A stretch of 64,000 nt of DNA, taken from an uncultured Deferribacteraceae bacterium (lineage in GTDB: Bacteria; Chrysiogenota; Deferribacteres; Deferribacterales; Mucispirillaceae). The stretch is from contig CAMRCY010000001.1 of NCBI GenBank assembly GCA_947041165.1, positions 38,892 to 102,891 of the forward strand, given 5' to 3'. The notes below the pieces were generated by a model that made no database searches, had not been told where the DNA came from, and saw only the letters and a list, made by a program, of their open reading frames with translations. The translations under genes and the position numbers were made by a program. Of the stretch, positions 1 to 64,000 are shown piece by piece. Numbering within the stretch: position 1 is the first letter of the stretch; each line of letters opens with the position of its first letter.

Positions 1-107
1 GGCTCTGATGCATACGATGATAAAGTGAAACCTACTCCTAAAAACATTGAAATAATAAGCGTTAATCCAATAAGCTTGAAGTTTAACTTGTTTCTGATTC
101 TTAACAT
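1..107 (-). CDS. N-terminus of an exported or membrane protein (partial)
   Basis: Only the first 35 codons are inside the window. The start is supported by an AGGAG ribosome binding site at 116-120, eight bases before the ATG at 107. The peptide begins MLRIRNKLNFKLIGL, with basic residues followed by a hydrophobic stretch (about residues 12-28) and then SSYASE. This is either a signal peptide, with a possible cleavage after Ala, or the first membrane segment of a sensor or chemotaxis-type protein. No catalytic domain is visible, so no function is assigned. Confidence 0.6.
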   Translation of the reverse strand, partial: MLRIRNKLNFKLIGLTLIISMFLGVGFTLSSYASE

Positions 108-985
108 AACTTTTTCTCCTTTTTTTGTATTAGCGTTTGCTAATTTTTATCACAGTAAAGTTTTCTATCCTTATCTGTGATAAATCTATCTCTATTTGAT
201 ATTTCTAAAATTTTGTAATCTGTAAAATCTTAACTATCGAAAAATAATTACTTTTATCTATAAAATCATATAAGTAGGGGAAATTTTTTCCTACTATACG
301 GTAAAAAGTGTGCATAAATTATTAAATATTTTTATCATATTAAATTGTAATCAATCTTAATAGATATATTTGTTAACCTGTTTTATAATCTAAAATATAC
401 AATTTTACTCTTATTATTTATGCTAGATTATTTTAATATATAACATATCCCAATTGATCTAACTGTAGACCCATTATCTAAATATGCTAAGAATTACAAC
501 ATTAAATTACTTTGTTTTTTTGATTATAAAACTCTAAAATATTCAGAACATAATTAAGTTAGCGTTGTTGATTTCAATTAAGGCAATCAACAGCGATATT
601 ACTGTGTGGTGTAACATTACTTATAATCGTTAATACTTTTAAAGCGTGGCAGAATAAATTGCCTAGGTATTATTGAAGTTACTAGAGTAGATAGAAATCA
701 CTACTTTTCGTATTGTGTATTTACACGCAATTAATATGCCATTTGTATATCAATTTAAGAGTACTGGGTAGAAAGATAGGTGTATTTTCGTGTTTTTGTA
801 AAAAAAAATGCCTTTACAATAAAACCGTACGGAAGGTTATTTATAAAGGCATAATTAATAACTCAAAAAGGAAACGTATTGTGATGTGTACAACTGCAAT
901 ATATAGATTTGTTAAAATCACATTATCATATAATTGATATATTACAGTTGTATTAACTTAAAAATTGCTGCATACCATAATCAGA
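108..985. other. AT-rich intergenic region without a supported gene
   Basis: Very AT-rich stretch of almost 880 bp between the leftmost gene and hcp. A 74-codon open frame at 713-937 has no family resemblance, an unusual composition and crosses a terminator hairpin, so I do not call it a gene. The only structure I can support is the hairpin at 800-852. Confidence 0.5.
800..852 (-). terminator. Rho-independent terminator downstream of hcp
   Basis: Read on the minus strand, an imperfect stem of about 18 bp (arms ATGCCTTTATAAATAACC and GGTTTTATTGTAAAGGCAT, with a small bulge) closes a loop around CCGTAC and is followed by a run of eight to nine T. It lies about 135 bp past the hcp stop codon on the same strand and is the natural end of the hcp transcript. 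Confidence 0.75.
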
Positions 986-2533
986 TTATCCTAAAATTTT
1001 CTCTAAATCTGCTTCTGGTGTAGAAATAGGAGTTAGGTTAAACTTCTCAACTAAAACCGATAAAATAGCAGGAGAAATAAATGCTGGAAGGCGTGGACCT
1101 ATGTATATATTTTGAATTCCAAGTGCTAGTAAAGTTAATAAAACACATACTGCTTTTTGCTCATACCAAGAAAGGACAAGAGTAAGTGGCAGTTCATTAA
1201 CCGAGCATTCAAACGCTTCTGATAATGCCACAGCAACTTTGATAGCACTGTATGCATCGTTACATTGTCCCATATCCATAATGCGTGGAAGTCCGCCAAT
1301 TTCACCTAAATCCATATCGTTAAATCTATATTTACCACAACCTAATGTTAAAATTATTGAATCACTTGGTGTTTGATCAACAAAATCAGTGTAATAATTA
1401 CGACCAGGATTTGCACCATCGCAACCACCAACTAAGAAGAAATGTTTAATAGCTCCTTGTTTAACTGCATCAACCACAGTGCCTGCAACTGATAATACTG
1501 TTCCATGTCCATAACCAGTTGTAAGAGTGTCGCCACCATTAATACCAGTCATTTTATGAAGCTCTTTATATCCACCAAGTTCTAATGCTTTTTTAATAAC
1601 TATTGTGAAATCTTTTTTATCATCAATATGAACTATGTCAGGATATGATACCATCGACGTTGTGAAAACACGATCAGCATAACTTGATTTAACAGGCATA
1701 AGACAATTTGTTGTGAATAAAATAGGTGCAGGAAGATCGGCAAACTCTTTCTGTTGTGATTGCCATGCAGTACCAAAGTTACCTTTTAAATGTGAATATT
1801 TTTTCAGTTCAGGATATCCATGTGCAGGTAGCATTTCACCATGAGTATAGATATTAATTCCTTTACCTTCAGTTTGTTCTAAAAGTAATCCTAAGTCATG
1901 TAGATCGTGACCAGTTATAACAATAAATGGACCAGCTTCAATATTTGTGCTTACTTTTGTTGGCACTGGTGTTGCAAACGCACCTGTATTTGCACTGTCT
2001 AATAGTTCCATACATTTTAAATTAACCATACCAGATTCCATAACTAATCCTAGTAACTCATCAATTGAAAGATCTTTATGTATAGCTTCAAGTCCAAGGT
2101 ATAAAAAGTTTAAAACATCTTCATCTGTTTTACCAAATATAGAGGCGTGATGAGCGTATGATGCCATACCACGGATACCAAATAGAAGTATAGATTTTAA
2201 CGAACGAATATCTTCATTACAAGTCCAAAGAGTATTCATATCAATTTCAACAACAGGTGCATAATTTTCTCTTAGTTTATCTGTTGCAACACAAAGATCG
2301 TTACAAGTTTCATTGTTGAAACTTACATTTGTAACTGTAGTAAATAAACCATCCATCAACATCTGATCTGTTTGCTTAGTACGGTTTGATTTTGCAGCTG
2401 TTGCAAGAGCGATTAATTTTGTGGTTAATAGATCTTGTAAATTTGCTGTATCCGATTTTTTCCCACATGAACCATTTACTGTGCAACCAGTACCTTTAGT
2501 AGTGCCTTCACACTGATAACAAAACATTGACAT
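986..2533 (-). CDS. hcp: Hydroxylamine reductase / hybrid cluster protein
   Basis: Cytoplasmic iron-sulfur protein of the Hcp family. It reduces hydroxylamine in vitro and is linked in vivo to nitric oxide detoxification and protein S-nitrosylation. The N-terminal cluster cysteines are C5, C8, C17 and C23 (CYQCEGT, then GC and SC). The hybrid-cluster ligands are all recognisable in order: His in TGHDLHD, Glu in THGEMLP, Cys in TTNCLMP, Cys in GGCDGANPGR, Cys in LGCGKYRF, Cys in MGQCND, and Glu/Lys in SWYEQKA. Length 515 aa fits the short anaerobe class. AAGGAG precedes the ATG by seven bases. It lies downstream of the diferredoxin gene on the same strand, with a repeat-rich 182-bp gap that may carry its own promoter. 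Confidence 0.95.
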   Translation of the reverse strand: MSMFCYQCEGTTKGTGCTVNGSCGKKSDTANLQDLLTTKLIALATAAKSNRTKQTDQMLMDGLFTTVTNVSFNNETCNDLCVATDKLRENYAPVVEIDMNTLWTCNEDIRSLKSILLFGIRGMASYAHHASIFGKTDEDVLNFLYLGLEAIHKDLSIDELLGLVMESGMVNLKCMELLDSANTGAFATPVPTKVSTNIEAGPFIVITGHDLHDLGLLLEQTEGKGINIYTHGEMLPAHGYPELKKYSHLKGNFGTAWQSQQKEFADLPAPILFTTNCLMPVKSSYADRVFTTSMVSYPDIVHIDDKKDFTIVIKKALELGGYKELHKMTGINGGDTLTTGYGHGTVLSVAGTVVDAVKQGAIKHFFLVGGCDGANPGRNYYTDFVDQTPSDSIILTLGCGKYRFNDMDLGEIGGLPRIMDMGQCNDAYSAIKVAVALSEAFECSVNELPLTLVLSWYEQKAVCVLLTLLALGIQNIYIGPRLPAFISPAILSVLVEKFNLTPISTPEADLEKILG

Positions 2534-2610
2534 AATTATTCTCCTTTTATAAAACTAAATTTAAAACATGAATGTATTTATAAATCACTTAAATTTATAA
2601 AATACCTAAA

Positions 2611-2678
2611 AACATTTATATGAACTAATTAGTTATGAAATTAAAACATTTATATAAACTAAATAGTTGTGAAATTAA
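2611..2678. repeat. 34-bp tandem direct repeat with palindromic cores upstream of hcp
   Basis: Two adjacent 34-bp units (2611-2644 and 2645-2678) differ at only three positions. Each carries a palindrome: AACTAATTAGTT (perfect) in the first and AACTAAATAGTT (one mismatch) in the second, 34 bp apart. Lying in the hcp upstream region, they could be paired regulator sites or a simple duplication. No match to a known consensus is claimed. Confidence 0.6.
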
Positions 2679-2715
2679 AACAATTACAATAATCTAAAAT
2701 TTTTAGATCGGTTGT

Positions 2716-3489
2716 TTAAAGTGTCAAACTTCTCTCACCTAAAATGTTACCATCGGTTGAGATTGTTACAAGTTGCCACTGAATCATTTTTGAACAATTT
2801 TTAAGAGCAGTTTTTACAGAGTTTTCTATCCCTTTACAACAAGGCACATCCATACGAACAATAGTTACAGACTCTATATTATTTGTTTCAAATATAACGC
2901 TAAGTTTCTCTGCGTAATCACCTTCATCTAATTTAGGACAACCTATAAGTGTGATTTTGTTTTTCATAAATTCATTATGAAAGTTTCCATAAGCATAAGC
3001 TGCACAATCAGCAGAGATAAGAAGTTTTGCATTATCAAAATATGATGCGTTTTCTGATACAAGTTTTAATTGTACAGGCCACTGATTAAGATTAGTTTGA
3101 GCCTTACTAACTGTACTCACAGTTTCTGAAACTTCAAGAGTAGTTGCTGAGATATCATGAGCAGGCGAGTGTGCAAGATTTATCGGTTGCATATTAGGAC
3201 GGTCAAAAGTTTTGATGTTACTGCTAGGACAATCACAACCTGCTGTTTCTGTATGAGTTTCTTTACTATTTCTATTGTTGCCTTCTTTAAATGTGACATC
3301 TATATCACTAAAGCTAATTGCATCAACAGGGCATTTAGGCATACATTTTCCAAGTCCGTCACAATAATCATTACTAATAAGTTTAGCTTTTCCATCAATG
3401 ATTTTAAGAGCACTTTGTTGACAAGCATTTGCACAAAGTCCACATCCGATACATTTTTCTTCATCTATTTGAATTATTTTTCTACTCAT
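2716..3489 (-). CDS. Hcp-associated ferredoxin-domain protein (FrdX-like)
   Basis: A 257-residue protein with an N-terminal bacterial ferredoxin module: C13, C16, C19, C23 (CIGCGLCANAC) and C43, C49, C53 (CDGLGKCMPKCP). A roughly 50-residue linker follows, then a C-terminal domain with further cysteines (SADCAAYA, IGCPKLD, VPCCKG). This architecture is repeatedly found beside hcp in anaerobes and is thought to supply Hcp with electrons. The role here is inferred from that association. It has a good ribosome binding site (AAGGAG, about eight bases before the ATG), is the first gene before hcp on this strand, and is divergent from the Crp/Fnr gene. Confidence 0.85.
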   Translation of the reverse strand: MSRKIIQIDEEKCIGCGLCANACQQSALKIIDGKAKLISNDYCDGLGKCMPKCPVDAISFSDIDVTFKEGNNRNSKETHTETAGCDCPSSNIKTFDRPNMQPINLAHSPAHDISATTLEVSETVSTVSKAQTNLNQWPVQLKLVSENASYFDNAKLLISADCAAYAYGNFHNEFMKNKITLIGCPKLDEGDYAEKLSVIFETNNIESVTIVRMDVPCCKGIENSVKTALKNCSKMIQWQLVTISTDGNILGERSLTL

Positions 3490-3538
3490 TATTTATCTCC
3501 TTACTTGCGTTTGTAAAATTAATGTAGCATACTTAAAT

Positions 3539-3562
3539 CAACATGTATGTTGTAGTTACAAC
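3539..3562. promoter_or_regulatory. Two overlapping palindromes in the divergent frdX/regulator promoter region
   Basis: CAACATGTATGTTG (3539-3552) and GTTGTAGTTACAAC (3549-3562) are each perfect 14-bp inverted repeats (6-bp arms, 2-bp centre) and share the four bases GTTG. They sit between the divergent diferredoxin and Crp/Fnr genes, upstream of the regulator's ribosome binding site. That placement fits an operator for autoregulation and for control of the hcp branch. Confidence 0.6.
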
Positions 3563-3575
3563 AAAGGATGTAAAT

Positions 3576-4229
3576 ATGGAAAAAATTTTTAATATTGTAA
3601 AAAACAACGATTTGTTTGAAGGGGTCATATTCAAAGATTTTGAAAAACTGTATCCTTGTTTATCACCGATACGAAAGAAATTTAAAAAATCAGAGATCAT
3701 TTTAAACGCTGGCGATAAGGCTAATTATGTGTACATAATCTTATCGGGTTCGGTAAAGATAGTGAAAAGTGATATAGATGGAAAAGATAATGTTCTGACG
3801 GAACTATCAGTTTCCGATATTTTTGGAGAGGTGTTTGCTTGTGCAAATATTTTGCATAGCCATGTTACAGTTGTATCGTTGCAAGAGAGTGAAGTGTTAT
3901 TTTTGAACTATAAAAAAATTATCACATCATGTCAATCTGCGTGTAGTTATCACTCAAAATTGATATCAAATATGCTTAAATTAGTTGCTAAAAAGAACAT
4001 CATGTTACATCAAAAAATAGAGCTTATTTCTAAACGTACTACAAGAGAGAGATTGTTACTGTATTTTGATATTCATCGCAGAAATCAAAAAAAATTCACT
4101 ATACCGCATAGTCGTGAAAATCTTGCAGCATATCTTTGTGTAGATAGAAGTGCTATGTCAAATGAGTTTAGTAAAATGCAGAAAGAAGGGATTATTAAAT
4201 ACGATAAAAATCAATTTGAGATTTTGTAA
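3576..4229 (+). CDS. Crp/Fnr family transcriptional regulator, likely controlling hcp
   Basis: 217-residue regulator with an N-terminal cyclic-nucleotide-like effector domain (about residues 20-130, including GDKANYVYIILSGSVKI and SDIFGEVFA) and a C-terminal winged helix (RENLAAYLCVDRSAMSNEF). I start it at 3576 because AAAGGA at 3563-3568 gives proper spacing. An in-frame ATG at 3543 lies inside a palindrome and has no ribosome binding site. No N-terminal Fnr-type cysteine cluster is seen, so an oxygen-sensing 4Fe-4S cluster is unlikely. Divergent orientation to frdX-hcp suggests an HcpR/DNR-type nitrosative-stress regulator, which is an inference. Confidence 0.85.
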   Translation: MEKIFNIVKNNDLFEGVIFKDFEKLYPCLSPIRKKFKKSEIILNAGDKANYVYIILSGSVKIVKSDIDGKDNVLTELSVSDIFGEVFACANILHSHVTVVSLQESEVLFLNYKKIITSCQSACSYHSKLISNMLKLVAKKNIMLHQKIELISKRTTRERLLLYFDIHRRNQKKFTIPHSRENLAAYLCVDRSAMSNEFSKMQKEGIIKYDKNQFEIL

Positions 4230-4451
4230 CGGTGTGCTTTTTGATGGTATTATAACTTTAGAGAGAGTTTCGTGATCTAGGTTTTTATATAAAGTGAATA
4301 TAGTGATATTGTAAATAATGCTATAAAGATAGATGTGCAAAATAAAAAGATCTTACCATAAATCGAATATTACAGTATCATACAAATATAGATAATATAA
4401 TCTTCGTACAGAAGTGTATTTATGTTGTTAAAATTATTAAGGGAAAGGTAT

Positions 4452-4805
4452 ATGAGTTTTAAGAGTGATACATGTGTTGATCGTAACAACAAGCCCTTAA
4501 CATCCTACTCTTCTAAATCAGAGGCAGATGATGGGATAAGATATATTAAAGATACTTATCGTAAAGATATGGTTTTATATAAATGTTCAAGTTGTAGTTA
4601 TTATCATCTTGCACCAGCTGGTAGACATACTCCACTAGCAGAGAAGAGATGTAGCTGTTTTGATAGAAATGGATCGGGTAAAGATTTATATAGTAGTAAG
4701 GCATCAGCTGAGATGCGTGCAAAAATTTTATCAGCTGAAAACCATATAAAACTAACTGTATATAAATGTCCAGAAGAGAGAGGTTATCATCTGTCAAAGG
4801 CGTAG
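4452..4805 (+). CDS. Small Cys-rich protein made of two duplicated units
   Basis: 117 residues. Start chosen at 4452 because GGGAAAGG (4441-4448) precedes it; an ATG at 4422 lacks such a site. The protein is an internal duplication of about 50 residues. Both halves follow the order Cys-x-Asp-Arg-Asn, YSSK, then YKC...YHL. In unit 1 the motif is YKCSSCSYYHL, a CxxC knuckle. In unit 2 the second Cys is lost (YKCPEERGYHL) but an extra Cys appears earlier (RCSCFDRN). A zinc-ribbon-like fold is plausible. The stop codon coincides with the first bases of the tandem repeat that follows, so the C-terminus may have been set by that repeat. Function unknown. Confidence 0.65.
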   Translation: MSFKSDTCVDRNNKPLTSYSSKSEADDGIRYIKDTYRKDMVLYKCSSCSYYHLAPAGRHTPLAEKRCSCFDRNGSGKDLYSSKASAEMRAKILSAENHIKLTVYKCPEERGYHLSKA

Positions 4806-5124
4806 CTAATGACTTATTATATAGAGTAGGGTGTGCAGTTTTTTGTTAATATCCCACTCGCATAAATAGTCTTACTTCTAAATGATTTTATAAATTTACA
4901 GTAAAGCATTATACTTTTTTTTGCAGAAACAAATATTGTAATGATATAAAAATATTTATCAACGATAGCTAATGACTTATTATATAGAGTAGGGTGTACA
5001 GTTTTTGTTAATATCCCACTCGCATAAATAGCCTTACTATTTCTAAATGATTTTATAAATTTACAGTAAAACATTATACTTTTTTTGCAGAAACAAATAC
5101 TGTACTGATATAAAAATATTTAAA
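4803..5124. repeat. Two tandem copies of a ~163-bp repeat
   Basis: Unit 1 (4803-4965) and unit 2 (from 4966) are nearly identical, differing by scattered substitutions and a few indels. Each contains TAGAGTAGGGTGTGCAG or a one-base variant. The same GAGTAGGGTGTGC word occurs once more at about 40600, inside the 3' end of a small minus-strand gene. The repeat therefore carries decayed gene ends of a family present elsewhere in the window. Confidence 0.85.
4817..5074 (-). pseudogene. Two decayed 3' ends of a small gene related to the one at 40555-40842
   Basis: Read on the minus strand, each repeat unit encodes a version of GILTK..HPTLYNKS. The intact-looking protein at 40555-40842 has GILTRTAHPTLYNKS in its C-terminus. 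Upstream of this block the copies keep only a degenerate KFIKSFR-like segment that faintly matches KSIRTLRKRL in the intact homologue. The 85-codon open frame runs through both units but has no start signal. I read it as remnants, not a functional gene. Confidence 0.55.
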
Positions 5125-5191
5125 CAGATAAAGTAAAAGGTGTGTATCTCTTTCACTGATTTACTTAATTAAATTTGTTATAATTAAATGT

Positions 5192-6376
5192 TTAAGATTT
5201 ATTATTTGTTTGACACTTTCCAGCTATAAACCCACTCGCAAATGCAAACCAAATATTGTATCCTCCCAAGTTTCCAGCGATGTCGATAGCTTCGCCTATA
5301 AAATAAAGCCCTGACACTTTATTTGCTTCAAAAGTTTTTGATGATAATTCTTTAGTATCAATTCCACCTTTACATATTTCTGCTAGATCATATCCCATAT
5401 CTGCCACAGGTTTTACTATGAAAAAATGTATAAATTTATACAGTAGTTCAACTTGATGATTAGATAGTTCTTGAATATTTTTATTCTCTATATCTGTTTC
5501 ATATAAAATCCAGCTTGCAACTTTTGCAGTGAAATAAGTTTTCATAAATGAATGAATTTTTTCTTTAACCTTTGATGATTTATCTCGATCGATAAGTTCT
5601 TTTATATTTGCATTTGGTAAAAGATCTATACTCACTGAATCACCCTTGCTCCAATACGATGAAATCTTTAATATCACAGGTCCACTTAATCCTTTATGAG
5701 TAAACAATAGATTGTCATAAAAGAATTTCTTGCCGATACTTGCTTTACAGTGCAATGCTGTTCCTGAAAGCTCTGTATATGGATTTTGTAATTTGAGTGG
5801 CACAAGTGCAGGACTAAAATCTATGACATTAAGCCCAAAGTTTTTCGCTGTTTCTGCTGCAAAATTACTAACCCCTAGGTTAGGAAATGATATTCCACCT
5901 GTTGCTATTATTACAGATGTAGAATTGTAAGATCCTTTGTTTGTTTCTATTTCAAATATATTATTGTTTTTTTGTAAAGATGTTATATCTGTGTTAAATG
6001 AAAAATCTGCATCCTTTGATTGATCTAGCAGGTAATTGATAATATCGGTAGATGAATTTTTACAAAATATTTGTCCCAATTTTCTTTCTTGATATTGAAT
6101 ATTGTTTTCATCCATTTCTTGAAGAAAATCAGCAACATCAAATTGCGTAAGTGCAGACTTAACGAAATGAGGGTTTTTAGAAATATAATGATCAGCTGAC
6201 ATATCAAGATTTGTAAAATTACATTTACCACCGCCAGATATTTTAACTTTCCTAAGTGGAGCTTCATGATTTTCAATCACAAGCACAGTTTTATTATCCT
6301 TCAAAGCAACCGCCGCAGCCATAATACCACTTGCTCCTGCACCTATAATTATTACGTCATATTTGTTACCAGTCAT
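5192..6376 (-). CDS. NAD(P)/FAD-dependent flavoprotein, BaiN/HI0933 family
   Basis: 394-residue soluble oxidoreductase. The N-terminus holds the FAD-binding Rossmann motif IIGAGASGIMAA, then KVSGGGKCNFTN, which is the hallmark of the HI0933-like family (often named aminoacetone oxidase family or BaiN). A second family motif, ATGGISFPNLGVS, is in the middle, and the C-terminal FAD contact appears as GEAIDIAGNLGGYNIWFAFA. Length is usual. The physiological substrate of this family is poorly defined, so only flavin-dependent redox activity is assigned. It stands alone between the repeat and the ankyrin gene, with no operon partner. Confidence 0.9.
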   Translation of the reverse strand: MTGNKYDVIIIGAGASGIMAAAVALKDNKTVLVIENHEAPLRKVKISGGGKCNFTNLDMSADHYISKNPHFVKSALTQFDVADFLQEMDENNIQYQERKLGQIFCKNSSTDIINYLLDQSKDADFSFNTDITSLQKNNNIFEIETNKGSYNSTSVIIATGGISFPNLGVSNFAAETAKNFGLNVIDFSPALVPLKLQNPYTELSGTALHCKASIGKKFFYDNLLFTHKGLSGPVILKISSYWSKGDSVSIDLLPNANIKELIDRDKSSKVKEKIHSFMKTYFTAKVASWILYETDIENKNIQELSNHQVELLYKFIHFFIVKPVADMGYDLAEICKGGIDTKELSSKTFEANKVSGLYFIGEAIDIAGNLGGYNIWFAFASGFIAGKCQTNNKS

Positions 6377-6478
6377 TGTTTCCTTTTCCTCTTATTATAT
6401 ATTATTACACTATATTATTAATGTTATTTATGAACTAACTATTTTGTAAAAAATTACATTGTCGTCTTCTTGTTGATG

Positions 6479-7252
6479 CTATTTAATACTCTCTAAATAT
6501 TCAACAACTTCAGGTTGTTCTTCATGTATAGCTATATCAATAGCTGTTTGATCTTTATTGTTTTTAAGATAAGTATCAGCACCTTGTTCTACTAAATATT
6601 GCACTATATTCACAAATCCACTGTCTGCTGCTTGCATTAATGCTGTCCAGTTTGATGTGCTCACATCATTGATATCAACACCTTGTTCTCGTAAATATTT
6701 AACAACTTCTAACTGTCCTTTATTTGCAGCCCACATGAATGCAGTGAGTCCACGTTTGTTCTTGGAGTTAATATCAGCACCTTGCTCAATAAGATATTTA
6801 ACAACTTTTAAATGTCCATGACGAGAAGCATACATAAATGCTGTAGCATAATGGATATTTTTAATATGAATATCAGCACCTTGTTCTACTAGATATTGCA
6901 CAACTTCTAAATATCCTTTAATAGAAGAATTTATCAATACTGTTTTGCCCCATCTATCTTTAGCATGAATATCTGCTCCGTTTTCGATTAGGTGTTTTAC
7001 AATTTTTAGATGTTGATTGCATGAAGCATATATCAAAGCTGTAAATGCATCATCATTTGTAGAATTAATATCTGCTCCATTTTTAATTAAATATTTCACC
7101 ACTTCTAGATATCCATTTTCAGAAGCCATCATTAGAGCTGTATGATTGTTGTCATCTTTAGCATTGATATCTGCACCTTTTGATAGACATTCTTGTACGC
7201 CAGCTAAATTGCCGTGTTTTGCACTCTTAATAAAAGTATTATTATTACTCAT
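6479..7252 (-). CDS. Ankyrin repeat protein
   Basis: 257 residues formed almost entirely by about seven consecutive 33-residue ankyrin repeats. Each carries a TALM(Q/M)A- or TAFMYA-type helix start and the pattern LEVVKYLIxxGADI. There is no signal peptide and no extra domain, so it is probably a cytoplasmic protein-binding scaffold, unless delivered by a route not visible here. Some host-associated bacteria use such proteins as effectors, but nothing in this sequence shows secretion. The gene is isolated and has no identifiable partner. Confidence 0.9.
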   Translation of the reverse strand: MSNNNTFIKSAKHGNLAGVQECLSKGADINAKDDNNHTALMMASENGYLEVVKYLIKNGADINSTNDDAFTALIYASCNQHLKIVKHLIENGADIHAKDRWGKTVLINSSIKGYLEVVQYLVEQGADIHIKNIHYATAFMYASRHGHLKVVKYLIEQGADINSKNKRGLTAFMWAANKGQLEVVKYLREQGVDINDVSTSNWTALMQAADSGFVNIVQYLVEQGADTYLKNNKDQTAIDIAIHEEQPEVVEYLESIK

Positions 7253-7451
7253 TACGCTTCCTTCACTTGTTTTATATGCTTATAATTTCAAATCTTTTTT
7301 AGTTGTAAAAAACTATATTTTGATTTCAATATCTAGTAATTAAGATCAATATTATGCACTCATTTATTTTAGCATAAATATCAGTGCCTTGCCAATTGAT
7401 GGTTGCCTATCATTAATAAATAGAAAACTCTCATATAAATATTAGGTGGTT

Positions 7452-7838
7452 TTAAGAGTGACTTGTGCCATGTTTTTCGTAATCAATAATTTTATCAATT
7501 GAGTTATCTGAATTCATGAGAACAACTTTAGGTATATGCTTATTAGCCTCAAGAGGAGTCATATTTGCATACGTCATAACAATAACCAAATCACCAGGCT
7601 GAACACATCTTGCAGCAGCACCGTTTAGACAGATAACACCAGATCCTCTCTCCCCAGCTATCGTATAAGTTTCAAATCTGTTACCGTTATTTATACAAAC
7701 AACTTGAACTTTTTCATACTCATAAATATTTCCAGCTTCCATCAGATCAATAGCGATAGTAATACTTCCAACATAATTTAAATTAGCCTCAGTTACAGTT
7801 GCTCTATGTAATTTACTTTTAAGTAAAGTTATTTCCAT
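7452..7838 (-). CDS. panD: Aspartate 1-decarboxylase
   Basis: 128-residue proenzyme of the pyruvoyl-dependent decarboxylase that makes beta-alanine for pantothenate. The self-cleavage site is visible as G24-S25 in NYVGSIT, where Ser25 becomes the pyruvoyl group. Other conserved parts are [18 protein letters not shown] and the C-terminal VIVMTYA. Length is typical. It is the last gene of a panB-panC-panD operon on the minus strand and its start overlaps the end of panC by 20 bp, implying translational coupling. Confidence 0.95.
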
Positions 7839-8700
7839 TACTATCCTCCACAGATTTAAAAATGATATTATCTATCAAACGAGTTTTACCGATAAAAACT
7901 GCTATAACGCACATAGAAACCGATGAGATTTCTTTGATTGGTTTTAAATATATAGTATCAACAATTTCAACGTAGTCAATCTTTGCTAACGGTTCTTGTG
8001 ATATAATTTTCTCTACTTCAAACTTAATTTTTTCAACATCTGTCAAACCAGCATCAACTAAATTTTTACTATGCGTAAGAGCTTTAGATAGTGATAGTGC
8101 AGCCACTCTTTCATCAGCATTAAGATAAGAATTTCTTGAACTCATCGCAAGTCCATCAGCCTCTCTTACAATCTTGCAACCTACAATATTAATATCAATA
8201 TTTAGATCACGAACCATTTGTTTAATAACAGCTAACTGTTGAGCATCTTTCTGTCCAAAATAAGCGTTGTTAGGTTTTACAACTGCGAAAAGTTTTGCAA
8301 CAACTGTACAAACTCCGTTGAAATGCCCGAGCCTTGATGATCCACATAAACCTTCAGATGCTCCTTTATCCATTGTAACATAAGTTGAAAAACCAGCTGG
8401 ATATATCTCATTAGTTGTAGGTAAAAATATTAGATCAGCACCTGCTTGCTCACAAATTTTTGTGTCATTAATAATGTCTTTAGGGTAACTATCTAGATCT
8501 TCATTTTGTGAAAACTGTGTAGGGTTTAAAAAGATACTCACAACAACTTTATCATTTTCTAACACGGCTCTATCTATAAGGCTTTTATGTCCATCATGAA
8601 GATATCCCATCGTAGGCACAAAACCTATTGTATATCCTAATTTCTTCCATTCATATATAGTTTTGCGTATCTCTTTTATTGTATCTATTTTTTGTAACAT
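7819..8700 (-). CDS. panC: Pantothenate synthetase
   Basis: 293-residue enzyme that condenses pantoate and beta-alanine with ATP to give pantothenate. The nucleotidyltransferase signature is [12 protein letters not shown] (the HxGH motif), followed by [10 protein letters not shown], the substrate contact FGQKDAQQL, and the KMSSR-like segment AMSSRNSYL. Length and motif spacing match the family. It sits between panB (1-bp overlap) and panD (20-bp overlap), which supports one co-translated operon making pantothenate. Confidence 0.96.
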
Positions 8701-9551
8701 TATTTATTACCAGATTTATCACTAGATATTAATTGATTAAATATATCATCACTCATTTTAAATGAATGTTTTGATGTTGGAAATAAACCAGATTTAGTTT
8801 CATCAATATACGACTTAAAAGCTGTTTTAAATATCTCTGTACCGTTTGCAAACTGTTTAACAAATGAGGGTACAATATCACCGTAAAGATTAAGAAGATC
8901 TTGATACACAAGAACTTGTCCATCGCATCCAGCACCTGCACCGATACCGATTGTTGGAATAGATATATTTTTTGTTATATATTCAGCAAGTACCATCGGA
9001 ACACACTCAAGCACAACTGCAAACGCTCCTGCTTCTTCAACAGCTCTTGCATCATCTAATAGTTTTTTTGCAACATCTAAACTTTTACCTTGTACATAGT
9101 TGCCACCTAAACTATTAATAGATTGAGGTGTAAAACCTAAGTGAGCCATAACAGGTATCGAGGCGTTACTTATAGCTTTGATATGAGTAGTAAACTCTTT
9201 TCCACCCTCAAGTTTAACGGCGTTAGCGTTACCTTCTTTTATCAACCTTCCAGCGTTCACACAAGCATCATACACAGATGTTTGATACGACATAAAAGGT
9301 AGGTCAGTTACGATCAGTGGGTTAATAACTCCTCTTGCAACAGCTTTACTATGGTGTATCATATCATCCATTGTAACAGACAGAGTGTTATCGTATCCAA
9401 GCATAACCATGCCTAGTGAGTCGCCAACTAAAATTATATCAATCCCAGCTTCGTCCATAAGTTTAGCAGTTGAATAATCGTATGCTGTAAGCATAGTGAT
9501 TTTATCGTTATCTATTTTTTGTTGCTTAACAGTAACAACTGTCCTTTTCAT
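8700..9551 (-). CDS. panB: 3-methyl-2-oxobutanoate hydroxymethyltransferase
   Basis: 283-residue TIM-barrel enzyme that transfers a hydroxymethyl group from methylene-tetrahydrofolate to ketoisovalerate, the first committed step to pantothenate. Conserved segments are [36 protein letters not shown] (metal and substrate binding), [16 protein letters not shown], and [14 protein letters not shown]. It is the promoter-proximal gene of the panBCD operon. AAAGGA lies about eight bases before its ATG. It is divergent from coaB, so pantothenate synthesis and its use share one intergenic region. Confidence 0.96.
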
Positions 9552-9631
9552 ATATTGTCCTTTAGTTCTCTATTTATATAATAAGAACTACAACTATATG
9601 ATATTCGATTAAGTTATGCAATGTAAATTTA

Positions 9632-9660
9632 TTGACTATGTGGCAATGCTATAATATGAT
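9632..9660 (+). promoter_or_regulatory. Sigma70-type promoter for coaB-coaC
   Basis: TTGACT (9632-9637), a 17-bp spacer and TATGAT (9655-9660) lie in the panB/coaB divergent region, about 60 bp before the coaB start. A TATAAT overlaps the spacer but would leave only 12 bp to the -35, so the 17-bp arrangement is preferred. Confidence 0.6.
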
Positions 9661-9719
9661 TAGTTGGTATAGATTAATAGCTATTTATTGAAAATATATA
9701 TTTTAGAAAAGAGGCAAAT

Positions 9720-10562
9720 GTGATTGAAAAAAATATAGATAATAAAATGACTGTGCTTGTAACAGCAGGGGACACATCTGAAAAAATTGATTCAGTACGT
9801 AGTATTGTAAATACATCATCAGGTAAACTAGGGAGTATGATCGCAGATGCTTTCTCTATGAGTGGAGCAACAGTTGTATATCTGTGTAGTAGAAAAGCGA
9901 TCCGTCCGAATATTGCAGTTGATGAAACTATTTTTGCAGATGATGTTACATCATTATACGACGCTATAGAAGAGGTTATGAGTAGAAAAAAATTTGATTG
10001 TGTAATACACGCTATGGCAGTGAGCGATTATAAAGTCGCTTCTGTTTCATCTTTTATGGATATAGCAACGATGATAACATCAAAAATTGTAGAACAAAAA
10101 GATATGAATTTTAAAGATGAAACCAATCTTACATCATTAATATACGGTGCGATAAAAGAGTGTAATATAAGTATCAATAATAATGATAAAAATAATAATG
10201 ATAAGAACCATGATAAAAAGAAGATAAGTTCTGATATGAAAGATTTGATGATAATGCTTGAGCAAGCACCTAAAATTATTTCAAGAATAAAGGTGTTACA
10301 ACCTGAAACAATTTTGGTTGGATTTAAGTTATTAGTCGGTGTAGATGAGAGTGAGTTAATTGATGTTGCTTTTAAATTATTAAAGAAAAACAAGTGTACC
10401 TTGGTACTTGCAAATGATCTTGAAAAAATCACAAAAGATAATCATATCGGGTTACTTGTTGATGAGTATGGGGCGTATAAAAAATCGAGTACAAAAGCTG
10501 AAATAGCAGATACGATAGTTAGTTCTGTTATGCGAATAAAGCAAGGCAGGGTAGATAGTTGA
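9720..10562 (+). CDS. coaB: Phosphopantothenoylcysteine synthetase (stand-alone CoaB)
   Basis: 280 residues corresponding to the C-terminal half of bifunctional CoaBC; it ligates cysteine to 4'-phosphopantothenate. Visible motifs are VTAGDTSEKIDSVR and NTSSGKLG (nucleotide binding), VIHAMAVSDYKV, the KxxP-type segment EQAPKIISRI, and VGFKLL, then LVLANDLEKI. A GTG start at 9720 is set by GAGG at 9711-9714. Oddity: an Asn/Asp/Lys-rich linker (NNNDKNNNDKNHDKKK) of about 20 residues is inserted before the KISS segment. The next gene, coaC, begins inside its last codons, so the two halves are translated in CoaB-then-CoaC order, the reverse of the fused enzyme. Confidence 0.88.
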   Translation: MIEKNIDNKMTVLVTAGDTSEKIDSVRSIVNTSSGKLGSMIADAFSMSGATVVYLCSRKAIRPNIAVDETIFADDVTSLYDAIEEVMSRKKFDCVIHAMAVSDYKVASVSSFMDIATMITSKIVEQKDMNFKDETNLTSLIYGAIKECNISINNNDKNNNDKNHDKKKISSDMKDLMIMLEQAPKIISRIKVLQPETILVGFKLLVGVDESELIDVAFKLLKKNKCTLVLANDLEKITKDNHIGLLVDEYGAYKKSSTKAEIADTIVSSVMRIKQGRVDS

Positions 10563-11110
10563 GTAATATATTATTAGGTGTTACGGGCAGTATATCTGCG
10601 TATAAATCAGCAGATATTGTGAGTAAATTAAAAACATTAGGACATAATGTTCATGTGATTATGACAGAAGCAGGAGCGTCATTTATAACACCTCTCACAA
10701 TGGAGGCGTTGTCAGGAAAACGTGTATTTGTGGATGTTCTTAAAGAGGATAATCCTTCACAGATTGCACATGTTGCTTTAGCAAACGAAGCAGATATTTT
10801 TATTGTTGTGCCTGCTACGGCAAATATAATAGGTAAGTTAGCGAACGGTATAGCTGACGATATGTTGACATCAACTGCGTTAGTTGTGCATGATATTCCT
10901 AAATTTTTTGCACCAGCTATGAATGTTAATATGTATGAAAACATAGCAGTTCAAGAAAACATAAATACGCTCACAAAAAGAGGGTGGATAGAGATTAAAC
11001 CAAGGGTAGGTCGTCTTGCTTGTGACGTTATAGGTATGGGTGCGTTAGCGACTACTGATACTATCATAACAGTAATTGTAGATATGCTTGAAAGAAGCAA
11101 AGATATTTAA
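10559..11110 (+). CDS. coaC: Phosphopantothenoylcysteine decarboxylase (stand-alone CoaC)
   Basis: 183-residue HFCD-family flavoprotein that decarboxylates phosphopantothenoylcysteine to phosphopantetheine. It has the start motif ILLGVTGSISAYK, the catalytic His in QIAHVALAN, the FMN/substrate segment VVPATANIIGKLANGIADD, the PAMNVNMYEN motif, and the flap Cys in GRLACDVIGMG. The start is a TTG that overlaps the coaB stop by four bases, which explains tight coupling without its own ribosome binding site. Together with panBCD it covers most of the route to phosphopantetheine. Confidence 0.93.
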   Translation: MSNILLGVTGSISAYKSADIVSKLKTLGHNVHVIMTEAGASFITPLTMEALSGKRVFVDVLKEDNPSQIAHVALANEADIFIVVPATANIIGKLANGIADDMLTSTALVVHDIPKFFAPAMNVNMYENIAVQENINTLTKRGWIEIKPRVGRLACDVIGMGALATTDTIITVIVDMLERSKDI

Positions 11111-11531
11111 TCAATGTATCAGTTATAAATGTAGCTTATGCCGTACGGTTAAATTATTTTAGAGTATTGACAAATCGGTGATCATATATAATTATAGTGA
11201 ACGACCCTATCTGAAACATAAAGTTTAGATATCGGTTAATGATATAATTTGTATTAGAGGTTAATGTTAACAAAATATCAGCCTGTACCTCTTATTAACA
11301 CAAGCATTAAAATAATGTATTTGTATTCATATTAATTTTACACATTATGTTAATTTTATAACTTGTTATTTGTTTATATTCTTGATGTTACATTGTGATA
11401 CTTTTTGACTTTGTTAAATAACAATAAATCGTAGCATAGTTGTATTATACAGGAAGGTTGTTATGTTAAGTTTAATTTTTAAATATTAAATTTGTTTTGT
11501 ATTTTCAATAAAATATCAGATACATATTTTT
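11111..11531. other. Gene-free left edge of the type I restriction island
   Basis: AT-rich region after coaC with no supported gene. It contains a promoter-like copy of the tRNA-Leu upstream region (11157-11227) but no tRNA sequence follows it. Confidence 0.5.
11157..11227. repeat. 71-bp direct repeat, left copy (tRNA-Leu promoter-like)
   Basis: Matches 19992-20062 at 70 of 71 positions. Both contain a consensus -35 TTGACA. The first 30 or so bases also match the sequence upstream of the tRNA-Leu gene (40862 onward). The two copies flank the type I restriction island in direct orientation, 8.8 kb apart. Confidence 0.9.
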
Positions 11532-12026
11532 TTATTTTCTTGTAGTAATCATTTTTATTATAATCCATTTTGTAAAATATATTTTCATATTCATCACTAC
11601 AATTATTTTTATAGAATGTTTTTTGCCTGTTATCTGTTTTACTATATCACTTTTATTTTCAGCACAATCACACTTTACAAGTTCCCCTAATTGAAGTATT
11701 GGAAGAAGTAGCCATCCCCAAATAAAACTATTAGCTATCCAAAATGTTTCTTGTTCACCTATAGCATTAACCATTTTAATGATCATAGCTAAAAAGAAGA
11801 AGTTTCTTATAAAGCTTTCAAGCCCAGAAATCCCACCGATATGTATAAGTGTTTTTATCCAACTGAAATCAAGTTTTGTTTTATTAAAGATCTCTATATT
11901 TTTATTTAATAATATTAATGAAGCAATAAATAATAGTAAGTTTACTATTATGTTTGTATAGGCGATGCCGTTAATTCCTAAGTATAGAGAGATTTCTAAA
12001 GTAGAGATTAACATTATTTTCTTCAA
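11532..12026 (-). pseudogene. Internal fragment of a MATE family multidrug exporter
   Basis: The 164-codon frame resembles the middle of a MATE (Na+-drug antiporter) protein: SLEISLYLGINGIAYTNIIV, then IHIGGISGLESFIRN and a GEQETFWIANSFIWGW segment. The N-terminal membrane segments expected before this region are absent, and the frame ends in a lysine-rich tail (IYFTKWIIIKMITTRK) that looks out of frame. Full MATE proteins are about 440-460 residues. I read this as a remnant inside the island, not a working transporter. Confidence 0.65.
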
Positions 12027-12226
12027 TGTGTAATAACTTTCTACAATATTGTAATAAGCTTAGCAGTCTTTATGATATTTTATTAGGCATATCATGGTTT
12101 GTAGCATAATGCAGACATTTTGCGATAAAAGTATGTTCAAGTTAATTGATTTAATAGTTGAATATTCATATATATGTATTGAAAATAGTCACTATTTAGT
12201 AATAAGTTATGATATTGAGATAGTGA

Positions 12227-12254
12227 TTGAAAAAATGGAATAATAAAGTACAAT
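12227..12254 (+). promoter_or_regulatory. Candidate promoter of the hsd operon
   Basis: TTGAAA (12227-12232), 16-bp spacer, TACAAT (12249-12254), about 65 bp before hsdM. A perfect 13-bp palindrome AATAGTCACTATT lies just upstream at 12184-12196 and could be an operator. The region 12027-12320 otherwise holds nothing recognisable. Confidence 0.5.
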
Positions 12255-12320
12255 ATAAATATTAAGCACCATATATGATTATAGAAACATAATAATGTAT
12301 ATATTACCTAAGGAGTAGAG

Positions 12321-13820
12321 ATGTCAGATAAGAAAGAAATTGTTGTGGATATAAATAAGGAGATCTGGGCAGCTGCTTGTATATTGCGAGGCAACTTAGA
12401 TGCGTCAGAATATAAGCAGGTAGTATTGGGTTTAATATTTTTGAAATATATTTCTGATAAATTTGAAGAGAAGTATCAGTCGTTAGTAGCAGAGGGCGAG
12501 GGTTTCGAGGAAGATAAGGACGAGTATATGTCAGAGGGTATATATTTTGTTCCAATAGATGCAAGATGGGGCTATATATCAGAGCATGCTCATGTTGAGG
12601 AGATCGGCACGGTTATAGATACAGCGATGCGATCAATAGAGAAAGAGAATAAGAAGTTGAAAGATATATTACCTAAGAATTTTGCAAGGGCAGAGTTAGA
12701 TAAGCGACGTCTAGGCGATGTGGTGGATTTATTTACTAATAAATTACCTCTTGTTGATAGCAGTTCAAATAAGGATATATTAGGCAATGCGTATCAGTTT
12801 TGTTTATCTAAATTTGCAGAACAAGAGGGTAAACTAGCGGGCGAGTTTTACACACCATCAAGCATAGTAAAAACTTTGGTAGAGGTTTTAGAACCATATA
12901 AAGGCAGGGTATACGATCCAGCCTGTGGCAGTGGAGGAATGTTTGTACAGTCGGCAAGGTTTATAGAGAGCCATAGTGGAAAGATAAATGATATCTCAGT
13001 TTATGGACAAGAGTCAAATCCGACAACATGGAAACTAGCACAGATGAATTTAGCGATACGGGGTATAGATGCGAATTTAGGAGAATATCATTCAGACACA
13101 TTTTTCAATGATCTTCATAAGACATTGCGAGCAGATTATATATTAGCAAATCCACCGTTTAATTTATCAGACTGGGGCGGAGATAAGCTTCAAGATGATG
13201 TAAGATGGAAATATGGCATGCCACCATCAGGCAATGCAAACTTTGCATGGCTTCAACATATGATACATCATTTATCAGCGAGTGGACAGATAGGAATGGT
13301 TTTAGCGAATGGCTCATTATCATCACAAACAAGTGGCGAGGGGGAGATCCGTAAGCGAATAATCGAGGATGATTTAGTTGATTGTATAATCTCAATGCCA
13401 GCGAATTTATTTAGCTCAACAGGTATCCCAGTGTCGTTATGGTTTTTGAGTAAGTCGAAGGTTCAAAAAGGTAAGACATTATTTATCGATGCACGCAATC
13501 TGGGCAGTATGACAACAAGGAAGCTTAGAGAATTAAGCGATGCTGATATATCAAAGATATCAGAAACACATAGATTATATTTACAAGGTAAGTTGGAGAA
13601 TGAGAAAGGCTTTTGTGCAGTAGTGGATATATCGGATATAGCGAATCAGGATTATATATTAACACCGGGACGCTATGTAGGTATCGAGGCAGAAGCAGAA
13701 GATGATGAGTTGTATACGGATAAAATGGAGCGTTTAACAACGGAATTATACACAATGTTTGAAACGAGCCATTCATTGGAAAAAGAGATCAAAAAGAGGT
13801 TAGGTAAGCTAGATGCCTAA
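12321..13820 (+). CDS. hsdM: Type I restriction-modification DNA methyltransferase subunit
   Basis: 499-residue adenine-N6 methyltransferase subunit. The N-terminal helical domain (about residues 8-150) is followed by the SAM-binding motif DPACGSGG (199-206) and the catalytic NPPF motif (277-280). FYTPSSIVK before motif I is typical of HsdM. AAGGAG stands seven to eight bases before the ATG. First gene of a five-gene operon; it overlaps hsdS by 8 bp. With HsdS it methylates host DNA; with HsdR it forms the restriction complex. Confidence 0.96.
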   Translation: MSDKKEIVVDINKEIWAAACILRGNLDASEYKQVVLGLIFLKYISDKFEEKYQSLVAEGEGFEEDKDEYMSEGIYFVPIDARWGYISEHAHVEEIGTVIDTAMRSIEKENKKLKDILPKNFARAELDKRRLGDVVDLFTNKLPLVDSSSNKDILGNAYQFCLSKFAEQEGKLAGEFYTPSSIVKTLVEVLEPYKGRVYDPACGSGGMFVQSARFIESHSGKINDISVYGQESNPTTWKLAQMNLAIRGIDANLGEYHSDTFFNDLHKTLRADYILANPPFNLSDWGGDKLQDDVRWKYGMPPSGNANFAWLQHMIHHLSASGQIGMVLANGSLSSQTSGEGEIRKRIIEDDLVDCIISMPANLFSSTGIPVSLWFLSKSKVQKGKTLFIDARNLGSMTTRKLRELSDADISKISETHRLYLQGKLENEKGFCAVVDISDIANQDYILTPGRYVGIEAEAEDDELYTDKMERLTTELYTMFETSHSLEKEIKKRLGKLDA

Positions 13821-15093
13821 AGATAAATTGACGAACTGGAAAGAGGTAACGCTCGGCGATGTGTGTGATATAATAGGAGGAGGAACTCCTAAAACAAAAA
13901 TAGATGAGTATTGGAACGGAGATATTCCTTGGTTATCTGTAGTAGATTTTAATAATGGTTATAGAACTGTTTACAAAGCAGAGAAAAGTATTACAGAACT
14001 AGGCTTGCAAAATAGTTCAACAAAATGCTTAGATAAAGGCGACATTATAATATCTGCAAGAGGAACGGTTGGAGCATTAGCACAATTAGGGGAAACTATG
14101 GCATTTAATCAATCTTGTTATGGGTTAAAAGCAAATTTAGAAACAACCAATGATTTTTTGTATTACTTAGTAAAAAATTCAATAAAAGAGTTACAGAATA
14201 ATACACATGGTTCTGTTTTTGACACAATTACTAAAGATACGTTTGAAAAAATTTCAACTTTTCTTCCCCCTCTTTTAGAGCAAGAGAGTATAGCGTTAAC
14301 GTTGTCATGTTTAGATGATAAAATAGAACTGAACGCCCAAATGAACAAGACACTGGAAGAAATGGCACAAGCAATTTTTAAATCTTGGTTTGTGGATTTT
14401 GATCCATTCAAAGATGGCGAATTTGAAGATAGCGAACTAGGAAAAATCCCGAAAGGCTGGAAAGTCGGAACACTAGATGAGGTAGCTGATTTTTCTAACG
14501 GATATGCATTTAAAAGTAAAGAATTGTTAAAGACGCCAACAGATGATTGTTATCATATCTTTAAAATGGGACACATCTCAAAAGGTGGAGGTATGAATAT
14601 TAATGGAACAAAAAGTTGGATAAAAAAAGATCAATGCGGTGGATTATTAAAATATGTCTTAAAAGAAAATGATTTACTGATGTGTATGACAGACATGAAA
14701 GATAATGTCGCTTTACTAGGACATACAGCTTTACTTTATGAGAATGACAAGTATATTCTAAACCAAAGAGTTGGGTTGTTGCGTAAAAGAAATGATATAG
14801 GAATAGACTTTCCTTTTCTTTTTATTCTCACAAATTATTACAGATTTATTGAGGATTTACGAGGTAGGGCAAATAGTGGTGTACAAGTTAACTTGTCTAC
14901 AAGTGAAATTAAGAGTTCATTGTTAGTTATTCCTAAAAAAGAAATTAATGAAAAGTTTGATAAAATAGTAAAACCTTTATTTTCTAAAATTTTTAAAAAC
15001 AATATTGAAACAGAACGATTAATAAATCTTCGTGATTATCTACTCCCAAAACTTATGAGTGGAGAAATCCGTGTACCTCTGGAGAAAAAATAA
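13813..15093 (+). CDS. hsdS: Type I restriction-modification specificity subunit
   Basis: 426 residues with two target-recognition domains. TRD1 (about 1-150) begins NWKEVTLGDVCDIIGGGTPK. It ends in a conserved helical spacer with the family signature EEMAQAIFKSWFVDFDPF, then LGKIPKGWKVGTLDEVADF opens TRD2 (about 215-380). The C-terminal conserved repeat reads LINLRDYLLPKLMSGEIRV. Both halves look complete, so the recognition site should be bipartite; the site cannot be read from sequence. The ATG overlaps the end of hsdM by 8 bp. Confidence 0.94.
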   Translation: MPKDKLTNWKEVTLGDVCDIIGGGTPKTKIDEYWNGDIPWLSVVDFNNGYRTVYKAEKSITELGLQNSSTKCLDKGDIIISARGTVGALAQLGETMAFNQSCYGLKANLETTNDFLYYLVKNSIKELQNNTHGSVFDTITKDTFEKISTFLPPLLEQESIALTLSCLDDKIELNAQMNKTLEEMAQAIFKSWFVDFDPFKDGEFEDSELGKIPKGWKVGTLDEVADFSNGYAFKSKELLKTPTDDCYHIFKMGHISKGGGMNINGTKSWIKKDQCGGLLKYVLKENDLLMCMTDMKDNVALLGHTALLYENDKYILNQRVGLLRKRNDIGIDFPFLFILTNYYRFIEDLRGRANSGVQVNLSTSEIKSSLLVIPKKEINEKFDKIVKPLFSKIFKNNIETERLINLRDYLLPKLMSGEIRVPLEKK

Positions 15094-15095
15094 AT

Positions 15096-15830
15096 ATGAA
15101 AACTTTTATAATTATATGCTGTACAGTTGTTGCCGTTGCTCTTATATTTGTTGTAGTACCATATCTTATTTTTGGATATGTTTTTGTTTATTCAAAAACT
15201 TTCGGTTTTGAATTAGAACATACATATTTTGTACTTAGTTCTATAGGTGCAATTGCGACACTTTTTGCAATCATCGTTGCAATCTATATGCCTAGAAAAA
15301 TTGCAAAGCGACAAAATGATATTTCAGAACAACAAAATGAAATTGCAGATCAACAAAATAAAATCGCTCTATTTGAAAAAAGATTTGAGCTGTATACTAT
15401 TTATAGTTTTTTTAATATATATGTAGTTGATGAGTATGACGCCTTAACAGCTAATATGGATCATATGTGGAATAAATATTTTTTGGCTAAAGCTTTCATA
15501 AAAGATTTGATATATCCCAAAGGAATACAAAGGCTTATTATATTAAGAGATGTTAACGAAGAAGAAAACGCAATGCTAGGACTCGAAATTGGTGATCACT
15601 TGAGAAACTTTATATTAGAATTAGAAAAAATAAAATACTTATTCTCAGTTAGTGAAAATGAGATAGATGTATTAAGTGAAATTATATCAAAATTAAAGGA
15701 TATTTCTGAGGATTTTAAAAATAATGAAATTAATTTTTATGAGTTTAAAGAGAATGTTATAGCTTTATATGACTATATAAAAGACTCAACTGTACATACA
15801 ACAATGCAACAACAACTAAAACTAGATTAA
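15096..15830 (+). CDS. Two-TM, coiled-coil protein A in the hsd operon
   Basis: 244 residues with two hydrophobic segments (about 4-30 and 45-66), then a repetitive coiled coil of QQNEIADQQNKI type (about 70-95), and a soluble C-terminal part of about 145 residues. It starts two bases after the hsdS stop and lies between hsdS and hsdR, so it is co-transcribed with the restriction genes. It is a paralogue of the next gene: both share QQNKIALFEK, then ELYT, a (K/R)YLFS(V/L)S segment and a DST...TMQQQL terminus. No known catalytic motif is seen. An accessory membrane-anchored role in defence is an inference from position only. Confidence 0.8.
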   Translation: MKTFIIICCTVVAVALIFVVVPYLIFGYVFVYSKTFGFELEHTYFVLSSIGAIATLFAIIVAIYMPRKIAKRQNDISEQQNEIADQQNKIALFEKRFELYTIYSFFNIYVVDEYDALTANMDHMWNKYFLAKAFIKDLIYPKGIQRLIILRDVNEEENAMLGLEIGDHLRNFILELEKIKYLFSVSENEIDVLSEIISKLKDISEDFKNNEINFYEFKENVIALYDYIKDSTVHTTMQQQLKLD

Positions 15831-15841
15831 AGGTAAAATAA

Positions 15842-16576
15842 ATGAATACAAGAACTCTTACAATTATTATTCTTTCAGTTTTTGCAATGATTATACTTGC
15901 TATACTATTTGTTGGATTACATCTTTATGGTGGATTTGAAAAAACATCTTCCTTCTTTACTTCTTTAGGTGTTTTTCTAACTCTTGGAGCAATCGCTGTC
16001 GCAATTTATATTCCTAATAAAATCGCCAATCAACAAAATAAAATCGCTCTATTTGAAAAAAAATATGAGTTGTATACAACATATGATAATCTTATTTACA
16101 GTGCTAAGAAAACTTATATAACACTAGATAATAAAGAATTTGAAGATAGTTGTGGTAAAGTAGTTCAAGGTAATAAACTTTTCACATGGTTGATTTTTGT
16201 TGATTTTTTATTAGAATTAAAACAGTTCGATAAGTTTCTAGAAAAGGGAGGTTATTTCAGCGAACCTAATGCAGAGCAAAATATTGTTGAAGTAAAACTA
16301 ATGATGGATTTTCAAAATAAAATCACCTTAATAAATACTGAATTAGATAAAATTCGATACTTATTTTCTTTAAGTAAAAATGAGTTAAAAAAACTTGATC
16401 TTATTGTAGATGGATTTCGTAGTATTCATTTCTTTACTATTGATAATGAGGATAATAATAAAATGGATGTTAAAGATTATGTAAATACTTTAAAAATCTT
16501 TACTATGCTTATTACAGACTCCACTATTCTTGAAACAATGCAACAACAATTAGAACTTCCATTAGAGGTAAAATAA
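15842..16576 (+). CDS. Two-TM, coiled-coil protein B in the hsd operon
   Basis: 244 residues, equal in length to its upstream paralogue. Membrane segments are at about 7-28 and 38-58, then a shorter coiled coil (NQQNKIALFEKKYELYTTYD) that lacks one heptad block present in protein A, then a helical soluble domain ending in DSTILETMQQQLELP. Its stop overlaps the hsdR start by one base (TAATG), so it is translationally coupled to the restriction subunit. The membrane segments are well defined but nothing indicates an enzyme. The tandem pair suggests a heteromeric membrane assembly. Confidence 0.8.
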   Translation: MNTRTLTIIILSVFAMIILAILFVGLHLYGGFEKTSSFFTSLGVFLTLGAIAVAIYIPNKIANQQNKIALFEKKYELYTTYDNLIYSAKKTYITLDNKEFEDSCGKVVQGNKLFTWLIFVDFLLELKQFDKFLEKGGYFSEPNAEQNIVEVKLMMDFQNKITLINTELDKIRYLFSLSKNELKKLDLIVDGFRSIHFFTIDNEDNNKMDVKDYVNTLKIFTMLITDSTILETMQQQLELPLEVK

Positions 16577-19500
16577 TGTCATTCACTGAAGAAAACTACG
16601 AAAACGCTATAATTCAGCTATTCACGTCTATCGGATACACGCATATTTACGCACCTGATATTAACCGTGATTATCACTCGCCGATATATACTGACATGCT
16701 CAAAATTAGTCTCACGAAGCTCAACCCTAATATTCCAACAGACGGAATTGATGATGCAATCTATAAACTAACAAATTTTGAAACCGCACCTCTGATTCAA
16801 AAAAATCAACTCTTTATGCAATATATACAAAACGGGATAAATGTTAAATTTTGCATAGACGGACAAGACAGAACTGAACTAGTTTATCTAATAGATTACA
16901 ATAACATCAACAATAACTCCTTTCACGTTATTAATCAGTGGACAGTTATTGAAAATAGTGAGAAACGTCCTGACATCATTCTATTTATCAACGGATTGCC
17001 ACTTGTAGTTATTGAACTTAAATCTCCATCAAGAGAAGAAACTAATGCTAGTGAAGCTTATAGACAAATTAAAAACAATATGAAAGAAATACCCGTACTT
17101 TTTATCTATAACATCGCCTGTGTCATGAGCGATCAACTAACTAATAAAATCGGAACTTTAACTTCTGATGAAAATAGATATATGGAATGGAAAACTAAAG
17201 ACGGAAAATATGAAAATAATAAACACGCGCAATTTGATACTTTCTTTGAAGGGTTATTTATTAAAGATAGATTCTTAGATATTATTAAAAATTTCTGCTG
17301 TTACGCAAGTAATGGAACTAATCAAAATAAAATCCTTGCTGGATATCATCAATATTTCGCCGTAAAAAAAGCAGTCGATAGCACCGTGCATGCTGTTGAT
17401 AACGATCAGAAAGGTGGCGTGTTTTGGCATACTCAAGGAAGTGGAAAATCGCTATCTATGGTGTTCTATGCGCATCTATTACAAGAGGCGTTAAACAGTC
17501 CAACTATAATCGTACTAACTGATAGAAACGATCTTGATAATCAACTTTATCTACAGTTCTCTAAATGTAAAGATTTTCTACGTCAAGATCCGCAACAAGC
17601 TGAAAATAGAGAGGGTTTAAAAAAACTTTTAAATAACCGTATTGCTAACGGAATAATTTTTACTACTATGCAAAAATTTGAAGAGTCTGATGAGCCTTTA
17701 TCTACTCGTAAAAATATAGTAGTGATTTCTGATGAAGCTCACCGTGGACAGTATGGACTTAAAGAAGAGGTAGGCAAAGACGGAAAAATTAAAATCGGGT
17801 TCGCAAGAATTATTAGAAACAGTCTACCTAATGCTACATACATCGGCTTTACTGGAACTCCTATTTCTATGAATGATCGAAGCACCCGTGAAGTGTTCGG
17901 AGATTATATAGATATTTACGATATGACTCAAGCGGTGGAAGACGGTGCAACTAGACCTGTGTATTATGAAAGCCGTGTGATTAATCTAAAACTTGATACG
18001 GGTACGATGGATAAAATCGATCAACAGTACGATGAGTTCGCTCAAACAACTGATGATTATACTATTGAAAAAAGTAAGAAAGAACTGTCAAAAATGGACG
18101 CTCTACTTGGGGCTGAACAAACGATCAACTCGCTTGTTGATGATATCCTGTTGCACTATGAAAACAACCGTCAAAATCTGCTCACTGGTAAAGCTATTAT
18201 TGTTGCGTACTCTCGTCCTATCGCTATGAAAATTTATGAACGCATACTCGAACTTAGACCTGCATGGGATAAAAAAGTTAATGTAGTTATGACATCTGCT
18301 AACGGCGATCCTGAAGAGTGGAGAGAGATAATAGGTAACAACACTCACAAAGAAAAGTTAGCAAATAAATTTAAAGATAACGACGATGATATGAAAATAG
18401 CTATCGTTGTTGATATGTGGCTCACTGGGTTTGATGTGCCATCATTATCGACTATGTATATTTATAAACCGATGGCTGGACACACTCTTATGCAAGCGAT
18501 CGCAAGAGTTAATAGAGTGTTTGAAGATAAAGAGGGTGGACTTATTGTTGACTATATAGGTATAGCATCAGCACTAAATCAAGCGATGAGCGATTACACG
18601 AATAGAGATAAGTCGAACTACGGTAATACTGATATCAAAGAGGAGGCATATCCTAAATTTTTAGAAAAATTATCGGTGTGTCGTGAAATCTTTCATTCAC
18701 TTAATTACAATAATTTTATTGAAGCGACAGATATTGAACGTGCAAAAATTATTACCGATGCTTTAAACTTTATAACTGATATATCGCAAGAGGAAAATAA
18801 AAAAACATTTATAAAAGAAGCGTTACTGCTTAAACAAGCGTTATCACTTTGTTCTAGTATAGTTGATAGAGATAAACGTGTTGAAGCTGCATTCTTTGAA
18901 GCAGTACGCACGCTTGTTGTACGGTTATCTAATGAGGGTGGAAACGGTAAAGCTTTCTCTCTAAAAGATATCAATGAGAGTATCAACAATCTTTTAAAAC
19001 AATCTATCAAAAGCGATGGAGTGATTAATCTTTTCACTGAGATTGATAAAGAATTTTCGCTTTTTGATCCGATATATTTAGATCAACTATCTAAAATTGA
19101 ACATAAAAATATAGCGGTTGAACTCCTCAAAAAATTAGTAGCAGAAAAGGTAAAGCTATATAGCAAAACTAACCTCGTAAAATCTGAAAAGTTCTCTGAT
19201 AAAATGCAACGGATTTTAATTAGTTATCACAACGGAATGCTAACGAACGAACAAGTAATTGATAAGTTGATCCGTATGGCAGAGGAAATGAATACAGAAA
19301 ATGCTATGGGTGATGAGTTGGGATTAACTGGAGATGAGTTAGCTTTTTATGACGCATTAACTAAGCCTGAGGCGATAAAAGATTTTTATGAAAACGAACA
19401 ACTTGTAGTGATAACAAAAAAACTTACTGATATGTTGCGTGATAACCGTACTATAGATTGGGAGAGAAAAGAGAGTGCAAGAGCTGGTATGCGTAAAATG

Positions 19501-19599
19501 ATTAAACGATTATTAAAGAAGTATAAGTACCCACCTGAGGGGATTGATGATGCGATGGATACGATTATAAGACAGTGCGAACTTTGGACAGATAATTAA
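16576..19599 (+). CDS. hsdR: Type I restriction enzyme, restriction/translocase subunit
   Basis: 1007 residues. The N-terminal nuclease domain shows the PD-(D/E)xK residues D133 and E147-x-K149 (RPDIILF...VIELK). The motor follows with Walker A GSGKS (288-292), DEAH box (386-389), the FTGTP motif (TYIGFTGTPI), and helicase motifs V/VI in DMWLTGFDVP and QAIARVNR. The C-terminal helical region should bind HsdM/HsdS. Length is normal and no disruption is seen, so the system looks intact. It cuts unmodified DNA after ATP-driven translocation. Confidence 0.96.
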   Translation: MSFTEENYENAIIQLFTSIGYTHIYAPDINRDYHSPIYTDMLKISLTKLNPNIPTDGIDDAIYKLTNFETAPLIQKNQLFMQYIQNGINVKFCIDGQDRTELVYLIDYNNINNNSFHVINQWTVIENSEKRPDIILFINGLPLVVIELKSPSREETNASEAYRQIKNNMKEIPVLFIYNIACVMSDQLTNKIGTLTSDENRYMEWKTKDGKYENNKHAQFDTFFEGLFIKDRFLDIIKNFCCYASNGTNQNKILAGYHQYFAVKKAVDSTVHAVDNDQKGGVFWHTQGSGKSLSMVFYAHLLQEALNSPTIIVLTDRNDLDNQLYLQFSKCKDFLRQDPQQAENREGLKKLLNNRIANGIIFTTMQKFEESDEPLSTRKNIVVISDEAHRGQYGLKEEVGKDGKIKIGFARIIRNSLPNATYIGFTGTPISMNDRSTREVFGDYIDIYDMTQAVEDGATRPVYYESRVINLKLDTGTMDKIDQQYDEFAQTTDDYTIEKSKKELSKMDALLGAEQTINSLVDDILLHYENNRQNLLTGKAIIVAYSRPIAMKIYERILELRPAWDKKVNVVMTSANGDPEEWREIIGNNTHKEKLANKFKDNDDDMKIAIVVDMWLTGFDVPSLSTMYIYKPMAGHTLMQAIARVNRVFEDKEGGLIVDYIGIASALNQAMSDYTNRDKSNYGNTDIKEEAYPKFLEKLSVCREIFHSLNYNNFIEATDIERAKIITDALNFITDISQEENKKTFIKEALLLKQALSLCSSIVDRDKRVEAAFFEAVRTLVVRLSNEGGNGKAFSLKDINESINNLLKQSIKSDGVINLFTEIDKEFSLFDPIYLDQLSKIEHKNIAVELLKKLVAEKVKLYSKTNLVKSEKFSDKMQRILISYHNGMLTNEQVIDKLIRMAEEMNTENAMGDELGLTGDELAFYDALTKPEAIKDFYENEQLVVITKKLTDMLRDNRTIDWERKESARAGMRKMIKRLLKKYKYPPEGIDDAMDTIIRQCELWTDN

Positions 19600-19721
19600 A
19601 ATTCAACTATATTAATTTATAAAAATATATTTGATTTATTCTCGATTGATTTAAATAGAATTGAAACTATATGATGAGAGGGGTGGTTGTTAATTGATAG
19701 GTTTGTATGTATAAACAGAAG

Positions 19722-19743
19722 GCGTAAGATTAACCACTTACGC
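19722..19743 (+). terminator. Hairpin downstream of hsdR
   Basis: GCGTAAG, an 8-base loop and CTTACGC form a perfect 7-bp stem followed by TTTATTAT. The T-tract is weak, so it is a probable but not strong terminator of the hsd operon, 120 bp past the hsdR stop. Confidence 0.5.
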
Positions 19744-19991
19744 TTTATTATCTGTACTTATTTAGATTGTTTTAACTTATCCATTTTGCAGAGTCTGATT
19801 ATTTATTAAGCAACTTTATCTAACTTGTTAACAATACTGATTTTTTGAGGTTTATTAATTGTGAATACTTATATCTAGCTAACGCTCAATATTGAGAGTA
19901 GTGCGAGTTTGTACGTTTTAATATTTTCTATTGTCATGGCAGATAGATGAGATATATAACAATTTTTATTATATATATAAATGCTAAAGTT

Positions 19992-20062
19992 TTTTAGAGT
20001 ATTGACAAATCGGTGATCATATATAATTATAGTGAGCGACCCTATCTGAAACATAAAGTTTA
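19992..20062. repeat. 71-bp direct repeat, right copy (tRNA-Leu promoter-like)
   Basis: One mismatch relative to 11157-11227. Unlike the left copy, similarity to the real tRNA-Leu locus continues beyond it on both sides: AAATGCT...AAAG upstream, and a leader block downstream that runs into a decayed tRNA start. This copy is therefore part of a longer duplication of the tRNA-Leu locus. Confidence 0.9.
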
Positions 20063-20099
20063 AATGTATAGATTTTAGATATTGATGTCCGTTAGACTT

Positions 20100-20215
20100 C
20101 AGTATATCTGATATTTATTTTACGCTAAGAACTAGGTTTCGATAGTAAACGCACAAACATAAACACGCACAAAAACACTTGCCAAAGTGGTAAGCTCTTG
20201 TGGGCTCAAAATTCA
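20100..20215 (+). pseudogene. Decayed duplicate of the tRNA-Leu leader and 5' half
   Basis: From about 20100 the sequence tracks the leader of the intact tRNA-Leu locus (about 40945-41019): ATCTGATATTT, CTAAGAACTAGGTTT and AACATAAACACGCACAAAAA are shared. The tRNA start GCC.AAGTGG follows at 20181. The remainder has lost the D-loop region, keeps GGCTCAAAAT of the anticodon arm, and lacks the 3' half. It cannot fold as a tRNA. Confidence 0.8.
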
Positions 20216-20578
20216 GTGTATGTAAAAAGTCATTCAATTCAAAATCATTTTCAACAAACATTTAAAACCCCTCCATAAGCGTATTTCATGAATATATTAC
20301 TCATATCGGCAGATAATTTCAATTGATTAGTTATAATGAAGTTAAAATCAAAACTTATTTTTATATTTATCCTTCAAGATTATATTCTAGGTTGTCATGT
20401 TTTGACACATATCTACAGTATCTCTAGTAGTCATTTCTAGTGGCTTTCATTTTGATTGGAATTGCACAATAGGGTCATTAAAATTTCACCAAAAAATAAT
20501 TTGAATAGTTGTTTTTTTAGAGAGATATTCAAAAAAAAAGCGAAAAAAAATGATATTTTTAACAATAAGTTTAGGCGT

Positions 20579-20618
20579 GACTAAACTTTTACTTGACAAT
20601 TCGTATTAAAATAGTTTA
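20579..20618 (+). promoter_or_regulatory. Promoter-proximal element of the lipoprotein gene, shared with the receptor operon
   Basis: ACTAAACTTTTA, CTTGACAA, then TTAAAAT in fixed order. The same block occurs at 24751-24790 before the TonB-dependent receptor, with one extra A. TTGACA is a consensus -35 but the -10 is ambiguous (TTAATT with a 17-bp spacer). It lies about 80-115 bp before the lipoprotein ATG. Confidence 0.6.
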
Positions 20619-20695
20619 ATTTCAGTTTAATACATTTATGAATAGTTAGATTATCATAATAATGAGTATTTTATAAAGATTAGGGAGTTTATAAT

Positions 20696-23600
20696 ATGAA
20701 AAAGTTGTCTACGGCATTAGTTTTGATGTTATCGATGTTTATTATTTCATGTGGAGATGATAAAAAGAGTGATGGGGATGATCAAGCAGTTGGTTTAAAG
20801 CTAAAGGGTGTGGTTGTTGATCCATATATAAGAGATAGTCGAGTATCTCTTATCAAAAAAGGTGAGACGGTTACAGCGAGGGTTTGTGGATCAAGTGGAA
20901 ACTTGCCTTGTGAGGGTTGGAGTAATGAGATTGGTGAGTGGCAGATATCTATTAATATTGGTATGAATTTAGATGATTTTTATTTAAATGCGATAGGTGG
21001 GATAGATACAAAGTACGGCATAGCGTTTGACAATATTCCGTTACGCAGATCAAAGTTTGCGTTGAATAATAAGATTGTTATCTCTCCTATAACTACAGTT
21101 TTACATGATTATAGCAGTGATACTAATGATAGTGCAAAAGCTGAAAGCACTGTTAAGAAAGCTTTAGGGCTTGATGATAGTATAGATCTATATGCAGATC
21201 CTATGGATAATATATCGTTACTTAAAGAGTCTTATATGATTGTAAAGACTGCAATATTATTAAATGAAAAAGGTGGTAGTAATTCTATTGATGTTATTGC
21301 AACAAATATAGGCAGTAATGAGAATATATTTAGTAATGACACATATTTAGAGGCTATACTTGTGGGTGCTGATAATGCAACTTCAAGGGCAGAGATTAAA
21401 GCTTCTAAAGTGAGCTTAGATGCAACAATAGGAGAGATTAATGATGTTGTCGCAAAAATTGCAAAAACAGAGAAACTTGTATATTTCAAAGAGGCGATAG
21501 TAAACGGATTGCAAAATTATCCAACTGATCCTACTGCTGATTTTGCAACAAATGTTGAGCAGTTATACGATAGAGTAGAGATTGTTATGGAGAGTGATCT
21601 ATCGGTTATTCAAACGAATATTAATCAGATTGTACGACTTCTTAAAGCAACTCAAGAAACTGATGAGCTAGATGATTACGTTAATTTTAATGTAACTGAA
21701 AGTGAGTTTCAAGGAAAGTTAGCTACATATGTTCCAGATACTTTAAAAGCAAGATTAGTGAGTGTATCAAATGATAGCGTGATATCTGTAGATATCCCTT
21801 ACTTTGAAGTTTTGGGTGATGATAATGCTAAACGTAGCAGTTATTACTTTAATTCAACGGCTGATAATACTTATAAAGCAAGACAGTTAATTTCTAAAGT
21901 GAATAGCGATGCGATTAACGATACTATTTATACGCAAGTAATAATTGCGAATACTAAATATGGTTTACATGAAAAAGCAGCAAATTTTGCTAATGTATAT
22001 ATAATCGACTCTCTAAAGAGAGCAGAAGCTTATAGAATAATTGGAAGTTATTCTTTAAATTATGATAAAGCAAAAGCTATAGAGTATTTAGATGAGAGTA
22101 AAAGGTTGTTAGATGCGATATATAAAGTTACCCCTCCACCGTCAGGCAATACTGTAGCTACGATAGCGGGTGCTTATCAAGTATTATCTACTCAGTATAA
22201 TCGTGCAGGAGCAATAGATAAAGGAACAAATGTAAGAAACTTTCTATTTGATGAGCTGTTAGAGAGTTTAAGTGCTATAACATCTCCAAAGAAACAGGTG
22301 GTAATCGGGAGGCTAATATCTTCAATGGCTAATGCAAATAGAGAAGGAGCTATCTATGAGCTTATTACAGGTAAAGAGTATGAAGCAGCAGATGTGATGA
22401 TGCAAGAGTATAAAAATCTTGTAGATCAGTATCCAGCAGGCACAAAGGAAGGTAGTAAATACTCTATACCTATACTGTATTCTCAATTTCTTATGGATGC
22501 ATATTATACTATTGCACAAGAAAAAAACTCAGATGGTGCAAGTGATGCTGATGTTGCTAAATATAAAACCTTAATAGAAACAGCTTTTACTGACGCTGAT
22601 AAATTAAAAAAGATAGATGCAGCAGCTGGAGGTACGCAGTGGGAAGGTTATTATAGCAAGATGGCTGAATCAGTTGCATGGGCTAAAGGAGTGCAATACG
22701 TTGACACGAATATCATTAACGTGATGTCTATTCAGAACAACAAAACTAAAGCATACGGTAATTATCTCAAATTATTAGCTAAGGAGCAAGGGTTTAACGC
22801 AGCTAAATCATATTATGAAACTAAAGCTCCAATAGGTGATGATTTTGCTATGCTTGATAGTTATGTTGATACTTTTCTGTCTTTGGATACAGATACAGAA
22901 AATGCGTTGGCTTATATAGTTACACAACTTGATAATGCAGTAATATATTTTAACAAACAAGAGGTTAAACCACTTAAACTTGGAGAACTGATAACAGTTA
23001 ATACTAATATTGTTAGTCAAAGATATCAACATGAGGGGTATTTAAAAGTTGCAGAGAGATATAGAGTGCTTAATAAAATACTCGAGGCAAAAGCTGTATT
23101 GGTAAAAGCTATGGCTTATGTAGATACAGCAGATAATTCATTTTTGAAATCAAAAGCTTATGCAGCGATCGGAAAGATGTATCTTGATCTTGGAGATAAA
23201 GAGAGTGCTGAAACTGTATTTGATAAAGCAGCAGGTGTTGCTCTACCAGCAGGCGATAAAAAGATTGAGGCTGACTTCTATTTCGGTTTAGCACACGATG
23301 AGTTTCGTATGAATAATGTAGATAAAACTGAAAAAATGAGTGAATATCTACAAAAAGCAACTGAGGCTACAGAATTAATGCCTAAAAGTACAGATAATGA
23401 TAAGAAAGCTAGAGTTGGTAGTTTAAACTATATAGCGATAGAGTATGCAAATATTCCAGACATAACTAAAGCAGATACAACTTTACAACTTGCTATAAAA
23501 GAGGCTCAAACTATTAATGCTGCTTCACAAAAGAAAAGTGCTTTAATTGGTGTAATGGGTAAATATGTAGCTATAGGTTTAGTAGATAAAGCAGGCACTC

Positions 23601-23866
23601 TTGCAAATGATAATACCATTATGACAACAGAAGCAGATAAGTATTCTGCGTTAGAGTCGATAGCAGAAGCTGTTGTATTAATTGATGTGTTTAAGGGTAC
23701 GGATATCGCAATTTCAGATATGGATAAAGACGGTAAACCAGATTTCTTTGCACCATGGGCAACAGAGGCACAGATAACAGCTTCAGGATTAACGCTTGAT
23801 GATGATATTGACGGCGACGGCGTTTTAGATAGTACCGATTTAAGACCGTTTTTTAAAGATAATTAA
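20696..23866 (+). CDS. Large lipoprotein with helical repeats and a C-terminal Asp-rich calcium-type motif
   Basis: 1056 residues. The signal peptide MKKLSTALVLMLSMFIISCG ends in a clear lipobox (IISC), so it is lipidated and exported. The body is mostly helical with TPR-like pairs (for example the segment around YRVLNKILEAKAVLVKAM and AAIGKMYLDLGDKESAETVF). The C-terminus has DMDKDGKPDFF and DDIDGDGVLDSTDLRPF, Asp-rich loops like thrombospondin type 3/EF-hand calcium sites. The function is not recognisable. The element it shares with the downstream receptor operon suggests co-regulation and possibly a surface capture or scaffold role. It is monocistronic, with a hairpin following. Confidence 0.85.
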   Translation: MKKLSTALVLMLSMFIISCGDDKKSDGDDQAVGLKLKGVVVDPYIRDSRVSLIKKGETVTARVCGSSGNLPCEGWSNEIGEWQISINIGMNLDDFYLNAIGGIDTKYGIAFDNIPLRRSKFALNNKIVISPITTVLHDYSSDTNDSAKAESTVKKALGLDDSIDLYADPMDNISLLKESYMIVKTAILLNEKGGSNSIDVIATNIGSNENIFSNDTYLEAILVGADNATSRAEIKASKVSLDATIGEINDVVAKIAKTEKLVYFKEAIVNGLQNYPTDPTADFATNVEQLYDRVEIVMESDLSVIQTNINQIVRLLKATQETDELDDYVNFNVTESEFQGKLATYVPDTLKARLVSVSNDSVISVDIPYFEVLGDDNAKRSSYYFNSTADNTYKARQLISKVNSDAINDTIYTQVIIANTKYGLHEKAANFANVYIIDSLKRAEAYRIIGSYSLNYDKAKAIEYLDESKRLLDAIYKVTPPPSGNTVATIAGAYQVLSTQYNRAGAIDKGTNVRNFLFDELLESLSAITSPKKQVVIGRLISSMANANREGAIYELITGKEYEAADVMMQEYKNLVDQYPAGTKEGSKYSIPILYSQFLMDAYYTIAQEKNSDGASDADVAKYKTLIETAFTDADKLKKIDAAAGGTQWEGYYSKMAESVAWAKGVQYVDTNIINVMSIQNNKTKAYGNYLKLLAKEQGFNAAKSYYETKAPIGDDFAMLDSYVDTFLSLDTDTENALAYIVTQLDNAVIYFNKQEVKPLKLGELITVNTNIVSQRYQHEGYLKVAERYRVLNKILEAKAVLVKAMAYVDTADNSFLKSKAYAAIGKMYLDLGDKESAETVFDKAAGVALPAGDKKIEADFYFGLAHDEFRMNNVDKTEKMSEYLQKATEATELMPKSTDNDKKARVGSLNYIAIEYANIPDITKADTTLQLAIKEAQTINAASQKKSALIGVMGKYVAIGLVDKAGTLANDNTIMTTEADKYSALESIAEAVVLIDVFKGTDIAISDMDKDGKPDFFAPWATEAQITASGLTLDDDIDGDGVLDSTDLRPFFKDN

Positions 23867-23901
23867 AAAGTAGTTTAGAAAGAATTGATAGAGTAACGAT
23901 A

Positions 23902-23940
23902 ATACTACTGTATATATTGTAACGGTATATGCAGTAGTAT
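23902..23940. terminator. Hairpin after the large lipoprotein gene
   Basis: ATACTACTG and CAGTAGTAT form a 9-bp stem that can extend by about five A-T pairs around a short loop. No strong T-run follows (ATAGATTT), so termination is plausible but not certain. Confidence 0.45.
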
Positions 23941-24072
23941 ATAGATTTAATTGATATTTTTGTATATGGAGTAAATATTTATACTCATTGAGATAGTGGT
24001 AGTTGCTATATATAAAGTAAGGAGGGTATAGGTTTAAAAATAGTAACTACTATATATAAAAAGGAGGATATT

Positions 24073-24286
24073 ATGGATAATAATTCAAAAAAGATTGTAG
24101 ATGCAGATGGAAAAGAGTTAGTAGTTGACAAGTTGCGTTGCACTAGTTGTGGAGCTTGTATTGAAGTTTGTGGCACAAATGCGATATATATGAAAGCACA
24201 CTAGACTAGATAGTGACGCCTGTACAGTGTGTGGTGATTGTGCAGAAGAGTGCCCATCAGATGCTCTTACTATAGAGAAAGAGTAG
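24073..24286 (+). pseudogene. 2[4Fe-4S] ferredoxin gene broken by a single-base frameshift
   Basis: A perfect AAGGAGG (24061-24067) precedes ATG 24073. The first frame encodes a ferredoxin N-terminus with CTSCGACIEVC and stops at TAG 24202. In the next frame, from about 24194, the protein continues as KHTRLDSDACTVCGDCAEECP to a TAG at 24284. Removing one A from the AAA at 24193-24195 would join both halves into a normal ~70-residue 2[4Fe-4S] ferredoxin. Either this is a recent inactivation, a frameshifting site, or a sequencing error. Just upstream, at 24006-24035, a second CTATATATAAA...AAGGAGG block resembles the region around this ribosome binding site but leads to no gene. Confidence 0.8.
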
Positions 24287-24522
24287 ATAGTAGTATTATA
24301 AAACTTGATTAGAAGTTCTATGAAACAAGGGTTATCTGTATCATAATTCATAGAAAGGTATACTCTCTTCAAGATTTAGAGGAGTAGTAATAGATTTAGT
24401 TTCACTAAGATTAATAGTATTGATAAAGTAGCTAATAATTTTACTATTAATCATAAATATAGACGTTAAAGTACGATTTTTTGTTGTATAACTTAGGATT
24501 TAAGATTTTCATAGAATAAAGT

Positions 24523-24549
24523 TGATAAGAATTAGCTAATTTCTTATCA
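24523..24549. promoter_or_regulatory. 27-bp palindrome
   Basis: TGATAAGAA and TTCTTATCA form nine-base arms around the inner palindrome TTAGCTAA. It lies just before a terminator and about 250 bp upstream of the receptor operon. It could be an operator or part of a composite terminator. Confidence 0.4.
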
Positions 24550-24583
24550 GTGATTCTCCCCTTCTTAATTTCTATTATTTCTT

Positions 24584-24624
24584 GGTAGGTAGGGAGATTT
24601 CATACTCTCTACCTACTTTTTTTT
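24584..24624 (+). terminator. Strong rho-independent terminator
   Basis: GTAGGTAGGGAGA pairs with TCTCTACCTAC (one bulged G), followed by eight T. It insulates the receptor operon from upstream transcription, including that of the ferredoxin remnant. Confidence 0.85.
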
Positions 24625-24750
24625 ACTTAATTTTATCTATAGTAATGCTGTAATAATACCGTGATAATACCATAGTAATGCCCATAATAATGACATAATT
24701 GTGTCAATAAATAACCAAAAAAACAGCAAAAAGCAGTAAAGATTAGCTTC

Positions 24751-24790
24751 AACTAAACTTTTAACTTGACAAAACCTGTTAAAATGCTTA
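24751..24790 (+). promoter_or_regulatory. Promoter-proximal element of the receptor operon
   Basis: Carries ACTAAACTTTTAACTTGACA, then TTAAAAT, matching 20579-20618. It is followed by AGGCTTAACTAAA (24790-24802), a 13-mer that recurs at 49984-49996. It sits between the strong terminator and the receptor start, where the operon promoter must be. Confidence 0.6.
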
Positions 24791-24912
24791 GGCTTAACTA
24801 AAGTATTTATACAAATATGAATATAAATATAGATTTAGAGTATTTTTCTTCTAAATCATTCAATAATTTGTATATTTTACGTTTTTATTATGGGTTATGG
24901 TGTAATTTATCT

Positions 24913-27537
24913 ATGAGTTTTATAAGAATTATATACAATACAGCTTTCTTTTTAACGATTATGATGTTAATCACGTCAATTTCTTTTAAAAGTGTTTACG
25001 CTCTTGATAATAAAACAGAAAATATCACAGCAATAGATAATAATAGCTCAAAACTCGATAATAATAGCTCAAAATTAGATGATGATGAGATGGATGCTGT
25101 CTTAGATGATGAATATCTTGAGGAGATAGAAGATTTTTTTGATATGGGAGATGTAAATGTGATTGAAAATCTAAATAAGCTTGAAAACACAGGTAAGACG
25201 ACTATTCCGAGAGATTTTATTGAAAATTTACCAACAGGTAATGGTAATATTACAGATGTTTTAAAGATTGTGCCGGGTGTTCAATTTAGCAATGATGTTA
25301 GGAGTTCATCATCGGCAGGCGAGATCGCACCTGATGAGATATCTATTTCGGGTGGCAGAACGTATGAGAACCTTTTTATGGTTGATGGAGTAAGTAATTC
25401 GAGTTCACTTGATCCAGCAGCAGATAATCCTTATCAAGCAGATGATGTATCAGGTGGATCGTATAAATTTTTTATAGACTCATCTATTATTAAAGACATT
25501 ATCGTTTATGACAGTAATATTCCAGCATCATACGGTGGATTTACAGGTGGAGTTGTTGATATTGTCACAAAGACACCAGGCGATAAATTTGAACTTGATT
25601 ACTCGTATAAGTTTACAGGTTCAGAGTTCACGCATTTTTTTATAACTGAGGATGAGAGGTATTTGAATGACTCAACTAACGACACATCTAATCAGTTAAA
25701 TTTTTCAAAAAGCTTTCATTCTCTTTCGTCATCTATTCCTATCACAGATGATTTAGGATTACTTTTAAGTTATAAATTAAATCGTTCTACAATTCCATTA
25801 AATTATTTTAATGGGTATAAGGATCAAAGCAGAATGGCTCAAACTGTATTTTTAAAAGGTGTTTATAATATTGATGGTTCGAGTTTTGCAGATCTCACAA
25901 CATCTTACTCTCCAAACAGTGGAGATTACTTTATAAAAAATACTCTCAACAGTGATTTTGAAATCAAAGGTGGTGGAGTTTTTTCATCTGTTAATTATCA
26001 TAATGAGATAGGTGATAATAAAATCAAAGTTCATGTTGATTATAATTATTCGGAAAATTCAAGAGAAGCACCACAATATTTTAAGTCATGGATAGCATCA
26101 GATAATAAACCGTGGGGCGAGACAATTAATAATGGTGATGATCCAACAAAGACTGCGATCAGTACTGAGGGTGGATGGGGCAGTATATATAAAACTGAGC
26201 AGAGCAGTAATGTATCGTTCGATCACACGATTAAAGATTTGAAATTAGCAGGTACGCATGAGTTCTCGTACGGTTTATCATATAAATATATTCAAGGCAG
26301 GCATAATCGAAAAGAGGATGCTATTTTATATAATGAAGTAGCAGAATCGGTTGATATAAATTGTGGTGGCGATAGTGGGACTTGTGTTGATGGCGAGCAA
26401 TATTTTTCAGGCAGAACGGTTACACCATCATCTAATGTTTTTGCATTAGTTAATGAGTACGCATTATACGCTCAAGATAGCTGGAAGTTTTATAGATTTA
26501 ATTTACGAGTAGGGCTTCGTGTAACGTACGATGATTTTATGGATAATGTAAATTTTGCACCAAGAACAGAGTTGAAGTACGATATTTTCAATGATAATTC
26601 AACTGTTCTTACAGCTGGTTATAATCGTTATTTTAGCGCTACACTTCTTGCAAATAAGTTAAAAGAAGGTGTATCACCAAGTTATCAAGAGCAACGCTGG
26701 ACGTATAGAAATCAGTTGCAAGACTTTCAACCAGTTTCTGATGGAACGAAAACATCTTATAATTTTAGCGAGCTTAGAACGCCTTATGTTGATGAGTTCG
26801 TGGGTGCTGTAGATCAATCAGTTTTAGGTGGATATCTATCTTTGAAATATATAGCACGACTTAGTGATGATGGGTTTGCAAGAGAACGTGGAGAGACAGA
26901 AGCAGATGGTATAGCGTACTATAGATTAAACAATAACGGTAGTGGTACATATCAATCAGTACAGATGAGTTACGATAGAAAGTGGACAAATCATCGTATA
27001 ACTTTCAATGTTGCATGGCAACATTCTATAACTTCAAATGATAGTTACGAGGATATTTTTAACTTAGAAGATCTTGATAACAAGGTTGTCTATAATGGCA
27101 ATACAATTCCATTAAGTGAGTTACCTAAAGATAATTATAATAAACCAGTGATAGTTAATCTTGCATATGTGGGCAAGTTTTTTAAATACTTTAAATTTTC
27201 TACATTTGTAACATTTCAGTCACCGTATAAAGAACTGGAGCTTGTAGATAGTGAGTATTTTATAGGGGAAGGAGCTATTGATCCGTCAACTGGTAAGCCC
27301 ACTAAATTATCAACAGCAGCTTATGAAACAAAAAGTCGTGGAGCAACATTTATAGTTGATTGTGCTATCACATTTGAAAAGCTTGTAACAGAGCTTGCAA
27401 AAGTTTCAGTATCGTTAGAGATTAACAATCTCTTTAATATAAAGAATGATACAGGATCAGGTTACGGTTCAACAACTACCTCTTCAACATATGAAATGGG
27501 TAGACAATTTTGGTTAAAGGTGGGTTATGTGTATTAA
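24913..27537 (+). CDS. TonB-dependent outer-membrane receptor
   Basis: Outer-membrane active importer, 874 residues from the start chosen here. I prefer ATG 24913 because it is immediately followed by a signal peptide (FFLTIMMLITSISFKSVYA). The open frame extends to ATG 24817, but that adds 32 residues of non-signal sequence without a ribosome binding site. A short acidic N-terminal extension (DDDEMDAVLDDEYLEEIEDF) precedes the plug domain (LPTGNGNITDVLKIVPGVQF, SISGGRTYENLFMVDGV, and YGGFTGGVVDIVTK). The 22-strand-type barrel ends in Tyr (FWLKVGYVY). No substrate signature is obvious. The partners downstream (TonB, M16 protease, peptide importer) argue for a protein or peptide ligand, by inference. 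Confidence 0.9.
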   Translation: MSFIRIIYNTAFFLTIMMLITSISFKSVYALDNKTENITAIDNNSSKLDNNSSKLDDDEMDAVLDDEYLEEIEDFFDMGDVNVIENLNKLENTGKTTIPRDFIENLPTGNGNITDVLKIVPGVQFSNDVRSSSSAGEIAPDEISISGGRTYENLFMVDGVSNSSSLDPAADNPYQADDVSGGSYKFFIDSSIIKDIIVYDSNIPASYGGFTGGVVDIVTKTPGDKFELDYSYKFTGSEFTHFFITEDERYLNDSTNDTSNQLNFSKSFHSLSSSIPITDDLGLLLSYKLNRSTIPLNYFNGYKDQSRMAQTVFLKGVYNIDGSSFADLTTSYSPNSGDYFIKNTLNSDFEIKGGGVFSSVNYHNEIGDNKIKVHVDYNYSENSREAPQYFKSWIASDNKPWGETINNGDDPTKTAISTEGGWGSIYKTEQSSNVSFDHTIKDLKLAGTHEFSYGLSYKYIQGRHNRKEDAILYNEVAESVDINCGGDSGTCVDGEQYFSGRTVTPSSNVFALVNEYALYAQDSWKFYRFNLRVGLRVTYDDFMDNVNFAPRTELKYDIFNDNSTVLTAGYNRYFSATLLANKLKEGVSPSYQEQRWTYRNQLQDFQPVSDGTKTSYNFSELRTPYVDEFVGAVDQSVLGGYLSLKYIARLSDDGFARERGETEADGIAYYRLNNNGSGTYQSVQMSYDRKWTNHRITFNVAWQHSITSNDSYEDIFNLEDLDNKVVYNGNTIPLSELPKDNYNKPVIVNLAYVGKFFKYFKFSTFVTFQSPYKELELVDSEYFIGEGAIDPSTGKPTKLSTAAYETKSRGATFIVDCAITFEKLVTELAKVSVSLEINNLFNIKNDTGSGYGSTTTSSTYEMGRQFWLKVGYVY

Positions 27538-28426
27538 TAGTAATAGGGTGATATCTGTTGAAAATCTTGAACACAGTTATGGTAGCAATAAGGTTTTACA
27601 CGGGATAAATCTCTCAGTTGATAAGGGTAAAGTTTTTGGATTATTAGGAAAGAATGGTGCAGGCAAAACAACGACAATAAATATCATGATGGGGTTTCTT
27701 AAACCTGATTTTGGTAGATGTTTAATTTTTGATGAGAACTCTTATTCATTATCTAATAGAGCGAAATCTAAGATCGCATTGCTTCATGAAGGACATCTAG
27801 CGTATGACTTTATGAACATTGATGAAACGGAACAATTTTATAAATCATTTTATAAAGCGTGGGATAAAGACATCTATGATTACCTAATAAAAAAACTAGG
27901 ATTGAAGAGATCGCATAAGATAAAAAATATGTCATGTGGTCAGCGTTCACAAGTTACATTGGCGGTGCTTATGGCACAAAATTCTGATTTGTTGATACTT
28001 GATGATTTCTCTATGGGATTAGATGCTGGATATAGAAGATTGTTTCTTGATAACTTAAATGACTATGTTCAAAAAAGAGAGAAAACAGTTCTTGTAACAA
28101 CACATATTGTTCAGGATATAGAGAGATTTGTTGATGAGGCAATTCTTATTGATAAAGGAAATGTTATTGTTTCTGGAAAAATTAATACACTAGGAGATGG
28201 GTTACATGGATACCGTATAACACTTGATACAAATATACAATTATTAAGTAGTTATAAAGAGATCAAGGACATATCTACAAACAATAAAAGTTACGAAGTT
28301 ATCACGAATATTAAACCAGAAGAGGCTGATAAGTTTTTTGATAAAGCATTAAGTAAGAAGATAGATTACGAGTATTTTGATTTAACATTAGAAGATACTT
28401 TTATCGCACTTACAGGAAAATATTAA
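27527..28426 (+). CDS. ABC transporter ATP-binding protein with variant motifs
   Basis: 299 residues. Walker A is LLGKNGAGKTTT. The signature loop reads MSCGQRSQ in place of LSGGQ. Walker B reads LLILDDFSMGLD, so the catalytic Glu position is Asp. The H-loop His is kept (VTTHIVQDIE). The C-terminal ~90 residues resemble the regulatory tail of BcrA/YtrB-type exporters. The start overlaps the receptor gene by 11 bp. With the next membrane protein it should form an inner-membrane ABC exporter or regulator complex; the odd catalytic motifs may mean slow hydrolysis. Confidence 0.88.
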   Translation: MCINSNRVISVENLEHSYGSNKVLHGINLSVDKGKVFGLLGKNGAGKTTTINIMMGFLKPDFGRCLIFDENSYSLSNRAKSKIALLHEGHLAYDFMNIDETEQFYKSFYKAWDKDIYDYLIKKLGLKRSHKIKNMSCGQRSQVTLAVLMAQNSDLLILDDFSMGLDAGYRRLFLDNLNDYVQKREKTVLVTTHIVQDIERFVDEAILIDKGNVIVSGKINTLGDGLHGYRITLDTNIQLLSSYKEIKDISTNNKSYEVITNIKPEEADKFFDKALSKKIDYEYFDLTLEDTFIALTGKY

Positions 28427-28435
28427 GAGGTATAT

Positions 28436-29101
28436 ATGATTAAAAGTATTTGGTTAAAAGAATATATTAAATTAAAAAAGATATTAGTAATACTTCTACT
28501 AATTCACATAGCTGTATCTGTCTATTATTTTATCACACTGCGTGGTGGTTTTGAAATGATAACACCAGTTCAGATATGGTCAGATATAATTGCTAAGAAC
28601 TCGATTTTTTTCTATAGATATGAGGCGGTGTTTTATGGGACAGCGATCACGTTAGGAGTGTTTCAATTTTTGCCAGAAGTTATAAAAAGATCATTTCGTA
28701 TATCGTGTCACCTACCGATGAATGAGTATATTATGGTTGCGAGTACGATCTCATTTAGTATCATATTTCTAACTTTATTATTTGTAATTGATACGGTTTT
28801 GATATGTATAGTATCTTCATTATTTTTTCCGTATGACATATATAGTTTAATTCCAAAAGTGATGTTGTATTGGTATTTAGAGGCTATATTAATCTATATG
28901 ATCGCCTCAATCCTCACTCTTGAACCGTTATGGAAAAATAAGATAAGGATAGCTATTCTAATAGTAGGTATAGTGACGTTAGTTGATGTGTCAGTTTATA
29001 AAACAGATATCTATTATGTATTGATAGTCGTTGGGATTGTACTAATTTCTATACCGATAATTTACTATCCAGCAATACGATTTAGAAAGGGAGTTATGTG
29101 A
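28436..29101 (+). CDS. ABC transporter permease-like membrane protein
   Basis: 221 residues with about six hydrophobic segments (for example ILVILLLIHIAVSVYYFI and IAILIVGIVTLVDVSVY). It has no soluble domain. It is placed directly after the ATPase (9-bp gap), and its size fits an ABC-2-like permease subunit. Sequence family not recognised; assignment rests on topology and position. Its stop overlaps the next gene. Confidence 0.65.
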   Translation: MIKSIWLKEYIKLKKILVILLLIHIAVSVYYFITLRGGFEMITPVQIWSDIIAKNSIFFYRYEAVFYGTAITLGVFQFLPEVIKRSFRISCHLPMNEYIMVASTISFSIIFLTLLFVIDTVLICIVSSLFFPYDIYSLIPKVMLYWYLEAILIYMIASILTLEPLWKNKIRIAILIVGIVTLVDVSVYKTDIYYVLIVVGIVLISIPIIYYPAIRFRKGVM

Positions 29102-30357
29102 TGAAATATATAGCAAGGGTTACGATGCTTATTATTGCGGTGTTATCATTTTCAAAATTTATACCTCAATATTATACAAAGATTTTTTCAGAACGAGTTA
29201 ATACGCCTCTAATTTTTTATAGTGAAGTTTTACAAGATTTTATTTTGCGTACAGTTGATAAGTCGTTTAATATTAGACATTTTGATAGTAACGGAGATAA
29301 TTATACAAAGAAAGAATACTCATCATTATTACCGATGCTTTTTAGCAGAGAGTTAAAAATATGGGATAAATATCCTACGGATATACATGGCAAGAAGATC
29401 CCCGTTGATGTTGCAATAAGAGAGAGTCAGTTTCTTTCAATATATCCAAAATCAATTGACAAGTCAGAAAGAATGATAAATCTCTATCCATTATTTGATG
29501 CAAGTGGAGAGTATACAACTATTCAAATGCCACCAGATCTTTTTAGAATAAATAATAAAATGGAATTTATTGATGCCACAACAAATAAGATTAATGATAA
29601 TAAAAGTACACTACATACAGAGCTATTAGTTGATGCTGGATTTAAGTTTCCTGCAAAAATTATCGCTGGTAATCCAACGACAAGAAAACAGTATGATTTT
29701 GGATATTTTATATTAGATTCAGCAAACAATTTGTATCATCTGTTTTCTATCAAGGATAAATCGTTCATAAGAAATACAGGTGTAAAAATAGATGAGAATA
29801 TTATTTATATTACTGTTGAGGAAAATAGAAATCTTCCTAACTATGGATTAATTGTAACAGATAATGGATCTGTATATAGCTTGTTAAAAGATAAATATAG
29901 ATTAGATAAAATATCACTTGGAGCATACGATCCTTATAATGATGATTTGAAGTATTATTTAAATCCATTAATTGTATCTATCAAAATTATTACTGATCAT
30001 AACGAGAATATGTATATATCAGATAGATCAGGCAACTCTTTAGCATCATATTTTTATGAATACGGTGATACTCTATCTCCTTTTTACAGAGCGGTTTATA
30101 CGACTGTTTTTCCATTTAGAATTTTAACAGATGGAAGAAGTTTTGCAAAGTATCAAGAGTTTAAGTTTTCAGATAATGTTTTTGAAGCGTATCTTTTTAC
30201 ATCATTATTAGCAGTTATATATCTTATGTATTTGGTGACAATTAGAGAGAGAGATAAGTTTACATTTGTAATAGATTCAATTTTTATATTTACAGGTGGT
30301 ATATATGCGTTACTAGCGATTTTGATTTTAGATGGTATCAGGAGATATAAAAGATGA
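29101..30357 (+). CDS. Membrane protein of the ABC module, unknown function
   Basis: 418 residues. I start at ATG 29101, seven bases after AAAGGGAG; a GTG three bases earlier is also possible. One N-terminal hydrophobic segment (about 5-20) is followed by a ~330-residue extracytoplasmic domain with beta-rich, propeller-like repeats (NLYHLFSIKDK and GLIVTDNGSVYSLL), then two C-terminal membrane segments (about 355-375 and 390-410). It resembles proteins that accompany ABC ATPase/permease pairs in Bacteroidota (possibly DUF4857), but that is from memory and unverified. Confidence 0.6.
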   Translation: MKYIARVTMLIIAVLSFSKFIPQYYTKIFSERVNTPLIFYSEVLQDFILRTVDKSFNIRHFDSNGDNYTKKEYSSLLPMLFSRELKIWDKYPTDIHGKKIPVDVAIRESQFLSIYPKSIDKSERMINLYPLFDASGEYTTIQMPPDLFRINNKMEFIDATTNKINDNKSTLHTELLVDAGFKFPAKIIAGNPTTRKQYDFGYFILDSANNLYHLFSIKDKSFIRNTGVKIDENIIYITVEENRNLPNYGLIVTDNGSVYSLLKDKYRLDKISLGAYDPYNDDLKYYLNPLIVSIKIITDHNENMYISDRSGNSLASYFYEYGDTLSPFYRAVYTTVFPFRILTDGRSFAKYQEFKFSDNVFEAYLFTSLLAVIYLMYLVTIRERDKFTFVIDSIFIFTGGIYALLAILILDGIRRYKR

Positions 30358-30788
30358 ATATAAAATTAGTTATTGATTATGGAGTGATAGGTTTTTTAGC
30401 GGTAATGAGTGTGATCGCTATAGCTGTTGCAATAGAGAGAGTAAGATTTTATAAAGAAGTTAATCCTAATGATTATTCAGCTATCCAGCTTTATGAAGTT
30501 GCGTTGACTAAACATTTACATATCATAGCAACGATCGGCAGTAACGCTCCATATGTAGGTTTATTAGGAACGGTTATGGGTATCATGTATACGTTTGTTT
30601 CTCTTGGTGAAAACTCAACAGGCGGAAATATTCCAGAGATAATGACAGGTTTAGCGTTAGCGTTAAAAGCAACAGCTGCTGGATTATTGGCTGCTATCCC
30701 AGCGATGGTAATGTATAATTTTCTGCATAGAAAAGTGACTGAACTTATGTTAATTAAGGAGGCTATGTGTGAGAGAGAAAAGCTTTGA
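30354..30788 (+). CDS. exbB: ExbB-type proton channel subunit
   Basis: 144 residues, a short ExbB of the kind seen in epsilonproteobacteria. Membrane segment 1 is at about 8-28. The core MotA/TolQ/ExbB motif follows in IATIGSNAPYVGLLGTVMGI and TGLALALKATAAGLLAAIPA, with the conserved Thr/Ala channel residues. It overlaps the previous gene by four bases and the exbD gene by 20. With ExbD it uses the proton gradient to power TonB, here most likely dedicated to the receptor at 24.9 kb. Confidence 0.93.
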   Translation: MNIKLVIDYGVIGFLAVMSVIAIAVAIERVRFYKEVNPNDYSAIQLYEVALTKHLHIIATIGSNAPYVGLLGTVMGIMYTFVSLGENSTGGNIPEIMTGLALALKATAAGLLAAIPAMVMYNFLHRKVTELMLIKEAMCEREKL

Positions 30789-31146
30789 TTCGATAAACGT
30801 TGTTCCTTTTATAGATATAATGTTAGTGCTTTTAACGATAGTATTAGCAACAGCAACATTTGTAAAAACAGGAGTTATTCCTATTGCTCTGCCAGTGTCA
30901 ACATATTCAGAAACAGCTGTAGAAACAGTTACGATCTCTATATCATCAGATGGAGTTTTTTATTATGAGGATAAAGGTATAGACCTTACTCAACTAAATT
31001 CTATTTTTGCAACGCTATCAAAAGACTCAAATATCACAGTGCGTGCAGATAAAGATTCATCTGTTCAATTTTTTGCAGAGTTAATGGGTTTACTACAAGA
31101 ACTAGGGTTTGAGAAGGTTAATTTACAGACGGAAAAGAGTAGTTAA
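30769..31146 (+). CDS. exbD: ExbD-type energy-coupling subunit
   Basis: 125 residues with one N-terminal membrane helix carrying the essential Asp in VVPFIDIMLVLLTIVLA, then a periplasmic domain. It starts at GTG within the exbB coding region (20-bp overlap). It is the partner of ExbB and TonB in the same operon. Confidence 0.92.
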   Translation: MREKSFDSINVVPFIDIMLVLLTIVLATATFVKTGVIPIALPVSTYSETAVETVTISISSDGVFYYEDKGIDLTQLNSIFATLSKDSNITVRADKDSSVQFFAELMGLLQELGFEKVNLQTEKSS

Positions 31147-31148
31147 TT

Positions 31149-32003
31149 ATGGTAAGGTCAATAATAGAATCTATTGCAATTCATATAATTGTGCTTGTAT
31201 TGATTATTATGGGACCTATCGTTAAAGGTGGCGACTCTTACGGTTACGGTACAGGATCATTATCGATATCTACATCAATTATAACTGGTAACGCTGGTGC
31301 ATCAGATGAAGCTGCATCTTTAGTAAGAGAAGATATATCAACAGGTATCGCTCAACAAGAAGTTATAAAAAATATGAAGAAGAAATCAAGTATTAAAACT
31401 ATGAATGAAGATCAAAGTGAAGATATAGCTGAGAATGAAATAGATCAAAAAGTAGAAGAGAAGATCGTACGAAATGATGAAAGTGGTATAGAGGTTGAGC
31501 GTGAGAAATTAAAATCTAATACAGCTGAAAGTATGGAAGATGATAACTCGCAAGATGAGTATAATAACGACTCTCAATCAGATTACTCTCAAGTAGCATC
31601 TATTCCAAAACAATCGTTAGACGGTGTTGTTGGTATGGAAGGGTTAGGAGCAGGAGGCGGTGTTGGAACAGGATCGGATGCTCAAGTTTCAGGTTCAGAA
31701 AAGGGAGTTATATCTCTTAAAGATGTAGATACAATACCTAGAGCGTTATCAAATATTAAGCCTAACTATCCAAAATATGCAAAAGATAACAGGATTGAAG
31801 GGCGTGTGCTTGTAAGGTTTATATTGAATGAAAAGGGTGATGTGGAATCTCCGTTAGTGGTAAAAGCAAGTCCAGTAAATATATTTGAAACATCTGCATT
31901 GAAAGCAGTTAGTCAGTGGAAATTTACCCCTGCTGTAAAAGATGGGGTAATAGTTAGAGTAGGAATGGTTGTGTCTGTAAAGTTTAAATTAGAAGAAAAT
32001 TAA
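31149..32003 (+). CDS. tonB: TonB-like energy transducer with an acidic rather than Pro-rich linker
   Basis: 284 residues. The N-terminal anchor (IIESIAIHIIVLVLIIMGP) includes the His typical of TonB. The periplasmic linker (about 60-190) is rich in Asp, Glu, Lys and Ser and lacks the Pro-Lys/Pro-Glu runs of classical TonB, which is unusual. The C-terminal domain is a clear TonB_C: KPNYPKYAKDNRIEGRVLV and KASPVNIFETSALKAVSQWKF. It starts two bases after the exbD stop. Confidence 0.92.
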   Translation: MVRSIIESIAIHIIVLVLIIMGPIVKGGDSYGYGTGSLSISTSIITGNAGASDEAASLVREDISTGIAQQEVIKNMKKKSSIKTMNEDQSEDIAENEIDQKVEEKIVRNDESGIEVEREKLKSNTAESMEDDNSQDEYNNDSQSDYSQVASIPKQSLDGVVGMEGLGAGGGVGTGSDAQVSGSEKGVISLKDVDTIPRALSNIKPNYPKYAKDNRIEGRVLVRFILNEKGDVESPLVVKASPVNIFETSALKAVSQWKFTPAVKDGVIVRVGMVVSVKFKLEEN

Positions 32004-32043
32004 ATTATTAAAAATATGTTAAATTAGGTTTAAGGAGTTGTTT

Positions 32044-34881
32044 GTGAATAAGAGTATTGTTAAAAAAGTTACTATTTTAGTTTTTCTGTTAGTCATGGGG
32101 TTAGTGAATATGGGATACGCAAAAAAAGATGAAAAGCTAATCAACTATATTAAAGATAGCGATCAATTACCGTTTAGTGATCAGATAAAAGTTGGTAAAT
32201 TGAAAAATGGATTAACTTATTATATTAAACATAATGATTTTCCAGTAAATAAAATTGAGATGCGTTTAAATATAAGAAGTGGTTCGTTAGATGAAAATGA
32301 TAGCGAACAAGGTGTTGCTCATTTTGTTGAACACATGGCGTTCAATGGTACGAAAAATTTCAAAGGTAATGATGTAATAAAGTTCTTAGAGAAAGTCGGA
32401 TTAAGTTTTGGTACACACAGTAACGCATCAACATCAACAGACTATACGAACTATCAGTTGAGCATCCCAGCTGATGATCCTAAATTAATAAAAGACTCGT
32501 TTAAAATTTTTAGAGATTGGGCAGATGCTATCTCATTTGATGAAAGCGAAATCGAAAAAGAGAAAGGTGTTGTGGTTGAAGAGTTTAATAGCCGTAATGA
32601 TTTTAGATATAGATTAGGTGTGAAAAACAGAGAGATAATTTTTGAAAATTCTTTATACGCAGTGAGAGATCCTATCGGAAAGATGGATGTGATTTTAAAT
32701 GCTGACAAAGCTCTGCTGAAAGGTTATTACGATAAGTGGTATAGAGCGTCAAATATGTCTATTATAGTTGTCGGAGATATAAATATTGAGCAGATTGAAA
32801 AGATGATTGAAGATACATTTTCATCTCTTAGTGCGGATAAACTACCTCAAAAAGCAGATAAAAATATCCCTGTACAGAAAGGGTTGAGCGTTCATATAAT
32901 CTCTGATCCTGAAGCTAAATCATCATCGGTATCGCTCACTTATTTAAAGAACGAGGGAAGAGTTAAAACATTTGCTGATTTAAAAAAACGTCTGTTAGAG
33001 CAAGCAAGTTTAAGTATGTTGAATAGACGAGTATCGTTAAAAATATTAGAGGATAAAAGTGATCTAATAGGGTTCTCTGCAGCGACAAGTAACTACTCAG
33101 ACAATTTATATGGTACACGATTTAATATTGTGACAACACCAAAAAATATTAAAACAGATATTGAAATTCTTTTAATTGAGATTGAAAACATTAAACGTAA
33201 CGGGTTTAATCAACAAGAGTTAGATGAGTTTATATCAAAACAACAATCAGCATTAACAAGATTTACTCAACCTGATTATAAAGATAGTTCAGAGAGAATT
33301 GCGTCGATGATATCATCATACGATATTAAGAAAGATTATCTAACTGAGTACCATCAAGACAAAATATTATTTGATAAAATATTGAATGAGAGCAAATTAA
33401 GTGATTACAATAAAGCGTTTAATAAACTTGTAGATAATGAAAATCAAGTTGTTTTAGTGGCTGTTCCTGAGCGTGATTTAGAGATGGTAGACATTGATAG
33501 TAAAACTTTTAAATCTATAAAACAGAAAGTATCTAAGATGAAAATAGAGAAATATAAAGGAAGCGAAGCTATCACAACTCTTATCAATAAAAAGATAGCA
33601 TCAGGTAAAATTAAATCACAGAAGAGATATGAAAATATCAATTCAGATTTAATTATTTTTGAAAATGGAGCACAGTTACTTATTAAAAAAACTGATGCTG
33701 ATAAAAACAAATTTATGATTATAGGTAATAAGTTAGGTGGAAAATCTGTTCTAAATGATAAAGAGATTATCTTATCATCTTTAATGCTTAATACGATTAG
33801 AAGCAGTGGGTTTAAGGATATTACATTAAGTCAATTAAGAGGATATTTAGCAGATAAAAGTGTATCGTTAGCACCATCAATTAAACTGAACACATTTTCA
33901 TTTGACGGAGCAGGAGATTCTAAAGATATAGAAACAGCGTTTCAATTACTCTATAACTATATGACCGTGCCTGTAATAGATGATAATGTTTTCGACCATA
34001 TTATAGATCAAACAAAGATATCATTAGGTAGTGATAAAAAGGATAAATATCAACAGTTTATTCGTGAAGCAGTAGCTAAAATGTATAACGATAATTATCG
34101 TAGAGAGTACCTGTTAGACACTGATTTAGTAGATTTAAAAAAGAGCGATTTATTAGAAATTTATAATAAAAATTTTAGAGATATAGGTAATTATAAATTT
34201 GTAGTAGTAGGAGATGTTAATAAGGAAGAGGTAGTTAAATATGCTGAAAAATACATAGCATCACTTCCAAGCAGTAGTAAGAAATCAAGCACTAAATTTC
34301 TGAATGTTGATCTTGTAGCAAAGAGGGGGAAATCTGTTGGATACGGAGATGTTTTAGATAAAGCAACAGTGATGATGATTTTTGATAAGGATATAGATTA
34401 TATTAAAAATGGAGAGTATATTTCTGCATTGGTAAGACGTATAATATCTAAAAAATTAAGAGAAAAAATAAGAGAAGATATGAGTGGTGTGTACTCATCA
34501 AATGTAATGATAAGATACACAGATTTTCCAGAGGACTCATTATTTGCACGGATATCGTTTACAACCTCATCATCAAAAAGAGATGATATCATCAAAGAAA
34601 CAACTCTCGTGTTTAATAATATTATTAAACATGGAGTAACTAAACAAGATTTAGAGATTGCAAAAAGTCAGCAGATATTACAGCTGGATCAAGCATCTCA
34701 GAATAATAAATTTTGGGCAACAAGTATAGCGTCAAATCTTATAGAAGAAGATACCGTGTTATCAGCAGATGAGATGATTGATATTATTGAAAAGATTACA
34801 ATTGATGATATAAATAAGTTTATCACAAAATCTATGTCAGATATGAGAAGTTACATTACCATCTATGACAAGGGGAAGTGA
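32044..34881 (+). CDS. Exported M16 zinc metalloprotease (PqqL/FusC-like)
   Basis: 945 residues. Start placed at GTG 32044 because AAGGAG (32032-32037) is six bases before it; a TTG at 32038 touches that site. A signal peptide (ILVFLLVMGLVNMGYA) directs export to the periplasm. The catalytic inverted zinc motif HFVEH is in VAHFVEHMAFNGTKNF, with the further acidic ligand region EKEKGVVVEEF downstream. Two M16 halves (about 40-490 and 530-945) match the two-lobed PqqL/FusC type in length. Within this operon it would degrade a protein or peptide imported by the receptor. The substrate is inferred, not seen. Confidence 0.9.
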   Translation: MNKSIVKKVTILVFLLVMGLVNMGYAKKDEKLINYIKDSDQLPFSDQIKVGKLKNGLTYYIKHNDFPVNKIEMRLNIRSGSLDENDSEQGVAHFVEHMAFNGTKNFKGNDVIKFLEKVGLSFGTHSNASTSTDYTNYQLSIPADDPKLIKDSFKIFRDWADAISFDESEIEKEKGVVVEEFNSRNDFRYRLGVKNREIIFENSLYAVRDPIGKMDVILNADKALLKGYYDKWYRASNMSIIVVGDINIEQIEKMIEDTFSSLSADKLPQKADKNIPVQKGLSVHIISDPEAKSSSVSLTYLKNEGRVKTFADLKKRLLEQASLSMLNRRVSLKILEDKSDLIGFSAATSNYSDNLYGTRFNIVTTPKNIKTDIEILLIEIENIKRNGFNQQELDEFISKQQSALTRFTQPDYKDSSERIASMISSYDIKKDYLTEYHQDKILFDKILNESKLSDYNKAFNKLVDNENQVVLVAVPERDLEMVDIDSKTFKSIKQKVSKMKIEKYKGSEAITTLINKKIASGKIKSQKRYENINSDLIIFENGAQLLIKKTDADKNKFMIIGNKLGGKSVLNDKEIILSSLMLNTIRSSGFKDITLSQLRGYLADKSVSLAPSIKLNTFSFDGAGDSKDIETAFQLLYNYMTVPVIDDNVFDHIIDQTKISLGSDKKDKYQQFIREAVAKMYNDNYRREYLLDTDLVDLKKSDLLEIYNKNFRDIGNYKFVVVGDVNKEEVVKYAEKYIASLPSSSKKSSTKFLNVDLVAKRGKSVGYGDVLDKATVMMIFDKDIDYIKNGEYISALVRRIISKKLREKIREDMSGVYSSNVMIRYTDFPEDSLFARISFTTSSSKRDDIIKETTLVFNNIIKHGVTKQDLEIAKSQQILQLDQASQNNKFWATSIASNLIEEDTVLSADEMIDIIEKITIDDINKFITKSMSDMRSYITIYDKGK

Positions 34882-34882
34882 T

Positions 34883-36706
34883 ATGAGTAGATTGATTATG
34901 TTTCTATTATTTTCATATTTTGTAATTTTTGCAGAGAGTGTGTATTCGTCAGATATCACAAGAACTCACGGCATATCACTTACAGGTTCATTAAAGTATA
35001 ACGAAGATTTTCAGCACTTTGACTATACAGATAAAAACGCAAAAAAAGGTGGTACTTTACGCAGAGCAATAATAGGCACATACGATACTTTTAACACATT
35101 TGCATTAAAAGGAATTCCTTTTAGATCATCAGGATCTATTTACGATACGCTTTTAAAATCATCACTTGATGAGTCGGTTTCATATTATGGATTATTGGCA
35201 GAAAGTTTAGAGTACCCTGATGATTATTCGTGGGTACAATTTAATCTCAACAAAAAGGCTAGATGGAATGATTCTGTACCTTTAACATCAGATGATGTTC
35301 TTTTTACATTTAACACGTTAGTAAAGAACTCTCCATTTCACAGGAACTACTATAAGGCTGTAGTGGATGTTAAAATTATAGATAAGCATACGATAAAATT
35401 TATATTTAATAAAAGTGGATTAAATAAGGAGCTACCATTAATTTTAGGACAGATGGTAGTTCTACCAAAACATTATTGGAAGAGTAAAGATATTTCAAAA
35501 TCAACATTAGAGCCACCACTTGGTAGCGGTCCATATAAGATCAAATCATTTGTTGCAGGCAAGAATGTTGTGCTTGTTGCAGCTGATGATTACTGGGGAA
35601 AAGATCTTCCTGTGAATATAGGACAAAATAATTTTGAAACAATAGCGTTTGAGTATTTTAGAGATCAGACTGTCGCATTTGAAGCGTTCAAAGCAGGACA
35701 TTTTGATTTCATTTCAGAGGGTTCAGGTAAGCGTTGGTATCATGGATATAAGGGTAGATATTTTGATATGGGGCTAATCAAGAAAGAAGAGATCTCACAT
35801 AAAAATCCGACAGGAATGATGGGTATAATTTTGAACACATCTGTAAAACCTTTTGATAATATATTAGTAAGAGAAGCTTTGACGTACGCTTACGATTATG
35901 AGTGGATAAATAAAAATATATATTATGGTAATGATATAAGGCACACAAGTTACTTCTCTAACTCGGAATTAGCGGTTGAAAATATTCCATCTAAAGAGGT
36001 TGTAGAGATTATTAAAAGAGTTAAGCCAGATGTGTCAGATAAAGTTTTATATAAGAAGTTTGAACTTCCAAAAACTGATGCAACAGGTAATAACAGATCG
36101 AACTTAATGAAGTCAGTTACTTTATTTGAAGAGGGAGGCTACACGATCAAAAACGGAAAAATGGTAGATAGTTCTGATAAGCCATTACAGTTAGAGATCG
36201 TTTTAATATCGAAAGCTTTAGAGAAGGATATTCTGTCATTTAAAAAGTCATTAGAAAGAATTGGTATAGAGTTGCATATTCGTTATATTGACTCAACTCA
36301 ATATGTGGAGAAAGTTCGTAATAAAGATTACATGATGATCTACACTCGGATAAAACAGTCGGACTCTCCAGGTAATGAACAGCGTAATATGTGGAGTAGC
36401 GATGTAGCATCAGAGAAAGGTAGTAGAAATTATGCAAAGATAAAAGATACAGCGATTGATCAATTAATTGATTTAATAGTTGATGAGAGCAGTAGAGCTA
36501 AGTTAGAGAACTATGTGAAAGCGTTAGATAGATTGCTTCTTACAGGTTATTACACAATCCCAGCAGGTTATTCAGATAGATATCGTATTGCATATTTTGA
36601 TAAATTTAGTAAACCATCAAATCCTCCAGCATACGGCTTAGGGTTTAATACTTGGTGGATAGATAGTGATAAAGAGAAAGAGATTGATGGGATTATCAGT
36701 AGATGA
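34883..36706 (+). CDS. yejA: YejA-type periplasmic oligopeptide-binding protein
   Basis: 607 residues from ATG 34883 (AGGGGAAG just upstream; the frame extends six codons further back into the M16 gene end). The signal peptide is [22 protein letters not shown]. It is a class C/SBP family 5 protein: [21 protein letters not shown] with [20 protein letters not shown] is typical of YejA. Length matches E. coli YejA (about 604). YejABEF imports oligopeptides, including microcin C in E. coli. Here it follows the protease by one base. Confidence 0.9.
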
Positions 36707-37809
36707 TTAAATATATATCTAAACGATTGCTATTAATTATCCCGACATTAATAGGTATAGTAACAATCAATTTTTTTCTAGTTCAGATGGCACCAGGTGG
36801 TCCAATTGACACTATGATAGCTAAGATGAGCGGGGAGGCTGTAACTGCTGAAGAGCGAGCTATGCATGATGATTCAGAGGGTGCAACTGGTGTGATGATT
36901 GGCGATGATAATAAAGCAGATCAATACAAATCATCTAACTATCTGTCAGAAGATTTACGTAAAGATTTAGAGGAGTTATATGGTTTTGATAAGCCAATAA
37001 TGGAGCGTTACTTTCTTATGTTGAAACAGTTTTTACTGTTTGATTTTGGGGACAGTTTTTTCCGTGACAGCAGTGTGATAGAGTTGATTAAAGAGAAGTT
37101 GCCAGTATCTATATCATTAGGCGTATGGACGACTTTTTTAGTATATTTAATAAGCATTCCTTTAGGTATAAAAAAAGCTGTGAAACATGGTAGCAATTTT
37201 GATGTATGGAGTTCCTTTTTTATTGTTTTAGGTAGTGCTATTCCGATATTTCTTTTTGCGATTATTTTGATTATTTTATTTGCTGGTGGTAATTATTTTT
37301 CATGGTTTCCTCTACGAGGATTAGTATCTGATGGTTTTGCAGATATGAATTTATTTGAGAAAGTTAAGGATTATTTATGGCATATTTTTCTCCCTATTTT
37401 TGCGATGGTGATAGGAGGATTTGCGTCGCTATCTATGCTCACAAAAAACTCTTTTTTAGATGAGATAAATAAGCAGTATGTAACAACAGCTAGATCGAAA
37501 GGTATTACAGAGAGAAGAGTTTTGTACGGGCATATATTTCGTAACTCTATGTTAATAGTTATATCAGGTTTTCCAGCGTTATTTATATCAATGTTTTTTA
37601 CAGGATCGTTACTGATAGAGGTTATATTCTCTCTTGATGGATTAGGTCTAATGGGGTTTGAGGCTACGCTTAACCGTGATTATCCTATCATGTTTTCGAC
37701 CTTATATATATTTACATTAATGGGATTAGTCGTAGGTATAATCACCGATATTATGTATGTTTTAATAGATCCAAGAATTTCATTTGATTCTGTTCGTAGA
37801 GGTAGATAG
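36703..37809 (+). CDS. yejB: Oligopeptide ABC transporter permease YejB
   Basis: 368 residues, matching the usual YejB length. The N-terminus is [20 protein letters not shown] with the [12 protein letters not shown] motif, then an inserted periplasmic-facing segment typical of YejB. The DppB-like permease core follows, with the EAA-loop in [20 protein letters not shown]. It overlaps yejA by four bases and is followed directly by yejE. About six membrane helices. Confidence 0.93.
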
Positions 37810-38838
37810 ATGAAATTATCACCACTTACTAAAAGAAGAATAAGTCGATTTAGAAAGAATAAGCGTGCGTTTTATTCATTAATAATTTTCTCGTTATTAT
37901 TTATTTTAAGTTTGTTTGCAGAGATAATTGTCAATGATAAACCGATCGTATTATCTTATCAGGACAAATTATATTTTCCGATTTTCTTTGTATATACCGA
38001 GAAAGAGTTCGGCGGTTTTTTTGATACAGAGGCAGATTATAAAGATCCATTTATGTTAGATATAATAGATCAGCACGGTTGGGCTATATGGACACCTGTC
38101 CGTTTTAGTTACAACACAGTTAGCTATAATATATTAGAACCACCACCAACCAAGCCGACATTAATAAACCCGTTAGGGCTAGACGATCAAGGGCGAGATG
38201 TTTTTGCACGTCTACTTTATGGATTTAGGTTATCAGTAATTTTTGGATTTATGTTGACAACAATAACGTCAATTATCGGGATATTTGTTGGAGCTATTCA
38301 AGGATATTACGGAGGTAAGATAGATCTTTACAGTCAACGATTTATGGAAATTTTGTCAGGTATTCCTATGTTATATTTGTTGATTATTGCGAGCAGTTTA
38401 ATCCGTCCTGGTTTTTGGTGGCTACTTTTATTAATGAGTATTTTTGGTTGGATGTCGTTAGTAGGAGTTGTTCGTGCAGAATTTTTTAGAGGCAGAGAGT
38501 TAGAGTATGTTAAAGCAGCACGAGCATTAGGTGTGAAAGATTTTACAATAATGTTTCGCCATATCTTACCAAATGCACTTGTATCTGCTATGACATTTTT
38601 TCCGTTTATTTTAGCAGGATCGGTAACGGTATTAACGTCGCTAGATTTTTTAGGATTTGGTATGCCACCTGGATCGCCGTCACTTGGAGAAATTCTGGCT
38701 GCAGGAAAATCGAATATTCACGCCCCATGGGTAGGTATATCTGCGTTTGTTTTAGTGTCCTCAATGTTAACACTTCTTGTATTTATAGGCGAGGGATTTA
38801 GAGATTCATTTGATCCAAAACATTTAGAGAAGAGATAA
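37810..38838 (+). CDS. yejE: Oligopeptide ABC transporter permease YejE
   Basis: 342 residues, typical YejE length. The N-terminal hydrophobic segment FYSLIIFSLLFILSLFAEI is followed by a periplasmic loop with FPIFFVYTEKEFGG (a YejE hallmark). Then GLDDQGRDVFARLLYGFRLS opens the permease core, and the EAA loop reads AARALGVKDFTIMFRHILPN. The start follows the yejB stop without a gap. It forms a heterodimeric channel with YejB. Confidence 0.94.
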   Translation: MKLSPLTKRRISRFRKNKRAFYSLIIFSLLFILSLFAEIIVNDKPIVLSYQDKLYFPIFFVYTEKEFGGFFDTEADYKDPFMLDIIDQHGWAIWTPVRFSYNTVSYNILEPPPTKPTLINPLGLDDQGRDVFARLLYGFRLSVIFGFMLTTITSIIGIFVGAIQGYYGGKIDLYSQRFMEILSGIPMLYLLIIASSLIRPGFWWLLLLMSIFGWMSLVGVVRAEFFRGRELEYVKAARALGVKDFTIMFRHILPNALVSAMTFFPFILAGSVTVLTSLDFLGFGMPPGSPSLGEILAAGKSNIHAPWVGISAFVLVSSMLTLLVFIGEGFRDSFDPKHLEKR

Positions 38839-38841
38839 ATT

Positions 38842-40425
38842 ATGAAAAAAATTCTTGAAGTAGAAAATCTTAAAGTATCATTTAACACTGAAGTAGGAGA
38901 GGTTATCGCAGTTGATAATTTCTCTTTTGATATAGGTGAGGGCGAAACTTTAGCGATGGTTGGAGAATCAGGATCAGGCAAATCAGTTGCAGCTCTAGCT
39001 ATCACTGCTCTAAATAAATATTACGGTGCTATTTATAACTCTGGTGTCATAAAGTTTTGTGATAAAACCATCTCTTCGTATAGTGAAGATCAGATGCGAG
39101 ATATAAGAGGTAGAGATATAGCATATATTTTTCAAGAGCCTATGGTATCGCTTAATCCTCTTCACACGATCGGCAAGCAGATTATGGAGAGGTTTATATT
39201 TATAGATAAATTTAGTAAGCATGATGCAACAACAAGAGCTATAGAACTTCTTTCTTTAGTAGGTATAGTAGACGGCGAAAGAAGGTTGAATGATTTTCCT
39301 GATACGTTTTCAGGTGGTGAAAAACAGAGAATAATTATTGCAATAGCAATAGCTTTAAGCCCAAAATTACTTATAGCTGATGAGCCAACAACTGCGTTAG
39401 ATGCGACTATACAATTGCAGATTTTAAATCTAATGAATGAATTAAAAGATAAATTAAAATTATCTATATTATTGATAACTCACGACTTAGCAGTTGTCAA
39501 AAAATATAGCGATAGGGTTGTAGTTGTGAAAGATGGTAGGGTGGTTGAGAAAGGAGTTACAAAAGATATATTTACTAATCCAGTATCAGAGTATACGAAA
39601 TCTCTTATTAATATAAAAAACAAATCTGCCTTAGATAGAGGGTGGTGTGATGATATATTATTAGATGTCAAATCGTTATCAGTGATCTATAGTAAGCGAC
39701 GGTTTTTATCACGTCCTATCATCAATGTTGCAGTTGATAGTATATCATTTAAGGTTGATAAAGGTTCAACGCTAGGTGTAGTTGGCGAATCAGGATCAGG
39801 TAAAACATCATTGTTAAAGGCTGTATTAAGTCTTATAGATTTTACAGGTACGGTTCTTTTTAAGGGTAAAGATTTATCGAGATTAGGCTCAGAGGAGTTG
39901 CGTAAGTTGCGTAAATATATACAGGTAGTTTTCCAAGATCCGTTTGCAAGCCTTAACCCAAGAATGACGATTGAGCGTATTATATCAGAAGGTTTGCTTG
40001 CAAGTAATATTAAGGATAAATTATTTATCAGAAAGAGAGTTGAAGAGGTTGTTATTGAGGTCGGATTAAGTATAGATATTTTAAATAGATATCCACACGA
40101 ATTTTCAGGAGGAGAACGTCAACGTATAGCTATCGCCCGTGCGATAATATTAAATCCAGAATTAATTATATTAGATGAGCCGACGTCATCATTAGATAGA
40201 GTTATACAGTATCAGATAATTGAATTATTAAAGAGTTTACAAGTTAGATATAATATATCGTATATTTTCATCACACATAATTTAGAAGTTATTCAGTCTA
40301 TTGCAAATCATATTATAGTGATGAAAGATGGAAAAATTATTGAAGAGGGCATGTGTGATAAATTATTTAGCACTCCTCAGAATAATTATACTAAAGAGTT
40401 AATAGATGCTAGTTTACTAGATTAA
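38842..40425 (+). CDS. yejF: Oligopeptide ABC transporter double ATPase YejF
   Basis: 527 residues with two complete ATPase domains in one chain, as in E. coli YejF (about 529). Domain 1 (about 1-260) has Walker A GESGSGKSV, signature FSGGEKQRI and Walker B LLIADEPTTALD. Domain 2 (about 275-525) has GESGSGKTS, FSGGERQRI and LIILDEPTSSLD. Both catalytic Glu residues are present. It is the last gene of the collinear 24.9-40.4 kb cluster. Confidence 0.95.
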   Translation: MKKILEVENLKVSFNTEVGEVIAVDNFSFDIGEGETLAMVGESGSGKSVAALAITALNKYYGAIYNSGVIKFCDKTISSYSEDQMRDIRGRDIAYIFQEPMVSLNPLHTIGKQIMERFIFIDKFSKHDATTRAIELLSLVGIVDGERRLNDFPDTFSGGEKQRIIIAIAIALSPKLLIADEPTTALDATIQLQILNLMNELKDKLKLSILLITHDLAVVKKYSDRVVVVKDGRVVEKGVTKDIFTNPVSEYTKSLINIKNKSALDRGWCDDILLDVKSLSVIYSKRRFLSRPIINVAVDSISFKVDKGSTLGVVGESGSGKTSLLKAVLSLIDFTGTVLFKGKDLSRLGSEELRKLRKYIQVVFQDPFASLNPRMTIERIISEGLLASNIKDKLFIRKRVEEVVIEVGLSIDILNRYPHEFSGGERQRIAIARAIILNPELIILDEPTSSLDRVIQYQIIELLKSLQVRYNISYIFITHNLEVIQSIANHIIVMKDGKIIEEGMCDKLFSTPQNNYTKELIDASLLD

Positions 40426-40554
40426 TAATGGATCATTGTATATGTACTAACATTGGTAAATATATGAATAAGGATTAAATAGTTAATGTTTTTTATTAGC
40501 AATATTTTAATGAATGAAATTATAGAGTAGATCAATTTGATGATTGGATAATTC

Positions 40555-40842
40555 TTAAATATTTTTGTTTGCTGTATCATAAGATTTATTGTATAGAGTA
40601 GGGTGTGCTGTTCTCGTTAAAATCCCTCTACATACAAGCGAGTTCAAACGCTTTCTTAATGTTCTTATCGATTTATCGTAAAGCGTTAGATTTTTGATAT
40701 CCCATATCGATAACGGACGATCCATATATAACATTTGATTGATGAGTGCCGTATCTTCATAGGTGCTATATTGATCTAGTAATTCAACATATATCGGTAT
40801 TTGTATTGAAGAATGTTTACTTCTTTTAATAGGCGTCTTCAT
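40555..40842 (-). CDS. Small hypothetical protein, homologous to the decayed repeats at 4.8-5.1 kb
   Basis: 95 residues, basic and predicted helical. The middle (SIWDIKNLTLYDKSIRTLRK) and the following LNSLVCRGILTRTAHP suggest a winged-helix-like DNA-binding fold, but no family is recognised. The C-terminal GILTRTAHPTLYNKS matches the remnants at 4817-5074. No convincing ribosome binding site precedes its ATG, so it may itself be decaying. It lies head-to-head with the tRNA-Leu promoter. Confidence 0.5.
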   Translation of the reverse strand: MKTPIKRSKHSSIQIPIYVELLDQYSTYEDTALINQMLYMDRPLSIWDIKNLTLYDKSIRTLRKRLNSLVCRGILTRTAHPTLYNKSYDTANKNI

Positions 40843-40871
40843 GACAAATGCTCTAAAGATTTTTTAGAGTA

Positions 40872-40900
40872 TTGACAAATCGGTGATAATGTATGATTAT
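40872..40900 (+). promoter_or_regulatory. Promoter of the tRNA-Leu gene
   Basis: TTGACA (40872-40877), 17-bp spacer, GATTAT (40895-40900). The block is conserved in the two 71-bp repeats. A 7-bp hairpin ATATCAG/CTGATAT follows at about 40945-40965, within the ~120-nt leader before the tRNA. Confidence 0.6.
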
Positions 40901-41019
40901 AGTTAGCTATCTGAATAGAAACAAGCTTGAGAGATATCAGTCTATCTGATATTTGTTTTACGGCTAAGAACTAGGTTTAGATAGTAAACGTACAAACATA
41001 AACACGCACAAAAACACTT

Positions 41020-41102
41020 GCCGAAGTGGCGGAATGGTAGACGCTGTGGACTCAAAATCCACCGCCAGCAATGGTGTAGGGGTTCGAGTCCCCTCTTCGG
41101 TA
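41020..41102 (+). tRNA. tRNA-Leu (anticodon CAA)
   Basis: Cloverleaf folds by eye: acceptor GCCGAAG with CTTCGGT (G1-U72 wobble, common in bacterial tRNA-Leu), D-arm, anticodon stem GTGGA/TCCAC around loop CTCAAAA (anticodon CAA), a long variable arm (class II), and T-arm GGGGTTCGAGTCCCC. CCA is not encoded. A truncated relative is at 20181-20215. Confidence 0.95.
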
Positions 41103-41190
41103 TATCTTTACTTTATACAAAATATTCTACTTAACTAATCCTCTATATCGTAAATATTTATTTACGCATAATCAATAAACTTAAATTTAC

Positions 41191-41350
41191 ATACTCAACT
41201 AACTTACACTCAACTAACTTACAATCAACTACTTGCAATCAACTAACTTGCACTAAACTAACCATACTCAACTACTTGCACTCAACTAATCATACTCAAC
41301 TAACTTACACTAAACTAACTTACACTCAACTAACTTACAATTACGTTCAA
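41191..41350. repeat. Short-unit minisatellite
   Basis: About ten to twelve imperfect tandem copies of an ACTCAACTAACTTAC-like unit (roughly 11-15 bp, some shortened to ACTCAACTACTTGC). The array lies between the tRNA-Leu gene and the outer-membrane protein gene. No coding potential; the rest of 41103-41654 is AT-rich and empty. Confidence 0.85.
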
Positions 41351-41654
41351 CTTATTAGCTCGCAATCCATCAATCAATAACCATGTTCAATTATATTATA
41401 ACAAACATTGCTATAATATTTTACTAAAACTCAAAATTTCAATTTACTGTTTTTATACAAAATATATGTCATAGTTATTGTAAACGTATCTATTATCAAT
41501 ATGTCAATAAGCTCTTACTTAGTGATATTTGTATCGGCTTAGCTCAGCTCTATAGAGATATTATATCTTAATGATACTTATGCAAAAAATAATAAAGGCT
41601 TTAAATAAATATTGTCAATATAGTAAAAGTTCACATAATGGCAATAAATGACAT

Positions 41655-41683
41655 TTGACTCAATAAAAACATTATGAAATAAT
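41655..41683 (+). promoter_or_regulatory. Candidate promoter of the outer-membrane protein gene
   Basis: TTGACT (41655-41660), 17-bp spacer, AATAAT (41678-41683), about 63 bp before the ATG at 41747. Confidence 0.55.
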
Positions 41684-41746
41684 ATTGTGTTAATTGTAAT
41701 TCGGTGTTATCATTTAGTTACATATAGTTTAACTGGGAGAATATTA

Positions 41747-42871
41747 ATGGGAAAAAATAAATTATTATGTTTAAGTATTGTTATGGTAATGGTTATTGGT
41801 TTTAGTGGAAATGCATTTGCTGCAAGCGGATTTGTTTTCAAGCCACTTATCGGTTATAATGCTGGAATATATAATGATAGTACGCATGACATTGCAGATG
41901 GCAGTGCGACAGCTAGAATAGGTTATCAATTTGCTAAATCGAATAAAACAGGTTTTACTTTATTTGCTGATATAGGTTACTCTCTTGGTGTTCAGCTTGA
42001 AAGAGATGATTATGATTACCACTATGGTGATAGTTACGATACGGATAGAGTTAGAAAAGCACTTTTAACTCATAATTATTTTGTTGGTTTAATGCCAACA
42101 TTAAATATAAAGAATTTTTCTATGGGTATCGGTGGTGGAGTTAAAGTTCCATTCGCAACAACAGATGTAACATTTACACCAAATAGCACAGACAGAACAA
42201 CAACGTTAACTGGTGTAACCTCTTCTGAAGGGGAGTACAGAATTACTCCATATGTGAAAGCAGTAGTAGATTACTCTTTTTATGTTGGAAGTAATGTAGC
42301 TCTAGTTGTAGCTGCAGATTTTACTTACGATTTTGAAATTGAATCATCACTACCAGTATCTAATCCTCAGAATTTTTATATCGGCTTACAGCTTGGTATG
42401 AAATTCGGTAAAAAGGTTGATAATCGTGAGTATGCTAAAGCAGCGAAAAAAGTGAAAGTGATTAAACCGAAAAAGAAAACTAAAAAGATAGCAGTAGAAG
42501 AAGTAGAAGTGATTAATGCTGTTGATGATGTTGAAGTTATACAACCAGTCGGAGAAGTAGCACCTGCTACTCCTCAGGCTCAGAATATAGTAATCGACAT
42601 AAATGTTAATGGTGGTCAAGTATCTCCATCTAACAATACAGTGCCAGCAGTAGCACCAGTTCCAGTAGTAGCTCCAGTGCCAGTGGTAACACCAGCACCA
42701 CAGCCGATTACAATTACGGTAACTCAGCCAACTCCACAGGCAACGCCACAACAAGTTGCGCCAGTTCAGGTAGCACCACAAGTTGCACCAGTTCAACAAG
42801 TACCAGTTCAAGTTGTGCCAGTTCAAGTAGCGCCACAACAAGTACCAGTTCAAGTTGTTCCTGCTCAGTAA
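41747..42871 (+). CDS. Outer-membrane beta-barrel-like protein with a Val/Pro/Gln-rich C-terminal tail
   Basis: 374 residues. Start set at ATG 41747 by GGGAGA (41735-41740) and by the signal peptide that follows (LCLSIVMVMVIGFSGNAFA). Residues ~25-225 are rich in alternating aromatic/hydrophobic strands (FFVGLMPTLNI and SMGIGGGVKVPF), consistent with an eight-strand-type barrel ending near QLGMKFGKK. A basic linker follows (KKVKVIKPKKKTKKI), then ~110 residues of VAPVPVV and QVAPVQ/QVPVQVV repeats. The tail may be periplasmic or surface-exposed. No specific function recognised. Confidence 0.8.
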   Translation: MGKNKLLCLSIVMVMVIGFSGNAFAASGFVFKPLIGYNAGIYNDSTHDIADGSATARIGYQFAKSNKTGFTLFADIGYSLGVQLERDDYDYHYGDSYDTDRVRKALLTHNYFVGLMPTLNIKNFSMGIGGGVKVPFATTDVTFTPNSTDRTTTLTGVTSSEGEYRITPYVKAVVDYSFYVGSNVALVVAADFTYDFEIESSLPVSNPQNFYIGLQLGMKFGKKVDNREYAKAAKKVKVIKPKKKTKKIAVEEVEVINAVDDVEVIQPVGEVAPATPQAQNIVIDINVNGGQVSPSNNTVPAVAPVPVVAPVPVVTPAPQPITITVTQPTPQATPQQVAPVQVAPQVAPVQQVPVQVVPVQVAPQQVPVQVVPAQ

Positions 42872-42925
42872 ATTGTAATGTAGATATTTACTTTATTAAA
42901 TGAAATAGAGTAAATAAAATATATA

Positions 42926-42953
42926 GCCACCTAAGTGATTGGGTGGTTTTTTT
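42926..42953 (+). terminator. Rho-independent terminator after the outer-membrane protein gene
   Basis: CCACC and GGTGG arms (stem extendable by one pair) around a ~9-base loop, followed by seven T. Confidence 0.85.
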
Positions 42954-43032
42954 ATGTAGATAATTAAGTTGATGTATAGTATATAATCTATGGACTATAA
43001 GTTTTGGTATATGGTTATTTATGGAGTAAAAG

Positions 43033-44160
43033 ATGAAATATGTTAAGGTTGTTTTATTGTGTATATTTTCTGTACTAGTTGTGTCATGTGGAGGGAAATA
43101 TAACTTAACTGGTAGCGATAAAGATAAACTTAAAACACAGAAGAGGTTATGTGCTGATGAACAGATTGGTGCTTGCTTTAACTTAGGGATTAGGTATGAA
43201 GAAGGAGATGGCGTAAAGCAAAATTATGCAAAAGCGATCAAGTTCTACGAGCAGGCATGTGATGGAGGAATGGCAAAAGGGTGTAATAATTTAGCTACGA
43301 TATATCACACTGGAAAAGGTGTAGAGCTCAACTATGATAAAAGTTTTGCCTTATATAAAAAGGGATGCGATAAAGGTTTGGTTATAAGTTGTGGAAATTT
43401 AGGAATTATGTATGAAAACGGAGAGGGAGTTGCACAAGATTATAATATTGCGATAGGCTTATATGAGCAGGCGTGTGATAGCGGTATAATGGAGAGATGT
43501 GGCAATCTTGGACTTTTATATCATTATGGTAAAGGGGTCGCAATTGATGATGCTAAAGCGTTTACTTTAATTAACAAAGCTTGTTCAGAAGGTAGTTTTG
43601 CTAGTTGCAACAATCTAGGAACTATGTATGAGAATGGAGAGGGCGTTACACAAAATTATAATATTGCGATAAATTTTTATGAGCGTGGATGTGATGGTGG
43701 AACAATGGAAGCTTGTGGCAATGCGGGACGTTTTTATCATAATGGTATAGGTGTTGATGTTGATATTGCAAAAGCGATTAAGTTATATGAGCAATCATGT
43801 AATGGCGATATTATGGAGGCTTGCACTAATTTGGGTGTGATATATTCAACTGGCAAAGCATTTGAAATGGATTTATATAAAACTAATTCGTTATATGAAA
43901 AGGCAGTTGAAAGGGATTTAGTTAAAGCTAATTTGTTGTATGAAAAGGCGTGTGGTTTAGGATCAAGAGTTGCCTGTTTTAATCTTGCTATTATGAACGA
44001 ACATGGATATGTTGTTGTGCGGGATCACGATAAAGCATTAAAACTTTATAAGCAATCATGTGATGCAGGATTTAGCAGAGGTTGCACTTCGTTTAAAGAA
44101 TTATATGATAAAGTTTGTGCACCATTAAACACTGAAATAGATTGTTCAAAATATGAGTAA
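43033..44160 (+). CDS. Cys-rich Sel1-repeat lipoprotein
   Basis: 375 residues. The lipobox is at LVVSCGG. The mature protein contains about eight Sel1-like repeats of ~36 residues, each with the pattern YEQACDGG...GCNNLA..Y..GKGV. Two Cys per repeat are arranged as in the Helicobacter cysteine-rich (Hcp/HcpA) proteins, where disulfides staple each repeat. It is exported and lipid-anchored. Such proteins act as binding scaffolds; partners are unknown. One repeat near residues 285-300 looks partly duplicated (NSLYEKAVE and NLLYEKACG). Confidence 0.88.
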   Translation: MKYVKVVLLCIFSVLVVSCGGKYNLTGSDKDKLKTQKRLCADEQIGACFNLGIRYEEGDGVKQNYAKAIKFYEQACDGGMAKGCNNLATIYHTGKGVELNYDKSFALYKKGCDKGLVISCGNLGIMYENGEGVAQDYNIAIGLYEQACDSGIMERCGNLGLLYHYGKGVAIDDAKAFTLINKACSEGSFASCNNLGTMYENGEGVTQNYNIAINFYERGCDGGTMEACGNAGRFYHNGIGVDVDIAKAIKLYEQSCNGDIMEACTNLGVIYSTGKAFEMDLYKTNSLYEKAVERDLVKANLLYEKACGLGSRVACFNLAIMNEHGYVVVRDHDKALKLYKQSCDAGFSRGCTSFKELYDKVCAPLNTEIDCSKYE

Positions 44161-44264
44161 AGATTAAATAATTGCACTAGATAGCGAAATAGATAGCTTT
44201 GGAGATTATGAAATAGATGAGAGGTATTTATATGTTTTTATATTGTAAAAATCTAGTAAACCAC

Positions 44265-44294
44265 TTGACTTTTTATTGAGGTGAGGAGTACTAT
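44265..44294 (+). promoter_or_regulatory. Candidate promoter of the small lipoprotein gene
   Basis: TTGACT (44265-44270), 18-bp spacer, TACTAT (44289-44294), about 115 bp before the ATG at 44409. Confidence 0.5.
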
Positions 44295-44408
44295 ATTAGT
44301 CTATAGATCATTAATAAGTTTTTCTTGTTCTAAATAATTATAAGAGTATGGCATGTATATTAATTTAATATATGTCTTCAGAGTAATCAAATTCAAGGGG
44401 TTATATTT

Positions 44409-44846
44409 ATGACAAGAGGAACAAGTTTTATCAAATTTAGAGTTATATCATTAGTAGTTCTTTCAGCTATGGTTTTTTCAGGTTGTGCAACGGCTATTCC
44501 TATAACTGGTGGTAATGCAGTCTATACAACTAGTGTAAATATTGAAGCTAGTGATTTAATTTTAGGTGAATCAGTAAATGCAATAGGTACATTTAGCAAT
44601 TCACAAATTGAAAGTGGATTTGCGATACAATCATTAATATATAAAGCATTACGAGGCACAGATTACGATTTTATATTTATGCCAAGATATGAGAGACAAG
44701 GATCAAAACTTACGTTAAAAGGTCGTCCAGCTAAATTGAAATCAGCAAGTTCTACACCAAATAAAGCTCCGACTGTTAAAGCTATGCCTAAAGCGAAACC
44801 TGTTACAGCTCCAGTTACAGCACCAACACCAGTAACTACGCCCTAA
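44409..44846 (+). CDS. Small lipoprotein with a Pro/Ala/Thr-rich tail
   Basis: 145 residues. Signal peptide with lipobox FSGC (VVLSAMVFSGCATAIPITGG). The mature part (about 30-105) resembles TRL-like or LPS-assembly-type small lipoproteins: SNSQIESGFAIQSLIYKALR and DYDFIFMPRYE. A low-complexity tail ends it (TAPVTAPTPVTTP). No function assigned. It has its own promoter and terminator, so it is a single-gene unit. Confidence 0.75.
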   Translation: MTRGTSFIKFRVISLVVLSAMVFSGCATAIPITGGNAVYTTSVNIEASDLILGESVNAIGTFSNSQIESGFAIQSLIYKALRGTDYDFIFMPRYERQGSKLTLKGRPAKLKSASSTPNKAPTVKAMPKAKPVTAPVTAPTPVTTP

Positions 44847-45225
44847 GTAGAATAAATATATTTAAGCGGTATTAAAATATATTAACAATAATTATCAAAA
44901 CAATTTTTAACACTCACCAACTATCTGTTAGGTGAGTTTTTTATTGTTCAAATTTCTATCTAAAAACATTCGTCAATACTTACAACTTTCTATGCAATCT
45001 AAATTATATTTATCTTTTTATTAAATTATTTATAACAAGTATGTGATTAATTTTATTCATACATATGCTTTGTTTAAATAGTTACAACCTTACAATACTT
45101 TATGAGAAATAATAATAAAAATAATAGACCTAAAATTATTTGTTGATAAATAACAGTAAAGAATAGATAACCGTAAATAAGATAAGTTAGATAAATAATA
45201 TTAGTTAGATATAGGAGAGTGAAGT
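44847..45225. other. Gene-free gap before gadB
   Basis: Holds the terminator at 44912-44943 and then AT-rich DNA with no open frame of note. No convincing promoter was identified for gadB by eye. Confidence 0.5.
44912..44943 (+). terminator. Rho-independent terminator after the small lipoprotein
   Basis: ACTCACC and GGTGAGT form a 7-bp stem around a 12-base loop, followed by six T. Confidence 0.85.
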
Positions 45226-46620
45226 ATGTTACATTCTAAAAATAATAATCAGTTTGATGTAAAAGATGAAATTTTCGGTTCGGTTTATACAAATAAAACG
45301 CTATCAAAATTTAAAATGCCTGAGAAAGAAATGTTAGCTGATAGTGCGTATTATCAAATCATGAACGAATTAATTCTTGATGGTAATGCTACGCAAAATC
45401 TTGCAACATTTGTTCAAACATGGGCAGAGCCACAAGTACAAAAATTGATGCAAGATTGTATAGTTAAAAATATGATAGATAAAGATGAGTATCCTCAAAC
45501 TGCTGAACTTGAGGCACGATGTGTTCATATTATAGCTGATTTATGGAACTCTCCTGATGCGATGAATACACTTGGAACATCAACCACAGGATCATCTGAG
45601 GCTGCTATGCTCGGTGGTTTAGCTATGCTTTGGAACTGGCGTAAAAAGATGAAAGCAGCGGGCAAACCAACTGATAAACCAAATATGATAACAGGGCCTG
45701 TTCAGATCTGTTGGCACAAATTTGCAAGATATTGGGATATAGAGTTACGTGAAGTTCCGATGGAAAAAGATAAGTACTGCATGGTTGGAGAAGACGTCTT
45801 AAAATATGCTGATGAGAACACTATCTGTGTAGTTCCAACATTAGGCGTAACTTTCACATTGCAATACGAACCTGTTGAAGAGATATCAAAAATATTAGAT
45901 AAATTAGAGAAGGACACAGGGCTTAATATACCGATACATGTGGACGCTGCAAGTGGTGGATTTCTAGCTCCGTTTATTGAAGAACAGAAAAGTGTTTTGT
46001 GGGATTTTAAATTAGAGAGAGTTAAATCAATCAATGCATCAGGACATAAATATGGCTTAGCACCAGTAGGTGTTGGTTGGGTTATTTGGAGAGATTCATC
46101 AGATCTTCCAGAAGAACTTATATTTAATGTAAATTATTTAGGTGGTAATATGCCAACATTTGCATTAAATTTTTCTCGTCCAGGTGGTCAGATTGTTGCT
46201 CAATATTATAACTTTATTCGTCTTGGAAAAGAAGGGTATGAAAAAATTCAAACAGCTAGTGCAGAGACAGGAAAATATCTATCAGCAGAGTTAGATAAGT
46301 TAGGGCTTTTTGATATGATCTATAATGGTGAAGGTGGAATTCCAGGTTCAACATGGAGATTTAAAGATGGAGTAAATCCAGGTTTTACACTTTACGATCT
46401 AGCAGATAGATTGCGTACAAGAGGGTGGTTAGTACCTGCATATTCATTACCTGCAAACATAACAGAAGTAGTTGTTCAAAGAGTTTTAGTTAAGCAAAAC
46501 TTTTCAATGGATATGGCAACACTTCTTGTTGATGATATAAAACGTGCAATAAATTTTTTTAAAAAACACCCCATCACAAAACCGTTAACAGAACAAGAGG
46601 CAAGCTCGTTTAAACATTAA
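45226..46620 (+). CDS. gadB: Glutamate decarboxylase
   Basis: 464-residue PLP enzyme that converts glutamate to GABA while consuming a proton. The PLP lysine lies in [18 protein letters not shown], and the cofactor Asp region is [15 protein letters not shown]. The N-terminal [16 protein letters not shown] is the glutamate/PLP phosphate-binding motif. The C-terminal KH fits the pH-dependent plug of Gad enzymes (SSFKH). AGGAGAG precedes the ATG. The next gene is the matching antiporter, so the pair forms a glutamate-dependent acid-resistance system. Confidence 0.96.
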
Positions 46621-46754
46621 GTAGTAAAGTTGTTTGAAGTAATAGATAGATAAATAATAGTTAGTTAATTTATTGGTATATATAAGTTAATTGATTAACT
46701 GATAATTGATGATTTATAGATAGTTATAATTATTTTCAATATGGAGAGAATGAT

Positions 46755-48227
46755 ATGAAGTCAGATAAGACCTTAAATGTGTTTACGCTAGCCATGATAA
46801 ATGTGGCAGCGATTGTTAGTTTACGAGGATTACCAGCTGAAGCTGTATACGGTTTATCTTCAATATTTTACTATATATTTGCTGCGATATGTTTTCTAAT
46901 TCCAGTGTCGTTAGTATCAGCAGAGCTAGGTACTGGTTGGCCTGAAAAAGGTGGAGTGTTTCGCTGGGTAGGAGAAGCATTAGGGCCAGGATTTGGTTTT
47001 CTTGCAATATTTTTACAGTGGCTACAAAACACAATATGGTTTCCAACAGTTTTAACATTCGCAGCAGTATCAGTTGCTTTTATAGGTCTAGATCAATCAG
47101 CTGATATCGCTCTTGCATCGAATAGATATTATACATTAGCCATAGTTCTTGCTGTGTATTGGGGTGCTACAATAATGAATTTTTTCGGTGTTAAACTTTC
47201 AGGTGCGATTAGCAAGTGGGGCGTGTTGATTGGAACAATTATCCCAGGTGTTACTATAATTATATTAGGGTTAGTATACTGGCTAACAGGAAATACAATA
47301 GAGATGCCTATCAGTTCAAGTGCACTTTTTCCTGATTTAACTGACTTTAATAATTTAGCGTTAGCTGTAAGTATCTTTCTTTTCTACGCTGGTATGGAGA
47401 TGTCTGCTGTTCACGTAACAGAGGTTAATGATCCTAAAAAGAATTATCCTAAAGCGATATTTATTGCAGCGTTTATTACGGTAACATTATTCATTTTAGG
47501 CACACTTGCAATAGGTGTTATTATTCCTCCAAAAGAGATCAATTTAACACAGAGTTTACTTATTGCATATAACGATGTTTTTAAATTATTTCATCTTGAA
47601 ATCTTAGGAAGTGTTGTTGCGATTTGTTTAGCGTTCGGTGTTTTTGGACAGGTATCAACATGGATCGCAGGTCCTAGTAAAGGGTTATTAGCGGTTGGTA
47701 AAGCAGGGTATCTGCCTCCAGTTTTACAGAAGATTAATAAGCACGGCATTCAGGTTAATATACTTATAATGCAAGCAACGATCGTTACTTTACTATCGAT
47801 TATATTTGTACTCTTGCCATCAGTTCAAGCAGCGTATCAGATATTAACTGCACTTTGTGTAACTCTATATCTTATTATGTATATTTTACTTTTTATAACT
47901 TTTATAAAACTTAGAATAACACAGCCTAATGTTGATAGAACTTTTAAAGTCCCAGGTGGAACTTTAGGAATGATTGTGATAGGAGGGTTAGGATTTGTTG
48001 CATCAGTTGCTGCGTTTCTATTCGGATTTCTACCGCCATCACAGATCAATGTTGGAAGCAGTTCTAACTGGATAATGATTTTAATAGGTGGAAATATAGT
48101 AGGTGTATCTATACCGTTTATAATCTATAGTATGCGTAAATCTTCGTGGAAATCAAATGATCCTAATGATGTTTTTGAGCCGTTCTCATGGGAATCTAAA
48201 CTGTCTAAAACGGATAAAAAAAGTTAG
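46755..48227 (+). CDS. gadC: Glutamate:GABA antiporter
   Basis: 490-residue APC-family transporter with about 12 membrane helices. The N-terminus (LNVFTLAMINVAAIVSLRGL) and AELGTGWPEKGGVFRWVGEA are characteristic of GadC-type antiporters. It imports glutamate and exports GABA, completing the proton-consuming cycle begun by GadB. The gap of 134 bp to gadB contains no clear terminator, so co-transcription is likely. A short cytoplasmic tail (SKLTDKKS-like end) is present. Confidence 0.9.
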   Translation: MKSDKTLNVFTLAMINVAAIVSLRGLPAEAVYGLSSIFYYIFAAICFLIPVSLVSAELGTGWPEKGGVFRWVGEALGPGFGFLAIFLQWLQNTIWFPTVLTFAAVSVAFIGLDQSADIALASNRYYTLAIVLAVYWGATIMNFFGVKLSGAISKWGVLIGTIIPGVTIIILGLVYWLTGNTIEMPISSSALFPDLTDFNNLALAVSIFLFYAGMEMSAVHVTEVNDPKKNYPKAIFIAAFITVTLFILGTLAIGVIIPPKEINLTQSLLIAYNDVFKLFHLEILGSVVAICLAFGVFGQVSTWIAGPSKGLLAVGKAGYLPPVLQKINKHGIQVNILIMQATIVTLLSIIFVLLPSVQAAYQILTALCVTLYLIMYILLFITFIKLRITQPNVDRTFKVPGGTLGMIVIGGLGFVASVAAFLFGFLPPSQINVGSSSNWIMILIGGNIVGVSIPFIIYSMRKSSWKSNDPNDVFEPFSWESKLSKTDKKS

Positions 48228-48355
48228 ATAAAATAGTTTTGTATAATTTGATTGAAGCGAAGCTTAATGATATATTATATGTTTTAATCTGATAGTTATT
48301 TTGATGTTTTAAGTTGAACTTTAAATTGAATTTAAAATAGAAAGTTTAAATAGAA

Positions 48356-48394
48356 ATGAGCACCTATACTTTAAATATAGATGCTCATTTTTTA
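48356..48394. terminator. Terminator between the convergent gadC and nhaC-like genes
   Basis: ATGAGCA/TGCTCAT plus CTATA/TATAG form an interrupted ~12-bp stem followed by six T on the plus strand. It lies between two convergent genes and serves gadC best. Confidence 0.8.
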
Positions 48395-48473
48395 TCATTT
48401 TAATTATTTAAACAATTTCGTTGTGATATTGTATCTCACTATATTGTTCGATAATAATTTTGAAATTTGTAAA

Positions 48474-49844
48474 TTATCTCTCTATCACTTCACCGTTTTC
48501 AGTATATAAAGGAGTTCCATCTTTCTCTTCTTTAGTCATAAGAAATCCTGTGATTATTGTGAGAGTAGCCATGATGAATAAAAATCCAAGATAGTAAGCA
48601 CCTAGCACTAATGCGAGAGGTGATGCTGCAACTCCTAATAATGAAATACAGAATAAAACTTGTGGCGAGTGAGGTAACATTCCTTGAAACACACAGCTAA
48701 ATATATCTAGTAAACTAGCTATACGTTTAGGTGCGATATTATGTTTACGAGCGATATCTCTAGTTAATGGAGCTGCAACAAGTATTGCTATTGTATTGTT
48801 TGCAATAGCGATATCCGATAGCGATATTAATGATGCGATACTAAACTCTGCACCTTTACGAGATTTTATATTTGTTGTAAGTTTGTTCATTAACCAGTCC
48901 ATTCCACCCATGTATGACACAAGTCCTGCGACACCTTTAACGAGTATTGATATCACAAGGATACCAAACATCCCTTCCATTCCAGCGTAGAACGATTGAA
49001 AGAACTCTATAATTGTGAATGAGTTTGTAAGAAATCCTATTATCGCAGAAGCCAGCACCCCAGACATAAGAACATAGAAAACATTAACACCAAGAAGTGC
49101 AACAACTATAACGAGTATGTATGGAATGATTTTAACAATATTAAATGGTAGTGGCGATGTTACAGCGACTCCATCGTTTCCAACTATAGCATACACAATT
49201 ATTGTGGCTATGGCTGCAGGGAATGCGATTAGAAAATTCATTTTGAATTTATCACTCATCTTACATCCAGCACCTCTAGTTGCAGCGATCGTTGTATCAG
49301 ATATCATAGATAGATTATCACCAAACATAGCTCCACTTAAAACAGCAGACATCGCCATAACAGGTGATACAGATGCTTGATCGGCAAACCCAATTGCAAC
49401 AGGACCAATCGCAGCGATTGTCCCCATAGATGTCCCCATCGCAGTTGCTACGAAAGCAGATATTATAAATATTCCCACTAATATATATTGTATCGGCATT
49501 ACGTTTAATCCAAGATTAACGGTAGCTTCAACTCCACCCATAGCTTTAGTAACTCCAGCGAAAGCTCCTGCTGAAAGAAAAATAAGACTCATTAACATAT
49601 TACCGCTTTCACCAGCAGACTTAGAGAAGATCTCTAATTTAAAATTAATTTTGCCTTCAGCCATAATGACGGCAATAAGTAATGCGATAAGAAGAATAAC
49701 TTGTACAGGAATTCTTGAAAACGGAGATTCAACACCCATGTAGGTAAATACTAATCCTGATCCGATGTATGTTGTCAGAAAAAATATGAGGGGAATAAAC
49801 GCCCAAAGCTTATAACTTCTCTCTTGTCTAGTATTTGCAAACAT
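48474..49844 (-). CDS. Na+/H+ antiporter NhaC family protein
   Basis: 456-residue integral membrane protein with about eleven helices. Family features are FLSAGAFAGVTKAMGGVEAT, ATAMGTSMGTIAAIGPVA, and the strongly conserved MFGDNLSMISDTTIAATRGA of the NhaC/ArsB-like ion transporters. It should exchange sodium for protons across the inner membrane; some relatives carry amino acids, so the substrate is not certain. GAGAGG precedes the ATG. It is single-gene and convergent with gadC. Confidence 0.85.
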   Translation of the reverse strand: MFANTRQERSYKLWAFIPLIFFLTTYIGSGLVFTYMGVESPFSRIPVQVILLIALLIAVIMAEGKINFKLEIFSKSAGESGNMLMSLIFLSAGAFAGVTKAMGGVEATVNLGLNVMPIQYILVGIFIISAFVATAMGTSMGTIAAIGPVAIGFADQASVSPVMAMSAVLSGAMFGDNLSMISDTTIAATRGAGCKMSDKFKMNFLIAFPAAIATIIVYAIVGNDGVAVTSPLPFNIVKIIPYILVIVVALLGVNVFYVLMSGVLASAIIGFLTNSFTIIEFFQSFYAGMEGMFGILVISILVKGVAGLVSYMGGMDWLMNKLTTNIKSRKGAEFSIASLISLSDIAIANNTIAILVAAPLTRDIARKHNIAPKRIASLLDIFSCVFQGMLPHSPQVLFCISLLGVAASPLALVLGAYYLGFLFIMATLTIITGFLMTKEEKDGTPLYTENGEVIER

Positions 49845-50203
49845 ATAAAAACCTCTCTATGTTATTATCTTAGTTGAATGTAAGATTAAGTGGGATATGA
49901 TAGCAGAAAAATGATTAGATTAAAAGGGTTGATAATAGAAATGTATAGATTATTGAAAATTCGTATATAGTAATGGTATTTTCAGGCTTAACTAAAAGTT
50001 AATAGATTTCTTTATATTTATATATTAATTATTAATTGAAATAATGTATTTGATATACTAAATAGTTTGTATTATAATACTAAATATTTAAAATTGATTG
50101 TTGGGTAAAAATGGGTTATGCATATTTATAAGCTAGGGTTATGTATTAAATCTAAATTTTTATTTTAAGATATGATGGAGTACCTTATGGATATTAAAAA
50201 TAA
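49845..50203. other. Gene-free gap before the type II restriction operon
   Basis: AT-rich. It contains AGGCTTAACTAAA at 49984-49996, the same 13-mer found in front of the TonB-dependent receptor (24790-24802). Otherwise nothing recognisable. Confidence 0.5.
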
Positions 50204-51262
50204 ATGAGTAAATATAATGTAGTTGATTTGTTTTGTGGTTGTGGCGGGCTCTCAAAAGGGTTTGAGAATGCTGGGTTTAATGTTATATTGGGCGTGGATA
50301 ATGATAATTCATCACTCAATACATTCGAAAAAAATCATAAAGGCTCAAGAGTGCTAAATGGAGATTTATCAGCACCAGAAACTTTTGATATAATTGAAAA
50401 CTTATTAAATGGACAAACAGTAGATGTGGTTGTTGGTGGTCCTCCTTGTCAAGGGTTTAGCCTTAGTGGTCCAAGAAACTTTGAAGATGATCGAAATAAA
50501 TTATATTTAGCAATGATAAATGCTGTGAAAAGACTATCTCCAAAGGCATTTGTTCTTGAGAATGTCCCAGGAATGGGTACTTTGTATAATGGTGCAATAA
50601 AAGAAGAAGTAATACGTAGATTTGTAGCAATGGGATATAATGTAAGCACTATGGTGATGTGTGCAGCAGACTATGGAGTACCTCAAATAAGAAAACGTTT
50701 AATTTTTGTAGGAATAAAAAAAAGTGAATTTAATTTCCCTAAACCTACAAGAACACGAGATAACTATGTATCATGTGGCGATGCATTGAGTGATTTACCT
50801 AGTCGTGAGAATTACTTAGGAGATGAAATTGATGAATATCAAGCTATGCCATTATCCGATTATCAAAAGCTGATGAGATTGAATCAAGAGATATTGTTTA
50901 ACCATGTGGCGACTAACCATACTCAGCTTGTAAAAGATGTGATAGCATTAGTCCCAGAGGGTGGAAATTATAAAGATTTGCCAGAAGGAGTTGGTACAAG
51001 TCGAAAATTTAATGAAGCATGGACTAGATATCATAGTAAAAAGCCATCAAAAACAATAGATACTGGACATAGAAATCATTTTCATTATAGATATAATCGT
51101 GTTCCAACAATTAGAGAAAATGCTCGCTTACAGTCATTTACGGATGATTTTATTTTCTATGGAACAAAGACTCAGCAAAATAGACAAGTAGGGAATGCAG
51201 TCCCTCCTTTGCTAGGACAGGCTCTAGCAGAACAAATATTAACATATTTAAGCAAGGAGTAA
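50204..51262 (+). CDS. DNA cytosine-5 methyltransferase (first)
   Basis: 352 residues. Motif I is DLFCGCGGLSKGFENAGF, motif IV GGPPCQGFS with the catalytic Cys at 81, motif VI in VLENVPGM, motif VIII in PQIRKRLIFVGI, and motif X in RQVGNAVPPLLGQAL. It methylates cytosine C5 using SAM and protects host DNA from the linked nuclease. The start follows a long AT-rich leader with no strong ribosome binding site. It is the first of three tightly packed genes. Confidence 0.94.
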   Translation: MSKYNVVDLFCGCGGLSKGFENAGFNVILGVDNDNSSLNTFEKNHKGSRVLNGDLSAPETFDIIENLLNGQTVDVVVGGPPCQGFSLSGPRNFEDDRNKLYLAMINAVKRLSPKAFVLENVPGMGTLYNGAIKEEVIRRFVAMGYNVSTMVMCAADYGVPQIRKRLIFVGIKKSEFNFPKPTRTRDNYVSCGDALSDLPSRENYLGDEIDEYQAMPLSDYQKLMRLNQEILFNHVATNHTQLVKDVIALVPEGGNYKDLPEGVGTSRKFNEAWTRYHSKKPSKTIDTGHRNHFHYRYNRVPTIRENARLQSFTDDFIFYGTKTQQNRQVGNAVPPLLGQALAEQILTYLSKE

Positions 51263-51268
51263 CAACCT

Positions 51269-52504
51269 ATGGGTAATAAAATAAACACCATTGATTTGTT
51301 TGCAGGGTGTGGTGGTTTGCTCGAAGGGTTTGAGCAAGAAGGATCATTTAATACATTGGCTTGTATAGAATGGGAAAAAGCTCCCTGTGAAAATTTAATT
51401 AAGAGATTGGAAACTAGATGGAAGTATAAAAATGCACAAAGTAAGGTAATTAGATTTGATATTCAAAGAACTCATGAACTTTTTGATGGCTATAATGACA
51501 ATGAATATGGATCACACAATGGATTAGATTCATTGGTAAAAAAGCAAAAAGTTCAAATAATTATAGGTGGTCCACCGTGCCAAGCATATTCATTGGCGGG
51601 AAGAATACAAGACGCAAATGGAATGAAAGATGATTATAGAAACTATCTTTTTGAAAGCTATATTGCGGTTGTCAATAAGTATAAGCCTAGTTTCTTTGTT
51701 TTTGAAAATGTTCAAGGCATGTTAAGTGCTGTTCCAGACGGGACACCAATTGTAGATAAAATAAAGCAGAGTTTTGAAAAAGCAGGATATGCGGTTATTG
51801 ATAATTTTAAAGAATCAATGTTTGATTTGACAGAATTTGGGATACCTCAAAATCGAAAAAGATTGATTATATTAGGGGTTAATAAGAAGATTTACAAAGA
51901 AAAAGGAAATAAGATTATTGAGGAATTTTATAAAACAATTATGCCATCTTTAAAAACAAGTAAGACTACTGTAAGCGGTACCATAGGTGACCTTCCAAAA
52001 TTATACCCAGTTGAAGATGAGTTTAAATTATATGGTAAAAAGTATTCACATAGCTTCAAAAGTAATGAAATAATTAAGAATCATTTTCCGAGATTTCATA
52101 GTAAGAGAGATATCGAAATATTTAGAATGTTAGCTAATGACATTGCAGATGGCACAAATATGTATACCGATATTTCTAAACTAAAGCAGTTATATCAAGA
52201 TGTTACTGGCAAAAGCAGTAACGTTCATAAATATTATGTGTTAAGGTCAAATAGCCAAAGCAATACAATCGCAGCTCATTTATATAAAGATGGCTTAAGG
52301 CATATACACCCAGACCCAGACCAAATGAGGTCGATAACGGTTAGAGAAGCGGCAAGGCTACAAACATTTGATGATGATTATGAGTTTATCGGAGGGACAA
52401 TGCAACAATACAAAATGATTGGAAATGCTGTTCCACCTAAGTTCTCTTTGGTCCTTGCAAAGGCGTTAAAAACAATAATTAACAAATATGGATTGGGGTG
52501 TTGA
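51269..52504 (+). CDS. DNA cytosine-5 methyltransferase (second)
   Basis: 411 residues; a second C5 methyltransferase, only distantly like the first. Motif I is DLFAGCGGLLEGFEQEG, motif IV GGPPCQAYSLAGR with the catalytic Cys at 104, motif VI in FVFENVQGM, motif VIII in PQNRKRLIILGV, and motif X in MIGNAVPPKFS. It lies six bases after the first gene. Two methyltransferases usually serve the two strands of a non-palindromic site, or two cytosines of one site. Confidence 0.94.
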   Translation: MGNKINTIDLFAGCGGLLEGFEQEGSFNTLACIEWEKAPCENLIKRLETRWKYKNAQSKVIRFDIQRTHELFDGYNDNEYGSHNGLDSLVKKQKVQIIIGGPPCQAYSLAGRIQDANGMKDDYRNYLFESYIAVVNKYKPSFFVFENVQGMLSAVPDGTPIVDKIKQSFEKAGYAVIDNFKESMFDLTEFGIPQNRKRLIILGVNKKIYKEKGNKIIEEFYKTIMPSLKTSKTTVSGTIGDLPKLYPVEDEFKLYGKKYSHSFKSNEIIKNHFPRFHSKRDIEIFRMLANDIADGTNMYTDISKLKQLYQDVTGKSSNVHKYYVLRSNSQSNTIAAHLYKDGLRHIHPDPDQMRSITVREAARLQTFDDDYEFIGGTMQQYKMIGNAVPPKFSLVLAKALKTIINKYGLGC

Positions 52505-52505
52505 A

Positions 52506-53486
52506 ATGCTATTTTATAAAAATCTTGAAGAGCTTATTTTTCACAGACATGAGATGTTTGATGTAGATGAGTTAGTTGTATTATCTGGATATGTAGGCCC
52601 TCAACCAGTAAGTAGGCTACAGTCATTACCTTTTTCAACAGTCGTAATATATGGCATGTATGGTTCTGATAGTATAAGTGAAAAATTGCATAATAAGTTA
52701 AATAGCTTGAGCAATCTTAGCAATAGCATGTCAATTCGATATTCTCAATTGCCTGTGCATTCAAAATGTTATATATGGCGAAAAAACAAAAAAATTGTAA
52801 CAGCTTTATTAGGATCAGCTAATTTCTCAGTTAGTGGTTTATCTAGTCCATATAAGGAGGTCTTAGCCGAAACAACTTTTGATACTTTTGATCCATTAAA
52901 TCAGTATCTAGAAGTTGTATTAGAAAACTGTATTGATTGCACAGATATTAATATTAAATTTAAAAGATCAAGTATTATAACAACTCCAACAGCAGCCGTT
53001 TATGACGAAAATCCAGGTGTTTGTATAGTTAGTCTTTTAGATAGAAAAAATGAAGTTCCAAAAAATAGTGGTTTGAATTGGGGTTTATCTAAAGGACATA
53101 CGACCTCTGGTGATGCATATATCAGGATATCTAAAAAAGATTTAATAATGAAACCATTATTATTTCCACCGAAGCAGTTAAAAGAAACACAAATAACTAA
53201 GGGCGGAAAAAGAACACGTCAAAATGATGCAATAGAGTTTATTTGGGATGATGGAAATGTAATGGAGGGTATATTGGAAGGTACTCAGGAAATAGAAGGC
53301 ATTATTTATCCTAAGCAAATTTGTTCAAGTCCTCAAAAAAAAATCTTAGGTATGTATTTACGTGAACGACTAGGTGTTGATATAGACCACTTAATAACAA
53401 AAGATGATTTGATTAAATATGGAAGAACAACAATAGATATGTCACTGCAAGGAGAGGGTATTTATTATATGGATTTCTCTGTGTAA
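52506..53486 (+). CDS. PLD-type (NgoFVII-like) type II restriction endonuclease
   Basis: 326 residues. I start at ATG 52506 (GGGGTG at 52495-52500 upstream); an ATG at 52488 inside the methyltransferase gene is also in frame. The phospholipase-D-type active site is seen as VHSKCYIWRKNKKI followed by LLGSANFSVSGL, i.e. HxK then GSxN. This is the arrangement of NgoFVII-family endonucleases, which cut without a metal ion. The C-terminal region should bind DNA. Its place directly after two C5 methyltransferases makes a complete restriction-modification system. Confidence 0.82.
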   Translation: MLFYKNLEELIFHRHEMFDVDELVVLSGYVGPQPVSRLQSLPFSTVVIYGMYGSDSISEKLHNKLNSLSNLSNSMSIRYSQLPVHSKCYIWRKNKKIVTALLGSANFSVSGLSSPYKEVLAETTFDTFDPLNQYLEVVLENCIDCTDINIKFKRSSIITTPTAAVYDENPGVCIVSLLDRKNEVPKNSGLNWGLSKGHTTSGDAYIRISKKDLIMKPLLFPPKQLKETQITKGGKRTRQNDAIEFIWDDGNVMEGILEGTQEIEGIIYPKQICSSPQKKILGMYLRERLGVDIDHLITKDDLIKYGRTTIDMSLQGEGIYYMDFSV

Positions 53487-53573
53487 CAAAAATACATTAT
53501 GAAAGACGATAGATGATGAAACAGAGTTGAAAATGTTTTAACTTACTTATCATACTAAAAACGTAAATAAAAA

Positions 53574-53607
53574 AACCTCTACGCTACAGTAATGTAATAT
53601 AGAGGTT
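53574..53607. terminator. Bidirectional terminator
   Basis: AACCTCTA and TAGAGGTT form a perfect 8-bp stem with an 18-base loop. A-run before it and T-rich sequence after it allow termination of both the restriction operon (plus) and the following minus-strand gene. Confidence 0.75.
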
Positions 53608-53680
53608 ATATTTTTATCTACTTAAACAAGATCGTTGTAATATTTAAATAATATATTTATTAAATTCAAATAATATTTTT

Positions 53681-54541
53681 CTACTCAAACAATATTATTG
53701 ATTTGTCGTTGATCGCATTAAACATAACACCTTTTGCTTCGCCTTGTTCAAGATATCCATCTTCCACAACAACTCTCTCTGTATAGCTTACAACTGCGTT
53801 TTTGATATCAACTTCTTCAATCTCTTTTGTTCCAAAATCACCACCTCTAACAAGAAGTTTTTCACAGAACTCGTTATCAATCATGGTCGATAAAAAATCT
53901 TTAACTTCATACTCGCTCAACATCTGTTTGCCTTTAGGAGCTGAAACGTTCACCTCAAGTCTAAGCCCTGATAGTGAACCCATAAGCTCAATCTTTTTAC
54001 CTTCATCACTTGCAATGAAAGTTTCAAGATCTTCATATGTAGGAAACACTAACCTTGTTGATAATTTTTTATAGTAGTTCCATGAAAGGATAGTTGCTTC
54101 AATATCTGATTCAAAAAATGGTACTAATCTTATTGATAGATCAGAAGAAAATTCATTGAAAAAATGTTTAAAACTTGCAACTGGTGATCCTGATGTTCCA
54201 GATAATAATGCTACAAATTTATAGCGTGGTGAAAAAATACAGTAATGTAGATCGCCCAACAAACCGTTATCTCTATTGATCGGTCTGATTTCGCCTTCTT
54301 CATTAAACCATATAGGAGTGGTTTTTCTCTCTTTAGCTAACGTAATAAAATAGAACTCTTTATCATCTAATGTAACTTTCTCCATAACTTTCCATAAGTG
54401 GTGAACTGTTGAGTGAAAAGTGTCGTAATTTTTATCTGCTTTTAATGATGTATCAAGAGCATCGGTAACACGTGCTATATAATTTTCATCATTAGTTTCT
54501 ACTCTCAAAAATGATACTTTTACTGTTTTTCCTGCGTCCAT
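53681..54541 (-). CDS. Hypothetical protein beside the type II restriction system
   Basis: 286-residue soluble protein, not recognised. It starts KTVKVSFLRVE and contains DLHYCIFSPRYKFVALL, SWNYYKKLSTRLVFP, and a C-terminal acidic stretch. No signal peptide, membrane segment or catalytic motif is seen. It has its own transcription unit, sharing a terminator with the restriction operon and divergent from htrA. Proteins of this look are often cargo near defence genes, but that is inference. Codon and base use look like the neighbours. Confidence 0.7.
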   Translation of the reverse strand: MDAGKTVKVSFLRVETNDENYIARVTDALDTSLKADKNYDTFHSTVHHLWKVMEKVTLDDKEFYFITLAKERKTTPIWFNEEGEIRPINRDNGLLGDLHYCIFSPRYKFVALLSGTSGSPVASFKHFFNEFSSDLSIRLVPFFESDIEATILSWNYYKKLSTRLVFPTYEDLETFIASDEGKKIELMGSLSGLRLEVNVSAPKGKQMLSEYEVKDFLSTMIDNEFCEKLLVRGGDFGTKEIEEVDIKNAVVSYTERVVVEDGYLEQGEAKGVMFNAINDKSIILFE

Positions 54542-54657
54542 TATTTAACTCCAAATGATAGTGATACAACTGTATCGTTGCTTAATTATTTTATCTATAA
54601 ATCTTTTTATACACTTTTTTTCTTTTTTTTGCTAGATTAGATATATAGAGGTTACAG

Positions 54658-55935
54658 ATGACAAAAATTCATACTTTAGTATTTACAATTCTGATGCTTT
54701 TTCTTACAACATTAAACAGCAATGCATCAAATAGAAATACTCCGATAACTAAAGCTGTAGCTCTAACTAAAAACTCTGTAGTAAATATTAGAACAGAAAA
54801 GATAGTTAATCAATCATATTCTCCATATAACGATCCGATGGTAAATAATCTCTTCGGATTTGCAGGCAGTTATAAAACCCAAAGTTTAGGTTCAGGAGTG
54901 ATTATAAGTGAAGATGGAATTATAATTACTAACAGTCATGTGATTGAAGCTGCGTCAAAAATATTTGTTATTTTAGGTAACAACCAGCAGTTAGAAGCAT
55001 CAGTCATCGGTAGCGATTCTATTTTAGATATAGCCGTAATCAAGATCAACAAAGAGGTGCATGGACTTAAACCTGCGAAACTTGGAAACAGTGCAGATAT
55101 TATGCTTGGTGAAACAGTGATCGCAATCGGCAATCCATACGGATTAAATTCATCAGTTACAACGGGTGTCGTATCAAATGTTCGACGAGTTCTTATGGAT
55201 GATATCGGCTACGCTATATTTATTCAAGTTGATGCATCTATCAATCCTGGAAACTCAGGAGGCCCACTTATTAATCTTGACGGCGAAGTGATAGGTATCA
55301 ATACAGCTATTTACAGAGCAGGACAGGGGATAGGTTTCTCACTTCCTATAGATGTTGTGAAAACGATATTGCCAGAGTTTGAAAGACAATCAAAGATGTC
55401 TAAACGGTATACAGATTTTACTGTTAAAGAGAAGGTCTCGGCAAAAGATATTCCATATCTAGAGATATCAGGAATAGATAGAAGTTTAGATTCAAACTAT
55501 GAAGGTGTTAATATTGGAGATCAGATAGTTATGATGGATAACATACCTATAAACAGTAAAAACGCTTATGAGTATATTCTTAAAACTTTCAAGATTGGGG
55601 ATTCTATAGAGGTGTTTTTTGGAAAAGGCACAGATGAGGATATGGTTTTCACAAAAGCAGATGTAACAATTAGAGCGTTTCCAGACAATTATGGTTTAAC
55701 AAACTTTAAAAATAAATATGGTATAACTTTTGAAAGCGATGACAAAAGAGTAACCGTGCTTAACAATATGGATAATAAATATATTATGACAAATGATATT
55801 ATAGTTGGAGTAAACGATCAAGATATTCAATCATTAGAAGAGTTGAACGAGCTATTGAATGCTAATATCGGTGAGATTATCATTCTGCATATCGCACGAG
55901 ATAATAAACTCTTCTCTCTACGCATTCAAACATAG
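54658..55935 (+). CDS. HtrA/DegP-type periplasmic serine protease
   Basis: 425 residues. A signal peptide (LVFTILMLFLTTLNSNASN) is followed by a trypsin-like domain. The catalytic triad is visible: His in ITNSHVIEA, Asp in ILDIAVIKI, Ser in NPGNSGGPLINLDGEVIGI. The C-terminal ~170 residues hold two PDZ domains (around SNYEGVNIGDQIVMMDN and TNDIIVGVNDQDIQSLEEL), degenerate but recognisable. It degrades or refolds misfolded exported proteins. It is a single gene in a divergent pair with the unknown gene upstream. Confidence 0.92.
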   Translation: MTKIHTLVFTILMLFLTTLNSNASNRNTPITKAVALTKNSVVNIRTEKIVNQSYSPYNDPMVNNLFGFAGSYKTQSLGSGVIISEDGIIITNSHVIEAASKIFVILGNNQQLEASVIGSDSILDIAVIKINKEVHGLKPAKLGNSADIMLGETVIAIGNPYGLNSSVTTGVVSNVRRVLMDDIGYAIFIQVDASINPGNSGGPLINLDGEVIGINTAIYRAGQGIGFSLPIDVVKTILPEFERQSKMSKRYTDFTVKEKVSAKDIPYLEISGIDRSLDSNYEGVNIGDQIVMMDNIPINSKNAYEYILKTFKIGDSIEVFFGKGTDEDMVFTKADVTIRAFPDNYGLTNFKNKYGITFESDDKRVTVLNNMDNKYIMTNDIIVGVNDQDIQSLEELNELLNANIGEIIILHIARDNKLFSLRIQT

Positions 55936-56085
55936 AGTGTGTTTGGTGGTTTTATAGACTGAGTTGCTAGGTGAATAGATGATAGTCGAAGTTTGTAGCG
56001 AGGATTGGTAGTTGATATTTAATCTAAGTGGTTCGTCGAAGTTTGTAGCGAATATACTTAGAGCAAGTTAAACCCCTTTGTTATT

Positions 56086-56208
56086 GTAGAGTGAGTGGAG
56101 TGTAAGTCCACTGCGTGTTCATCGATTGTAGATACAAGGGAGTAATAGTCCACTGCGTGTTTGATACTGTAGATACAAGTGACTTATAGTTTAATGCGTT
56201 TTGAGATA
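56086..56208. repeat. Three imperfect ~41-bp tandem repeats
   Basis: Units 56086-56127, 56128-56168 and 56169-56208 each start GTAGA and carry TAGTCCACTGCGTGTT or a decayed version (TAGTTTAATGCGTTTT in the third). A fourth start (GTAGGTAGAGC) follows. Non-coding. Confidence 0.75.
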
Positions 56209-56324
56209 GTAGGTAGAGCAGGGCATTGATATTATAAAAATTATAATAGTGCTAGTTTTACCATAAATAGATTATTTTGGGATATATTGTTTAATAGTAT
56301 AGATTATGACCATATAAATACACA

Positions 56325-56366
56325 TAAAAAAACCGTATCCACGATAAGTAGTTACGGTTATATTTT
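56325..56366 (-). terminator. Rho-independent terminator of rpsT
   Basis: On the minus strand AACCGTA pairs with TACGGTT across a ~15-base loop and is followed by T7. It starts 35 bp after the rpsT stop. Confidence 0.85.
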
Positions 56367-56400
56367 TTTAAATAATGTACAGCTCTGATTTAGGTAGGGA

Positions 56401-56679
56401 TTAGCTATTGCTACTCAATTTAATTGCAGCATTGTATTTTAGAGTTAATCTAGAAACTTTTCTTGCAGCTTGATTTCTATGAATTTTGCCTAAACGTACA
56501 GTTTTGTTAATTGTACTAACAGCTTCTTTTACTAATGCTGCTAAGTTTGGATCGTTTGTAACAATCGCTTTATTAACTTTCTTAACAGTTGTTTTCATAA
56601 ATGATTTGTTAGATTTGTTTCTGATTTTACGTTTTTCTGATTGTCTAATTCTCTTTTTAGCTGATAATGTATGTGCCAC
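56401..56679 (-). CDS. rpsT: 30S ribosomal protein S20
   Basis: 92-residue, very basic protein of the small ribosomal subunit. It begins with the family's usual AHTLSAKKRIRQSEKR. I choose the GTG start at 56679 because the sequence then begins exactly where other S20 proteins do and GGTGGGG lies six bases upstream; an earlier in-frame GTG at 56691 overlaps that site. Further family features are KSFMKTTVKKVNKAI and the C-terminal HRNQAARKVSRL. Transcribed alone, divergent from the YihY-type gene. Confidence 0.95.
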   Translation of the reverse strand: MAHTLSAKKRIRQSEKRKIRNKSNKSFMKTTVKKVNKAIVTNDPNLAALVKEAVSTINKTVRLGKIHRNQAARKVSRLTLKYNAAIKLSSNS

Positions 56680-56942
56680 TTGCAACCCCACCTAAGTTAA
56701 ATATTAATGTTAAGCTAGGAGTATACATTCCATTAAGCTTTCTGTCAATAAAATAATGTAAAAAATCTTTGCAATTTTCTTATTACTATTATATCATATA
56801 CTTATTAATAATATATTTATTATCCGTTAATATTAATAAGTTGCTAATCATTGCAACAGATTGCTTAATTAATATCATAAGCATTTCTATATTATTAAGA
56901 TACTGTTATTTAAAAATCTATACAAATGAGTTTAATTATATA

Positions 56943-58280
56943 ATGACAGATAAGTCAAAAGAAGTTAGAAGGTTTTTTAATTTCACCTTTATCCCTATGT
57001 TTTTAAGACAAGTATATTTTACTTCCAAGTTCTTTTCAGCAAGAGGGTTATTGAACCATGCAGCGTCAGGTGCATATTATTTTATTATGTCAATTGTGCC
57101 GATCACGTTGGTATTATTCTATTTTCTAAATTTTTTCAATTTAGGTATCCATAATGTATTAGAAAATATAGTAAGTATTTTATCGCAAATCAACCCTGCG
57201 ATTAATAAATCATTTTTTGAAAGTATAGGTTTATTTAACCCACCTCCGTTAGGCACAGTTAGTGTTATTAGTTTAATTGCGATTGCGTGGTCGTCTAAAT
57301 ATATATTATCAGGCATTAGAACGACATTTAAAATTATATTTGATGATGGTGAAAAACATCGTTTCCTAACAGATAGTTTAGTATCACTTATCACCATACC
57401 ACTTATCATGTTATTAGCGTTTGTAGCGTTTATATCAGAAGTTGTGATTGATAAGCTATCATCTATATCTAATAAAGTTGGTGGTATATTTGATAATGAG
57501 TTTTTTAAAACGATAAAGTCGTCACTTATGGATAGCTCTATAATAGATAGTTTATTTGATAAGTTAAATCTTATAGGTGATATATCGTTTTTTGCGAACA
57601 TATTTTTTATGTTTATATTGTCATATATGTTGTTTAAATATCTACCTATGATAAAAGTTAATAGATCAGATGTTTTATACGGATCGATATTGTTTACCAT
57701 ACTTATAACATTTTTGAATAAAGTATTAGTTAAAGTTATTCACGTTGCGACATATTATCTAGTTTATGGTATAATAAGTTCGGTTATCGTAATGTTATTT
57801 TGGATGCATCTGTTTTTTATATTTTTATATTTTTCGGCACAATTTATATATGTTAGAAATAGATACACATATCTTGAACTAATTGAGTACTTCATTGTTA
57901 TAAAGAAGGGTAACGGTTCGTTTGTGAACAATCTTTTATTTAAGAATATATATCTTGCGATTTCAGATAAGGCGACTACAATTAATAGAGGCGTTGAGAT
58001 CTTTTCAAAAGATGATGATGCAAATTATATGTATGTTATCTTAGATGGTGTTGTAGAGCTTGATATTGATGGCAGAAAAGTTGAACTATCTAAGGATGAT
58101 TTTTTTGGTGAAGTTGCAGTGCTAGATAAAGGTGGATATAACTACAAAGCTTGTTCTGTAACAGATTGCAAAGTGTTCAAGATTGATCTTCCATTTTATA
58201 ATAATCTAATATACCTTAATAAAGATTTTTCAAAGATAATATTAGAGTCGTTACTATTAAAAATGTCGCCATCTAAATAG
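56943..58280 (+). CDS. YihY/BrkB family membrane protein fused to a cyclic-nucleotide-binding-type domain
   Basis: 445 residues from ATG 56943. An in-frame ATG 58 codons earlier adds an odd Tyr/Ile/Leu-rich stretch and lacks a ribosome binding site. Residues ~20-300 are the YihY/BrkB (once 'RNase BN') membrane domain with about six helices: GLLNHAASGAYYFIMSIVP and VISLIAIAWSSKYILSGIR. Residues ~330-440 form a cNMP-type beta-roll (GVEIFSKDDDANYMYVILDG and KDDFFGEVAVLDKGG). The fusion suggests a membrane protein gated by, or sensing, a ligand. Function of the YihY family is unresolved. Confidence 0.88.
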   Translation: MTDKSKEVRRFFNFTFIPMFLRQVYFTSKFFSARGLLNHAASGAYYFIMSIVPITLVLFYFLNFFNLGIHNVLENIVSILSQINPAINKSFFESIGLFNPPPLGTVSVISLIAIAWSSKYILSGIRTTFKIIFDDGEKHRFLTDSLVSLITIPLIMLLAFVAFISEVVIDKLSSISNKVGGIFDNEFFKTIKSSLMDSSIIDSLFDKLNLIGDISFFANIFFMFILSYMLFKYLPMIKVNRSDVLYGSILFTILITFLNKVLVKVIHVATYYLVYGIISSVIVMLFWMHLFFIFLYFSAQFIYVRNRYTYLELIEYFIVIKKGNGSFVNNLLFKNIYLAISDKATTINRGVEIFSKDDDANYMYVILDGVVELDIDGRKVELSKDDFFGEVAVLDKGGYNYKACSVTDCKVFKIDLPFYNNLIYLNKDFSKIILESLLLKMSPSK

Positions 58281-58434
58281 TTGAAATTTGTTTCTTTTAT
58301 ATGCGTTATTATAATTGCTAATGTTGTTTGTTAAATCGCAGAAAGAATGTTTCTTTAATATGTTAAAGAGTTTATAAGTATTTTAATATAGTGTTACTAT
58401 TTTCTATAAATTACTGTGTTTAAGGGGGATTATA

Positions 58435-59394
58435 GTGAAAAAAATCGGTGTTATGACAAGTGGTGGAGATAGTCCTGGGATGAACGCTGCAATACGTGCA
58501 GTTGTGCGTTGTGGTTTATATAGTGGATTAGAGGTATATGGAATAGAGTCAGGATATTCTGGTATGATTGATGGCAGAATAAAGTTAATGACTCATAGTG
58601 ATGTGTCTAATATTCTAAGTCGTGGTGGTACGATACTTAGAAGTGCAAGAAGTATAGAGTTTACAACAGATGCAGGACAAGCAAAAGCTGTGAAAAACTT
58701 AAAAGATCATGGGATAGAGGGTTTAATTGTTATAGGTGGAGATGGATCTTTAACAGGTGCAAAACTTCTTCAAGATAAATATGGTATTAAATGTATGGGG
58801 ATACCAGGTTCAATAGATAATGATTTATACGGTACAGATCTATCATTAGGAGTTGATACAGCATTAAATGTTATAACAAGCTCGATAGATATGATAAATA
58901 ATACAGCGTCATCACATGGCAGAACCTTTATAATCGAGGTTATGGGACGTAATTGTGGATACTTAGCTGTAGTTGCAGGAATAGTTACAGGAGCAGATGC
59001 TGTTATGATTCCAGAAGTGCCACATAATATCAATGAAATTGGTGATATGTTTATCAATCGATATAAAGAAGGTAAGACAAGAAATATATTAATTCTTTCA
59101 GAAGGTGCAGGCAAAGCAGAAGAAGTTGCAGTTCAATTAGCAGAGTGTGGAGATTTTGATGCAAGGATCACTGTTTTAGGACATATTCAACGAGGAGGCA
59201 CTCCAACGGCTACTGATAGATTATTAGGATCGCAGATGGGCATAGCAGCGGTTGAGGCACTTATTGAAGGCAAGTCTGGACTTATGACTGGATTTAAAGA
59301 TAATACGATTGTACTTGTTGATTTTGATGAAGTTTTTAGTAACAAAGTTACGGTAAGTGACTCTGTTTGTAGACTTATGAAAAAATTAATATAA
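58435..59394 (+). CDS. pfkA: ATP-dependent 6-phosphofructokinase
   Basis: 319 residues, almost the length of E. coli PfkA. It phosphorylates fructose 6-phosphate in glycolysis. Motifs: GVMTSGGDSPGMNAAIRA (ATP), GGDGSLTGA, the catalytic PGSIDND (Ser in place of the common Thr), and HIQRGGTPTATDR for substrate binding. Gly after GGD and Gly before SIDND indicate the ATP-type rather than the PPi-type enzyme. A GTG start follows AAGGGGG. Confidence 0.96.
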   Translation: MKKIGVMTSGGDSPGMNAAIRAVVRCGLYSGLEVYGIESGYSGMIDGRIKLMTHSDVSNILSRGGTILRSARSIEFTTDAGQAKAVKNLKDHGIEGLIVIGGDGSLTGAKLLQDKYGIKCMGIPGSIDNDLYGTDLSLGVDTALNVITSSIDMINNTASSHGRTFIIEVMGRNCGYLAVVAGIVTGADAVMIPEVPHNINEIGDMFINRYKEGKTRNILILSEGAGKAEEVAVQLAECGDFDARITVLGHIQRGGTPTATDRLLGSQMGIAAVEALIEGKSGLMTGFKDNTIVLVDFDEVFSNKVTVSDSVCRLMKKLI

Positions 59395-59489
59395 GAGAAT
59401 TATATAATTAGGTTGGTTTAATAGTAGAAAGTATGATACATTATAAGAGGTATAGATATCTATATTGTATTTATTATATTAGAAAGAAC

Positions 59490-59518
59490 TTGACTAGTTC
59501 TTGAATAAATGATAATCT
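59490..59518 (+). promoter_or_regulatory. Promoter of the CAT-anticodon tRNA
   Basis: TTGACT (59490-59495), 17-bp spacer, TAATCT (59513-59518), 18 bp before the tRNA. A perfect 7-bp inverted repeat (AAGAACT, 5-bp centre, AGTTCTT; 59484-59502) overlaps the -35. Confidence 0.75.
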
Positions 59519-59536
59519 GCATACTCCTGATTTTAC

Positions 59537-59611
59537 GGGCTAATAGCTCAGCTTGGTTAGAGCAACCGGCTCATAACCGGTAGGTCCTAGGTTCAAGTCC
59601 TAGTTGGCCCA
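59537..59611 (+). tRNA. tRNA with anticodon CAT (Met, or Ile2 if lysidine-modified)
   Basis: 75-nt cloverleaf: acceptor GGGCTAA with TTGGCCC and discriminator A, D-arm AGCTCAGCTTGGTTAGAGC, anticodon stem CCGG with loop CTCATAA, T-arm CTAGGTTCAAGTCCTAG. It is not the initiator (no C1-A72 mismatch). The elongator-Met and tRNA-Ile(CAU) identities cannot be separated safely by eye. CCA is not encoded. Confidence 0.93.
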
Positions 59612-59671
59612 TAAATTATCTTGTTGTTTGTTTCTTTATTCATTTTAGTTAGTTCTTTTACATGAGAGTGT

Positions 59672-60781
59672 ATGACTGTAAAAATTAATGATATTGCAAA
59701 GTTTATTGAAAGAGAGTTTGCGGATATTCATAAGCAATCCAAATGGGACAATTCTGGATTGCAAATTTATTTAGGCGAAGAAATCAAAGTATCTAGACTA
59801 CTGCTTAGTCTAGATATCACTGAAGACGTTATTGAAGAAGCGATACACACTGGGTGCGAGTTAATATTAACTCATCACCCTCTTTTTTTCCCAAAAATCT
59901 CAAATATTGATATAAATACAGCAATCGGCAGAAAGATTGTTAAAGCTATAAAAAACAATATATCTATTCTTTCATATCACACAAATATAGATGTAGCTGA
60001 TGATTGTATCAACAGTTGTATAGCTCATAAATTGTCTGCTAAAGTTATTGAGAAACCATTGACGATAGAAGGCGAGGTTGAACGATATAAATTCTCTGTA
60101 AGCACTCCAGTTAGTTCATCAGATAAAGTTTTTAAAGCTGTAACAGAGGCTAATAGAAGTAAGATAGGCAACTATAGTGACGTTGCATCTTTAACTAATA
60201 TTACTGGACGATTTACACCTGATGAAAAAGCAAATCCAACAATTGGCAAGTCATTAACACCTGTTGAGGTTGATGAGGTTAAGTTGGAGTGTGTCGTTGA
60301 TAAAAGATATATGAATGATGTGATTTCTGCTGTGAAGAACTCTCATCCATATGAAGAGCCTGCGTATGATTTTATTAAGTTAGAGAGTGGACTTAGTTAC
60401 GGTTTTGGATTGATTGCAGAGTTAGATAAAACCTACTCATTAGAAGATTTTATTAATTATTTAAAAGATAAGTTACATATAAAGAATATTAGTAGTAATA
60501 TGAAAGAGCTTGAGCCGTTTAGTAAAATAGCGATATCATCAGGTTCTTCAGCATCAAGCTTTAAAGATTGTGTTAAGCACGGTATCAAAGTGCTTTTAAC
60601 GGGTGATCTCAAACATCATGATGCTCTTGATGCAAGAGAGGCTGGTGTATGCATTATTGATATAACTCATCAATACTCAGAGTCGATCTATCTTGATAGA
60701 TTGGCAGAAGTATTAAGAGATAAATTTAAAGTAGACGTTTTAATAAAAAGTGAAATAGAATCAATTATTTCATGGAGGTAA
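59672..60781 (+). CDS. Nif3-like dinuclear metal-centre protein
   Basis: 369 residues with an inserted YqfO-type domain (about 125-235). Metal ligands are seen in LILTHHPLFF and ISYHTNID-type (LSYHTNIDVADD) motifs and in the C-terminal LLTGDLKHHDALDA and DITHQYSE. The family forms hexameric rings. It is often annotated GTP cyclohydrolase I type 2, but the true function is unclear. It heads a three-gene operon with the zinc-ribbon protein (6-bp gap) and RNase HI. Confidence 0.93.
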   Translation: MTVKINDIAKFIEREFADIHKQSKWDNSGLQIYLGEEIKVSRLLLSLDITEDVIEEAIHTGCELILTHHPLFFPKISNIDINTAIGRKIVKAIKNNISILSYHTNIDVADDCINSCIAHKLSAKVIEKPLTIEGEVERYKFSVSTPVSSSDKVFKAVTEANRSKIGNYSDVASLTNITGRFTPDEKANPTIGKSLTPVEVDEVKLECVVDKRYMNDVISAVKNSHPYEEPAYDFIKLESGLSYGFGLIAELDKTYSLEDFINYLKDKLHIKNISSNMKELEPFSKIAISSGSSASSFKDCVKHGIKVLLTGDLKHHDALDAREAGVCIIDITHQYSESIYLDRLAEVLRDKFKVDVLIKSEIESIISWR

Positions 60782-60787
60782 AAGAAA

Positions 60788-61516
60788 ATGCAGGAAGTAA
60801 TAGCTCATCTTGTAAAGCTTCAATCAATGGATAGTAGAATTGCAGAAATCAATTCAGTAGTAAGTAACACACCGTCACAAATGCAAGCTATCAAAGATCG
60901 GTTGGACAAAGCGATCAGTGGCCACAAAGTTATTGGAACAGCTTTAGAAACAAATAAGAAAGAGTATTTACAGTTAGAAAAAGATCTTAATGAAAGAAAA
61001 GAGTTGTTTGCTAATTCACAGAAAAAACTTATGACTGTGCAGAACAACAAAGAGTACCAATCTGTTCTACGTGAACAAGATAACTTGAAAAAAACTATCG
61101 ATGATAGCGATAAAACATTAAAAGAAATGTTATCAGCTAATTACGGCTATGAATCTGAACTTGCGTCAATAACAGAGCTTAGAGATGGTTTAGAGTTAGA
61201 GTTAAGTGGTATTACTTCTGAGAAAAGAGAAGAAGATAAAGAGTTGCACGCAGAACTTGAAGTGTTAGTTAATGAGAGAGCTGAACAGGCAACAAAGATT
61301 AGTAAAGTTCAATTATCTAAATATGATAGAATTAGAGGATATAGAAAAAATATCGCTGTTGCAAAAGTTAAAAATGAAGTATGTAACGGTTGCTATATGC
61401 ATCTACCTCCTCAATTATATGTTGATGTTAAAAAAGATGCGGCTATTTATTCTTGTCCGTATTGCCAAAGAATTTTATATTATCAAGAAGAAGAAGAAGT
61501 AAGTACGGAAGAATAG
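60788..61516 (+). CDS. C4-type zinc-ribbon, coiled-coil protein
   Basis: 242 residues. A long N-terminal coiled coil (about 1-185) is followed by the zinc ribbon CNGCYMHLPPQLY...CPYCQRILYY, i.e. two CxxC knuckles. The family (zf-RING_7) is regularly linked to nif3 genes, as here, and is thought to bind nucleic acid. No enzymatic motif is present. Confidence 0.93.
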   Translation: MQEVIAHLVKLQSMDSRIAEINSVVSNTPSQMQAIKDRLDKAISGHKVIGTALETNKKEYLQLEKDLNERKELFANSQKKLMTVQNNKEYQSVLREQDNLKKTIDDSDKTLKEMLSANYGYESELASITELRDGLELELSGITSEKREEDKELHAELEVLVNERAEQATKISKVQLSKYDRIRGYRKNIAVAKVKNEVCNGCYMHLPPQLYVDVKKDAAIYSCPYCQRILYYQEEEEVSTEE

Positions 61517-61519
61517 ATT

Positions 61520-61930
61520 ATGAGATATAAAGTTTATTCAGATGGTGCATCACGAGGTAATCCTGGGTTATCTGGATGTGGATTTATCGTATATGATGAT
61601 CAAGACAATATCGTAAAAGAGAGTGCATTTCCGATCGGTTTATCTACTAATAATATAGCTGAATATACAGCTGTATTAGAGGCAGTTAAATATCTTGATT
61701 GTAATCACAAACCGTTTGAAGCAGATTTTTTTCTTGATTCAGAATTGATCGTGAAACAAGTTAATGGGCAGTATCGGGTAAAAGATAGCAAGCTTAAAGT
61801 TATATATTTAGAGATGATGAAGATACTATCTTCTGCTAATTATACTTTTGCTCACGTTAGACGTGAGAAGAATACAGTTGCTGATAAATTGTCTAATATC
61901 GGCTGTGATATGAATGATGCTATCTCATAA
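61520..61930 (+). CDS. Ribonuclease HI family protein
   Basis: 136 residues of the RNase H fold, shorter than E. coli RnhA (155). Active-site residues are visible: Asp in YSDGASRGNPG, Glu in NIAEYTAVLEAV, Asp in DFFLDSELIVKQV, and a C-terminal VRREKNTVADKLS where Asp is the fourth. No basic protrusion, which is typical of the archaeal/Sto-like class. It cuts RNA in RNA-DNA hybrids. It follows the zinc-ribbon gene by three bases. Confidence 0.93.
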   Translation: MRYKVYSDGASRGNPGLSGCGFIVYDDQDNIVKESAFPIGLSTNNIAEYTAVLEAVKYLDCNHKPFEADFFLDSELIVKQVNGQYRVKDSKLKVIYLEMMKILSSANYTFAHVRREKNTVADKLSNIGCDMNDAIS

Positions 61931-62045
61931 AGCGTTACTAATTATATCTAGTTGACGGTTATTGTTTATTTATACCTTATAATGTATTATAATCAGATTT
62001 AGTAATCAATTTAGTTATAGATTTTAGAGTAGGTGGTGAGTAGTT

Positions 62046-64000
62046 TTGCATAAACTTCTATATATTTTACTGCTATTTCTGCTAATTGCTTGTGATAAAA
62101 AACAGGTGATAGTGGAAGACCATGTAACAGAAAACATGTCGATATCATCTGTAGCAGAAGACGCAGATAACGGCTTTATTGCAGAAGGAAACGACTTTTT
62201 TATAAGAGGGGAATATAATACAGCTATAGAGTATTATGAAGGTGCGATGCAACTTAATAAAGCTGTATCACTTTATAATATCGGTGTTTCATACTATCTT
62301 TTAGGAAATCTTCGTGAGGCTGAGATAAACTTCAAAGAAGCTATCGCAACTGATCCTGGCTTCAATGAAGCTATCATGAACCTTGTTGCTGTTCTAGCTC
62401 AACAAGAAAGAGTTAACGAAGCAGAATTCTATCTAGAAAAAATCGTTGATACAACAAAATCATCAAGAGTATATATCGATATGGGTAACCTTTTATTAAA
62501 AAAAGGTGATACGTCAAGAGCGTTCTATTACTACAGTCTAGCAATAGATAAAGATCCTAACTCTAATTATGTAAAAAGCAATTATGCAAGTTTTCTGATA
62601 GGTATCGGTGAATACGATGAAGGTATACAACTGCTTGAACAGATAAGAGCTAGGGATTTTAACGACAATTATAATCTAGCAAACGCACTTTATAAAAAGG
62701 GTGATTCGGGTGGTGCTTATAACTATGGCGTTGAGGCACAATTCTCTCCATCTGCAACGAATGAAGGGTATAGCAAGCTTGCATATCTTTTCTACGATCT
62801 TGCAAGATATGATTCAGAGATTGAAGTTTTAAAAGTATTAATTTCAAGAGATCCAAATAAAGAAAATCGTATCCGACTCGTAACCAGTTATATAAACGCA
62901 GTTGAGTATCTAGATGCGTTAGATGAACTATCAAACTTAATCAAACTTTATCCAGACAATGTTTACTACAGTATTTTATATTACGACACACTTATTCTTG
63001 ATATGAAGGTGAAAGAGGGTGGCGACTATATAAGAAAATTGTATAAAAAGTTTGGTGGCGATATGGCTCTATATTACTATACAAAACACCTAGCATTATT
63101 TGAGAATTTAGATAATGATTTAAAGAAAAGATTATTTATTAAACGTAACTCTGAGTGGTTAAATCTTGCACGAACAGTATACTCTTTAAGAGAGGGAAAT
63201 ATTAAAGCTGCACAGAAATATATCTCTCATGTAACTCCAAATATAGGACATGATTACTATTCATATAGTGCTTATATTAATATAGTTGAAAAGAATTTCA
63301 AAGCAGCAGATAAGTTTGCTTTACAGATGGATAAAACTCGTCCAGATACATTTTGGTATAGAACAGTAATCGGTTGGAACCTTGGACAATCAGATGTTAT
63401 TGTAGATCTAGCTGAAGAGTTTCGTGATAACAAAGATGTGTTTTTACGATCACCTAAGTTAACTTTTTCGTTAATACCTCAATTAGAGGACATGAACTAC
63501 ACCTATAAATTTGATGGAAAAGGTATCGATATTGCATCGATGATGGCATTCCCCGTATTTATAAGTCCAGATGCTCTTGTTCAATTTCTTGCTATGAGTG
63601 GTGAGTCGTTAAGCATGCAAGAAAAAAATGCAGTTATTGCAAATATTGAGGCTGTGAAGAGAAATAATGAGGGTGTTGATGCTTTTGGAAAATATGATTT
63701 TGATAAAGCGATAAGAAAGTTTAAAGAAGCTACAAAAGTTATCTCAGCTAATCCGAATATATCATATAATTTAGGTTTAGCTTACTTTAATTTAGGAGAT
63801 AATTTAAACGCATTAGAATTTTTTGAAAAAGCTATCATACAAGATAAATCACTTGCAGCACCATATGTTGGATTAGGGTTTGTAGAGAACAGATTTAAGA
63901 ATAGTATAACATCAGGGATCAATCTAACTTTAGCTGAAGAAACTGCAAGCGGTCATTTATATGCTTCTCCTAAAGATCGTTTAGAGAACAGTAGGATAGT
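62046..64000 (+). CDS. TPR-repeat lipoprotein (3' end outside the window)
   Basis: Open frame of 651 codons that runs off the end. I start it at TTG 62046: GGTGAG (62035-62040) gives good spacing, and it is followed by a signal peptide with lipobox LLIAC (LLYILLLFLLIACD). The mature protein is built of tetratricopeptide-like repeats: EYNTAIEYYEGAMQLNKAVS, then LYNIGVSYYLLGNLREAEIN, and near the end NLGLAYFNLGDNLNALEFFE. It is exported and lipid-anchored; probably a scaffold for an envelope complex. No catalytic domain seen. Confidence 0.85.
   Translation, partial: MHKLLYILLLFLLIACDKKQVIVEDHVTENMSISSVAEDADNGFIAEGNDFFIRGEYNTAIEYYEGAMQLNKAVSLYNIGVSYYLLGNLREAEINFKEAIATDPGFNEAIMNLVAVLAQQERVNEAEFYLEKIVDTTKSSRVYIDMGNLLLKKGDTSRAFYYYSLAIDKDPNSNYVKSNYASFLIGIGEYDEGIQLLEQIRARDFNDNYNLANALYKKGDSGGAYNYGVEAQFSPSATNEGYSKLAYLFYDLARYDSEIEVLKVLISRDPNKENRIRLVTSYINAVEYLDALDELSNLIKLYPDNVYYSILYYDTLILDMKVKEGGDYIRKLYKKFGGDMALYYYTKHLALFENLDNDLKKRLFIKRNSEWLNLARTVYSLREGNIKAAQKYISHVTPNIGHDYYSYSAYINIVEKNFKAADKFALQMDKTRPDTFWYRTVIGWNLGQSDVIVDLAEEFRDNKDVFLRSPKLTFSLIPQLEDMNYTYKFDGKGIDIASMMAFPVFISPDALVQFLAMSGESLSMQEKNAVIANIEAVKRNNEGVDAFGKYDFDKAIRKFKEATKVISANPNISYNLGLAYFNLGDNLNALEFFEKAIIQDKSLAAPYVGLGFVENRFKNSITSGINLTLAEETASGHLYASPKDRLENSRI

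Follow-up and report, generated by a model that had tools for sequence, protein, structure and literature searches.

A gene cluster in an uncultured Deferribacteraceae bacterium was found to join a TonB-dependent receptor, its own energising proteins, an exported M16 protease and a peptide importer. The receptor, TonB-ExbB-ExbD, the protease and the Yej importer likely form one line, held here with moderate confidence, by which a protein, probably iron-bearing, would be imported and digested and its iron and peptides salvaged. Comparison of sequences and gene neighbourhoods established what the parts of the cluster are, to which families they belong, that they are conserved jointly and that a large lipoprotein accompanies the receptor. 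Few systems have been demonstrated in which bacteria import whole proteins, and in the Fus literature, as far as the available texts go, the inner-membrane fate of the digested protein and of its iron remains a hypothesis. The variant described here provides a natural comparison, with another importer family in the slot, a swapped power unit and a predicted iron switch.

Gene organization

The window is the whole stretch of 64,000 nucleotides that was analysed. Protein identities were assigned by Pfam and NCBIfam profiles and by sequence comparison with the PDB. According to the list of open reading frames in the window, positions 24913-40425 hold 12 collinear genes with intergenic gaps of -20 to +34 nt, as tightly packed as first noted. 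The features were as follows.

20569..20586, no strand: predicted DtxR-type box ahead of the lipoprotein gene, GTTTAGGCGTGACTAAAC (matrix, 23.4 bits)
20696..23866, +: 1056-aa lipoprotein (lipobox by eye; neighbourhood; structure model)
24584..24617, +: terminator-like hairpin between the lipoprotein and receptor genes (13 pairs, T run)
24741..24758, no strand: weaker box of DtxR type, upstream of the receptor gene's promoter (matrix, 11.8 bits)
24786..24803, no strand: predicted DtxR-type box that overlaps the receptor promoter at its -10 position (matrix, 18.9 bits)
24913..27537, +: FusA-family TonB-dependent receptor (PDB comparison; Plug domain, Pfam)
27527..28426, +: ABC ATPase of the DUF4857 module (Pfam; motifs)
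28436..29101, +: 221-aa membrane protein with 5 TM-like stretches, a probable ABC permease (neighbourhood in relatives)
29098..30357, +: DUF4857 protein (PF16149; structure model)
30354..30788, +: ExbB, exbB2 type (TIGR02805, 137.7 bits, cut-off 135.35)
30769..31146, +: ExbD (PF02472; TIGR02804, 91.6 bits, below the cut-off of 123.45)
31149..32003, +: TonB (PF03544)
32038..34881, +: exported single-chain M16 protease, FusC/PqqL type (PDB comparison; HFVEH)
34865..36706, +: YejA-type periplasmic binding protein (PDB comparison)
36703..37809, +: YejB permease (NF011712, 528.9 bits, cut-off 445)
37810..38838, +: YejE permease (NF011596, 452.1 bits, cut-off 439)
38842..40425, +: YejF-type double ATPase (NF011713, 575.7 bits; equivalog cut-off 834 not reached)

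The receptor reading frame opens at 24817, and the ATG at 24913 lies where the starts of the relatives align. The grouping of these genes was supported by their co-conservation (below); the set as first listed was incomplete, the lipoprotein gene at 20696-23866 having been overlooked. The strong hairpin at 24584-24617, likewise overlooked, parts the lipoprotein gene from the receptor gene here. A scan with Rfam returned the tRNA only.

Receptor, protease and importer

The receptor was assigned by sequence to the FusA family (ferredoxin receptor), with 4zgv, annotated 'Ferredoxin receptor', matched over residues 82-905 (E 4.8e-90) and 6ofr, which we take to be YddB, matched at E 1.4e-44; up to E 10, no PDB sequence beyond these two was returned. 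The M16 protease matched an M16 peptidase without a name most closely (9ldy, 3.2e-91), followed by PqqL (6ofs, 1.1e-80) and FusC (6b05, 3.9e-45). It is a single chain with a signal-peptide-like N-terminus and predicted export, is encoded in one cluster with the receptor here and in relatives, and carries the HxxEH zinc motif as HFVEH at residues 95-99, invariant across 10 aligned sequences, all as in the FusC/PqqL type. The comparison with Fus drawn in the original prediction was thus correct at the family level. A second FusC-like M16 protein (54% identity) is encoded in the same genome (G000 C29); no receptor or transporter of the cluster type was found near it.

YejA matched the PDB entries 7atr (YejA, 2.3e-121) and 7z8e (7.6e-132) and also 5icq (1.8e-101), which is MbnE, a methanobactin-binding protein. 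YejB and YejE pass their subfamily cut-offs, and the gene order is A-B-E-F. YejF contains two Walker A motifs and fails the E. coli-type equivalog cut-off, so the importer is named Yej-type here and equivalence with that of E. coli is not claimed.

DUF4857-ABC module and partner lipoprotein

Genes 2-4 of the twelve are a distinct DUF4857-ABC module. The ABC ATPase has the signature MSCGQ and a Walker B motif ending in DD, and the 221-aa protein had no Pfam match. The fourth product, initially described as an unknown membrane protein, is indeed a membrane protein and belongs to a recognized family, DUF4857 (PF16149, 249.1 bits against a gathering cut-off of 25). Its model (pLDDT 89) consists of an N-terminal TM helix, a beta-propeller-like domain, predicted to be periplasmic, and 2-3 C-terminal TM helices. 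In Bacteroides thetaiotaomicron, a locus of DUF4857, ABC ATPase and TonB-dependent receptor genes was raised 36.7- to 128-fold upon iron depletion, according to the available text of PMC10434189.

The lipoprotein is built of a lipobox (by eye), an N-terminal beta domain, a TPR-like superhelix and an Asp-rich C-terminal tail. Its model is of low confidence (pLDDT 68.7), and TPR and other helical repeats were among the structural matches listed; the SusD fold was compared on this same low-confidence model, with helical-repeat proteins among the matches listed. Every one of the 14 receptor-bearing Deferribacterota genomes has the lipoprotein, some of them as contig-end pieces, and its gene adjoins the receptor gene in relatives; among the 36 genomes without the receptor no full-length copy was found, and a weak N-terminal match only occurred in 2. 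The lipoprotein is predicted to be a surface partner of the receptor.

Conservation across Deferribacterota

The receptor was detected in 14 of 50 Deferribacterota genomes, and receptor, M16 and YejA of the cluster type occurred together in 13. Matches of more than 1000 bits for YejA and of more than 900 bits for M16 were each found in 13/14 receptor-bearing genomes and 0/36 others, and DUF4857 in 14/14 and 0/36. G047 and G049 encode YejA-like proteins of 630-642 bits without a cluster-type receptor, so the 1000-bit line for YejA is one of our own choosing. In 12 of the 13 genomes the genes for YejA (>1000 bits) and M16 are neighbours on a single contig. A lack of conservation of Yej with the receptor and the protease had been set beforehand as what would refute the proposal, and these counts point the other way.

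Gene order was preserved in ten genomes of five genera, two of which have a different TonB unit. The same set in the same order, at about 30-72% identity, was seen in g2 and g3; within genus g3 the cluster is patchy (3/10 genomes). One genome (G048) has the receptor and the lipoprotein, and M16 and YejA of the cluster type are absent from it. In g8 and g15 the order is the same with another energiser at the same position: the ExbB-ExbD-TonB slot holds DUF3450, a MotA/ExbB-domain protein, ExbB, ExbD, TonB and a TPR protein. Since the TonB unit is swapped at the same spot, the system seems to need one of its own.

Predicted iron-linked regulation

The box matrix was trained on dtxR/feoB sites outside the window and was scanned over the 64 kb; the motif had first been spotted in the window and was afterwards used to choose the training sites. 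The box at 20569-20586 ranked first (a score reached by 0/500 random windows) and that at 24786-24803 second (4/500 random windows that high), and two sites at or above 18.9 bits occurred in 0/500 random windows. The third-ranked box, 24741-24758, is inside the random range. With training restricted to three dtxR-feoB sites from Mucispirillum, the lipoprotein promoter gave the best site of the window and likewise of all three Mucispirillum cluster loci. The boxes before both predicted transcription units resemble those at dtxR and feoB. Because the dtxR/feoB matrix ranks the two unit boxes first and second, iron-responsive control is likely, as judged from these predicted sites, in the organism of the window and in Mucispirillum. 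DtxR-family regulators can also sense manganese.

The receptor promoter was read by eye, with TTGACA at 24766-24771, and was absent from the list of the sigma-70 scan; that scan gave 103 candidates against 105.3 in shuffles, so promoters read in this way are weak evidence.

By the sequence scan, the boxes predict iron-dependent expression for g1 and g3. Upstream of the cluster, no convincing DtxR-type box was found in g2, g15 and g18 and a weak one in g8, and such a box was not found at the DtxR-family loci of g2, g8, g15 and g18. Loose Fur-like palindromes, scored without a null run, precede the cluster at L025 and L037 (13/14) and L034 (12/14); g2 and g15 have such palindromes in place of a convincing DtxR-type box. 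Fur control was rejected for the window, where no site had more than 15/19 consensus matches and the two at 15/19 (42008, 46719) are away from the cluster promoters.

Comparison with known systems

FusA-M16 receptor-protease systems were already known to be widespread in Proteobacteria, according to the main text of PMC6793856. In Fus (FusABCD) of Pectobacterium, as given in the available text of PMC5095587, a FusA-type receptor, a dedicated TonB-like protein, a FusC-type M16 protease and an inner-membrane transporter are clustered as here. Fus is known from Proteobacteria, whereas the present cluster is from Deferribacterota; the slot of FusD, an SbmA/BacA-like fused ABC protein, is filled by YejABEF, and ExbB, ExbD, the DUF4857-ABC module and the lipoprotein are added. 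The inner-membrane transporter is SbmA/BacA-like in the Fus-type loci L054 and L055, and PF05992 and PF06472 are both present in L054, L055 and L056; neither profile was among the matches listed for the 12 proteins of the cluster, so the FusD of a strict FusABCD operon was not found in it.

YddA-YddB-PqqL of E. coli resembles the cluster in its receptor and periplasmic M16 protease, and it is iron-regulated, as is predicted here (PMC6793856; for YddA, PMC5095587; available texts). That system is Fur-regulated, whereas a DtxR-type box is predicted here; Yej was not found in the main text of PMC6793856, which reports no substrate for YddB/PqqL, nor were DUF4857 and the lipoprotein found in the available texts. 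BT3625-BT3633 of B. thetaiotaomicron shares DUF4857, the ABC ATPase and a TonB-dependent receptor, is strongly induced by iron starvation, and differs in its PepSY membrane proteins and DUF4876 proteins, with no M16 or Yej among the products listed in the available text of PMC10434189. The resemblance to YejABEF of E. coli and Salmonella lies in YejA, YejB and YejE at the family level and in the A-B-E-F order; here these genes stand downstream of a protease and a receptor, and YejF is below the equivalog cut-off. Near the Desulfuromonadales receptor loci L051-L053, Yej or a FusC-type M16 was not found; L051 and L052 have a distant M16-like ORF (24-27% identity over about one fifth of the length).

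Relative to these systems, the cluster is new in its phylum, in having YejABEF where Fus has FusD, and in its DUF4857-ABC module, lipoprotein and DtxR-type boxes. No published description of the full combination was found in the main texts of open-licence papers. PQQ was considered as a substrate on account of a PQQ receptor paper citing the Fus work, and was set aside as its main text is without FusA, PqqL, M16 and ferredoxin. We take the receptor treated there to be YncD, another protein.

Proposed function

A surface lipoprotein would aid capture of the protein, which the receptor would import, driven by the TonB unit of the cluster. In the periplasm, M16 would cleave it and release the metal cofactor, the peptides would be taken up through YejABEF and, as the least certain step, the freed iron or cofactor would be handled by the DUF4857-ABC membrane module. 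A DtxR-family repressor, shared with feoB, may silence both units until iron is scarce.

The original prediction had envisaged uptake and digestion of a protein or large peptide; as the purpose, iron supply is likelier than general peptide feeding, given the dtxR/feoB-type boxes, the FusA-like receptor and the iron-responsive DUF4857 locus. If proteins or large peptides were instead consumed as a source of carbon, nitrogen and amino acids, iron being incidental, this would account for a complete peptide importer downstream of the protease; it is an unlikely alternative, since boxes of this type lie at both promoters, the closest relative of the receptor is the ferredoxin receptor FusA, and the DUF4857-ABC locus of B. 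thetaiotaomicron responds to iron (PMC10434189, available text). A peptide metallophore or small modified peptide, as with methanobactin or microcins, might instead be imported, trimmed by M16 and carried inward by Yej. The relation of YejA to MbnE (5icq, 1.8e-101) and the naming of the Yej profiles as microcin C transporter fit such a ligand, but the receptor and M16 group with FusA and FusC by sequence and a 1056-aa partner lipoprotein suggests a large one, which leaves this alternative distinctly improbable.

Defence, in which host or bacterial antimicrobial peptides would be cleared from the periplasm by Yej and M16, has a precedent in the protection of Salmonella by yejABEF cited in the available text of PMC5030693; an energised receptor importing such peptides would be harmful, however, and iron-type boxes precede both units, and we give this explanation very little weight. 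Chance adjacency of unrelated operons is the least credible of all: the lipoprotein and the receptor probably form separate units in the window, with the terminator-like hairpin between them, but joint conservation (13-14/50 genomes) and an order kept in five genera contradict it.

The preferred reading, protein import for iron supply, invites a broader and quite tentative one, which we consider doubtful. As the SbmA/BacA-like FusD and YejABEF occupy the same slot, FusD, proposed elsewhere as an iron-sulphur-cluster importer, might be a peptide importer and not an importer of Fe-S clusters, each FusA-type receptor then heading a complete machine for protein consumption. The DUF4857-ABC module might then be a new device that handles the metal, and a hitherto unrecognised family of large lipoproteins, marked by a conserved Asp-rich C-terminal tail, might capture prey proteins for FusA-family receptors across phyla. 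The mouse-gut species Mucispirillum schaedleri, which is culturable, belongs to the phylum, and if protein import for iron supply is true, gut Deferribacterota would compete for iron through consumption of iron proteins.

Gene content of the cluster

Reading of the open reading frames of the window bore out the twelve genes of the original prediction (24913-40425), whose products were identified by comparison with Pfam, NCBIfam and PDB. The receptor belongs to the FusA family, matching PDB 4zgv ('Ferredoxin receptor') over nearly its full length at E 4.8e-90 and 6ofr, which we take to be YddB, at 1.4e-44, with no other PDB match up to E 10. The second gene (ABC ATPase) and those for DUF4857, ExbB, ExbD and TonB were assigned by Pfam and NCBIfam, and the 221-aa membrane protein had no Pfam match. 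For the M16 protease, an unnamed M16 peptidase (9ldy) ranked first in PDB, followed by PqqL (6ofs) and FusC (6b03, 6brs and 6b05, each entitled 'putative zinc protease'; 6b05 is called FusC in PMC12731061). The last four genes encode YejA, YejB, YejE and a YejF-type ATPase (Pfam, NCBIfam and PDB).

The genome (G000; 2.14 Mb, 98.6% complete) also encodes a FusC-like M16 paralogue (L076:8958-11801, contig C29) that shares 54% identity and lacks a receptor in its vicinity; each of the four genomes of the window's genus has a second M16 of similar size. By visual inspection of N-termini, the genes at 12321-19599 and 50204-52504 of the window resemble a type I restriction-modification set together with two DNA methyltransferases.

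Conservation and prior descriptions

Five queries were compared with 146 genomes, of which 50 (G000-G049, by the kinship column) are Deferribacterota. As had been predicted, the Yej genes are conserved with the receptor and protease, their sets coinciding among these 50 genomes with G048 as the sole exception; the cluster is real and conserved. The receptor (>100 bits; outside the phylum also once, in G090), DUF4857 and the lipoprotein encoded upstream (20696-23866) were each found in 14 of the 50, and YejA (>1000 bits) and M16 (>900 bits, with a second copy elsewhere in the four genomes of the window's genus) each in 13. The lipoprotein is present as pieces in G024 and G035, and G016 and G023 gave a weak N-terminal match only (57 bits). 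An additional YejA occurs elsewhere in G004 (788 bits), and G047 and G049 have YejA matches of 642 and 629 bits without a cluster-type receptor. G048 carries the receptor, lipoprotein and ABC ATPase on a single contig and DUF4857 on two others, without a cluster-type M16 or YejA. Fisher tests of co-occurrence gave 1e-12 to 4e-11, values which, with related genomes and analyst-chosen bit lines, are not true probabilities.

Ten genomes from five genera were inspected for gene order (G000, G002, G003, G004, G006, G007, G009, G032, G038 and G040; in G007 the stretch examined stops within YejF). In G004 no separate ORF was called for the 221-aa gene, YejA contains one stop in G006, the lipoprotein lies on a different contig in G003, and the cluster is divided among contigs in G001, G024 and G035. 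Within Mucispirillum it is patchy, since only 3 of 10 genomes carry it, some of the remaining seven being incomplete.

Receptor-M16 systems are described for Proteobacteria in passages of PMC6793856, a paper in whose main text a term search found no Yej, ExbB or Deferribacter; the M. schaedleri genome paper likewise makes no mention of TonB in its main text. No publication among the matches listed combined yejABEF with an M16 term. For Deferribacter, a passage of PMC13186404 describes a five-gene cluster of another kind, with genes for TonB, a receptor and an iron ABC ATPase, and the passages concerned of a colitis study (PMC5030693) report raised YejB/YejE transcripts in mice, without naming Mucispirillum as the source. 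The present cluster is a new version of the protease-associated import systems, its function being predicted from sequence.

The upstream lipoprotein

In relatives from other genera the lipoprotein gene stands directly upstream of the receptor gene; in the window the two are about 1 kb apart, with a strong terminator-like hairpin between them. It gave sub-threshold TPR matches only in Pfam and no NCBIfam match, and its predicted structure is, at modest confidence, a TPR-like superhelix. A search of a large protein collection, with a reach limited to close relatives, listed 6 proteins, 3 of them (the window's own included) matching over the full length. Invariant residues are densest in the tail. 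At two loci with FusA-like receptors from the class of Pectobacterium, a large protein with a lipobox, recognized by eye, is encoded immediately upstream, and its last 55-98 residues are 41-55% identical to the lipoproteins of the window and other Deferribacterota:

L135:5785-9096, large protein with Asp-rich C-terminal tail like that of the window's lipoprotein, upstream of a FusA-like receptor
L138:5781-8639, large protein with the same kind of tail, upstream of a FusA-like receptor

Between the lipoprotein and receptor genes (24082-24295) lies a small 2[4Fe-4S] ferredoxin-like gene, apparently split over two frames; a gene that looks similarly split also occurs in locus L042, and the ferredoxin motif was not found in the corresponding stretch of L041. 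In G048 the gene immediately before that of the lipoprotein encodes a formylglycine-generating-enzyme-like (FGE-sulfatase) protein (L068:14583-15662).

Energization and the DUF4857 module

In genera g8 and g15 (G032, G038 and G040) the three energizer genes are replaced at the same position by genes for DUF3450, a MotA/ExbB-domain protein, ExbB, ExbD, TonB and a TPR protein (domains scanned in the G040 copy), presumably a TtpC-type TonB2 module. Because different power units occupy the same slot, we argue that the cluster requires a dedicated one. The swapped unit is seen at loci L025, L026 and L031.

The DUF4857 module consists of an ABC ATPase, a membrane protein and DUF4857, which has a predicted beta-propeller-like domain between TM helices. 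The ATPases (27527-28426 in the window, and relatives) have an unusual, degenerate signature, MSCGQ, in 10 of 10 copies compared, and their Walker B ends in DD, not DE, wherever the compared stretch extends that far. In B. thetaiotaomicron, a locus with these protein families is induced in the absence of iron, according to a passage of PMC10434189. Our guess is that the module handles iron or a cofactor. A DUF4857-ABC pair lies a few genes from feoB in G048 (L030:3936-10922).

Inner-membrane step and receptors without the protease

FusD is proposed, in passages of PMC5095587, PMC6793856 and PMC13253070, to import the released iron-sulphur cluster. The FusD-position proteins of Pectobacterium (L054) and Yersinia (L055) matched ABC_membrane_2 and, overlapping it with a lower score, SbmA/BacA, together with an ATPase domain, and in a Vibrio locus (L056) an SbmA protein adjoins the M16 gene. 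Both SbmA and Yej are peptide importers. The FusD position is held by an SbmA/BacA-like protein in Pectobacterium and Yersinia and by Yej in the Deferribacterota cluster; since two different importer families fill the same role, we suggest that it is peptides that pass through the inner membrane.

Among 274 sampled genomes of the class of Pectobacterium, the receptor was matched at E 1e-40 or better in 5. Neither a FusC-type M16 nor a complete Yej lies close to the receptor in the four loci outside Pectobacterium, so FusA-type receptor and protease are not always linked. A di-haem peroxidase lies near 3 of the 4, as already noted for loci without FusC in part of PMC6793856. Di-haem cytochrome c peroxidase genes, not M16, adjoin the FusA-like receptors at L069, L136, L137 and L138.

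Predicted iron boxes

The genome has one FUR and one DtxR-family match. The pattern TTTAGN6CTAAA occurs at 16 places in it, against 9 for the reversed control; of 15 loci examined, 13 lie within ORFs and two upstream of genes (the lipoprotein gene and dtxR). A similar box precedes dtxR in the window's genus, and another lies between dtxR and feoB (assigned by eye from N-terminal sequence) in that genus and three Mucispirillum genomes; the DtxR-family loci of g2, g8, g15 and g18 have no such box. With a matrix of 11 sites outside the window, chosen by a motif first noticed within it, the top three sites in the 64 kb were 20569 (23.4 bits), before the lipoprotein gene, and 24786 (18.9) and 24741 (11.8), before the receptor gene. 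None of 500 random windows reached 23.4 bits, four had a site of at least 18.9 and none had two; the maximum in an earlier run of 200 was 22.8 bits. Upstream of the cluster a weak box was found in g8 and none in g2, g15 or g18, so that control of the cluster appears to vary among genera. In the window's genome and in Mucispirillum the cluster is probably iron-regulated, to judge from these predicted boxes. A matrix from the three Mucispirillum sites alone placed 20569 first and 24786 third, after 57139, and the lipoprotein promoter was the top site in all three Mucispirillum cluster loci with this matrix and in two of them with the larger one.
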